In this document: positions 1 to 34,944 of the stretch, one piece after another
Position numbering within the stretch: position 1 is the stretch's first letter
Layout: every line of letters begins with the position of its first letter
Source of the DNA: a virus
Virus record (IMG/VR): IMGVR_UViG_3300021375_000091
Location: 1-34,944 of that record
DNA: 34,944 bases
Direction: 5' to 3' (one strand)
Made by a program: the position numbers and the translations under genes
Notes under the pieces: model-generated
Seen by the model: the letters and a program-made list of their open reading frames with translations, nothing else
What the model was told of the DNA's origin: nothing
Databases searched by the model: none

Positions 1-513
1 CTTGACGACTTTTTATTAAAACCATTGGGTGAATCTTATTTCCAATGGAACATGCAATTCTTAGAAGATGAGTTGGATGTTAAAGGTGACTTAGAAGTTA
101 AAGCTACTGGAACAAATAGCCTGATGCAAAAAGAAGTACGAAGCCAAAGGCTTACTATGTTCTTACAAACTGCACAAAATCCTGCTGTTGCTCCATTCGT
201 TAAGATTTCTAAACTAATAAGTGAACTTGCTTATAGCTTAGACTTAGACCCTGATGAAATACTCAATGACCCTGAAGAAGCAGCTATCATGGCACAAATA
301 ATAGGAATGCAAAATGCTGGACAAACAATTAGCGAAGAGGCTCAACCCTCTGGTCAACAGCCCACAATGGGAGGCGTTCAAGGAGCACCTCAGCAACCTC
401 AAGAACTCGGAGTTACAGGTACTGGTGGTGGCAACATCGGAACAGGAAATGTGCCGGTCGCAGGGGAGAGTGAATTCTCTGGTACGCTTAGAGACGTTGG
501 AGCAGCAGGTTAA
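1..513 (+). CDS. Portal protein, C-terminal part (gene cut by window start)
   Basis: The reading frame is open from base 1, so this is the 3' end of a longer gene; the TTG at 25 is not needed as a start. The fragment is 170 residues. Its first part is helical and resembles the C-terminal region of podovirus portals (a QRLTMFLQTAQNP stretch, then LAYSLDLDPDEIL). After about residue 115 it becomes a Gln/Gly/Pro-rich tail with GVTGTGGGNIGTGN, a low-complexity ending I recognise from portals of marine podophages. The portal dodecamer forms the DNA entry channel at one capsid vertex and anchors the short tail. The last 200 bases also encode another protein in a second frame. Assignment rests on family resemblance and on the scaffold and capsid genes that follow. 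Confidence 0.75.
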   Translation, partial: LDDFLLKPLGESYFQWNMQFLEDELDVKGDLEVKATGTNSLMQKEVRSQRLTMFLQTAQNPAVAPFVKISKLISELAYSLDLDPDEILNDPEEAAIMAQIIGMQNAGQTISEEAQPSGQQPTMGGVQGAPQQPQELGVTGTGGGNIGTGNVPVAGESEFSGTLRDVGAAG

Positions 514-544
514 AGAAGCAATCAATAGGAAAGAAGAGGAATAA
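314..544 (+). CDS. Small helical protein overlapping the portal gene
   Basis: This 76-residue protein starts at an ATG inside the portal gene in a different frame and shares 200 bases with it, ending 31 bases after the portal stop. It looks real rather than a shadow. It has the pattern SPQWEAFKEHL, then a charged helix, then SQGRVNSLVRLETLEQQV, which I recognise as a small conserved protein found just after the portal in related podophages. It is mostly alpha-helical and charged, with no membrane segment. The next gene begins one base after its stop, so the two are probably translationally coupled. Function is unknown; a role in head assembly is a guess from position. Confidence 0.65.
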   Translation: MLDKQLAKRLNPLVNSPQWEAFKEHLSNLKNSELQVLVVATSEQEMCRSQGRVNSLVRLETLEQQVKEAINRKEEE

Positions 545-545
545 A

Positions 546-1262
546 ATGTTAAAACCAGATTACTTAGATTTAGATAAAGACGGAAATAAAACTGAGTCTA
601 TGAAAGAAGCTGTCAAAGATAGAGAGCCTAAATATATGGGTGGTATGTACAGAACCAATAAAGAAGAAGGTGGTTCGCTTTTATCTGATGATATGCCTAT
701 GCATACTATGCCAGATGGTACTGAAATGCCCGGAGCAACACACAACGAATACGAACAATCAATGTCTAGTGATTCAGAAATGGAAGACGATTATGTAGAT
801 TTTTTAATGAAAGAAGCATTAGACGAAAAAGAAATACAATTTTTAAACGAACAACTAGAAAGCAACGATAAACTAAGTGTCATATTTGACAAAGTAATTG
901 ACGTTGCTTCAGAATTTTCTGGAGAAGGTCCTGTTGAAGGACCGGGCACAGGAGTCTCAGATTCGATACCTGCAAGGTTATCGGATGGAGAATTTGTCTT
1001 TACTGCAAAAGCTGTAGAAGAAATCGGAGCTGATAATTTAGAAGCTATAATGATGGAAGCTGAATCTAATGCAGACCAAAGACAAGGAATGGCTACTGGT
1101 GGAATTGCCGATAGTGGAGAAGAAGAAATCAACGCAAATGTTCAAAGCAAAACAGTTGTACTCGACAGGGGCTTTGTTCCTGACGATGAAGACTTAGTAG
1201 GCGATGAAATTAAAAAACGTATGATGGACCCATCTACACAATCAAGATACGTCAGAAGCTAA
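546..1262 (+). CDS. Acidic phage protein with PGTGVSDSIPARLSDGEFV motif
   Basis: A 238-residue acidic protein with a purine-rich ribosome binding region (GAAGAGGAATAAA) before the ATG. The central segment, about residues 130-160, contains GPGTGVSDSIPARLSDGEF followed by VFTAKAVEEIG. This motif is widespread in phage proteins encoded between portal and scaffold genes and is often annotated as a structural protein. The N-terminus is rich in Asp, Lys, Glu and Met, and residues 75-120 are predicted helical. There is no signal peptide or transmembrane segment. Its place between portal and scaffold supports a virion or head-assembly role, but the biochemical function is not established. Confidence 0.65.
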   Translation: MLKPDYLDLDKDGNKTESMKEAVKDREPKYMGGMYRTNKEEGGSLLSDDMPMHTMPDGTEMPGATHNEYEQSMSSDSEMEDDYVDFLMKEALDEKEIQFLNEQLESNDKLSVIFDKVIDVASEFSGEGPVEGPGTGVSDSIPARLSDGEFVFTAKAVEEIGADNLEAIMMEAESNADQRQGMATGGIADSGEEEINANVQSKTVVLDRGFVPDDEDLVGDEIKKRMMDPSTQSRYVRS

Positions 1263-1266
1263 AAGC

Positions 1267-1360
1267 AATAGAGCTACCCTATTTATAGGCACTCTATTAA
1301 AACAAACCGAAAGGCTACCTTTACAATACAAGCCCTCTAGTCGACATAGAGCTACCTTGT
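1267..1360 (+). repeat. Three GCTACC repeats in small hairpins before the scaffold gene
   Basis: The 128-base gap between the DSIPARLSDGEF-motif gene and the scaffold gene has no credible ORF. It holds GCTACC three times, at 1273-1278, 1314-1319 and 1351-1356, spaced 41 and 37 bases apart. The first sits in the loop of an AATAG/CTATT hairpin (1267-1283). The second lies within AAAGG-CTA-CCTTT (1310-1322). The third is in a weaker interrupted stem. A good ribosome binding site (TTAGGAGAAAAG) follows. The repeats may be a protein or RNA-processing site for head genes; no known element is recognised. Confidence 0.4.
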
Positions 1361-1390
1361 GAACAAAAGCCCCAATTAGGAGAAAAGAAA

Positions 1391-2266
1391 ATGACTACAC
1401 AAGTCGAAAAAGAAAAAACGCCAAATCCCTATAATGCAAAAAAGGACTGGCACTATGAAGATAAACCTTTTAAATCATCTGAAGGATTGTTTTTTGAAGA
1501 ACCTCAAAATAAACTTTTTACCAGCGATGACGTAACCGAAATCAATGAAGAAGGAAGTGTAAATAGAGAAGAGTTGGAATCTAAAAAGGTAACCCCTTAT
1601 AAGAAACCAGATTACAAAAAACGATATGATGATTTAAAAAAACATTATGATTCTAAACTTAATGAGTTTAAAGGCAGAGAAGAAGAGTTATTAAGTCAAG
1701 TTAAACAACCTGACTATAAAGCTCCAAAAACTGCAGAAGAACTAGAAAAGTTTAAAAGTGAATATCCTGATGTTTATGAAGTTGTCGAAACTGTAGCACA
1801 TCTACAAAGCGAATCTAAAGCAAAAGTTCTAGAAGAACGCCTTAGTAAACTCCAAGAAAGAGAACTACAATTAGTTAGACAAGATGCAGAAAAAAGGTTA
1901 ATGGACAAACATCCTGATTTTGGTGATATCAGAAATAGTGATGATTTCCATGAATGGGCAAAAGAACAACATGAATCTATCCAAGCTTGGGTATATGATA
2001 ATGATGATGATGCCGATTTAGCTTCACGTGCTTTAGATTTATTTAAACGTGATATAGGTATGGATGTTACTGAAACGACTAAGTCAAATTCTAAACCGAC
2101 TAGACAATCTGCTGCAGATATGGTCTCTACTAAAACAACTAGTATAGAACCAGCTCAGGAGAAAGTATGGTCATTAAGGGAGATAGAAGCCATGTCTGTA
2201 CAAGAATTTGATAAGCACGAAGTTGCTATATCAGATGCTATGCAGGAAGGCAGAATCTCAGATTAA
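1391..2266 (+). CDS. Capsid scaffold protein (probable)
   Basis: A 291-residue, highly charged, Lys/Glu-rich protein directly upstream of the major capsid gene, the usual scaffold position. Residues about 70-180 are strongly helical and probably coiled-coil, with the N-terminal 60 residues and a Thr/Ser-rich stretch near 225-255 likely disordered. The C-terminal 30 residues are again helical, as expected where scaffolds bind coat protein. It has no Cys and no membrane segment. AGGAG lies 8 bases before the ATG. Scaffold proteins assemble the procapsid and then leave or are degraded. Sequence similarity alone is weak, so the call rests on composition and position. Confidence 0.7.
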   Translation: MTTQVEKEKTPNPYNAKKDWHYEDKPFKSSEGLFFEEPQNKLFTSDDVTEINEEGSVNREELESKKVTPYKKPDYKKRYDDLKKHYDSKLNEFKGREEELLSQVKQPDYKAPKTAEELEKFKSEYPDVYEVVETVAHLQSESKAKVLEERLSKLQERELQLVRQDAEKRLMDKHPDFGDIRNSDDFHEWAKEQHESIQAWVYDNDDDADLASRALDLFKRDIGMDVTETTKSNSKPTRQSAADMVSTKTTSIEPAQEKVWSLREIEAMSVQEFDKHEVAISDAMQEGRISD

Positions 2267-2294
2267 ACTATAATAACTACAAGGAGAAAGTATC

Positions 2295-3266
2295 ATGGCT
2301 CAATTTTTTGAACCCTCAACAGATACAAATGCTAACTTTGCAAACTCCGTAAGTGGACAAACTAATAGTTTCTTCTTACCTTCGGTTTACTCTAAAAAGG
2401 TTTTAAACTTCTTTAGAAAAGCCTCGGTAATTGAAGCTATTACAAACACCGACTATGCCGGTGAAATATCCTCTTTCGGAGACTCTGTAAAGATTATCAA
2501 AGAACCAGTTATTTCTGTGTCAGATTACACAAGAAATAGCGACACAACTGAAACTAGACTAACAGACCAAGAAATTTCTTTGGTTGTTGATAGTGCTAAA
2601 GCTTTCAAATTCATCGTAGATGATATTGAAACTAATATGTCACATGTCAACTTCAAAGAGATTGCTTCCAGCTCTGCTGCATATGCATTGAAAGATTCAT
2701 ATGATGCTGCTGTGTTAGCTACTATGTTTGCTGGATGTTCAGCTTCATCACCAGACCACGTGTTAGGTGCTGATAGTGCAACTGACTTAGCTGCAGGAGT
2801 CTACGATGGCTCAGGTGCTGCTGATTTAGGACAAACTAGTGAAACAGACCCTCTAGACCTTATGGCTAGAATGGCAAGACTATTAGACGAACAGAACGTA
2901 CCTGAAGAAGGTCGTTGGTTTGTTGCAAGTCCTGACTTCTACGAGGTTTTAGGTCAGTCATCTTCTAAACTATTGTCTGTAGACTTCAACGCAGGTCAAG
3001 GCTCAATTAGAAATGGCTTAGTTTCAAGTGGAAAACTACGTGGATTTGATATGTACAAGTCAAACAACATTGCTGCAACATCTAATGCTGCTGGTAAATG
3101 TATGGCTGGTCATATGTCATCTACTGCAACTGCTAATACTATCCTCTCAACAGAAGTGTTAAGAGACCCAACATCGTTTGGTGACATAGTTAGAGGCTTA
3201 CATGTCTATGGTGCGAAAGTACTTAGAGATGAAGCTCTAGTAAGTGCATTCTACGGTATTGATTAA
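2295..3266 (+). CDS. Major capsid protein
   Basis: A 323-residue protein resembling HK97-fold coat proteins of podophages. It lies straight after the scaffold gene, has a strong ribosome binding site (AAGGAGAAAGTATC) and is followed by the only clear intrinsic terminator in the window, as is common for very highly expressed coat genes. Recognisable segments are an N-terminal arm (residues 1-30), a helix with LPSVYSKKVLNFFRKASV, a domain with the pattern GDSVKIIKEP, and a C-terminal part with GRWFVASPDFYEVLG and FGDIVRGLHVYGAKVLRDEAL. There is no long N-terminal delta domain, which fits a separate scaffold gene. Confidence is high for coat protein; the exact family is inferred. Confidence 0.85.
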   Translation: MAQFFEPSTDTNANFANSVSGQTNSFFLPSVYSKKVLNFFRKASVIEAITNTDYAGEISSFGDSVKIIKEPVISVSDYTRNSDTTETRLTDQEISLVVDSAKAFKFIVDDIETNMSHVNFKEIASSSAAYALKDSYDAAVLATMFAGCSASSPDHVLGADSATDLAAGVYDGSGAADLGQTSETDPLDLMARMARLLDEQNVPEEGRWFVASPDFYEVLGQSSSKLLSVDFNAGQGSIRNGLVSSGKLRGFDMYKSNNIAATSNAAGKCMAGHMSSTATANTILSTEVLRDPTSFGDIVRGLHVYGAKVLRDEALVSAFYGID

Positions 3267-3275
3267 TACCAACCC

Positions 3276-3307
3276 GGAGGGGTCTTAACGGACCTCTCCA
3301 CCTTTTT
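3276..3307 (+). terminator. Rho-independent terminator after the capsid gene
   Basis: A 9-bp stem (GGAGGGGTC with GACCTCTCC, one G-T pair, 6-base loop TTAACG) lies 9 bases after the capsid stop and is followed by a five-T run at 3303-3307. It probably ends part of the transcription and so raises capsid mRNA relative to the downstream connector genes. Confidence 0.75.
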
Positions 3308-3319
3308 AAGGAGATAAAT

Positions 3320-3475
3320 ATGCCAATGGTAAATGGAAAAAAATACCCATACACAGAACAAGGAAAAAAAGAAGCAGCCAAAGCCAGAAAGAAAAAAATG
3401 GGTGGTGGTTATGCTCGACAAGGAATGAAACATGGTGGCAAAGCAGAAGCTATGCCTAAAGCTAAACCCTGCTAG
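3320..3475 (+). CDS. Small Lys/Gly-rich basic protein after the capsid gene
   Basis: A 51-residue ORF with an excellent ribosome binding site (TTAAGGAGATAAAT) right after the capsid terminator. It starts MPMVNGKKYPYTEQGKK, continues with a Lys/Ala-rich basic stretch, then GGGYARQGMKHGGKAEAM, and ends KAKPC. Small proteins with this MPM-x-x-GKKYPYTE opening and a basic Gly-rich tail occur at the same place in many marine podophages, so it is very likely a real gene. It has about twelve lysines and hardly any hydrophobic residues, so it may be disordered or bind nucleic acid. It ends ten bases before the next ATG. Function is not known. Confidence 0.75.
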   Translation: MPMVNGKKYPYTEQGKKEAAKARKKKMGGGYARQGMKHGGKAEAMPKAKPC

Positions 3476-3485
3476 AGGAATATAA

Positions 3486-4253
3486 ATGGCTACAACATAT
3501 TTAGATTTAACAAATGAAGTATTAAGAGAACTCAATGAGATTCCTCTTACGTCTGCAAACTTTACAAATGCTGTAGGATTACAACAGTTTGTAAAAGATG
3601 CAGTAAATAAATCTATATTTGATATAGCTAATGCTGAACCTCAGCTTCCATTTTTTAGTGCAGGGCTAAGTGGTAGTACAGACCCTTTTTATGGGAATGT
3701 AACAGTCGCTTCAGTTGCTGGACAAAGATGGTATACTTTAAAGTCTGGTAGTTCTAGTATCACTACAGACTATGCATCAGTAGATTGGGATGATTTTTAT
3801 GTCACAACTATTAATGTAAGTGGAGAATCAGCTCCACATGTTTCCAAAGGATTAAAGTTTATGACTTTAGCTGATTGGAAAAGATACTACAGAGATGCTG
3901 AAAATGCAGATGATGCAGATTCACAAAACTATGGAGAACCACAATTTGTAATTAAATCTCCAGATAGTAGGAAATTTGGATTAAGTCCAATTCCTGACAA
4001 AGTTTATAACGTACATTTTTATGCTTTTGATAAACCCACAAAGCTAAGTGCACACGGAGATACTATAACTTTACCAGAACAATATAGTAATGTTATAACA
4101 GCAAGAACTAGATATTATGTGTGGCAGTTTAAAGAAAGCCCACAACAAGCTTCGTTTGCATTAGACGAATACAAAAAAGAATTAAGACAGATGAAATCTA
4201 ATCTTATGAATCCAACACCTAAGTATATGACAGACGATAGGAGATATTTCTAG
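3486..4253 (+). CDS. Head-to-tail adaptor protein (probable)
   Basis: A 255-residue protein starting TTYLDLTNEVLRELNEIPL, the N-terminal helical pattern of podovirus adaptor proteins (T7 gp11/P22 gp4-like role) that bind below the portal. The middle is beta-rich with WYTLKSGSSSITTDYASVDW, followed by helices containing LADWKRYYRDAENAD and a C-terminal helix (ARTRYYVWQFKESPQQASF) ending in a charged tail with DDRRYF. The gene follows the capsid block and abuts the next connector gene with no gap (TAG then ATG), typical of coupled connector genes. The role is inferred from fold pattern and gene order. Confidence 0.65.
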   Translation: MATTYLDLTNEVLRELNEIPLTSANFTNAVGLQQFVKDAVNKSIFDIANAEPQLPFFSAGLSGSTDPFYGNVTVASVAGQRWYTLKSGSSSITTDYASVDWDDFYVTTINVSGESAPHVSKGLKFMTLADWKRYYRDAENADDADSQNYGEPQFVIKSPDSRKFGLSPIPDKVYNVHFYAFDKPTKLSAHGDTITLPEQYSNVITARTRYYVWQFKESPQQASFALDEYKKELRQMKSNLMNPTPKYMTDDRRYF

Positions 4254-5867
4254 ATGGCAGGTTCGCAACCATATACCGTTGCATGTGCTGGTGGTTTAAT
4301 TAAGTCTTCCAACTCAATAGACTTACTTAAGACTCCCGGTTCAGCTAGAGATTTAAAAAACTTTGAAGTCTCTATAGAAGGTGGATATAGAAGAATTAAT
4401 GGTTACACTAAATACAAAGTAGGAGATGTAACCCCTACACAACCAACAGGAGCTTCTACAACTATTCTAGGAGTTTTCCCATACGCAGATGGTGTTATAT
4501 GTTGTGCAGGTACAGCTATTTATTTTAGTGTTGATGGAGCTACTTGGATAGATATAGGAAGAGCTTCTGTATCTGGTAGTGGAGATGACTATAATACCTT
4601 TACAGGTAGAAGCACTCTTACTAGAACAGGACAAGGACAAGCAAGTTTTGTAATTTTTGAAGGAGCTACTTACGACTACGGTGAAGTTATTATCTCAGAT
4701 GGAGCTAATAAGCCTTACAGTTTTAGAATGGAAGGTACTGGAGGTTTAACATCAAGAACATTTTTTAGTTCAGAAATTACTGTTACAGGTACAAAAGGTG
4801 TTAAATTTTTAACAGTACATGACCATCATTTAATAGCTGCAGGAGTAGAAGATAACTTAGATAGTGTTTACTATAGTGTGTACAATGACCCTGATAGCTT
4901 TAGTGGTACTGGGGCAGGTGCAATAACTATATCAGACCAAATCGTAGGTATTAAAAGTTTCCGTGATGAGTTATTTATATTTTGTAAAAATAGTATACAT
5001 AAACTTATAAATATAAACAACAGCTCAACCATAGCTGTAGTACCTGTAGCCGAAAACGTAGGTTGTTTAAGTGGCTATAGTATTCAAGAGATTGGTGGTG
5101 ACTTAATATTCTTAGCACCAGATGGACTAAGAACAGTTGCTGGTACTGCAAGAATTGGTGACGTTGAATTAGGAACTGTTAGTAAAGCTATACAACCTTT
5201 AGTAACAGACATAGCTACACAGATTGACACGTTTATTATAAGTAGCATGGTTATTAGAGAAAAATCTCAGTACAGATTATTCTATACAAATACAAGTTTC
5301 TCTAATAATGTACAACGTGGAATTATAGGAACATTAAGACCAGACGGATTCCAATGGTCAGAAACAAGAGGAATAGAGTCAACAGCTTGTAACTCAGGAT
5401 TTGATAACAATACAATAGAAAGATATTATCACGGAGATACAGATGGATATGTACACACACATGACTCAGGATTTACTTTTGATGGTACAAAAGTTTTAGC
5501 AAGATACGAAACACCTGACTATGATTATGGTGACTTAGGAACTTTAAAAACTTTACATTACCTAAAAGTATCTTGTGGTACAGAAGGACAAGTAGAGCCT
5601 GATGTACAAGTTAGATTTAATTATGGTGATACAAATACAGCACAACCTCCTACACTATTTGATTTAGGAGTTATTAATCCACCATCTAAATTTGGTGATG
5701 CTGTATTTAACTTAAACACCTTTGGTGGTGGTGAGAACCCACTTATAAGAGTACCACTATTAGGTAGTGGACACAGTAACAATTTTACATTTATTAGTGA
5801 GGACACCAAAGCCCCTTACACAATTAACGGTTTATACGTAGACTATATACCTTCAGGCAGGAGATAA
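4254..5867 (+). CDS. Tail nozzle / stabilisation protein (P22 gp10-like, probable)
   Basis: A 537-residue, almost entirely beta-structured protein without transmembrane segments. The opening (CAGGLIKSSNSIDLLKTPGS, then RDLKNFEVSIEGGYRRINGY) is characteristic of the podovirus stabilisation/nozzle family that binds below the adaptor and closes the tail. Repeated blade-like strands follow (for example VKFLTVHDHHLIAAG, then DELFIFCKNSIHKL), consistent with a beta-propeller. It starts directly at the stop of the adaptor gene and is followed three bases later by a fibre gene. The call is based on family recognition and connector gene order; confidence is moderate to good. Confidence 0.7.
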   Translation: MAGSQPYTVACAGGLIKSSNSIDLLKTPGSARDLKNFEVSIEGGYRRINGYTKYKVGDVTPTQPTGASTTILGVFPYADGVICCAGTAIYFSVDGATWIDIGRASVSGSGDDYNTFTGRSTLTRTGQGQASFVIFEGATYDYGEVIISDGANKPYSFRMEGTGGLTSRTFFSSEITVTGTKGVKFLTVHDHHLIAAGVEDNLDSVYYSVYNDPDSFSGTGAGAITISDQIVGIKSFRDELFIFCKNSIHKLININNSSTIAVVPVAENVGCLSGYSIQEIGGDLIFLAPDGLRTVAGTARIGDVELGTVSKAIQPLVTDIATQIDTFIISSMVIREKSQYRLFYTNTSFSNNVQRGIIGTLRPDGFQWSETRGIESTACNSGFDNNTIERYYHGDTDGYVHTHDSGFTFDGTKVLARYETPDYDYGDLGTLKTLHYLKVSCGTEGQVEPDVQVRFNYGDTNTAQPPTLFDLGVINPPSKFGDAVFNLNTFGGGENPLIRVPLLGSGHSNNFTFISEDTKAPYTINGLYVDYIPSGRR

Positions 5868-5870
5868 CAA

Positions 5871-7079
5871 ATGGCAATAACAAAAGCATCCCTTATAGAT
5901 TTAAATGGTAACGAAATGATTCTTGATGCCGATGCAGATACTACAATAACTGCTGATACAGATGACCAAATCGATATAAAAGTTGGAGGCACAGATTTAA
6001 TTAGAATAGATTCTAGTGGTTTAGGAGTTGGAATAGTTCCTGCTGAAATATTAGATTTAAAAGCAGCTTCAGGAGATACAAGAATTAGATTAGATGCTGC
6101 AAGTGGTTCAGATACAGAAATTAAATTTTTTAATGATAGTACAGCACAATTTACTATAGGGCATGATGATGCTTCAGATACGTTTAGAATAGGTGGTGCA
6201 AATGTAGATGACCCTCATTTTGCATGGGGAAAAGATGGAAGTTTAGTTGTTACTTGTGATGCTGGAGGACATACAGTTTTTAATGAAAATTCTGTAGATG
6301 CAGACTTTAGAGTCGAATCAGATACTAATGCTCATGCTTTATTTGTAAATGGTGGTAATAATTCAGTAGGAATAAATACATCTGCTCCTGATGGTGCTTT
6401 AACTGTAGTTGGAACTGCTACATCTGGTGATTTATTAGCTCGTTTTCAACATAGCGTAAACGATAGTAATATAAAAGCAATAAGAGTTAATGCTCCAAAT
6501 GCTAGTGGTACTCAAGGTTATGTAGATTTAGGAGTTGACCCAGATACTACACAAGGAGGATTAGCTGTATCTACAAGTAGTGGAGGGCTACTTGCTGGTA
6601 ACGCTAATTTAAATAACGCAGCTATTATTTGGGATAGTAATAAAATAGTATCAATGCCGGGTCAACCTGCTTTTTCAGTTGTCCCTACATCCTCTCAAAG
6701 CAATATAACAGTAAATGACGAGACTGTTGTAGCTTTTGGTACGGAAATATACGATATAGGTTCTAACTTTGCAAGTAATACATTTACAGCACCAGTAACA
6801 GGTAAGTATCAGTTAAATGTTAATCTACGTCTGCAAGATGTGGACTCAGCAGCAGCTTACTATCATATAAATCTTGTAACTAGTAATAGAACTTATTACA
6901 GCATAGTTGACCCTGATTTTGGACAAGATGCTGCTTATTATACGATGCAGTTGTCAGTTTTAGCAGACATGGATGCAAATGACACAGCATTATTAAAAAT
7001 TTATCAGGGGGGTGGAACAGCACAAACCGATATACATGGTGGTATTTGGACCAGTTTTTCAGGCTACTTAGCTACTTAA
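5871..7079 (+). CDS. Tail fibre-like protein with C1q-like C-terminal domain
   Basis: A 402-residue Gly/Asp/Ser-rich protein. Residues 1-55 (MAITKASLIDLNGNEM, then repeated D-A-D-T strands and LIRIDSSGLGVG) form the fibre-type beginning common in marine phages. The middle has short beta repeats. The last roughly 135 residues (from PAFSVVPTSSQSNITVNDE) match the C1q/TNF-like jelly-roll pattern: FGTEIYDIGSNF, FTAPVTGKYQLNVNL, then strands ending HGGIWTSFSGYLAT. Such trimeric jelly-roll tips bind receptors or stabilise fibres. It is the first of three fibre genes here and shares the MAITK/MALTK opening with two downstream proteins. Confidence 0.7.
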   Translation: MAITKASLIDLNGNEMILDADADTTITADTDDQIDIKVGGTDLIRIDSSGLGVGIVPAEILDLKAASGDTRIRLDAASGSDTEIKFFNDSTAQFTIGHDDASDTFRIGGANVDDPHFAWGKDGSLVVTCDAGGHTVFNENSVDADFRVESDTNAHALFVNGGNNSVGINTSAPDGALTVVGTATSGDLLARFQHSVNDSNIKAIRVNAPNASGTQGYVDLGVDPDTTQGGLAVSTSSGGLLAGNANLNNAAIIWDSNKIVSMPGQPAFSVVPTSSQSNITVNDETVVAFGTEIYDIGSNFASNTFTAPVTGKYQLNVNLRLQDVDSAAAYYHINLVTSNRTYYSIVDPDFGQDAAYYTMQLSVLADMDANDTALLKIYQGGGTAQTDIHGGIWTSFSGYLAT

Positions 7080-7126
7080 TAACATAAACAATAGACGAAA
7101 TAATCAATCTTAAAGGAGATAAAAAA

Positions 7127-7396
7127 ATGGCAACATTAACAATAACAGTAACAGTAAACGACACAGAACAAGCAACCATGCTTAATGACTTAACAGACAT
7201 TAATCAATGGGTGCAAGATGCTGTAACAGGTAAAAAAAATAATTGTTGGAAACGTATGCAACAAGAGTGGACTACAAAACTTATGAATGACGATAGCTTT
7301 ACAGATGCAATACCAAGCAATCAAGCAGACTTTGTAACGCTTGTAACTGCTAGGTCAGACTATAAGACTAGAGCAGAACGTGATGCAGAAGTATAA
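7127..7396 (+). CDS. Conserved small phage protein, function unknown
   Basis: An 89-residue protein with a strong ribosome binding site (AAAGGAGATAAAAAA). It begins with a beta strand (TLTITVTVNDTEQ), followed by helical segments with DINQWVQDAVTGKKNNCWKR and MQQEWTTKLMNDD, and IPSNQADFVTLVTARSDYK near the end. I recognise this as a small conserved protein lying among fibre genes of related marine phages, but no function is known to me. It is soluble, has one Cys and no signal peptide. Location suggests a fibre-assembly or virion accessory role. Confidence 0.7.
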   Translation: MATLTITVTVNDTEQATMLNDLTDINQWVQDAVTGKKNNCWKRMQQEWTTKLMNDDSFTDAIPSNQADFVTLVTARSDYKTRAERDAEV

Positions 7397-7412
7397 AAAA
7401 AGATTTTAACGA

Positions 7413-7481
7413 ACACGAAAGTGTAAACCGAGTACGAAAGTACTCACATTTATAAACCTTATATCTAGTGGATTCTAGATA
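7413..7481 (+). promoter_or_regulatory. Cluster of three RNA hairpins, two with GAAA tetraloops
   Basis: In the 103-base gap before the 7500 gene there are three perfect stem-loops in a row: ACAC-GAAA-GTGT (7413-7424), GAGTAC-GAAA-GTACTC (7430-7445) and TATCTAG-TGGATT-CTAGATA (7462-7481). The first two are capped by GNRA-type GAAA tetraloops. No T-run follows, so they do not look like terminators. A ribosome binding site (CCGGAGAAAATAAA) comes just after the third. They may stabilise or process mRNA or modulate translation of the next gene. Confidence 0.5.
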
Positions 7482-7499
7482 CAGACCGGAGAAAATAAA

Positions 7500-7796
7500 A
7501 TGGCAATAACAAAAGAAATAGTAGAAGATAAGATTGAAGTTGTAGGAGACTACAAATCAATTCAAATTCGTGAAGCAACTGTGCTTAAAGAAGATGGTGT
7601 AGAGCTTACAAGGTCTTTCCACAGGAAAGTACTTGATTGCGTATCATCTGTAAAAAATGCAGATGACTCTTGGACACATACAGATACAGACGTATCTAGT
7701 GAGTCTACAGAAGTGCAAGGCATTTGTACAGCAGTATGGACTACTACAGTTAAGAACGCTAAGAAAGCTGCTAACGAAGCTGCTTCCCCAGCATAA
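7500..7796 (+). CDS. Conserved small phage protein, function unknown
   Basis: A 98-residue soluble protein with opening MAITKEIVEDKIEVVGDYKS. The first half is beta-rich with VLKEDGVELTRSFHRKVLDC; the second ends in a helix with VQGICTAVWTTTVKNAKKAA. Small proteins of this pattern recur among fibre genes of related marine podophages, so the gene is very likely real. It follows the hairpin cluster at 7413-7481 and precedes a short fibre gene by 21 bases. No enzymatic motif is visible. A virion or fibre accessory role is inferred only from location. Confidence 0.7.
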   Translation: MAITKEIVEDKIEVVGDYKSIQIREATVLKEDGVELTRSFHRKVLDCVSSVKNADDSWTHTDTDVSSESTEVQGICTAVWTTTVKNAKKAANEAASPA

Positions 7797-7817
7797 ATAA
7801 AAACGGAGAAATAGATT

Positions 7818-8690
7818 ATGGCATTAACGAAAACCCCTATAGAATTATCTAGTACGCCTAGTATTGTTGATGGTGGCAACGCTACTGCCATAACTATTGA
7901 CTCTAGTGAAAATGTATTAATAGGACAAACTTCGGCAAGTAGTGGAGCTGTTGGAACAAGTTTGCGTCAAGATGGTAGAAATTTCTTTTGTGCTGCTGAA
8001 AATTATTCAGCACATTTTAATAGAAATACCTCGGATGGAGATATTGTTCATTTTGCAAAAGATGACACAGTTGTTGGAAGCATAGGTAATCTTAGCAATG
8101 ATGTTTTGATATATAGTGCTGCTTCAGGTCACACAGGACTACGTTTTGGTGAAGGATATTATATACCTCTAAACAATTCTGGAGGTGTATCAGACAACAC
8201 AGTAGACATTGGATTATCATCTTTTCGTTACAAAGATATTTATCTTAGTGGTGGTGCTTTTATAGGTGGTACAGGTTCAGCAAACAAACTTGATGACTAT
8301 GAAGAAGGTACATGGACAGCAACTTTATCATCTTCCGGTGGTAGTTTTGCAGCAAGTTCGACAAGCTTTACAGGTGGTAAATATACTAAAATAGGAAATA
8401 CGGTTACTGCTCAAATATATTCAAGTGCTTTTAACATTACTAATGCAGGTAGTGGATATGCCAAAATAAGTGGATTACCTTTTACTTCAGTAAGTAGTTC
8501 AACTAGTTATGGTGGTGTTATATTTTATCATACTACTTGTTTTGCTAATGCTTGTCCGACTGGTTATGTAGCTCAAAATGCAGATTTTACTATTAGCAGT
8601 ATAGGAGACCAAAGCACTACAAATGCACAAGCATGGAAAGTAGCAAATAGTGTGTATTTTATGATGCAAGTACAGTATACAACTGCATAA
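7818..8690 (+). CDS. Short tail fibre protein with LDDYEEGT C-terminal domain
   Basis: A 290-residue Ser/Gly-rich beta protein. The N-terminal region (MALTKTPIELSSTPSIVDGG, then AITIDSSENVLIG) and a central DIGLSSFRYKDIYLSGGAF strand are typical of fibre shafts in marine phages. From about residue 157 comes a tip-like domain, LDDYEEGTWTATLSSSGG, then GGKYTKIGNTVTAQIYSS and YAKISGLPFTSVS. The same LDDYEEGT/KYTKIGNTV domain of about 133 residues ends the giant fibre encoded next, so the two probably share an assembly or receptor-recognition module. AACGGAG lies before the ATG. Assignment as fibre is good; receptor unknown. Confidence 0.7.
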   Translation: MALTKTPIELSSTPSIVDGGNATAITIDSSENVLIGQTSASSGAVGTSLRQDGRNFFCAAENYSAHFNRNTSDGDIVHFAKDDTVVGSIGNLSNDVLIYSAASGHTGLRFGEGYYIPLNNSGGVSDNTVDIGLSSFRYKDIYLSGGAFIGGTGSANKLDDYEEGTWTATLSSSGGSFAASSTSFTGGKYTKIGNTVTAQIYSSAFNITNAGSGYAKISGLPFTSVSSSTSYGGVIFYHTTCFANACPTGYVAQNADFTISSIGDQSTTNAQAWKVANSVYFMMQVQYTTA

Positions 8691-8732
8691 TAATGATAAT
8701 AACAAAACAGATTTTAAACGGAGAATAACAAA

Positions 8733-11700
8733 ATGGCAGGATATGTAAGACAGAGTTCATTTGTAGACGGTGATACCGTTACTGCTGCACTTTTTAACGA
8801 TGAGTATAATCAGCTAGTAAACGCTTTTCACAACTCTACAGGTCACGCACATGATGGCACAGCAGCCTCTGGTCCTGTTATTGGTATCATCGGTGATGCA
8901 GGAGAAACTTCTCCGAACAACAAAGTATTAATAGATACAACAAACAACTACATTGAGTTTTATGTAGAAGTAAGTAGCAATCCAGTACAACAATTATACA
9001 TAGCCGATGGAGCTATTATACCTGTTACTGATAACGATGTAGACTTAGGTACTAGCTCATTAGAATTTAAAGATTTATATTTAGATGGCACAGCCCATAT
9101 AGATACGTTAGACGTTGATGCCAACGCAGGAATTATAGGAAACGCTACAGTAGGTGGTACATTAGGTGTCACAGGCAATACAACTCTAACAGCAAACTTA
9201 ACAGTAAACGGAAACACAACACTCGGCAACGCTGCAAGTGATACAGTCACTATAACAGCAGACGTAGCTTCTGACATTATTCCAAGTGCTGATAGCACAC
9301 ATACATTAGGTGACAGTTCTAATTACTGGTCACATGGTTACATTGATGCCATTACAACTACAGGTAATGTTGCAGTCGGTGGTAACTTAACAGTCACAGG
9401 CACAACTACATTTAATGGTGGTACAATCACAATGGGTGATGCAGCTACTGACAATGTGGTGTTTGGTGCTGACGTAGACTCAAACATTATACCTGATGAC
9501 GATGATACATATGACTTAGGTAGCTCTTCACAAGAGTGGAGAAATTTATACATAGATGGTACTGCAAACATAGACAGCCTTGTAGCTGATACAGCAGACA
9601 TTAACGGTGGTACTATTGATAGTGCAACTATTGCAACCTCTGATATTACAGTTGGTTCTGGTAAAACTTTAGACGTTTCATCAGGTACTTTTACACTTGC
9701 AGATAATCAAATCTCTGGTGACAAAGTAGAAGGTGGTACTATTGCTGCTACTACTGTTACTACATTAACTTCAACAACTGGTAATATTACAAGTGTTAAT
9801 GCTACTACAGTAGACACAACTAATATTGAATTAACAAACTTAAAAGCTAAAGATGGAACTGCTGCAGGGTCTATAGCAGACTCTACAGGTGTTGTAACAC
9901 TTGGAAGTTCTGTACTAACTACAACAGATATAAATGGTGGTACTATTGATGGTACTATTATAGGTGGCTCAAGTGCTGCAGCTATTACAGGTACAGCTAT
10001 TACAGGTACAAGTTTTGTAATTGGTAATGCTGACATTAACGAAGCAGAACTAGAAACTATAGATGGAGTTACAGCAGGAACTGTTGCAGCTTCTAAAGCT
10101 ATAGTAGTAGATAGCAACAAAGACTTTACAGGTGCTAGAAACATTACACTTACCGGAGAACTTGATGCAGGTTCTTTAGATGTAAGTGGTGATGTAGATG
10201 TAGATGGTACACTTGAAACAGATGCACTTTCTATAAATGGTACAACAGTTACAAGTACTGCAGCCGAACTAAACATATTAGATGGAGTAACATCCACAGC
10301 AGCAGAACTTAATATACTCGATGGTGTCACAAGCACAGCAGCAGAGTTAAATATCCTAGATGGAGTTACTAGTACTGCAGCAGAACTAAACATCTTAGAT
10401 GGTGTTACAGCAAGTGCTACAGACATTAATCTTATAGATGGTATAACAAATGGAACAGTAATAGCAAGTAAAGCTATTATAACAGATTCAAACAAAGACA
10501 TTACCGGTGGTAGAAACATAACCATTAGTGGTGAGTTAGATGCAGCCACATTAGATATTAGTGGTGATGCAGATATAGACGGAACACTAGAAGCCGATGC
10601 AATTACAATCGGTGGTGTTACATTAGCAGAAACAATTAGTGATACTGTTGGAGCTATGGTTAGCTCTAATACAGAGACAAATATAACGGTTACTTATGAT
10701 GATAGTGATAACACATTAGACTTTGTAATCGGTACACTTAACCAAGACACAACAGGTCTAGCAGCTACAGCCACAGCTTTAGCAACAGCTAGAACTATAC
10801 ATGGTGTATCTTTTGATGGTACAGCCAATATAGACTTAACAGAAGTTGTACAAGATACAGTAGGTGCTATGGTATCAAGTAATACTGAATCAGGTATTAC
10901 AGTAGCTTATCAAGATGGTGATGGTACTCTAGACTTTACAGTTGGTACATTAAACCAAGATACTACAGGTACAGCAGCTTTAGCTACTCAAGTTACAGTA
11001 TCAGCCAATGACTCTACAAACGAATCAGTCTATTTGACTTTTGTAGATGGTGCTACAGGTTCTCAAGGAATTGAAACAGACTCAGCTCTATCATATAACC
11101 CAAGTACAAATACTTTAACAGTTGCAAACATTAGTGTTTCAGGTACACAGACTATTGTAGACTCTGTAACTATGAATGCTAACAACGCTGTAATCTTTGA
11201 AGGTTCTACAGCAGATGCACACGAAACAACTCTTACAACGATTGATGCTACAGGAGATAGAACAATATCTCTACCTAATGTCTCTGGTACATTACCAGTA
11301 TTAGCAGCAGTATCAACTACACAGATTACTTCTACACCTGAAGAACTTAATATTCTTGATGGTGTTACAAGTACTACTGCTGAACTTAACTTAGTAGATG
11401 GTTCTACAGCAGGTTCTGTAGTTAATAGTAAAGCTGTTGTATATGGTTCAAGTGGAGAAGTAGCAGCTACATCAGCTACAGTTGCAGGTGATTTAACAGT
11501 AGATACAAATACATTAGCAGTTGTTGCAAGTTCTAACAGAGTAGGTGTTAATCAAGCTTCACCAGATGTATCACTTGACTTAGGTGCTAACACAGATGCT
11601 GTACATGTACCAGTAGGTACAACAGGTCAAAGACCAACAGGTGCTGCAGGTTACTTTAGATATAACACTTCACTATCACAATTTGAAGGTTATACAGATG

Positions 11701-13064
11701 CATGGGGTGCTATCGGTGGTGGTGGTACTAATACATTTACACACGATGTATTTACAGCTAATGGTTCTACAACTGCATTTGCTTTAAGTCAAACAACAGA
11801 ATCAGAAAATAATTTAATAGTTTTTGTAGACGGTGTATTCCAAGAACAAAGTGCATACTCTATAGCTACATCAAGTGGTACAACTACTTTAACTATGAGT
11901 GCTGCTCCTGCTAACGGAAGAAAGCTAGTAGTATATTCAGTAGCTGCAGGTGTATCAGGTTCTAATCTAAACATAGACACAATGACAGGGGATGGTAGTG
12001 ATACTACTCTAACTCTAAGTATAGCTCCTGTAAATGAAAACAATACACAAGTATTCTTTGATGGTGTATATCAGAACAAATCAACATACAGTATCTCAGG
12101 TACAACTTTAACATTCTCTACAGCTCCTCCAACTGGTGTGGCTGTTGAGGTTATGACATTTACTCAAACTGATATTAATGTTCCTGTAGATGGAACTATT
12201 ACTACAGCTAAGATTGTAGATGATGCTGTTACAAGTGCTAAGTTAGATACTAATATAGACATAGCAGGTACGTTAGATGTAACTGGTGCAGCTACGTTGG
12301 ATAGTACGTTGGCAGTAGCAGGTGTGACTACTTCAGGAGGTGTAGTTTCTACAAGAGCAGGAGATTCTAGTCAATTTATTAGAACAGGAGGAAGTAACAC
12401 TACAGGATTTGGAGATTCATTATATCTTTTACATTCAACTACTGGAAACATGGCAGAAGATTTTGGTATAGGAATGACTTTTGCAGTTAAAGATTCAGGA
12501 GTAACACAGTCTCTAGGAGACTTAGGATATACAAGAAGAGGTGCAGATAATACTGCTGATTTTATATTACAAACTTACAATGGTGGTACAAGAGCTGAAA
12601 AGTTTCGTGTTCTGGCAGCAGGTGGTATTTGTTTCAATGGAGATAAAGTAGCAGCTAATGCTTTAGACGATTACGAAGAAGGTACTTTTACTGCAAGTTT
12701 AACTTTTGGTGGAAATGATGCAGGTATAAGTTATGTTACTCAAATTGGAAAATACACTAAAATTGGAAACACAGTCCATTGTCAAATAAGAATTAAATTA
12801 GATGATAAAGGAACATCAACAGGAATTGCACAGATTGCTTTACCTTTTGCAGCTTCTTTAGCTACAGGAGAATATCCAACAGCTTTTATTAGTCATCACA
12901 ATGGACCGACTTCTCAATTATACGGTCTTATAAATGCAAGTGGTACTAATGCACAACGTCTTGATATTGGTGTATTTGATGGAGATGCAAGTTATACAGC
13001 AGCTACACAAACTACTATAGGTGACAATATAAGAATGAGTGTATCTCTTACCTATAAAGTATAA
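8733..13064 (+). CDS. Giant repeat-rich tail fibre protein
   Basis: A 1443-residue Thr/Asp/Gly-rich protein, the largest in the window. Residues 1-55 (FVDGDTVTAALFNDEYNQLV, then HAHDG) form a virion-anchoring N-terminus seen in many marine phage fibres. Residues about 100-1000 are beta-repeat shaft: DLGTSSLEFKDLYLDGTAHI-type repeats, four identical TSTAAELNILDGV units (507-558), a paired IASKAI/DSNKDIT block and two TVGAMVSSNTE blocks. Residues about 1000-1150 hold two copies of a VFVDGVFQ/VFFDGVYQ domain known from T7-like fibres. The last 133 residues are the LDDYEEGT/KYTKIGNTV tip domain, shared with the fibre upstream. The role is probably host recognition. Its stop overlaps the next start by one base. 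Confidence 0.8.
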   Translation: MAGYVRQSSFVDGDTVTAALFNDEYNQLVNAFHNSTGHAHDGTAASGPVIGIIGDAGETSPNNKVLIDTTNNYIEFYVEVSSNPVQQLYIADGAIIPVTDNDVDLGTSSLEFKDLYLDGTAHIDTLDVDANAGIIGNATVGGTLGVTGNTTLTANLTVNGNTTLGNAASDTVTITADVASDIIPSADSTHTLGDSSNYWSHGYIDAITTTGNVAVGGNLTVTGTTTFNGGTITMGDAATDNVVFGADVDSNIIPDDDDTYDLGSSSQEWRNLYIDGTANIDSLVADTADINGGTIDSATIATSDITVGSGKTLDVSSGTFTLADNQISGDKVEGGTIAATTVTTLTSTTGNITSVNATTVDTTNIELTNLKAKDGTAAGSIADSTGVVTLGSSVLTTTDINGGTIDGTIIGGSSAAAITGTAITGTSFVIGNADINEAELETIDGVTAGTVAASKAIVVDSNKDFTGARNITLTGELDAGSLDVSGDVDVDGTLETDALSINGTTVTSTAAELNILDGVTSTAAELNILDGVTSTAAELNILDGVTSTAAELNILDGVTASATDINLIDGITNGTVIASKAIITDSNKDITGGRNITISGELDAATLDISGDADIDGTLEADAITIGGVTLAETISDTVGAMVSSNTETNITVTYDDSDNTLDFVIGTLNQDTTGLAATATALATARTIHGVSFDGTANIDLTEVVQDTVGAMVSSNTESGITVAYQDGDGTLDFTVGTLNQDTTGTAALATQVTVSANDSTNESVYLTFVDGATGSQGIETDSALSYNPSTNTLTVANISVSGTQTIVDSVTMNANNAVIFEGSTADAHETTLTTIDATGDRTISLPNVSGTLPVLAAVSTTQITSTPEELNILDGVTSTTAELNLVDGSTAGSVVNSKAVVYGSSGEVAATSATVAGDLTVDTNTLAVVASSNRVGVNQASPDVSLDLGANTDAVHVPVGTTGQRPTGAAGYFRYNTSLSQFEGYTDAWGAIGGGGTNTFTHDVFTANGSTTAFALSQTTESENNLIVFVDGVFQEQSAYSIATSSGTTTLTMSAAPANGRKLVVYSVAAGVSGSNLNIDTMTGDGSDTTLTLSIAPVNENNTQVFFDGVYQNKSTYSISGTTLTFSTAPPTGVAVEVMTFTQTDINVPVDGTITTAKIVDDAVTSAKLDTNIDIAGTLDVTGAATLDSTLAVAGVTTSGGVVSTRAGDSSQFIRTGGSNTTGFGDSLYLLHSTTGNMAEDFGIGMTFAVKDSGVTQSLGDLGYTRRGADNTADFILQTYNGGTRAEKFRVLAAGGICFNGDKVAANALDDYEEGTFTASLTFGGNDAGISYVTQIGKYTKIGNTVHCQIRIKLDDKGTSTGIAQIALPFAASLATGEYPTAFISHHNGPTSQLYGLINASGTNAQRLDIGVFDGDASYTAATQTTIGDNIRMSVSLTYKV
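10251..10406 (+). repeat. Four tandem 39-base repeats encoding identical 13-residue units
   Basis: Four consecutive units each encode TSTAAELNILDGV exactly, and a fifth degenerate unit (TASATDINLIDGI) follows to 10445. The DNA copies differ at many synonymous sites, including AGT/TCC serine switches, so the protein repeat is kept while DNA identity is low. Related units recur near 11336-11400. Confidence 0.85.
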
Positions 13065-13306
13065 TGGAAATATCAACCTACATAATTTGGAACGTCTTTA
13101 TAACTTTAGTATTAGGACCTATCCTATATAACATAAAACAAAATACTGGTGAAGCTAAAAGGTTAGATATATTGTTAAACAAAACCAGAGAAGAAATAGC
13201 ACGAGACTACGTAACAAAACAAGAACTTAAAGATGACATGTCTAGACTAATGGACAGGCTAGAAAAACTTGACGAAAAGCTTGACAAACTCTTTGAAGTC
13301 AAGTAA
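13064..13306 (+). CDS. Small membrane-anchored coiled-coil protein
   Basis: An 80-residue protein whose ATG overlaps the giant fibre stop by one base (TAATG), suggesting coupled translation. Residues 5-24 (TYIIWNVFITLVLGPILYNI) form one transmembrane helix. The rest is a charged coiled coil with NKTREEIARDYVTKQELKDD and DRLEKLDEKLDKLF. Small proteins with an N-terminal membrane helix and this YVTKQEL-type coiled coil are found near structural and lysis genes of related phages. A holin-like or membrane-scaffolding role is possible but not shown; the distance from the lysozyme gene argues against calling it the main holin. Confidence 0.6.
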   Translation: MEISTYIIWNVFITLVLGPILYNIKQNTGEAKRLDILLNKTREEIARDYVTKQELKDDMSRLMDRLEKLDEKLDKLFEVK

Positions 13307-13322
13307 ACTATAAGGTATACTT

Positions 13323-16300
13323 ATGAAGAATAATAAAGGAAGAAAAAGATACAATAAGGTAAAAGCCAAAAGAGTTAAAGCTTATACAGGTTTTAATCCT
13401 AACATCAAAATAGATTTAGAAGGTCTAAAAGGTAAAAAACCTAAAATACCTAAAGATGGTTTTGATGCTGTTGATTTCCCTAAATCAGATACTACAACTG
13501 TAATACCTCCTAAAAACACTACGCCTGTATCTCCTGTTTTACCTTCTGTAATAGAAGATGGTAGGAATAGAGAAGAAATAGATACTGGTGTTCCAGTTCA
13601 AACAGACGTAACAACTGTTGAAGATGGAAACACAACAACTACATCTACTGGTATTCCTATAGGCACTAGACGAGTTACACGTGGGGGTATGGTTGTAATT
13701 TGGGATGGAACTAAATGGGTTAGAGAAGACCAATATGATGATGGTGGTGGAGATGATGATAATGGTGGTGGAGATGATACACCTAAAGAACCTACATTTG
13801 CTGAAGAACGAGAAGAAAGAGTAAAAAGAACTGGTAAAGGTGCTGAAGCTATTGCAAGTGGTACAATGCCAGAAAACCTACCTAAGATTCCAGATGCTAA
13901 AACTTTACTAGACGAAAACGGAAAGCCTTTAGAAGGTACAGAATTAGATTCTACTGCTGATTCTTTTAAAATGGATAGTGAAAATATTACTGGTGCTACT
14001 GCAGCTACAGTAGGCACACCAACAACTAAAGAAGATGTCTCTACAACTGATGCAGACCAAGCAGATGAAACTATAGGTCAAGATTTAACAGCTAACAAAA
14101 TGACAGCACAGACTGTTTCAGATACAGTTATTCCTGTCGATGCTGCTCAAAGTACAGTTACTCAAGGACCTATTGGAGATATTCAAGGTACAATTACTGG
14201 AGAAGCTAAGTCTGCAATGATAGACGAAGCTGAAGCTGCTATTGGTAAAGCTAAAAATGTAGATGCTGTTATTTCAGGTAATGCTTTTGTACCAGAAGTA
14301 AAAAATAGTGGTGCAGGTGTTGCTGCTACTCCAGAAGCTGAAAAGAACGAAAGAGCTGCTATCACAGGTACTCCTGCTGATGATGCTACTTCTGCACAGA
14401 TTATAGGCACAGTAGGCTATGAAGCTTCTAAGTCTAGGGTAGTTACAGGACAAGCTGCTAAAGGTGCTGCTGCATCTATGATAGCTCAAACTGCTAATAT
14501 ACCTGATGCTATTGCTGCTGCTATTGTAGAAGACCCTGCAACTATGACAGCTCAGATAGCTAATGAAGATGTAGAAGTACAAGCTGCAGTTGCTGCATTG
14601 CCTACAGAAGCTTTAGTATCTTCACAGATGGAAAGCTTACTAGGTGGTATGGAAGATGGTAACATACCTGCATGGGCTAAACCTGCTGTTGATGCAGTTA
14701 ATGCTGGTATGGCTCAAAGAGGTCTTAGTGTATCTACTGTAGGTAGAGACTCACTTTTTAATGCTATTATACAAAGTGCTATGCCAATGGCACAAAGTAA
14801 CGCACAAGCTTTACAAGCTAGAGCAGCTCAAAATTTAAGTAATCAACAACAAGCAAACTTACAAGAGTCTACTCAAGAACAACAACTAAGATTACAGAAT
14901 CTAGCAAACAGACAAGATGCTGCTAGTCAAACTGCACAGATGTCTCAGCAAATGAAGACAATGCAAAGTCAGTTTAGACAACAAGCTGTTATGACAACTG
15001 CTGACCAACAACAGCAGACTAGAATGCAAAACTTGCAGAACCAACAAAATGCTGCAGTTTTAAATGCACAACAAGCACAAGCGATTAACGCACAGAATTT
15101 AGGAAACGAACAACAAGTAAATTTAGCTAACTTACAGATTGAAGCACAAACTGAAGGAGCTAATCAGAATGCAGAGAACCAAGCTAAACTAGCAGAGATG
15201 CAAGTAGCTGCAGATTTCTTATCTAAGAACGCTGGATTTAAACAGCAGATGGAATTAGCTAATTTATCTAACGAACAACAGATGCAGTTAGCAAATCTTT
15301 CAGCTCTTAATCAAGCAAGTTCTGAAAACTTAAGTGCTGCCCAACAAACTGAATTAGCAAATCTTAATGCTCAGATGAATACGAACATTAATAATTCTAA
15401 GTTGGCAAATGCAATGGGTGTAGCCCAACTTAATGTTGACCAACAAAGAGCTATGCAAAATGCTGGTATGGTTGCTAACATGGATATGGCTAAGTTTACA
15501 ACTGAGCAACAAGTAGAATTAGCTAACAGTAAATTTATGCAGACTGTACAAATACAGAACATGAATGCTGAACAACAAGCTATTATGCAAAAAGCTACAG
15601 CTATGGCTCAGATGGACATTGCTAATTTAAGTACTAGAGAAAGACTAGCTGTTGAAAACGCTAAAAACTTTTTAACAATGGATATGGCTAATCTTAATAA
15701 TAATCAACAAGCTAACATGATGAAAGCTCAACAGGCTCAGCAACGATTGTTATCTGACCAAGCTGCACTAAATGTTGCTGAACAATTTAATGCTACTAGT
15801 GCAAATCAAACAGACCAGTTTATGGCTAGTATGGCTGCTAATATGAGTCAGTTTAATACTTCTCAAACTAACTCTATGGAACAATTTAACAACTCTCAAA
15901 AGAATGCTGCTGAAGCTAGAAGGGTTGGTAACGAAGCAGAAGCTTTAAGATTACAAGCACAATTAGATACACAAGTAAGTCAATTTAATTCTGCACAATC
16001 TTTTGAACAAGAAAAGTTTAATACAGCAAATGAAACAGCTATAGCACAAAGTAATGTAGCATGGAGACGACAAGCTAATACAGTAGATACTGCAGCACAA
16101 AATGCAGTTAATCAACAGAATGCACAGAATGCATTTGGACTAGCTGCTTCTGCACAAAACTTTTTATGGCAAGAACTTAGAGACCAAGCAGACTTTAACT
16201 TTAGAAGGTGGGATAACGATGAACAACGTAAAGCTTCTTTGTTAATTGCTGCTCTAGGAAACGAGACAGGAGCTTCTAAAGAAAGTAACTGGAACACAAA

Positions 16301-16343
16301 CCTGACTGCAATTAAAAGTTTAGTTGATGGTTGGTTAGATTAA
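13323..16343 (+). CDS. Large internal virion protein with long 11-residue helical repeat
   Basis: A 1006-residue protein. Residues 1-45 are strongly basic (KNNKGRKRYNKVKAKRVKAY). A flexible Thr/Asp/Gly segment follows with DDGGGDDDNGGGDD near 140, then an Ala/Thr-rich helical region to about 480. From about residue 491 to 941 the sequence runs in about 40 uninterrupted hendecads, rich in Gln, Asn, Ala, Met and Leu with little charge. This predicts a straight or slightly right-handed amphipathic helix or coiled coil some 65 nm long. The C-terminal 65 residues (FLWQELRDQADFNFRRWDND) are aromatic and charged. Position between fibres and the other ejection proteins suggests a protein ejected with DNA or forming a trans-envelope conduit. 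Exact role is unknown. Confidence 0.7.
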   Translation: MKNNKGRKRYNKVKAKRVKAYTGFNPNIKIDLEGLKGKKPKIPKDGFDAVDFPKSDTTTVIPPKNTTPVSPVLPSVIEDGRNREEIDTGVPVQTDVTTVEDGNTTTTSTGIPIGTRRVTRGGMVVIWDGTKWVREDQYDDGGGDDDNGGGDDTPKEPTFAEEREERVKRTGKGAEAIASGTMPENLPKIPDAKTLLDENGKPLEGTELDSTADSFKMDSENITGATAATVGTPTTKEDVSTTDADQADETIGQDLTANKMTAQTVSDTVIPVDAAQSTVTQGPIGDIQGTITGEAKSAMIDEAEAAIGKAKNVDAVISGNAFVPEVKNSGAGVAATPEAEKNERAAITGTPADDATSAQIIGTVGYEASKSRVVTGQAAKGAAASMIAQTANIPDAIAAAIVEDPATMTAQIANEDVEVQAAVAALPTEALVSSQMESLLGGMEDGNIPAWAKPAVDAVNAGMAQRGLSVSTVGRDSLFNAIIQSAMPMAQSNAQALQARAAQNLSNQQQANLQESTQEQQLRLQNLANRQDAASQTAQMSQQMKTMQSQFRQQAVMTTADQQQQTRMQNLQNQQNAAVLNAQQAQAINAQNLGNEQQVNLANLQIEAQTEGANQNAENQAKLAEMQVAADFLSKNAGFKQQMELANLSNEQQMQLANLSALNQASSENLSAAQQTELANLNAQMNTNINNSKLANAMGVAQLNVDQQRAMQNAGMVANMDMAKFTTEQQVELANSKFMQTVQIQNMNAEQQAIMQKATAMAQMDIANLSTRERLAVENAKNFLTMDMANLNNNQQANMMKAQQAQQRLLSDQAALNVAEQFNATSANQTDQFMASMAANMSQFNTSQTNSMEQFNNSQKNAAEARRVGNEAEALRLQAQLDTQVSQFNSAQSFEQEKFNTANETAIAQSNVAWRRQANTVDTAAQNAVNQQNAQNAFGLAASAQNFLWQELRDQADFNFRRWDNDEQRKASLLIAALGNETGASKESNWNTNLTAIKSLVDGWLD
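14793..16145 (+). repeat. About 40 hendecad (33-base) protein repeats without insertion
   Basis: Reading from residue 491, successive 11-residue units align with no gaps, for example LANLSNEQQMQ, LANLSALNQAS, VAQLNVDQQRA, MAKFTTEQQVE, IANLSTRERLA and MANLNNNQQAN. A later run has QFNATSANQTD, QFMASMAANMS, QFNTSQTNSME and QFNNSQKNAAE. In the middle, units alternate in a 22-residue super-repeat. DNA copies are divergent. Confidence 0.8.
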
Positions 16344-16357
16344 TATAGGAAAAAGAC

Positions 16358-17545
16358 ATGGGATTTTTAAGAAAAGTTGGAAAGAAAATAAAAAAAGTAT
16401 TTAAGAAAATAGGCAAAGCTATTAAAAAAGGTTTTGGTAAAGTTGCTAAAGCTTTTGGAAAGTTAGGTCCATTAGGTTCTATTGCTTTATCTTTTCTACT
16501 TCCGGGCATAGGTAATATGCTGACAGGGTGGCTAGGTAATATGGGCAAGTTTGGTAAATTTATTATGGATGTTGGTTCTAAAATTAAACAAGGAGCTACT
16601 TGGATTAAAGATGGAGTAGGTACTGTGTTTAATAAAGTAAGTGATGCTATTGAATTTGGTATGAACAAAGTAAGTCAACCATTTATGAAAAAAGGTGCAC
16701 GAGGAATGGGAAGTGCATTTAGAGATTTTGTAAGTGATGTAACTGGTGGATTCATAGACCCATCTGATAAAGGAAATATTTTTAATAAAGACCTTGCATT
16801 AAAAACTAAAGATGGTGAATTATTAAGTGAACTAACTAGAGACGAATTAAAAGTATTAGATGCTAGTGGTGAGTTAGATGCTATAAAAGCTTCTGCAGAT
16901 TTAGGAAGAAGTCAAAGTGCTTTTATGCGAGATGAGTTTAGAACTATTTCTGACAAAGAAGGCTTTACACCTGACGATTTAAAATTAAAAAAAGATGAAG
17001 TATATGGTGGTTTTAATGAAGCAACTAAGCAACATGAAATTTTTAAAAGTCAAGAAGCTTTTGATAAATATGCTGGAGGTACATTTGATTCTGCTGTTGG
17101 TGGATTAACCCCAGAAGATATGATAGCTAAAGCAACAGACAGTAAAAAAAGTATTTGGGATGGTAAACAAAAAGACCAAAGCATTAGAGAATATATAGGG
17201 GATAGTAAAGAAGCAGGTGTTTATAAAAAAGTAGGAGCTTTAAGTACATATGGCATGACTCAAATGGAAGGAGAAGCTCAAATAGCTGCTTACAACGCTA
17301 GAGTTAAAAAAGATAAAGCAGATTACTTTACAGATGTAGGTCTTGATAGTCTTGCAAACAGAACAAACTATAGTGTAACACAACCTGCAAACTTTATTGA
17401 TACTACAACTTTTGATATAGGTAAAGATTTAAATGACCAGTTCTTAATGTCTATGAACATACAAGGTCCTAAAGTATCTGGATTTGATGTAGGTGGTTAT
17501 GGTACTACTTACGAAGATGTAATAGAAAAACTAGCAACTGTATAG
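16358..17545 (+). CDS. Virion protein with cationic amphipathic N-terminus (probable ejection protein)
   Basis: A 395-residue protein. Residues 1-40 are a Lys-rich amphipathic helix (GFLRKVGKKIKKVFKKIGKA, continuing KKGFGKVAKAFGK), followed by a hydrophobic segment (GPLGSIALSFLLPGIGNML, about 42-60) and another GXXXG-like helix (WLGNMGKFGKFIMDVG). This resembles membrane-active peptides. The remaining 300 residues are soluble and mixed helix/loop with no known motif. Proteins with such an N-terminus occur among internal virion proteins of related phages. It lies between the hendecad protein and a small acidic protein, all in one orientation. I infer that it inserts into the host membrane during DNA entry; this is not shown by sequence alone. 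Confidence 0.6.
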   Translation: MGFLRKVGKKIKKVFKKIGKAIKKGFGKVAKAFGKLGPLGSIALSFLLPGIGNMLTGWLGNMGKFGKFIMDVGSKIKQGATWIKDGVGTVFNKVSDAIEFGMNKVSQPFMKKGARGMGSAFRDFVSDVTGGFIDPSDKGNIFNKDLALKTKDGELLSELTRDELKVLDASGELDAIKASADLGRSQSAFMRDEFRTISDKEGFTPDDLKLKKDEVYGGFNEATKQHEIFKSQEAFDKYAGGTFDSAVGGLTPEDMIAKATDSKKSIWDGKQKDQSIREYIGDSKEAGVYKKVGALSTYGMTQMEGEAQIAAYNARVKKDKADYFTDVGLDSLANRTNYSVTQPANFIDTTTFDIGKDLNDQFLMSMNIQGPKVSGFDVGGYGTTYEDVIEKLATV

Positions 17546-17554
17546 GAGTAATTA

Positions 17555-18178
17555 ATGGAAAATCAAATAGCACAAGGAGCAGAAGAACATATTTTTGAAA
17601 GGCACACTCCCGGTCAGTCTTTGACTAATTCTAAAGAACAACCTTATCCATGGGAACAACCTCCACAAATGACTTCTGTAAAAGAAGCTACACAAAAAAT
17701 ATTCTTAGGTTTATTAGAAGATAAAAATTTATCTACGGTTACAAATTTAATGGCTGAAGGTACTCCTATTGATGATGTAGCTCAAATGTTATTAATGACA
17801 GGATTTCAAAAAGGTAAGTTTAATCCTGATATGATGTTACAATTATTAGAACCAACTATGTATATGTTGTTAGCTATTGCAGAAAAAGCAGGTATTAGAC
17901 CAACACTTGACAGACCCGGAGAAGAAGAATTAGAAGAAAGTGATGAAGATACTGTTAAAGAAGAAATGTTACAACAACAAGAATTTAATAAATCTATCGG
18001 TCCGGGAGGCAGATTTCAAGATGCAGTTGTTAAAAATATTAACCCTGCTTCAGTCGGTGGAGAAATACAACAAAAACTAGCAGACTTAGATATGAGTAAA
18101 ATGAAAGAAAGTATACTACAAAAACGTAGACCTGCTATGCAACAAAAAGAAAGTTTACTAGGTAAAACAGGAGTTTAG
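17555..18178 (+). CDS. Conserved acidic phage protein, function unknown
   Basis: A 207-residue acidic protein preceded by AGGAGTAATTA. It has FERHTPGQSLTNSKEQPYPW near the N-terminus, then a helical domain (about residues 50-120) with LMAEGTPIDDVAQMLLMTGF and GKFNPDMMLQLLEPTMYMLL, then an acidic loop EEELEESDEDTVKEE and a charged helical tail. I recognise the HTPGQSLT and GFxKGKF patterns from unknown proteins lying among internal virion genes of marine phages. It has no signal peptide; the hydrophobic helices look like a folded bundle rather than membrane segments. A virion or assembly-chaperone role is inferred from location only. Confidence 0.65.
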   Translation: MENQIAQGAEEHIFERHTPGQSLTNSKEQPYPWEQPPQMTSVKEATQKIFLGLLEDKNLSTVTNLMAEGTPIDDVAQMLLMTGFQKGKFNPDMMLQLLEPTMYMLLAIAEKAGIRPTLDRPGEEELEESDEDTVKEEMLQQQEFNKSIGPGGRFQDAVVKNINPASVGGEIQQKLADLDMSKMKESILQKRRPAMQQKESLLGKTGV

Positions 18179-18180
18179 AT

Positions 18181-20442
18181 ATGGCTGAGAGTTTTAGCGA
18201 TATAATGAGTAATTACAAAGATATGAGCATTGAAGAGCTTGGTGGTTCTTTATTGCAACGACAATCTGACCAAGCAGCAGCAGCAGCTAAACGAGCTAAG
18301 AAACAAGACAGAGTTCAACAAGCTTTAGCACTTATGCTTACTGGTCAAGCTATTTTTAAAGGTGCTTATAATAAAAGGTCTAAAGAATTAGATGACCGTA
18401 TGGCTTTTGATGAAATTAATAATGGAGCTCAAGCTAAACAAATGTCAGGTCTTTCTAATGTTATAAGTGTTATTCCTGATAATTTTCATACTGATAAAAG
18501 CACAGAAGAAAGAGCTAATTTATTTTTAACAGAAAAAGGTGGTTTTTATAAAGCTCAATTAGAAAATAAATGGAGTCCTTATATTGATAGTCAAATTAAA
18601 ATTTCCTATCCTAATTTAGAAGAATTTAAAACATCAAATCCTGCTGCATATTCAACTCTTAAAAAAGAAGCCTTACAACAACTATCTATAGATTTATTTT
18701 CAAAAGATGATACAGGCGTAGAAAAATATAAAAGATTTGAAAACGAACTTAGAGATATTTTTAAAAATGAAGATGGCTATGCTGATATGGATAGGTTAGA
18801 ATTATTAAGAGCAGGTCTTGGTTTAGATGAACATCGTTTAACTAGGCTTGAATCTCAAAACTATGAAATCTTAAGAAGAGAATTAAGAAATCGTTCTAAT
18901 ATAATTGGTGGTGTAAAAGATATGTTTCAACATATTGGTAATAGAGCAGAATCTAAAGGTGGCATAAATTTATTTAAAAACTTAACAGTTGATAAATTAC
19001 AACCTTCTCGTTTAGATACTGTGTTAGATGAGTTAGATTTTAAAGGCATGGTAGTTCCTATAGTTGACAAAGCTCTTGCTAGAATTAGAGTAAGCCCTAC
19101 TCGATATAAAAATGCAGTTGATTCTTTACCTCAAGAAACAAGAGATAGAGTAACTCAAGCTTATACTACTATGAAAAGTAAAATTGTAGATAAAGAATTA
19201 GCAAAGATAGACTCTAGAGGTTTATTATCTACAAATTATGGATTTTTTGCTAGGTCAGACGATACTATATTATCTGAATATAAATGGGACCATTTAACAA
19301 ATGTATTTGATGCTAATGAACCATTAAGAAATGAAATGTTAAAAGGTGCTACAGCATTATCATTACGTTTTAATGATGACCCAAATTTTGCAATGGATTT
19401 GTATAAAGAAGTTGAAGATGATTCAGAAAAAATAAATCAATTTAAAGTAGCAATACAAGACGAAGAATTTAGAAATCAATTTTCTATTGCTATGGTTATG
19501 AAAGCTGGATTTACAGACGATGAGTTTGGTTTTGATGGTGGTTATAGATATATAGAACCAAATATTGATGAAAAAAATATTTATCAAGAAGGATATAACC
19601 CAGAAAAATCAAGAGAATCTTTAGATTTAGTGTTGGGTGAAGGTATAGATGTAAGTCGTAAAGGATTTATTGCTACTAAAGAATATAACAATTTTTCTAA
19701 GAAAGGAAAAATTAAAAATTATGATATGATTGTAGAACAAATTTTAACAACAGATGTGTCAGAAACAGAAAGACAAAAAACTTTAGATTTCTTCTTTGAC
19801 TCTATTCCTAATCCACGAGGATTAAATCAACAAGAATATATAATGACTATGGAGTCTGAAATACGTCAAAGTAAACAAGTTGGAAAAGAAATTTTATTTA
19901 AATCTCGTAATGTTGGAAGAGATGTAACAATGGCAGCTATTAATGCTGTTACAGGATTGTCTGAAAATGAATCACCAGAATATGTAAAAAATTTACGATT
20001 GTTTATGAGAGACATAGCAAGAGTAGAATCTGATTTTGGAGAAAATGAAAATACTTTTTCTAATCCAAACTCGTCAGCTACTGGAATTTTTCAAGTAAAA
20101 GCTGATAAAGCAATGACTGAGGTTCAACGTAGAATTAAAGAACCTAATAGCTTTCAAAATTTAAAAACATATAACAAACAATTAAAAGAATCGTTAGGTA
20201 TAGATTTATCTACAGCTACTGCCGAAGATTTAGAAACTCCAATTTATTCAGCAGCTTTTGCAAGAGGTTATTTAATGACAGTAACAAAACCTATACCTAC
20301 TGACCCTCAAGCTCAAGCAAACTATTGGAGAAATAATTACAACAAAGGAGATAATTATTCGGTATCAGATTATCTAATAAAAAATAGATATTTTATAGAT
20401 ACGATGCAAGAAAAACTTGGAAATTTATTTGGAGAAGACTAA
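18181..20442 (+). CDS. Internal virion protein with C-terminal lytic transglycosylase-like domain
   Basis: A 753-residue protein, mostly charged helix, with an Ala/Lys-rich helix near residues 30-60. Residues about 605-745 resemble the lysozyme-like soluble lytic transglycosylase fold: IARVESDFG places a candidate catalytic Glu at 616, followed by NPNSSATGIFQVKADKAMTE, the usual SxAxGxxQ-type motif, and further on a YWRNNYNKG segment. Such domains in virion proteins cut a local hole in peptidoglycan during genome entry, as T7 gp16 does. It starts two bases after the previous stop, and its own stop overlaps the next ATG. The enzyme call is moderate because the motif is divergent. Confidence 0.65.
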   Translation: MAESFSDIMSNYKDMSIEELGGSLLQRQSDQAAAAAKRAKKQDRVQQALALMLTGQAIFKGAYNKRSKELDDRMAFDEINNGAQAKQMSGLSNVISVIPDNFHTDKSTEERANLFLTEKGGFYKAQLENKWSPYIDSQIKISYPNLEEFKTSNPAAYSTLKKEALQQLSIDLFSKDDTGVEKYKRFENELRDIFKNEDGYADMDRLELLRAGLGLDEHRLTRLESQNYEILRRELRNRSNIIGGVKDMFQHIGNRAESKGGINLFKNLTVDKLQPSRLDTVLDELDFKGMVVPIVDKALARIRVSPTRYKNAVDSLPQETRDRVTQAYTTMKSKIVDKELAKIDSRGLLSTNYGFFARSDDTILSEYKWDHLTNVFDANEPLRNEMLKGATALSLRFNDDPNFAMDLYKEVEDDSEKINQFKVAIQDEEFRNQFSIAMVMKAGFTDDEFGFDGGYRYIEPNIDEKNIYQEGYNPEKSRESLDLVLGEGIDVSRKGFIATKEYNNFSKKGKIKNYDMIVEQILTTDVSETERQKTLDFFFDSIPNPRGLNQQEYIMTMESEIRQSKQVGKEILFKSRNVGRDVTMAAINAVTGLSENESPEYVKNLRLFMRDIARVESDFGENENTFSNPNSSATGIFQVKADKAMTEVQRRIKEPNSFQNLKTYNKQLKESLGIDLSTATAEDLETPIYSAAFARGYLMTVTKPIPTDPQAQANYWRNNYNKGDNYSVSDYLIKNRYFIDTMQEKLGNLFGED

Positions 20443-23400
20443 TGCCTAATCAACTTGATGCATTTATGGATGCACTAGAAGAAGAGGAAAAAAAGAAACA
20501 ACAAGCCCTTCAAGAAATTAAAGTTCCAGAAGCTGTAGTTCAACCTATTCCTAATCAAACATCTAGTAAAACTGAACTTTATGATTCGACTATAGGTAAA
20601 GAGTTTAGTAATCCTAATTATAAACCTCTTTTTCAAAATACAGGTAAAAAAAGTTTAAGCGAATTAGAAGAAAATCCAGAGTTTGCTAAACGAGCTACTA
20701 GATTTTTACAAAGTATTAACGAAAACGATAATATTTTTGAATACTTACGAGATGCAGATTACAGTTTAAGTTCTGCTGCTATTCGTGCAGGTCAAACAAA
20801 TAGTTGGGATGAACAACAAATTGATGATTATGTATATTTAAAACAACAATTTGATAATGCTGAACTAAAAGGATTTAAAGAAAGATTTACTGCTGTTAAA
20901 GATATTGGTATAGATATATTAGGTGACCCTTTTAATATATTAGCAGCTTTATTTGCTATTCCAACTGGAGGAACTTCTTTAGCAACTAGAGGAGCTTTAG
21001 GAACTGCAGCTCAAGCTGGTTTAAAAAGATTAAGTGCTCAACAAATTGCAAAACGACAATCACTTAAAAAAGCTAAAACTTTAAGAGATGTAAAACAAAC
21101 AGCTAAAATTGGAGCTTTGGAAGGAGCTGCTATTGAAATGCCTCATGGTTATTTTCTTTCAGATATTGATGTTGATTTAGGTTTACGAGATGAAATAGAT
21201 GCTTCTATGATTGCTGGTCGAACACTTTTAGGTGCAGGTATTGGTGGGGCTGCCGGTGGCGTAGCTGGAGCTGTTACTGGTTTGTATGGTAATAGATATT
21301 TAACAAAAGAATTTAAGTATACAAACGAAACTGCTATTGATGATATTGCTGAATCTCAAACTAGAAAAGAAATTAATGATAATCAATTTTTAGAAGATAG
21401 TTTAGAACATAAAAGTAAAAATAATTTATATAAAATATTATCTAATACTCAAGGAAAACCCACTACTAAATTTTTAGCATGGGCAGAAAAATCAAAACCT
21501 TTACAAGAACTTCTGAAAAAATTTAGATACGATTATGATTCTGGAATGTTTAAAGAAGGATATCAAGGTGTTAAAGAAAAATCATATGGGTTAGCTTTAG
21601 GCGAAAGACAAGGCAAATATTTGTATGGTTTAGCTAAAGGATTAAATGTTTTATATAGAGTAGGATTTAGAGGTAAAATAATAGGAGAACAAAATGACCA
21701 ATTATTTACTTTACTATCTGACAAATCTATAAATTTTAAAAATATTGATAACTTAAAAAATAAAAATTATTCTAATAAGTTTGGAATAAATTTTAATATT
21801 AATGATGATATTATTAGTTCGTATAAAGGAGTTAAAACTCAAATTGATGATGCTTTTGAAGAAGGAAGGTCAGTAGGTTTATTTGGAACTAATATTAAAC
21901 AAGGTATGGGTTATTTACCTAGACTTTTTAAGTATGATATTCTTAACGACAAACGAGGAAAATTTGAACAACTTTTAATTAAGGCAGGTCATGCTGACCC
22001 ACTTAATGATATTGATGAAATTACAATTAAAACATCTGATGGTGTAAAGGTTAAAGGAATAAAAGAAGATGCAGTAGGAATTGACCAAGATGTTTTTGGT
22101 AGAGATTTTTTAAAAGATGCTGAAGGTAATTTAGATAAAGCTAAAGAACTTAAAGCTACTCAAATTGTAGACGATATGTTAGAGTATCGTTGGGTTCCAT
22201 TTGAATTAAGAAGTAAAAGAAAAGCTGGTTCGTCTGGTAGCTTTATGCAACAAAGAAGGTTTTCAAATCTTGAAAATAATGAAATACAAGAGTTTATTGA
22301 AACTGATGTTCAAACAATTTTAGAAGATTATTTTGTTAATATTTCTCAAGCTATAGAACGTACTAGATTTTTTGGTAAAAGTACAGACAATTTTAATAGT
22401 AAACAAATACAACCGGTTGTTGATGATTTAATAAATAAAGGTTTATCTAAAAAACAAGCTGAAGATGTTAGAAAGGGTTTATTGCTTATGCATAGCCGAG
22501 TAACTGGAATTGAAACTTTTTCTGAAAGTACATTAAAAAGAAACAATGCTGCAAGAGGAACTGCAGATTGGTTAAAATTATCACAACAAATGGCTCATTT
22601 ACCTTGGGCTACTTTATCAAGTTTAACTGAACCTTTAATATTATTAACAAGAGTAGGGGCTACAGATGTTCCTTTTACTATTACACAAATTGGTAAGGCT
22701 ATTGTAAAAGAAGGTGGTAGTGTTGTTGATAGAAGTTTAAAAGCTCTTTATAGATTACGTGGTGGTAAAACTAAAAATGTAAAAGATTTAGATGATGAAA
22801 CTTGGGGAGAACTATACAAAACAGGACTTGCTTTAGAACAAGCTGTACAAGAAAGAATTGAAGGTTTAGCTGGTGAAGGATTATATGGTCCAACTGCAAA
22901 AACAATGCAACAAGCATTTTTTAAAGCAAATTTATTAACACAATGGACAAAAGCTGTACAATTAGCTTCTTTTACTACAGGTAAAAGATTAATAAAAACA
23001 AACGCTAGACAGTTAGCTACAGGTAAAACTGTATTAGGAAGAAAATTAACTGAAAAAAATAAAAAATATTTAACTCAACAATTAAATGATTTAGGTATTG
23101 ATAAAACTAAAGCAGTTAATTGGTATAATAAATCATTAAGAAATAATAAATTTGATGATAGCCTTGCAAAAAAACAAGATTTTTATAGAGAAGATTTAAC
23201 ATCTGGTGCTAATAGATTTACAAAAGAAATTATTTTAAATCCAAGTACTGCAGAAGCTAATAGACCTTTGTGGTTTTCTACTCCTGCTGCTCAGTTGTTA
23301 GTACAGTTTGCTGGATATCCAACAGTTTTTAATAATACTATTTTAAGAAGATTTGCAAATGAATTTTATAATTATCCAGTACAAACTATTCCAAAATTAA

Positions 23401-23975
23401 TTCCAACTGCTTTGTTAATGACTGCAGTAGCTCATGTTGGAAACACAATTAGAAGTCAAGGCAATAATTATTATGATTATGAAACAGAAGAGCCAAAACC
23501 AGAAGGAGAAATGATTGGAGAAGCTTTACGTAGATGGGGAGGAACTGGACCTTTTGATTATGCTTATCGATTTACAGAAAATGAAGACCGTAATGCTGGG
23601 CAATTAACTTCTGCTTTAAAAACTTTTGCTGGTCCTTTACCTCAAGATGTAATTGATGGAATTTCATTTAGAAAAGGAATACCAGAAATTGCTGTAACAA
23701 ATATTCCGGGATATAGTATATTACCATATGAAACACGAAAAGATATTAGAAAATTTGGTAGAGATTTAACTAAAGAACCTAAAAAAGAAAAAGAAGATTA
23801 TAAATCATTATTTTCTAAAGGTGGTTTAGTTTATGATGTACCTAAAGTAGGCAATGAACCAGATGAAATTAAAATGCGAGGAGTAAACGCTACTTACAAT
23901 GAAGTAGCTGGGGTTATTCTTAAAGATGAAGAGGATAGAGGCATTACAAAACAAATGGAGGATTTGTTAAAATGA
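20442..23975 (+). CDS. Very large internal virion / ejection protein
   Basis: A 1177-residue protein whose ATG overlaps the upstream stop by one base. It is basic and mainly helical. Hydrophobic Gly/Ala-rich segments occur near residues 160-195 (DPFNILAALFAIPTGG) and 258-285 (GAGIGGAAGGVAGAVTGLYG), and another near 980 (PKLIPTALLMTAVAHVG). They could form a membrane channel. Size, position after the transglycosylase-domain protein and before lysozyme, and these segments fit the largest ejection protein of T7-like and marine podophages. No catalytic motif is evident. Its last four bases overlap the lysozyme gene (ATGA). Function is inferred from position and composition. Confidence 0.65.
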   Translation: MPNQLDAFMDALEEEEKKKQQALQEIKVPEAVVQPIPNQTSSKTELYDSTIGKEFSNPNYKPLFQNTGKKSLSELEENPEFAKRATRFLQSINENDNIFEYLRDADYSLSSAAIRAGQTNSWDEQQIDDYVYLKQQFDNAELKGFKERFTAVKDIGIDILGDPFNILAALFAIPTGGTSLATRGALGTAAQAGLKRLSAQQIAKRQSLKKAKTLRDVKQTAKIGALEGAAIEMPHGYFLSDIDVDLGLRDEIDASMIAGRTLLGAGIGGAAGGVAGAVTGLYGNRYLTKEFKYTNETAIDDIAESQTRKEINDNQFLEDSLEHKSKNNLYKILSNTQGKPTTKFLAWAEKSKPLQELLKKFRYDYDSGMFKEGYQGVKEKSYGLALGERQGKYLYGLAKGLNVLYRVGFRGKIIGEQNDQLFTLLSDKSINFKNIDNLKNKNYSNKFGINFNINDDIISSYKGVKTQIDDAFEEGRSVGLFGTNIKQGMGYLPRLFKYDILNDKRGKFEQLLIKAGHADPLNDIDEITIKTSDGVKVKGIKEDAVGIDQDVFGRDFLKDAEGNLDKAKELKATQIVDDMLEYRWVPFELRSKRKAGSSGSFMQQRRFSNLENNEIQEFIETDVQTILEDYFVNISQAIERTRFFGKSTDNFNSKQIQPVVDDLINKGLSKKQAEDVRKGLLLMHSRVTGIETFSESTLKRNNAARGTADWLKLSQQMAHLPWATLSSLTEPLILLTRVGATDVPFTITQIGKAIVKEGGSVVDRSLKALYRLRGGKTKNVKDLDDETWGELYKTGLALEQAVQERIEGLAGEGLYGPTAKTMQQAFFKANLLTQWTKAVQLASFTTGKRLIKTNARQLATGKTVLGRKLTEKNKKYLTQQLNDLGIDKTKAVNWYNKSLRNNKFDDSLAKKQDFYREDLTSGANRFTKEIILNPSTAEANRPLWFSTPAAQLLVQFAGYPTVFNNTILRRFANEFYNYPVQTIPKLIPTALLMTAVAHVGNTIRSQGNNYYDYETEEPKPEGEMIGEALRRWGGTGPFDYAYRFTENEDRNAGQLTSALKTFAGPLPQDVIDGISFRKGIPEIAVTNIPGYSILPYETRKDIRKFGRDLTKEPKKEKEDYKSLFSKGGLVYDVPKVGNEPDEIKMRGVNATYNEVAGVILKDEEDRGITKQMEDLLK

Positions 23976-24421
23976 ATGTAGAAGAATGCAAAGCACAAAT
24001 AAAAAGACACGAAGGCGAGGTCCTTGAAATCTACGAAGATAGTTTAGGATATAAGACTTTAGGTATAGGACATTTATGTCAGCCTCAAGACCCTGAATAT
24101 AATTGGGAGGTAGGAACGAAAGTATCACAAGAAGTTGTAGATATGTATTACGAAGAAGATTTTAAAAAACATTACATAGAAGCTAAACATGTATTTGGAA
24201 TAAACGAAGACTGGGATGGATTACCAGAAGACATACAACATGTTATAGTTAATATGTGTTTTAATCTTGGTGGTTCTAGACTTGCCAAATTTAAAAATAT
24301 GTTAAGAGCTTGTAGAAGACATGACTGGAAAGAAATGGCTGTACAAATGGAAGACAGTCGTTGGTTTGGTCAAGTTGGTAGACGTAGTAAAGAATTACAA
24401 GATATGGTATTAGGAGTATGA
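23972..24421 (+). CDS. Endolysin, T4-type lysozyme (GH24)
   Basis: A 149-residue muramidase that cuts the glycan strands of peptidoglycan at lysis. The active-site block aligns with T4 lysozyme: IKRHEG (Glu14, equivalent to T4 Glu11), IYEDSLGYKTLGIGH (Asp23 and Thr29, equivalent to Asp20 and Thr26). Later VNMCFNLGGSRLAKFKNML and WKEMAVQMEDSRWFGQVGRR match the conserved C-terminal lobe. Length is close to T4 lysozyme (164). There is no signal peptide or N-terminal membrane anchor, so release depends on a holin, and a 3-TM holin is encoded next. The start overlaps the ejection-protein gene by four bases. Confidence 0.92.
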   Translation: MNVEECKAQIKRHEGEVLEIYEDSLGYKTLGIGHLCQPQDPEYNWEVGTKVSQEVVDMYYEEDFKKHYIEAKHVFGINEDWDGLPEDIQHVIVNMCFNLGGSRLAKFKNMLRACRRHDWKEMAVQMEDSRWFGQVGRRSKELQDMVLGV

Positions 24422-24422
24422 A

Positions 24423-24896
24423 ATGAAAGCATTATTAAAAAACATAGTTGGAGCTGTTGCACCTACATTAGGGACTGCATTAGGTGGACCAATGGGAGGC
24501 ATGGCAGCTAATATGATAGCTGATGTCTTAGGATGTCCTAACAATCCAAAGGCAATAGAGAAGGCTGTAGCAGAAGCTACTCCTGAACAAATGCTAGAAC
24601 TTAAAAAAGCTGAGAATGATTTTGAAGTACAGATGAAAGAGCTTGACGTTGATGTATTTAAATTAGAAGTAGCTGATGGTCAAGATGCTAGAAATAAATT
24701 TAGTAAAGATTGGACAGCTCGTATTATGGGTATAGCTGTAGTCGGTGGATTTATGGGTTATATATTTTTAGTTACCCTTCAACCACCAGAGCAGAACTCA
24801 GAAGCTTTAATTAACTTAGTATTAGGTTATCTTGGTGGTCTTGCTAGTGCTGTTATTAGCTTTTACTTTGGTGCTTCAAACACCAACAAAGACTAA
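24423..24896 (+). CDS. Holin of the 3-TM (gene-transfer-agent type) family
   Basis: A 157-residue membrane protein. The N-terminal Gly/Ala-rich segment (AVAPTLGTALGGPMGGMAAN) and the pair of C-terminal helices (IMGIAVVGGFMGYIFLVTL and INLVLGYLGGLASAVISFYF) match the three-transmembrane holin family first linked to gene transfer agents. A charged helix with KKAENDFEVQMKELDVD and DGQDARNKFSKDWTARI links them and is characteristic of the family. It follows the lysozyme by one base, giving a compact lysis cassette. It would form the inner-membrane lesion that lets the lysozyme through. Its stop overlaps the next small gene (TAATG). Confidence 0.82.
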   Translation: MKALLKNIVGAVAPTLGTALGGPMGGMAANMIADVLGCPNNPKAIEKAVAEATPEQMLELKKAENDFEVQMKELDVDVFKLEVADGQDARNKFSKDWTARIMGIAVVGGFMGYIFLVTLQPPEQNSEALINLVLGYLGGLASAVISFYFGASNTNKD

Positions 24897-25033
24897 TGGA
24901 AGACGGTGGAAGTCATTGGTACGAGGACAAGAAGAAGGAAGAGACAGAAGAAGAAACAACACATCCTAAAGGCTGGTATTGGTGTCCAGAACGTAGGGAT
25001 TATTTTAGGTACAAAGAATGGCTGAAGTTATAA
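24896..25033 (+). CDS. Small Trp/Tyr-rich acidic protein in the lysis block
   Basis: A 45-residue ORF whose ATG overlaps the holin stop by one base (TAATG) and whose end overlaps the next gene by 16 bases. The sequence begins MEDGGSHWYEDKKKEETEEE and ends with HPKGWYWCPERRDYFRYKEW then LKL. The first half is acidic and the second aromatic and basic. Tight packing between two genes in different frames and the absence of any other explanation for this gap argue that it is translated. It has no membrane helix and no known family that I recognise. Function is unknown. Confidence 0.55.
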   Translation: MEDGGSHWYEDKKKEETEEETTHPKGWYWCPERRDYFRYKEWLKL

Positions 25034-25368
25034 GTTTAATAAACGAGGTAGGCTTTCCAATCGCAGCAGCGTTAGGGTTAGGTTTGTTTATATGGAAACT
25101 TATCAACAGAATTATTGATGGTATGGAAACAAAGCTAGATACTTTAGATGATAAAGTACAAGCGAGTTTAGATACGATGGAAGAACGAGTATCAACTAAA
25201 CTAGATAGTCAATATGGTATCATAGTTAGTTTAATAGACAGAGTAAGAGCAATGGATAATCAAAGTATTAGACAGGATGTTCTACTTAAAACTTTATTAG
25301 GTACACCAAACCTTATAGAGATAGATAAGATTGCGAAGGCAGATAGAGATGACCAAAGAAAAGATTGA
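25018..25368 (+). CDS. Membrane-anchored coiled-coil protein in the lysis block
   Basis: A 116-residue protein with one N-terminal transmembrane helix (VGFPIAAALGLGLFIWKLI, about residues 11-29), then a coiled coil (MDTKLDTL-like heptads, VQASLDTMEERVSTKLD) and a short C-terminal part with LLKTLLGTPNLIEID and a charged end. Similar small EVGFPIA-type membrane proteins are found beside lysis genes in marine phages. It could be an accessory holin, antiholin or spanin-like factor, but it lacks a lipobox or signal-anchor pair typical of spanins. It overlaps the small genes on both sides, so the whole block is likely one translation unit. Confidence 0.65.
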   Translation: MAEVISLINEVGFPIAAALGLGLFIWKLINRIIDGMETKLDTLDDKVQASLDTMEERVSTKLDSQYGIIVSLIDRVRAMDNQSIRQDVLLKTLLGTPNLIEIDKIAKADRDDQRKD

Positions 25369-25471
25369 AGACATACATCCTATGACACAAATTACTATTG
25401 CTTCAATAGTGCAGGTCTGCGTGTTAGGATTAATGTGTTTATCTATGTTATTAATAAGTACAGTATTTTAA
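25349..25471 (+). CDS. Small single-TM membrane protein upstream of the curli-like genes
   Basis: A 40-residue ORF starting inside the end of the previous gene (20-base overlap) and ending one base before the CsgF-like gene. MTKEKIEDIHPMTQITIASI is followed by a hydrophobic helix (VQVCVLGLMCLSMLLISTVF) to the C-terminus, so it has a cytoplasmic charged head and one membrane span. The size and topology suit a small holin-like or membrane-regulatory protein. It fills the only gap between lysis genes and the accessory module. No family is recognised. Translation is likely but unproven. Confidence 0.55.
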   Translation: MTKEKIEDIHPMTQITIASIVQVCVLGLMCLSMLLISTVF

Positions 25472-25472
25472 T

Positions 25473-25967
25473 ATGAAATTAATACCTACATTTAAAAGCG
25501 ACAAGGCTATTAGAAATTGCAAGTTTTGCATATTCTTTTGGTCTATGTTAATTATATTTTTTTCTGTAGAAAGTTTAGCAGATGAGATGGGTTTTAAATT
25601 TAAGTCACCTTCGTTTAATGGCAACAATACTAGCTCACATTATCTTACAATAGAAAACCAAGAGTTCAATCGTAAGATGACTATTAAAGAAGAGTTAAAA
25701 GCTTTACAAGAACAAATTAAAAGAGATAAAGAAAATACAACACTTGCAAGATTCATAAGAAACTTGGAGTCTCGTATTTATGCACAACTGTCAAGACAAT
25801 TAGTAGAGAATTTATTTGGGGAGAATCCTAGTACAGAAGGTACTATAGAACTTGAAGGGAATACCATTTCTTACACAAGTGATGGTGATATAATAACACT
25901 TACAATTACGGATGCAGATGGAAATGTCACGGTTATTCAGTTGCCTATTGGTAGTTTTACTTTCTAG
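25473..25967 (+). CDS. csgF: CsgF-like curli assembly protein
   Basis: A 164-residue secreted protein. The signal peptide has a long N-region and hydrophobic core (FFWSMLIIFFSVESLA) with likely cleavage near residue 37. The mature start MGFKFKSPSFNGNN matches the CsgF signature (FxFxNPxFGGN in E. coli), the segment that inserts into the CsgG pore. The central helix (LESRIYAQLSRQLVENLF) and the beta end (ITDADGNVTVIQLPIGSFTF) also parallel CsgF. In bacteria CsgF sits at the cell surface and couples curlin secretion to nucleation. Here it is the first gene of a five-gene accessory module and overlaps the CsgG-like gene by 56 bases. Family call is strong; activity in a phage setting is inferred. 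Confidence 0.82.
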   Translation: MKLIPTFKSDKAIRNCKFCIFFWSMLIIFFSVESLADEMGFKFKSPSFNGNNTSSHYLTIENQEFNRKMTIKEELKALQEQIKRDKENTTLARFIRNLESRIYAQLSRQLVENLFGENPSTEGTIELEGNTISYTSDGDIITLTITDADGNVTVIQLPIGSFTF

Positions 25968-26715
25968 TTGTGCAGTTATAAGTCAGAATGATGACTTAGT
26001 ATTAACAAAAAAAATACAGTCTCCTTCTACTATAGAGCTACAATCAGAAACATTAAGAAATTTACCAGCAGCTAAAGTACAGCCTACTATAGCTATATAT
26101 CCTAATAGCTTTAAAGATTTAACAGGGCAACGAAGAAGTAATAGTACTTTTGCTTTATTTAGTACAGCTATTACTCAAGCTCCAGAAGCTTTTTTAATTA
26201 GAGCTTTTAAACACACATCCGGTGGAAAGTTTTTTAGAGTTGTAGAACGTGTAGGTTTAGATGACCTTACAAAAGAAAGACAACTTATTAGAACAACTCG
26301 CAAAGAGTTTGAAGAAGATAACAAATTAAAACCTCTGCTTTTTGCAGGGTTGTTAGTTCAGGGTGGAGTAGTTTCGTATGAAGCTAATTTAAAATCTGGA
26401 GGATTGGGTGCTCGTTATTTAGGGATAGGTAATAGCAAACAATACAGAGAAGATACAGTTACAATATCATTACGATTAGTTTCTGTATCAACTGGTGAAG
26501 TGTTAATGGAAACTTTAGTAACTAAAAGCATTTTATCAACAAGTATTTCTCAAGATATATTTCGTTTTATTGAACAGCAAACAGAGCTAGTAGAAATAGA
26601 AGGTGGTGTAGCTGAGAATGAAAGTGTTTCTATTGCTTTACAAAAATCAATAGAGACAGGAGTGATGAATATTATAAACATAGGAATAGATAGAGGCTAT
26701 TGGGAATATGAATAA
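25912..26715 (+). CDS. csgG: CsgG-like outer-membrane secretion pore lipoprotein
   Basis: A 267-residue protein with a lipoprotein signal (CLLVVLLSSC, lipidated Cys20). Met3 and Met5 are alternative starts; all lie inside the CsgF-like gene. Signatures of CsgG are clear: FKDLTGQ, LFSTAITQAPEAFLIRAFK, VERVGLDDLTKERQLIR, YEANLKSGGLGARYLGIG (156-173), LRLVSVSTGEVL and IETGVMNIINIGIDRGYW. CsgG forms a nine-subunit outer-membrane channel for unfolded curlin. The Phe of the pore constriction (E. coli Phe56) appears kept as Phe83, but the positions of Tyr51 and Asn55 seem to be Ser or Asn and Leu, with one extra residue nearby. The protein stops right after the RGYW motif and lacks the extra tail of E. 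coli CsgG. Confidence 0.9.
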   Translation: MQMEMSRLFSCLLVVLLSSCAVISQNDDLVLTKKIQSPSTIELQSETLRNLPAAKVQPTIAIYPNSFKDLTGQRRSNSTFALFSTAITQAPEAFLIRAFKHTSGGKFFRVVERVGLDDLTKERQLIRTTRKEFEEDNKLKPLLFAGLLVQGGVVSYEANLKSGGLGARYLGIGNSKQYREDTVTISLRLVSVSTGEVLMETLVTKSILSTSISQDIFRFIEQQTELVEIEGGVAENESVSIALQKSIETGVMNIINIGIDRGYWEYE

Positions 26716-27418
26716 AATAATACTAAGTTTTGTAGCTATTATATCAATAGGTATATACGCTGCAGATAATGAAATATATGTTGAACAATCTGGTGCAACA
26801 GCAAATCTTGATTTAGAACAACTTGGTTCTGCTAATATTATCGGAGGTTTAAATTCTGTTGCAGGAACTTTAACACCTTTTGATTTAGATGGAACAGGTA
26901 TGACATTAGACATCAATCAAATTGGTGATACTAATAAGTTTTTAGGAGATATTCTTGCTGATAGTTTGACAGGTTTCTTTGAGTTTGATGGAGACAGTAA
27001 TAGTTTCACAATTCAAGTAGACCCAACAAACACATACGGAGCAGATAGTTCTAACTTAAATGTTGATGTAACTGGAAGTACTAACACTTTTACGCTTGAC
27101 TTAGCAACCAGTTCTATGGCTAGTAATACAGACCTTGATTGGATAATCAATGGTTCAGGAAACCAACTAGACTTTGATATAGATTATGATGGTGGTACAA
27201 GTTATGTAGATGTGGATGGTGATAGCAACACAGTAAGCTTTGATGGACAAGGCTATGCAGGTGGTTACTTTTACTTAGACCAGACAGGAAGTTCTAGAAC
27301 ATTTAACATACAACAACAGAGTACATTAGATAATGATTGGCTTAAGATACTTTCTACTGGCAGTAATGGTACTGTCTGTGTCATTCAAAACGATGGGGGA
27401 ACAGCAGTCGGTTGCTAA
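26708..27418 (+). CDS. Secreted curlin-like repeat protein (candidate CsgG/CsgF substrate)
   Basis: A 236-residue protein with a clean Sec signal (IILSFVAIISIGIYAA, cleavage near 18-19). The mature part has about nine strand-turn-strand units with alternating hydrophobics around G-x-x-N, such as EQSGATANLDL, EQLGSANIIGG, NQIGDTNKFLG, DGDSNSFTIQV, TGSTNTFTLDL, NGSGNQLDFDI, DGDSNTVSFDG and DQTGSSRTFNI. This is the curlin repeat style (QxGxxN), with Gln in four units only. It is acidic and lacks Cys apart from two near the C-terminus (224, 236) that could form a disulfide. The start overlaps the CsgG-like gene by eight bases. It is probably the exported fibre or surface protein. It could instead be a non-polymerising beta-solenoid. 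Confidence 0.7.
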   Translation: MNKIILSFVAIISIGIYAADNEIYVEQSGATANLDLEQLGSANIIGGLNSVAGTLTPFDLDGTGMTLDINQIGDTNKFLGDILADSLTGFFEFDGDSNSFTIQVDPTNTYGADSSNLNVDVTGSTNTFTLDLATSSMASNTDLDWIINGSGNQLDFDIDYDGGTSYVDVDGDSNTVSFDGQGYAGGYFYLDQTGSSRTFNIQQQSTLDNDWLKILSTGSNGTVCVIQNDGGTAVGC

Positions 27419-28442
27419 TATTGGCAACATAACTGAGCTGAACGGAACAGGCAGAGTTGTAAGAGACCAAGCCTACAAAGCTTCATTAACTTTTGACATA
27501 AATAGTTTTGATAATGTCCAGACTTCTAATGGGAGAATGGGCATTACTTTTTTAGATGACAGTCAAGTTCGTTTGACTGAACACTCTCAACTTATAATTG
27601 ATGAGTTTATCTATGACCCTGACCCATCTAAATCTAAGATGGCTCTACAGTTTGCGAGTGGTACTGCAAGATTTATCACAGGAAAACTCGCAACTATAGA
27701 TAAAGAAAATATATTTATAAAAACTCCAAGTGCTACGATAGGTATTCGTGGTACAGATTTTACTGTGACTGTAGACGAACTAGGTCGCAGTTTAGTTATC
27801 TTATTACCTGACAACGATGGTCTACCTAGTGGGGAGATTGTAGTTGCTACAGCTATGGGAGAGGTTGTACTTAACAAGCCTTACCAAGCTACAACAGTTT
27901 CTATGTTTGAAACTAAACCCACTCCCCCAGTTATCTTAGATTTAACTTTAGAGTTAATAGATAACATGTTGATTGTAAGTAAACCAAAGGAGAACACCGT
28001 TGCCACAGGACAAAACGGAAATAGTAATACACGTAATATTCTTGATACTGACTATCTCGCTTTTGACGATTTAGAACAAGACTATTTAGCAGGAGATGAT
28101 TTAGAGTTTACAGAGTTAGATATAAACTATCTTGATGTAAACTTCTTAGAAGATTTATTAAATATCATCGAAGACATAAACGAACTAGACACTACAAAAA
28201 CACTATTAAGAACTGACATAGATTTAAAAGGTACATCAGTTGGATTTGATTCTAACACACAAATAAATACTTTTGTAACTGATAACATGATTACCTTTTA
28301 TAAAACTTTAGAAGATACTGTAAGATTAGATTTAGATAAGGGTAATGCATATACTGTTATTCTTATTCAGGGTGGAAAAAGCACTCAGATAGTTGTGAAT
28401 GGTGGGGGTAACTCTACCATAAAAATAACTCAAGGAGATTAA
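27333..28442 (+). CDS. Secreted FecR-domain protein with curlin-like C-terminal repeats
   Basis: A 369-residue exported protein. The signal sequence (YFLLAVMVLSVSF) is encoded within the last 86 bases of the curlin-like gene in another frame. Residues about 50-165 are a FecR domain with GRMGITFLDDSQVRLTEHSQ and the hallmark IGIRGTDF (136-143). Here it is not a sigma-factor regulator fusion: there is no cytoplasmic anti-sigma helix. Residues 238-285 are an acidic run with DYLAFDDLEQDYLAGDDLE. The end (about 343-369) carries two curlin-like units, VILIQGGKSTQIVV and NGGGNSTIKITQ. FecR-domain proteins are often encoded beside CHASE2-cyclases in bacteria, as here. It may link the secreted fibre to the sensor cyclase. 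Confidence 0.8.
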   Translation: MIGLRYFLLAVMVLSVSFKTMGEQQSVANIGNITELNGTGRVVRDQAYKASLTFDINSFDNVQTSNGRMGITFLDDSQVRLTEHSQLIIDEFIYDPDPSKSKMALQFASGTARFITGKLATIDKENIFIKTPSATIGIRGTDFTVTVDELGRSLVILLPDNDGLPSGEIVVATAMGEVVLNKPYQATTVSMFETKPTPPVILDLTLELIDNMLIVSKPKENTVATGQNGNSNTRNILDTDYLAFDDLEQDYLAGDDLEFTELDINYLDVNFLEDLLNIIEDINELDTTKTLLRTDIDLKGTSVGFDSNTQINTFVTDNMITFYKTLEDTVRLDLDKGNAYTVILIQGGKSTQIVVNGGGNSTIKITQGD

Positions 28443-28443
28443 T

Positions 28444-30192
28444 ATGAAATGGTCCTTTCCTTTACTTGCACTACTCTGTGTACCTTTACTTTTTAACTCT
28501 GTACCTTTAGAAATTCTTAGGCTCAAGACCTTTGATGCCTTAATTGAAACCCCTATTCCTTCAGGGCATTTCACAATACTAAACATTACCGAAGAAGACC
28601 TCAACAAAGAAGGAGGTTATCCTCTGCCCAGACAAAGACTTGCAGAAATACATCAAGACATTATAGATGCTGGAGCTTATGGAGTAGGATGGGTTATGTT
28701 GTTTCCACATCCTGATAGACTCGGTGGTGATGCTGAGTTTGCTTTAGAGCTTTCAAAGTCTGCAAGTGTTATAGCTATGCCAGAGATAGACAATGGCATT
28801 TACCCAAAGACAGTAGGTACTGTGATTAAAGGACCTATAGTATCTTTACCAAAAGCTCAAGGATTTTTACAGAACATTGACATCTTAAAAGAGTCAGCTA
28901 ATCAAGGTGCTGTGTCTGCTCCAGTAGATGTAGATAATCTTGTTAGACAAATACCTTTATTACAACAAACAGATAGTGGGTGGGTTGCTTCATTTGGAAC
29001 GGAAGTTTTAAAAATACTAGGAGGTGGTCAAACTTATCAGATTGTAACTAATCAAAATGGAATTGAACAGATTAGAGTACGAGGCATCCCACCTACTTCA
29101 ACAGATAGTCTTGGTCGTAAATGGATTAGTTGGGTAGATACACCACAAATAACTTTAGATGAATTACATAAAGCAGAATCTACATTTGTATTTGTAGGAT
29201 TTACAGCTAAAGGAATATCACCACAACTTGCAACTCCTTCCGGACTTTTAGAGCCACATAAAATTCAAGCAGCTCTTGCAGAAAGTATGTTAATAGATAG
29301 TCCAATGATTCCAGATTATAGATTGGTAGTAGAGCTAGGACTATTATGCCTCTCAGGGCTTCTTACAGCCCTTGTAATCGCTTATTCTGGTGTGACCCTT
29401 GGCGTAGTATTAGTTGGGTTTTTGTTTGCTCTAATCGCATATCTTGGACAGTACTTAATTAGCATAAATTATTTGATAGATGTGACTTGGAGTTTAATTT
29501 CTATGGTTTTAATTTCTACTCAACAATTTTGGTTAAACTTTAGAACTCAATACAAACTTAGACAACAAATTAAAAAACAATTTGAACACTACCTCGACCC
29601 AAGACAGGTTGCTGCACTTGCAAAAAATCCAGAGCTTTTAAAGTTAGGAGGAGATAGACGAAGATGTACGTTTTTATTTACAGACGTTAGAGGCTTTACA
29701 AGTTTATCAGAAAAACTAGAACCTGAAGAAGTCACAGAAATAATGAACAAGACCCTGACGATTCAATCCAATGCTGTTAAAAAACATGGTGGTATGGTAG
29801 ATAAGTATATTGGAGATGCAATGATGGCAATCTTTAATGCACCAATAGACCTGCCTAATCACGAAGAGAAAGCTGTACTAACTGCATTAGATATCATTGA
29901 AGATATGAAAGAAGCCGACTTAGGAATCCAAATCGGCATAGGGATTAACACCGGAGAAGCTGTTGTAGGAAACATGGGAAGCGAAACAAGGTTTGATTAC
30001 TCAGCCATAGGTGACTGTGTAAATCTTGCAGCTCGTTTAGAAAGTGCTACTAAAGAAGCAGGTAAAAACCTACTAATAGGCGAATCTACAATAGGAAAGA
30101 TAACTATTCCTGTTGAAGTTCTTATGCCTATTAGAGTTAAGGGTAAAGAAAAAGCTATAAATATCTATACACCTATTGGTCCATATATCTAG
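28444..30192 (+). CDS. CHASE2-sensor class III nucleotidyl cyclase (probable adenylate cyclase)
   Basis: A 582-residue membrane protein with AAGGAG before the start. Residues 1-18 form a membrane helix. Residues about 20-285 are a CHASE2 sensor outside the inner membrane (LRLKTFDALIETPIPSGHF, then PLPRQRLAEI). Three membrane helices follow (about 293-360). The cyclase domain lies at about 395-575: LFTDVRGFTSLSE (metal Asp414), VDKYIGDAMMAIF (Lys454 for the base, metal Asp458), RFDYSAIGDCVNLAARLE (Ser520, Asn527, Arg531). All catalytic residues are present; Lys454 with Ser520 suggests ATP and a class IIIb-like site. It would make cAMP in response to a periplasmic signal. It is the last gene of the module, and its end overlaps a convergent gene by 20 bases. 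Confidence 0.9.
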   Translation: MKWSFPLLALLCVPLLFNSVPLEILRLKTFDALIETPIPSGHFTILNITEEDLNKEGGYPLPRQRLAEIHQDIIDAGAYGVGWVMLFPHPDRLGGDAEFALELSKSASVIAMPEIDNGIYPKTVGTVIKGPIVSLPKAQGFLQNIDILKESANQGAVSAPVDVDNLVRQIPLLQQTDSGWVASFGTEVLKILGGGQTYQIVTNQNGIEQIRVRGIPPTSTDSLGRKWISWVDTPQITLDELHKAESTFVFVGFTAKGISPQLATPSGLLEPHKIQAALAESMLIDSPMIPDYRLVVELGLLCLSGLLTALVIAYSGVTLGVVLVGFLFALIAYLGQYLISINYLIDVTWSLISMVLISTQQFWLNFRTQYKLRQQIKKQFEHYLDPRQVAALAKNPELLKLGGDRRRCTFLFTDVRGFTSLSEKLEPEEVTEIMNKTLTIQSNAVKKHGGMVDKYIGDAMMAIFNAPIDLPNHEEKAVLTALDIIEDMKEADLGIQIGIGINTGEAVVGNMGSETRFDYSAIGDCVNLAARLESATKEAGKNLLIGESTIGKITIPVEVLMPIRVKGKEKAINIYTPIGPYI

Positions 30193-30403
30193 CATTTAAG
30201 TTTGCTTCTATATGACTATGAATCTCATCTAGTTTAGCTGTCGCTTCTCGTACTATAGTATGTAATGTACTATACTCGGTCTGAGTCATAAACTTTTGAA
30301 GTTCTTTAATATCTGTTGATACTCTTTCTGTAATCAACTTCCCTGTTTTATCATATAGTAACTTGTAGCCAAGAAGCACAGCTTCCTTTCTCTTGGTTTT
30401 CAT
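30173..30403 (-). CDS. Small charged helical protein, function unknown
   Basis: A 76-residue protein at the end of the minus-strand cluster, beginning one base after the NrdB stop and converging with the cyclase gene (20-base overlap of 3' ends). It opens with MKTKRKEAVLLGYKLLYDKT and continues as a charged helix (TQTEYSTLHTIVREATAKL, then DEIHSHIEANLN). It has no Cys, no membrane segment and no motif that I recognise. Tight spacing to NrdB suggests co-translation. It is probably real, but function is unknown. Confidence 0.5.
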   Translation of the reverse strand: MKTKRKEAVLLGYKLLYDKTGKLITERVSTDIKELQKFMTQTEYSTLHTIVREATAKLDEIHSHIEANLNARYMDQ

Positions 30404-30404
30404 T

Positions 30405-31373
30405 TTATAATCCTGTAAAAGTTATTGTATCTTGTCTTCCTCGTAACCCAGCTTTCATATAAGTAGTAGCTCTACCTTCAAAGAAGTTCTGATGCTCTAC
30501 TCCCATGACCTCGTCTATCCATCCTAGTGGGTTTTCTCTTTGGTCGAAGTTTGTTTTCAATCCTAACTGTAGCAGTCTTCTATCTGCTATGTATCTATTG
30601 TATGCGTACATATCTTTCTTAGTTAATCCTTTCATGTCTCCCATGTCAAATACTAAATCAAGAAACTTATCTTCTAATTGTACCATATGTCTACATATTT
30701 CGTATAGTTCTTTTTTGAAATCATCTGTCCAGATTTCTATGTTCTCTTGTATAAACTCTCTAAATAACTTTGTCATTGCTTCAACATGCATTGACTCATC
30801 ACGAATAGAGTAAGTAACTATCTGACCCATACCTTTCATCTTTCCAAATCTAGGGAAGTTAAGTAGTATAGCAAAGCTAGAGAACAACTGTAACCCTTCT
30901 GTAAAGGCTGAGTAGACTGCAAGTGTCTTAGCTATGGTTTCTTTCTTAGCTCGGCTCGGTTTAAACTTACCGACATAGTCGTGCTTGTCTGCCATCTCTT
31001 CATACTCAGCAAAAGCTTTGTACTCTAGTTCAGGCATTCCAACTGTATCAAGTAGTAAGCTGTACGCATGTTGATGTATAGACTCCATGTTAGCAAAAGA
31101 ACCCATCATCATTCTAGCTTCTGGTTTTTTAAAGATAGGCATATACTTATCTATATATCCGGAGGCTACATCTACATCTGATTGTGTAAACAATCTAAAT
31201 ATTTGTGTAAGTAAATTCTTTTCTTTTGGCTCAAGTTCTTGCCAGTCTTTTACATCTGTGTGTAAAGGTACAGACTCAGGCATCCAATGCATTTGATTTT
31301 GTAACACATAGTAATCAAACATCCAAGGGTACTCAAATGGTTTGTAATAATCTCTCGTTCCTAATAAGCTCAT
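30405..31373 (-). CDS. nrdB: Ribonucleotide reductase class Ia small subunit
   Basis: A 322-residue beta subunit that holds the di-iron/tyrosyl radical. The ligand set is visible: TQSDVDVA (Asp66), MESIHQHAYS (Glu97, His100, radical Tyr104), FTEGLQLFSSF (Glu159), IRDESMHVEAM (Glu193, His196). Retention of Tyr104 points to a class Ia enzyme rather than a Tyr-less form. It has GGAGAACTT before the ATG and follows NrdA after nine bases, so the subunits are made together. It provides deoxynucleotides for phage DNA replication by reducing ribonucleotides, as in many marine phages. The C-terminal tail (QDTITFTGL) presumably docks on NrdA. Confidence 0.95.
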   Translation of the reverse strand: MSLLGTRDYYKPFEYPWMFDYYVLQNQMHWMPESVPLHTDVKDWQELEPKEKNLLTQIFRLFTQSDVDVASGYIDKYMPIFKKPEARMMMGSFANMESIHQHAYSLLLDTVGMPELEYKAFAEYEEMADKHDYVGKFKPSRAKKETIAKTLAVYSAFTEGLQLFSSFAILLNFPRFGKMKGMGQIVTYSIRDESMHVEAMTKLFREFIQENIEIWTDDFKKELYEICRHMVQLEDKFLDLVFDMGDMKGLTKKDMYAYNRYIADRRLLQLGLKTNFDQRENPLGWIDEVMGVEHQNFFEGRATTYMKAGLRGRQDTITFTGL

Positions 31374-31382
31374 AAGTTCTCC

Positions 31383-33278
31383 TTAGCCTTCACAGGCAAT
31401 ACATTCCACATCATCGAGCCTGATGCGTGGAACTTTAACATTAATATTTTCTGCATTTCTTGCAGCGTTTGTTCTAAAGTAATATAAAGATTTTAATTTA
31501 TTCATAGCATACCAATGTACATCGTTGACATACTGCATGTATTCATCGTGTGTTTCTTGAGGCTCGGTTGCCTTTGGAAGTGTAAAGAATAAATTAACAG
31601 ACTGAGATTGACATATAAATTCTTGTCGTTTATATGCGTGTTCTACAATCCATATTTGATTTATTTCATTTGCAGTTTTAAATACTTCTTTTTCTTTGTC
31701 AGTAAGTTCTTTTACATTAGCAACAGAACCTTCGTCACCTGATATGCTCTTCCAAATTTTATTTAGTTGAGCTGGTTTTAAACCTTTAGACTTTAAAAGT
31801 TTTTCTAGGTATGGGTTCTTAACTTGGTAAGTACCTGACAAAGTTTTGTGTGTATAGACATTAGCCCTATATGGCTCGATGCTAGGGGAAGTACCACTAC
31901 AAATAATACTACTACTAGCATTAGGAGCAACAGCCAATAGATTAGCATTCCTAACCCCTTTACCATGCACATCAGGAGCTTCACCCCTTTCTTCTGCCAG
32001 TAGTTTGGTGGCTTTGGTAGCTTCTTTTTTAATATAGTTAAAGGCTTTGTGATTAAATCCCACAGCAAAGATTCCTTCAAACGGAATATTTTTAGATTGG
32101 AGGTAGGCATGAAAGCCCATTGCTCCCAAACCAAGAGACCTTTCTCTGTAAGCTGAGTAAGCTGATTTAGCATACCCTTCTTTACCTTCTTTAATGTAGT
32201 TAATAAATCTTTTAAAGTTTGCACTATATTCTCCTAATTGGTTTGTGTCTACTGCATTATCTATATAGTGCTGTAAAACATTATCAAGCATTGTTATCAA
32301 ATCATTTATAAACTCTGGTTCTTTAGACCAAGTATCAAAGTGTTCTAAGTTTACAGATGATAAGCAACAAACTGCTGTTCGTTCTTCGTTAGTAGGTAAA
32401 GTAATCTCCGAACATAAATTACTTTGTCTTATCTTAAGTCCTAAATCTTTTTGTGACTTGGGTAAAGCTTCGTTACATGTATCTATATTAACCATGTAAG
32501 GTTCACCAGTCTCAGCTCTTGCATTTATAATCTGCCACCATAAATCTCTAGCGTTAATTATCTTTACAGCTTCGTTAGTCTTAGGGTCTATAAGTCTCCA
32601 GTCTTCATCTTCTTTAACAGCATTTAAAAAATCATTAGTTATATTAACACCATTGTGTAAGTTTAAACACTTCCTGTTTATATCTCCACCGGATTCTTTA
32701 CGCATGTTTACAAACTCTTCTATCTCTGGGTGACTGATATCCATGTAAGCTGCATAGCTTCCTCGTCTTGTAGTGCCTTGATTAAAGGCTAACATCTGAG
32801 AATCAACTACATGCATAAAGGGGATTGACCCAGTAGAACGACTACCATGAGTAGTAGATATACCGTTACTCCTAACATCTCCCCAATATCCACCGATGCC
32901 TCCACCTGAACTCGCCAACCATATGTTCTCGTCATAATGAGCAGATAGCCCATTCCTGCTGTCAGGAACATAATTAAGGAAGCAACTGATAGGAAGCCCA
33001 CGAGTTGTTCCTCCGTTGCTAAGTATAGGAGTGCTGAACATGAACCAACAATCGGAGCTGTAGTTATAAAGTCTTTGAGCAAGTTCATAGTCGGTCTCCC
33101 CTTTGTAGGTGGCTGCAAATACAGAAGCTCTTGCGAATGCTTCTTGTGCGTGTGTTTCGTTTTCCCAAAAATATCTATCCTTTAAAGTATCAATACTAAA
33201 TTTGTCTAAATTATTTTCTTTATCATAGTCTATACAAATACCAAGATAAGGTTTCTGTCCAATTTTATCTTCAATCAT
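31383..33278 (-). CDS. nrdA: Ribonucleotide reductase class Ia large subunit
   Basis: A 631-residue alpha subunit. LPISCFLN (Cys99) and TAVCCLSSVN (Cys304/305) supply the redox pair, and SNLCSEITLP the Asn287, Cys289, Glu291 triad for radical chemistry. LKSLYYFRT carries the radical-transfer tyrosines, and the CxxC tail (CIACEG, Cys626/629) regenerates the site. The protein starts near the catalytic barrel; the N-terminal ATP cone of cellular NrdA (about 90-100 residues) is missing, so dATP feedback inhibition is probably absent. That is common in phage enzymes. It overlaps the upstream DUF3310-like gene by eight bases and is co-transcribed with nrdB. Confidence 0.95.
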   Translation of the reverse strand: MIEDKIGQKPYLGICIDYDKENNLDKFSIDTLKDRYFWENETHAQEAFARASVFAATYKGETDYELAQRLYNYSSDCWFMFSTPILSNGGTTRGLPISCFLNYVPDSRNGLSAHYDENIWLASSGGGIGGYWGDVRSNGISTTHGSRSTGSIPFMHVVDSQMLAFNQGTTRRGSYAAYMDISHPEIEEFVNMRKESGGDINRKCLNLHNGVNITNDFLNAVKEDEDWRLIDPKTNEAVKIINARDLWWQIINARAETGEPYMVNIDTCNEALPKSQKDLGLKIRQSNLCSEITLPTNEERTAVCCLSSVNLEHFDTWSKEPEFINDLITMLDNVLQHYIDNAVDTNQLGEYSANFKRFINYIKEGKEGYAKSAYSAYRERSLGLGAMGFHAYLQSKNIPFEGIFAVGFNHKAFNYIKKEATKATKLLAEERGEAPDVHGKGVRNANLLAVAPNASSSIICSGTSPSIEPYRANVYTHKTLSGTYQVKNPYLEKLLKSKGLKPAQLNKIWKSISGDEGSVANVKELTDKEKEVFKTANEINQIWIVEHAYKRQEFICQSQSVNLFFTLPKATEPQETHDEYMQYVNDVHWYAMNKLKSLYYFRTNAARNAENINVKVPRIRLDDVECIACEG

Positions 33279-33537
33279 TTTTATCCTCTATTAAATATAA
33301 AGCTATTATAGCATAGTGGATAATCTTTAACAAGTCTTCTGAGTTCTTTCCGTTCTTTTTTCCATACCTCATAGCATACTTCATTATGTTTCCTATACAA
33401 AATCCTTCACCATGTCCTGCATCTACTATCATATCAGTTGCTTGATACTTACCATGTGCATAGTGTTCGTTGTATGTTTGGTCAATATGCCTTTGTATTA
33501 TTTGAATAACTTTGTCTTCATTAAATTTATAACTCAT
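33271..33537 (-). CDS. DUF3310-like small protein
   Basis: An 88-residue protein starting at the ATG of MSYKFNEDKVIQIIQRHI; a longer frame extends upstream but would run through the whole resolvase 3' end, and GGAG sits seven bases before this ATG. The C-terminal half has GFCIGNIMKYAMRYGKKNGK followed by SEDLLKIIHYAIIAL, matching the DUF3310 pattern (G-N-x-x-K-Y, R, K, D-L-x-K). These proteins are common in phage DNA-metabolism clusters, are sometimes named nucleotide kinase without good proof, and lack a P-loop here. Overlaps on both sides (11 and 8 bases) show tight coupling to the resolvase and nrdA. Confidence 0.7.
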   Translation of the reverse strand: MSYKFNEDKVIQIIQRHIDQTYNEHYAHGKYQATDMIVDAGHGEGFCIGNIMKYAMRYGKKNGKNSEDLLKIIHYAIIALYLIEDKND

Positions 33538-33964
33538 CTGTTCTCCACTCCTCCGGTAAAGTTTCTTCACTATACCATTTAAAATTATTAGTCTCAGCCC
33601 ACTCAGCATGGGTTCTTTTTGTTCCGTCTTTTCTTTTCTTTGCCTGTGGCATCGGAGCATCAGCTCTTTGAAATAAAAAAACTAGTTCAGTATTTTTAGG
33701 TAATGCTGTTCGTATATGTATGTACTTACTATACTCTGCATAATCCCAGAACCTACCCTTTGCCTCTAACAAAATTGTTTTATTTTTTAAAGTCTTTACA
33801 AAGTCAGGCTCATACTTATGTGCTACAACATAATCTATATTGCCCCAATGATGTTTCCATTCTTGAAGAATAGTTTTATGTAAGTCAGCTTCCCATATAC
33901 TATCATACCCTTTAGGTACTCCAGTTCTTTTAGGTCTAGGTTTTCTTGGTACTCTTCTAGGCAT
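33527..33964 (-). CDS. T7 endonuclease I-like Holliday junction resolvase
   Basis: A 145-residue nuclease if begun at MPRRVPRKPRPK; an ATG 18 bases upstream (33982) would add six residues, and neither has a clear ribosome binding site. The active-site layout of T7 endonuclease I is visible: a helix with SIWEADLHKTI (Glu25, like T7 Glu20), then YEPDF (Asp54) and LLEAKGRFWDY (Glu67, Lys69), like T7 Asp55, Glu65, Lys67. A basic N-terminus and a Trp-rich end (ETLPEEWRTDEL) also fit. It resolves branched DNA before packaging and helps break down host DNA. It overlaps the RecB/Cas4-like gene by eight bases. Confidence 0.82.
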   Translation of the reverse strand: MPRRVPRKPRPKRTGVPKGYDSIWEADLHKTILQEWKHHWGNIDYVVAHKYEPDFVKTLKNKTILLEAKGRFWDYAEYSKYIHIRTALPKNTELVFLFQRADAPMPQAKKRKDGTKRTHAEWAETNNFKWYSEETLPEEWRTDEL

Positions 33965-34766
33965 TGTCAATAGAGGAATCATAGTTTTTAACTAGCTTCC
34001 AATACTCTAAGATACTATTAAACATAGATAGGTGTCTAGCATGAGTATCTTTATCCCATATATGACAAGCAATTAATCCGGTGTTTGCTCTGTCTACAAA
34101 GATAGATACTCTTTCTACATCATCAAAGCCACAGCCCTGTGCATAAGCAGACAACTGCATACCGTGTTCATCATATACTAATTTAGATGGTACTTTATCT
34201 TCTAAGTTATCTTTAGTTTTAAAGTCAATAAAAATTCCAGACTTAGAATATAAATCTATCTTACCACCATAACCTGAGTCAGCACAAAAAGAATCTTCTG
34301 CAATCCATTCTTCATTAGGAAAGTTTTTATCTAACCATTTCTTAATAACTTTGTATGGTTTACTTTTACCCTCACCTAAAAATCCTTTTTCAATTTCATA
34401 ATGTATCTTAGTTCCTTTAGCTGCTGCATCTAAACCAATTTTCTTAGAATCTTGTTTGCATCTAAAAGCAAAAGAGTCAAGGGATTCTCCCTCTTGTCTC
34501 TCTAAAGTAAGAGCAGAGTTTAACGCTTGATTTATTTTCCAGTTTTCTAAGGATGGTTTAGCTATCATACCTAGAATGGTAGTGACAGAAGGAACTAAAC
34601 TTTCTTTCTTAGCATCTCTGAGGGTAGTGTTTCTCTCTTTCCCATTAGCACCTATGATAGTATACATAGGCTCACCCTCTTGCGTATACCAATGCCCAGA
34701 CTCAGATGTAAATTTATTATAGTTGTCCTTGGGGGAACTGTCAAGTTTTTCTTGTTCTTTATTCAT
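33957..34766 (-). CDS. RecB/Cas4-like PD-(D/E)XK nuclease
   Basis: A 269-residue protein with the motifs of RecB-family exonucleases: AAAKGTKIHYEIEKG (motif with His125 region), GYGGKIDLYSKSGIFIDFKT (GxxD, then D-F-K catalytic stretch) and EHGMQLSAYAQG (the QxxxY motif III). Residues 55-80 (LVPSVTTILGMIAKPSLENW) are the usual N-terminal helix of phage relatives. It has no helicase domain or Fe-S Cys cluster, so it is a stand-alone nuclease, likely taking the T7 gp6 exonuclease role in recombination or host DNA degradation. It overlaps a further partial gene by eight bases (ATGAATAA). Confidence 0.82.
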   Translation of the reverse strand: MNKEQEKLDSSPKDNYNKFTSESGHWYTQEGEPMYTIIGANGKERNTTLRDAKKESLVPSVTTILGMIAKPSLENWKINQALNSALTLERQEGESLDSFAFRCKQDSKKIGLDAAAKGTKIHYEIEKGFLGEGKSKPYKVIKKWLDKNFPNEEWIAEDSFCADSGYGGKIDLYSKSGIFIDFKTKDNLEDKVPSKLVYDEHGMQLSAYAQGCGFDDVERVSIFVDRANTGLIACHIWDKDTHARHLSMFNSILEYWKLVKNYDSSIDNA

Positions 34767-34944
34767 ATTCTTCCTCGTTAATGTTATTAATTACGTCTAT
34801 TGCTTGGTGAATATCTAGTTCAAACCATTCACCATTTCTTTGTTTACATATGTTGCTACATCTTTCATGTGCTTCTCGTTCTGCTACTCTTCTATTATCA
34901 AATCCTTTAGAGTATTCTAATTTGTAATCTCTAAAAGGACTAGA
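34759..34944 (-). CDS. Unknown protein, C-terminal part (gene cut by window end)
   Basis: A minus-strand frame open to the last base of the window gives 61 C-terminal residues: it includes RDYKLEYSKGFDNRRVAERE, CSNICKQRNGEWFELDIHQ and ends DVINNINEEEYE. Its stop lies within the start of the nuclease gene (ATGAATAA), the same overlap as between the CsgG-like and curlin-like genes. It is charged, with two Cys and no recognised motif. Its true start is outside the window. It belongs to the same minus-strand DNA-metabolism operon. Confidence 0.6.
   Translation of the reverse strand, partial: SSPFRDYKLEYSKGFDNRRVAEREAHERCSNICKQRNGEWFELDIHQAIDVINNINEEEYE

Follow-up and report, generated by a model that had tools for sequence, protein, structure and literature searches.

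A hendecad repeat of stepwise length in a candidate ejection protein of HMO-2011-type phages

We report that a 1006-residue protein encoded on the plus strand (open reading frame 13323-16343) of a linear IMG/VR virus record of 34,944 bases (hereafter the window; G+C content 35%) contains one unbroken block of 11-residue units, and that the distance between the conserved anchors on either side of this block differs among its phage relatives only in multiples of 11 residues. By its sequence and gene context this hendecad protein belongs to the morphogenesis module of HMO-2011-type phages, and we take both the repeat family and its quantised length to be undescribed in the open-access literature. 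We give an even chance to the reading that it is an ejection or pilot protein whose helices would line up laterally to enclose DNA in a sheath or tube, in the manner of the H tube of phiX174, homology apart.

A first-pass annotation of the window had flagged positions 14793-16145, which are indeed in frame and correspond to residues 491-940 of this reading frame. Alignment of the relatives divides the protein into four parts, all encoded on the plus strand. Residues 1-416 (13323-14570) form a variable, low-complexity N-terminal part that is rich in indels and spans 65-721 aa across the 81 proteins that share the window's length class, some of whose reading frames are cut by contig ends. Residues 417-488 (14571-14786) form a conserved N-terminal anchor, recognized by alignment, by profile-HMM anchors and by its invariant residues (W.KPAV...RGLS.S..GRD...N.I...P.AQ). 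The unbroken hendecad block, defined by the repeat analyses and predicted to be helical, occupies residues 489-950 (14787-16172; about 42 units of 11), and residues 951-1006 (16173-16340), helical in the AlphaFold2 model, comprise a variable tail and the remainder of a conserved C-terminal anchor (approximately residues 905-985) that overlaps the end of the block.

The same annotation had proposed about 40 hendecads without insertion, and both the period and its continuity held up. Autocorrelation of hydrophobicity over 450 residues, judged against 1000 shuffles, peaks at lags 11 and 22 (z 5.9 and 7.3) and again at lags 33, 44 and 55 (z 6.2, 7.4 and 6.5), autocorrelation of residue identity peaks at the same lags from 11 to 55 (z 5.5-9.4), and residues 1-490 yield no 11-residue peak series by autocorrelation. 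A hidden-state repeat model that was free to break phase kept a single phase from residue 489 to residue 938 (41 units), or to residue 950 (42 units) with a profile pooled over the relatives. The units are old and diverged: their mean mutual identity is 2.1 of 11 residues (41 units), one pair shares at least 8, and Tandem Repeats Finder detected no 33-base tandem array in the DNA.

To compare lengths we used the distance between profile-HMM anchors on either side of the block (A490 and W914 in the window protein). Both anchors were found in 249 reading frames, of which 199 are distinct, and these fall on 11 distances from 149 to 644 residues, every one of the 199 equal to 6 modulo 11. The classes are 149 (3 proteins), 160 (63), 171 (1), 182 (3), 215 (2), 226 (6), 314 (34), 336 (1), 424 (81, window included), 534 (1) and 644 (4). 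The copy of HMO-2011 itself falls in class 226. All 22 loci scanned from named phage records fit the rule, as does CRP-212, whose copy was missed by the N-terminal HMM and measures 160 by eye. Three copies from gamma-proteobacterial phages (L018, L020 and L021) each showed one phase break near the C-terminal end of the block in the first repeat-model scan, and their anchor distances are nevertheless 6 modulo 11. With earlier regular-expression anchors, 8 of 85 measurable proteins lay off the pattern (462, 473 and 501) and a further 11 were without both anchors; we attribute the eight to an upstream second match having been taken, and no exception appeared among the 199 with the profile-HMM anchors.

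The block is also nearly free of gaps. At 45-80% identity, 108 of 113 relatives align to it gaplessly, with 0.24 gap openings per 1000 residues versus 3.9, 6.7, 8.7 and 15.4 in four comparable neighbour genes (21 hits in total); gaps are thus 16 to 64 times rarer within the block, in a comparison that lacks three other neighbours and the N-terminal part (no hits in the identity band) as well as the lysozyme gene. On the basis of the step length of 11 and the near absence of gaps, we conclude that register, and not mere composition, is under selection.

Parsimony on a tree built from the two anchors (115 tips, many of its supports weak) requires 14 length changes, the minimum for 11 classes being 10, and the 644 class sits at three places in this tree. 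Module duplication certainly contributes to some of the length steps: when the 534 class and three copies of the 644 class were aligned, the extra residues appeared as 55- and 110-residue pieces in the former and in two of the latter, and as a single 220-residue piece in the remaining copy. Blocks of the longer classes (L014, L227 and L231) contain similar 55- and 110-residue segments, and in L227 and L231 identity peaks at lag 110. Recent repeat slippage is an unlikely source of the quantised length in the window copy, given the divergence of its units and the lack of a tandem DNA array.

As a straight helix, the classes from 149 to 644 would measure approximately 22 to 97 nm. Phages of one host strain can differ in class: on FZCC0040, CRP-207 has 215 and CRP-3, CRP-235 and CRP-212 have 160, and on FZCC0023, CRP-9 has 215 and CRP-1, CRP-2 and CRP-13 have 226; two SAR11 phages from two host strains have 160 (HTVC033P) and 314 (HTVC115P). 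Envelope width can therefore be rejected as the sole ruler of length. For the same reason, and in view of the range of lengths among the relatives, the earlier argument that a helix longer than the periplasm is wide and longer than a capsid radius points to function does not simply hold.

The composition of the block departs from its first description as almost uncharged, with Gln/Asn and Met/Leu/Ala/Ile on opposite sides. Charged residues (D/E/K/R) account for 61 of 450 positions (13.6%; 35 acidic versus 26 basic) and are concentrated at two of the 11 unit positions, and Gln and Asn together make up 33%. The supposed two-faced arrangement is wrong, as a period of 11/3 = 3.67 residues accounts for 0% of the repeat's hydrophobicity signal on the Kyte-Doolittle scale and for 2% on the Fauchere-Pliska scale. 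Instead, harmonics 4 and 5 hold 80-84% of the folded hydrophobicity signal of the window protein and carry the main hydrophobic signal in all seven length classes tested, in which harmonic 3 takes no more than 0.08 (Kyte-Doolittle) or 0.13 (Fauchere-Pliska) of the signal. The maximal one-sided hydrophobic moment of the window block, sought over all angles between 80 and 120 degrees, is 2.26, no different from the shuffle mean (2.27). A one-sided amphipathic helix is ruled out by this absent moment and by the near-zero power at 11/3.

Plotted on a helical wheel of 11/3 geometry, the hydrophobic positions fall into two groups, 3/0 at about 323 degrees and 1/5/9 at about 134 degrees, with weighted means some 170 degrees apart, and the second-order amplitude of hydrophobicity (0.099) stands against a first-order amplitude of 0.008. 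Positions 6 and 10 (229 and 262 degrees) are charged in 37-39% of units versus 4-15% at the others, and Gln and Ser dominate the opposite positions 4 and 8 (33 and 65 degrees). The charge moment is strongest at 98.25 degrees per residue (3.43, versus a shuffle 95% limit of 2.78); this corresponds to a period of 3.66, the value of an 11/3 helix, which supports a helical fold. Variability is highest at positions 6 and 10 in the 314 and 424 classes and at positions 6, 4 and 10 in the 160 class; the Gln strip (positions 4 and 8) shows no special conservation, both positions being among the variable ones in the 160 class. Proline is absent from the block in six length classes (0 of 56,309 residues) and occurs 3 times in 2,552 residues in the seventh, and Asn occupies one unit position in 53-81% of units, depending on the class.

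Calculation thus supports an arrangement in which, as judged from the sequences, the hydrophobic residues form two nearly opposed seams and the charges one strip, with Gln and Asn filling the remainder. On the idealised wheel, two opposed seams, an exposed charged strip and an amide strip would meet the needs of a side-by-side sheet or a wide barrel; in assemblies from dimer to hexamer the seams would have to be much closer together. A beta-solenoid, which the recurrent Asn had brought to mind, was rejected on the basis of the composition, the 98.25-degree charge period and AlphaFold2 models without strands.

These AlphaFold2 models, which are of single chains and uninformative on oligomeric state, are consistent with a helix. 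For window residues 430-1006, predicted with 48 relatives, the model is all helix without strand (mean pLDDT 60.6, pTM 0.27), and its best-predicted part is a single 168-residue helix (residues 771-938) whose end coincides with the end of the block in the repeat model. A 459-residue relative of the 160 class, predicted with 40 others (mean pLDDT 50.7, pTM 0.25), has a disordered N-terminus followed by helices at 186-316 and 320-385, again without strand. Confidence is low to moderate, and all-helix output is readily obtained for sequences rich in Ala and Gln. Taken as models, these predictions suggest that the roughly 41 repeats probably form a very long helix.

Relatives of the protein occur in 26 phage records by tblastn (HMO-2011 and CHOED each being listed twice): HMO-2011, ten CRP roseophages, four pelagiphages, the Vibrio phage CHOED, two Aeromonas phages, the Pseudoalteromonas phage Slicky01, four rhizobial phages and one phage from a spring metagenome. 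Nearly all of these are annotated as hypothetical protein with no assigned function; one has no annotated feature and one (MW202701, L109:4600-7191) is labelled huntingtin, a misannotation presumably prompted by its richness in Gln. IMG/VR holds at least 447 relatives among 477 pattern-matching stretches, for which the best 80 were kept, and more by way of other queries; the sole match among genome contigs, in a Maricaulis metagenome-assembled contig, carries little weight for the host. Membership in the family (phage1322_25) is defined by sequence similarity together with the conserved anchors flanking the block, and the window protein shows both. Its gene is flanked by tail/lysis genes on one side and by larger genes downstream, an HMO-2011-type coat gene lies upstream, and the protein recurs in phages with a related coat protein (CRP-212 has a divergent copy). 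The coat protein of the window is closest to that of pelagiphage HTVC115P (60%), and a nucleotide search with window positions 3500-25000 found no near phage. Some metagenomic phages related to HTVC103P have a likely SAR11 host and others have unknown hosts (PMC8528129, in the text available to us).

Comparison of the hendecad protein with PHROGs, Pfam, NCBIfam and the PDB gave no convincing match, known ejection proteins included, and the best PDB matches (E 0.28 by phmmer, 0.32 by profile) are not phiX174 H. In the open-access literature, which does not include the HMO-2011 genome paper, the term hendecad combined with ejection protein matched only a phiX174 paper, and no paper on a coiled protein of HMO-2011 was found. 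In the portions available, neither PMC8528129 nor PMC6918029, which deal with the HMO-2011-type module, describes the hendecad protein, and virion mass spectrometry is not reported in those of PMC6918029, PMC8528129, PMC10410586 and PMC6256558.

The gene has the following neighbours. Just upstream (13064-13306) lies a gene for an 80-aa protein whose single N-terminal membrane-spanning stretch and charged tail suggest a possible holin or accessory lysis protein. Downstream, all on the plus strand, follow a 395-aa protein (16358-17545) with a Lys-rich amphipathic and then hydrophobic N-terminus, weakly matching tape-measure PHROGs and, by its sequence, a possible membrane-active partner; a 207-aa protein (17555-18178), the best conserved downstream gene with 225 matching reading frames in sequence searches; a 753-aa protein (18181-20442), of which the 13 aligned copies include two with an SLT domain and one with a phage lysozyme domain, the window copy having no Pfam match; and a 1177-aa protein (20442-23975) that matches virion-structural/endolysin PHROGs (phrog_7348, E 1.6e-50; phrog_6958, E 1.1e-18). 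A comparable gene order is found in HMO-2011, HTVC115P, Slicky01, phiM6, CHOED and MQM1, and in HMO-2011 the hendecad gene sits at the border of annotated tail-fibre genes and ejection-type genes. The CRP-235 relative (gp25, L255:1977-4511) bears an N-terminal LysM domain (E 8.7e-11), the only one among 50 N-termini scanned, and a C-terminal Peptidase_S74 domain; the latter also ends the relatives of CRP-3, CRP-738 and CRP-212 (E 6.7e-6, 1.7e-10 and 6.9e-7) and is absent from the window protein by Pfam.

Several further genes merit mention. In HTVC115P a gene for a lysine acyltransferase of the HlyC family (gp46, L017:16870-17316; PF02794, E 1e-15) lies directly between the hendecad gene and a gene for a Lys-rich basic protein, an arrangement that goes with hendecad genes of the HTVC115P type (314 class), and tblastn located the acyltransferase gene at 30 of the loci compared, HTVC115P and 29 from IMG/VR; we speculate that the enzyme might acylate lysines of the neighbouring basic protein and so aid its insertion into membranes. 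Elsewhere in the window, positions 5871-7079 encode a likely tail or receptor-binding protein with a C-terminal C1q domain (PF00386, E 2.7e-6), positions 25912-30192 encode three proteins that strongly match PHROGs without an assigned function (phrog_20175, 37870 and 35576), and positions 30405-33278 of the minus strand, opposite to the structural module, encode the small and large subunits of ribonucleotide reductase.

We propose that the product of the hendecad gene would be a structural component of the virion, probably an internal one, in an HMO-2011-type podovirus, and that its C-terminal 450 residues would fold as a single alpha-helix of great length or as a few helices in line. Held together side by side through their two opposed hydrophobic seams, copies would build a sheath or barrel whose outer surface bears the charged strip and whose interior bears the Gln/Ser-rich one. 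They would leave the virion together with the neighbouring 207-, 753- and 1177-aa ejection-type proteins and line or lengthen the route by which DNA crosses the cell envelope, working as the amide-lined alpha-helical H tube of phiX174 does. We infer the virion location from gene position and conservation; the oligomer, its lumen and its ejection are parts of the proposal. A trans-envelope tube or DNA sheath had already been suggested in the first-pass annotation; as a proposal it is compatible with the two seams and single charged strip, with the fixed register and with the neighbouring genes.

What favours an ejected helical conduit is the resemblance of the neighbourhood to the ejection set of T7, together with the hydrolase domains and the LysM domain of CRP-235. 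Against it, a T7-like ejectosome may already be supplied by the genes downstream, with no obvious need for a second tube, and length differs within one host strain, so that the envelope span does not set it; the variability of the Gln strip in the 160 class and the rarity of LysM among the N-termini also count against it. Alternatively, the long helices might be bundled about the portal or the DNA within the capsid and organise packing with no envelope conduit, which we consider rather unlikely. Such a core or spool is equally compatible with the register and helix evidence and with the independence of length from host, and the 644 class, at about 97 nm if straight, would have to bend or fold within a head that is about 70 nm wide in CRP-9/CRP-13 relatives (PMC8528129, available text). 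It leaves unexplained the hydrolase-bearing neighbour genes and the LysM domain of CRP-235, and it overlaps with the conduit, as the internal ejection proteins of T7 form first a core and later a channel (PMC8954989, in the part available).

We doubt still more that the block is the stalk of an external fibre or tail spike, that is, an oligomeric helical rod with a variable end and S74 as intramolecular chaperone. S74 chaperone domains are typical of trimeric fibres, and their presence at the C-terminus of the CRP-3, CRP-235, CRP-738 and CRP-212 relatives, which could mean fibres and so also speaks against the conduit, agrees with such a stalk, as do the highly variable N-terminal part and the annotated tail-fibre genes bordering the gene in HMO-2011. 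However, the buried face of a trimer predicts a strong periodicity of 3.5-3.67 residues, which is absent, and in the 81 proteins of the 424 class, that of the window protein, just 18-40 aa follow the anchor profile, which is too little for an S74 domain. It is very improbable that the block is a disordered or prion-like Gln/Asn-rich linker without fixed structure, as its amide content and the low AlphaFold2 confidence might suggest, since it tolerates few indels, steps in length by 11 in all 199 proteins, nearly lacks proline and is strongly constrained by position. Scarcely any weight goes to a membrane-coating amphipathic helix such as those of apolipoproteins, alpha-synuclein and perilipins: the period of 11 and the reduced charge would suit it, but the block has no one-sided hydrophobic moment, little of harmonic 3 in any of the seven classes and more acidic than basic residues. 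Apolipoproteins and synuclein contain eukaryotic 11-residue lipid-binding repeats, an analogy drawn in the first-pass annotation that finds no support here, as the hendecad protein shares their period and has no hydrophobic face and little lysine.

Among known systems, the conduit that we favour is closest to phiX174 H, a decameric alpha-helical tube of 170 A in which three hendecads and a transition are followed by heptads over 121 residues (PMC7354561, available text). Both have hendecads in a long helix (predicted in our case), richness in Gln and Asn, and charges on a separate strip. The three printed hendecads of H, a sample of three only, fit our repeat best at one shared offset (r 0.64 for hydrophobic, 0.60 for charged and 0.43 for amide residues), and the wheel pattern of the hendecad protein would be compatible with a decameric tube whose lumen is lined by amide and guanidinium groups. 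By contrast, the hendecad protein has about 14 to 59 hendecads and no heptads, comes from a dsDNA tailed phage and not an ssDNA microvirus, and has no sequence similarity that we could find to H. To our knowledge, T7 gp15 and gp16 are not hendecad repeats. In the available text on T7 gp14/gp15/gp16 and on the PhiM1 ejectosome (PMC8954989, PMC11440229 and PMC11784390), likeness lies in the proposed role, in the variable partner genes and in a set of small, medium and large proteins, some relatives having peptidoglycan hydrolase domains; for the downstream genes the likeness to gp14-16 is one of arrangement, sizes and domains.

HMO-2011-type phages are abundant marine dsDNA phages, and envelope crossing is known for T7-like phages and not for this type. 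A length quantised in exact helix repeats, in a stretch of 450 residues where indels are otherwise nearly absent, is an unusually clear trace, left by evolution, of an assembly that is rigid and depends on register. Together the classes form a natural graded set with which to ask what determines how long an internal phage protein is, and phages of the same host with different repeat numbers, such as CRP-207 and CRP-3 on FZCC0040, provide a ready test. We advance as a tentative and, taken whole, unlikely proposal that HMO-2011-type phages deliver their DNA through a homo-oligomeric alpha-helical tube for which each lineage has its own whole number of hendecads (about 14 to 59), grown by whole modules of 11, 22, 55 or 110 residues, which would make it a length-tunable and separately evolved dsDNA counterpart of the H tube.

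Follow-up and report, generated by a model that had tools for sequence, protein, structure and literature searches.

A CHASE2 adenylate cyclase gene in a phage curli cassette

The DNA analysed here is a stretch of 34,944 nucleotides from a virus (IMG/VR record IMGVR_UViG_3300021375_000091; hereafter the window). On its plus strand, an ATG-to-stop ORF (28444–30192) encodes a 582-aa protein predicted to be an adenylate cyclase of class III (IIIb-type) with a CHASE2 sensor. Pfam profiles matched both parts, namely CHASE2 (PF05226; E = 3.8e-24) over residues 9–305 and profile positions 2–255 of 257, and Guanylate_cyc (PF00211; E = 1.5e-19) over residues 407–570. An AlphaFold2 model (mean pLDDT 85.7) laid the protein out as CHASE2 (~20–292), two long helices (293–340 and 348–380) and a cyclase domain (404–578). 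Together with the PF05226 profile, it indicated a full CHASE2 domain flanked by membrane helices at both borders and folding as an extracytoplasmic alpha/beta domain. The solved folds closest to the model were class III enzymes: P. aeruginosa CyaB (3r5g), Cya2 (2w01) and Spirulina CyaC (1wc1).

Alignment with CyaB located the whole residue set of a class III adenylate cyclase: the metal residues D414 and D458, the base-recognition residues K454 and S520, and the transition-state residues N527 and R531. Across 79 full-length viral homologues, with identities down to 32%, D414, D458, K454 and R531 were invariant and N527 was conserved in 78; position 520 varied (serine in 47, threonine in 31, aspartate in one), and the serine of the window, a conservative departure from the Thr or Asp normally seen there, is a small qualification. 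Identity as a guanylate cyclase is disfavoured because Lys454 is invariant. With a dN/dS of 0.14–0.19, the gene is under purifying selection. The preliminary description of this DNA had proposed a complete membrane sensor-cyclase with all catalytic residues intact on a phage genome, and both points stand, given the full-length ORF, the two Pfam domains, the model and the many viral contigs described below.

The cyclase is the final gene of a plus-strand cassette. CsgF (25473–25967; PF10614, E = 3.4e-20) precedes the outer-membrane curli pore CsgG (25912–26715, start possibly at 25924; PF03783, E = 3.5e-47), whose lipoprotein cysteine is invariant across the CsgG alignment; by Pfam, these two supply the pore and the CsgF that curli, or type VIII, secretion requires. 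They are followed by a CsgA/B-like protein of 236 aa (26708–27418) with a signal peptide and curlin-type QxGxxN repeats. It had no Pfam match; 170 such repeats were observed against 9.4 expected across 82 homologues, the Q, G and N columns of the alignment were invariant, and by these sequence features it qualifies as the likely secreted subunit of such a system. The fourth gene (27333–28442) encodes a secreted FecR-domain protein (PF04773, E = 1.2e-12; phrog_37870, E = 2e-78). Some of the cassette genes overlap, and a single base separates FecR from the cyclase. Convergent, minus-strand ribonucleotide reductase (RNR) genes (beta, 30405–31373; alpha, 31383–33278) form the right-hand border, with a possible short minus-strand ORF at 30195–30403 between the cyclase and RNR beta.

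The FecR-domain protein begins with a single hydrophobic, signal-like helix (residues 2–20) immediately before the FecR beta domain, which is followed by a low-confidence linker and C-terminal strands; in its model (mean pLDDT 58.9), the FecR domain (~29–190) was well modelled and the rest too poor for use. FecR anti-sigma regulators of the iron citrate type combine a cytoplasmic sigma-binding N-terminus, a central TM helix and a periplasmic FecR domain. Here PF04773 alone was detected, and we rejected this identity. We likewise rejected the C-terminus as a curlin repeat, the window's copy having no full motif and a profile comparison giving a probability of 9%; in the homologues, this part carries QxGxxN in excess (40 versus 4.1).

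Upstream of csgF, again on the plus strand, lies a phage lysozyme (23972–24421; PF00959, E = 1.1e-8) whose matches to endolysin and tail lysozyme families in PHROG fit either a lysis gene or a tail lysozyme. Next come u24423 (24423–24896; phrog_1544, no assigned function), which travels with the lysozyme and the third gene, and that gene itself, termed HOL (25018–25368), encoding a holin-like small membrane/coiled-coil protein. HOL homologues matched phrog_18771 (unknown) in 17 of 18 cases and, weakly, phrog_4898 (holin) in four of 18, which, together with the context, suggests a holin function. Its position and copy number indicate that HOL is probably the "histidine kinase" gene of an earlier report on phage curli clusters (PMC9599517). 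Searches of the HOL proteins (80–116 aa) revealed no HisKA or HATPase domain, even when E values as high as 1 were allowed, and a histidine kinase identity was discarded.

The capsid protein and RNR of the window were closest to those of Pelagibacter phage HTVC115P (60–61%), and its structural DNA to HTVC103P/104P/115P. Because of these affinities, we place the virus among the HMO-2011/HTVC115P-like podophages, with a host that, judging from its relatives, is probably SAR11. HTVC115P itself has no curli cassette. Within the window, the large internal virion/structural genes (18181–24000) have a G+C of 0.29–0.31, markedly below the 0.33–0.41 elsewhere. The structural region of HTVC115P includes gp46 (L084:18511–18960), annotated as a toxin-activating lysine acyltransferase.

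The cassette is inherited nearly all-or-none behind a holin-like gene

Relatives of the cyclase occurred in at least 597 marine viral contigs and in nine of 50,697 isolate phage records, six of which matched over most of the query. The preliminary description had called such an enzyme rare in phages and proposed looking for it in related ones: it is indeed rare among isolates but not among marine viral contigs, and the isolates that carry it include Pelagibacter phage HTVC008M and Methylophilales phage Melnitz. Wherever the flanks sufficed (in the best 80 of the at least 597 loci plus HTVC008M and Melnitz), the gene order was HOL-CsgF-CsgG-curlin-FecR-cyclase. HOL always preceded csgF in phage loci where both were visible, and bacterial cassettes were without HOL. 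The cyclase is separable from the cassette, because in five loci (L034–L037, L044) it is convergent to the FecR/curli genes, though still adjacent with a gap of at most ~600 bases, and because it is missing from L085, a locus found via CsgG.

Inheritance of the cassette proved nearly all-or-none. A search of viral contigs with one HOL protein yielded 34 loci with 5 kb or more of sequence beyond HOL on the downstream side, on contigs partly shared with the cyclase set; 30 had all five cassette genes, four had none and not one had a part. Two phage architectures were found, lysozyme-u24423-HOL-cassette-RNR, as in the window, and HOL-cassette-u24423-lysozyme. Ten cassette-less loci read HOL-u24423-lysozyme and are the natural empty site of the cassette; HOL also adjoins the lysozyme in the cassette-less phages L201, L219, L222 and L229. 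From the empty sites and the two architectures it follows that HOL and the lysozyme belong to the lysis region proper of the phage and that the mobile part consists of the five cassette genes. Split ORFs of csgG and the cyclase in L046 (7468–8326 and 10001–11737) and a shortened csgG in L185 (4653–5455) reflect either frameshifts or assembly errors.

Bacterial counterparts

Two Caulobacteraceae MAG contigs (L087, L088) carry csgF-csgG-curlin-curlin-FecR-CHASE2 cyclase, flanked in L087 by ordinary chromosomal genes such as an amidohydrolase and an acyl-CoA dehydrogenase. These cassettes therefore correct the published statement that FecR and the cyclase are outside bacterial T8SS (curli) operons (PMC9599517). 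CsgF is rare in these bacteria (over the cut-off in 4 of 289 Alphaproteobacteria and in 15 of 199 genomes of the Caulobacteraceae group), and none of 16 such bacterial csgFG loci had FecR or the cyclase nearby. In contrast, ten of 20 alphaproteobacterial CHASE2 cyclase loci, all lacking csg genes, had a FecR-domain gene within ~5 kb (one-sided exact p ~0.0007 against 0 of 16), a rate that is not unbiased, as the 20 were the top CHASE2 matches. FecR and CHASE2 cyclases therefore look like a general pair. Several phage cassette contigs (L085, L086, L089, L090, L091, L093) had been binned in Maricaulis, Pelagibacter, Flavobacteriaceae and Rhodobacteraceae MAGs, an apparent mis-binning.

In a phylogeny against bacterial CHASE2 cyclases, a comparison proposed at the outset, the viral and L087/L088 enzymes grouped in a single clade (SH-aLRT 100) that excluded 29 other alphaproteobacterial CHASE2 proteins. 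A quick cyclase tree placed L087/L088 between viral groups (88% SH-aLRT), and the CsgG tree had a weak base; transfer between phages and Caulobacteraceae may have run in either direction.

cAMP receivers in presumed hosts and phages

The cNMP-binding domain PF00027 was found in only five of 118 Pelagibacteraceae genomes, and several of these matches were long fusion ORFs or came from likely contaminated bins. PF00211 exceeded the cut-off solely in two Pelagibacteraceae MAGs that contain phage cassette contigs. Judged by these searches, the presumed hosts appear mostly to lack class III cyclases and cNMP-binding domains of their own. A phage-encoded cAMP receptor was also sought, and PF00027 was absent from all 24 cassette phage records, which include the whole HTVC008M and Melnitz genomes and are otherwise mostly fragments. 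Hence, no ordinary cAMP receiver is visible in either partner, which poses a pointed question, namely which molecule would read cAMP where the usual receptor is mostly missing from the hosts.

A possible signalling arm of an envelope or fibre module

By a narrow preference, we read the cyclase as the signalling arm of a late-expressed phage curli-type envelope/fibre module that reports the state of the periplasm as cAMP. The module would be expressed together with the late and lysis genes of the phage. CsgG-CsgF would form an outer-membrane pore through which the curlin-repeat protein would be exported, and the secreted FecR-domain protein would pair with the CHASE2 domain in the periplasm; late in infection, the cyclase would respond to the condition of the periplasm, pore or fibre by making cAMP in the cytoplasm. 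This reading builds on the gene identities (the curlin repeats among them), the intact catalytic residues, the purifying selection, the fixed order, the nearly all-or-none inheritance, the place behind the holin-like gene, the bacterial FecR/CHASE2-cyclase neighbourhood and the Caulobacteraceae cassettes, whose cyclases share a clade with the viral ones. It predicts that the enzyme is active as an adenylate cyclase, that FecR serves it as ligand or partner, that fibres form and that the module acts late. Such outside-in signalling has a precedent in S. meliloti, where the CHASE2 cyclases CyaD1, CyaD2 and CyaK respond to an outside protein signal via the outer-membrane barrel NsrA (PMC13001267). 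The reading is weighed down by the lack of a visible cAMP receiver, by the separability of the cyclase and by Melnitz cultures, in which the authors saw no cell clumping (PMC9004378). An initial suggestion that the sensor might follow fibre assembly gains from CsgF, CsgG and the curlin-repeat protein, neighbours the first reading had not identified, but the cyclase is no lone sensor and belongs to a published cassette (PMC9599517). The rise of cAMP during infection that was also suggested at first would take place in presumed hosts that mostly lack class III cyclases and cNMP-binding domains. Stretched into a self-contained phage circuit, in which the envelope- or fibre-sensing cyclase would raise cAMP in hosts without cAMP signalling of their own and an unrecognised receptor would time late events, for instance lysis or surface remodelling, the idea becomes rather unlikely.

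The position of the cassette makes lysis control the main rival, although we give it only a small chance. The pore and the CHASE2 cyclase would monitor the envelope, and lysis would be delayed or triggered by cAMP, or else by the pore, much as in lysis inhibition. HOL is followed immediately by the cassette, which lies between HOL and u24423/lysozyme in one architecture and behind lysozyme-u24423-HOL in the other; the empty sites consist of just these lysis-region genes, T4-like phages have two HOL copies before csgF, and a lysis role of CsgG has been proposed on other grounds (PMC9004378). Against this, a place in the late lysis region may confer merely late expression, HOL is a putative holin, and neither a cAMP receptor nor a cAMP-responsive lysis protein is known here, PF00027 being rare in the presumed hosts and absent from the phage records.

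More doubtful still is a passenger role, in which the cyclase would have come along with a bacterial curli operon and since fallen out of use. The missing receptor, the cyclase-free L085 and the split cyclase of L046 would suit it; catalytic residues that stay invariant at identities as low as 32%, the low dN/dS and the retention of the cyclase in all HOL-anchored cassettes for which the sequence reaches far enough argue against it. Class III cyclases are signal makers in Pycsar, and a phage cyclase product might in principle block or confuse a nucleotide-based host defence of the Pycsar or CBASS kind. This seems very improbable, as a membrane CHASE2 sensor with curli neighbours and a FecR partner is ill-suited to supplying a soluble decoy, and Pfam/PHROG annotation of the window placed no defence gene beside the cyclase. 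A host-phage assembly chimera at the right end, which the preliminary description had raised as a way for its reading to fail, has nothing in its favour and is ruled out by the independent contigs with matching gene order and similarly arranged flanking phage RNR, and by the isolated phages HTVC008M and Melnitz.

Comparison with known systems

The E. coli curli system consists of CsgBAC and CsgDEFG. The window has CsgG, CsgF and curlin repeats in common with it; CsgE, CsgD and CsgC were not recognised, and FecR and a cyclase are added. An amyloid fibre on the cell is a prediction from these genes. The S. meliloti enzymes share the combination of CHASE2 and class III cyclase and take up their outside signal through an outer-membrane protein, but they act via the receptor Clr (PMC13001267), a counterpart of which was not seen here. 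The Caulobacteraceae cassettes contain the module as in the window but in a bacterial chromosomal setting, without HOL, with two curlin genes before FecR and at higher G+C.

Among phages, HTVC008M and Melnitz (GenBank; PMC7029224, PMC9004378) carry the same genes, including a CHASE2 cyclase of 32–36% identity. They differ from the window in a second curlin gene between FecR and the cyclase, in two HOL copies and in their T4-like genomes. Melnitz has been said to be without csgA/csgB (PMC9004378); its cassette contains two curlin-repeat proteins, in agreement with the GenBank annotation. The T8SS cluster described in HTVC023P-type podophages and pelagimyophages (PMC9599517) has CsgF, CsgG, a CsgA/B-like protein, FecR and adenylate cyclase in identical order; by capsid protein, RNR and structural DNA, the window is instead a member of the HMO-2011/HTVC103P/HTVC115P-like lineage, and that report names neither CHASE2 nor a holin and calls the gene before csgF a histidine kinase. 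Since the cassette is annotated in HTVC008M and Melnitz and described in that report, our find is mainly known. In the literature covered by our incomplete search, we met no description of the cassette in HMO-2011-like phages or of CHASE2 by name.

What is new is the cassette in the HMO-2011/HTVC115P-like podophage lineage, the identification of the published cyclase's sensor as CHASE2, the "none or all five" occurrence behind a holin-like gene (30/4/0), the holin-like appearance of the gene before csgF, probably the published histidine kinase, the two Caulobacteraceae contigs with FecR and a CHASE2 cyclase in a curli operon, and the lack of cNMP-binding domains in 113 of 118 Pelagibacteraceae genomes and all 24 cassette phage records. 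A published phage curli cassette is thereby tied to a CHASE2 sensor and to the phage lysis region, with empty sites that show it moving as a unit and with indications of a bacterial version, and the cultured relatives HTVC008M and Melnitz make the cAMP question testable.
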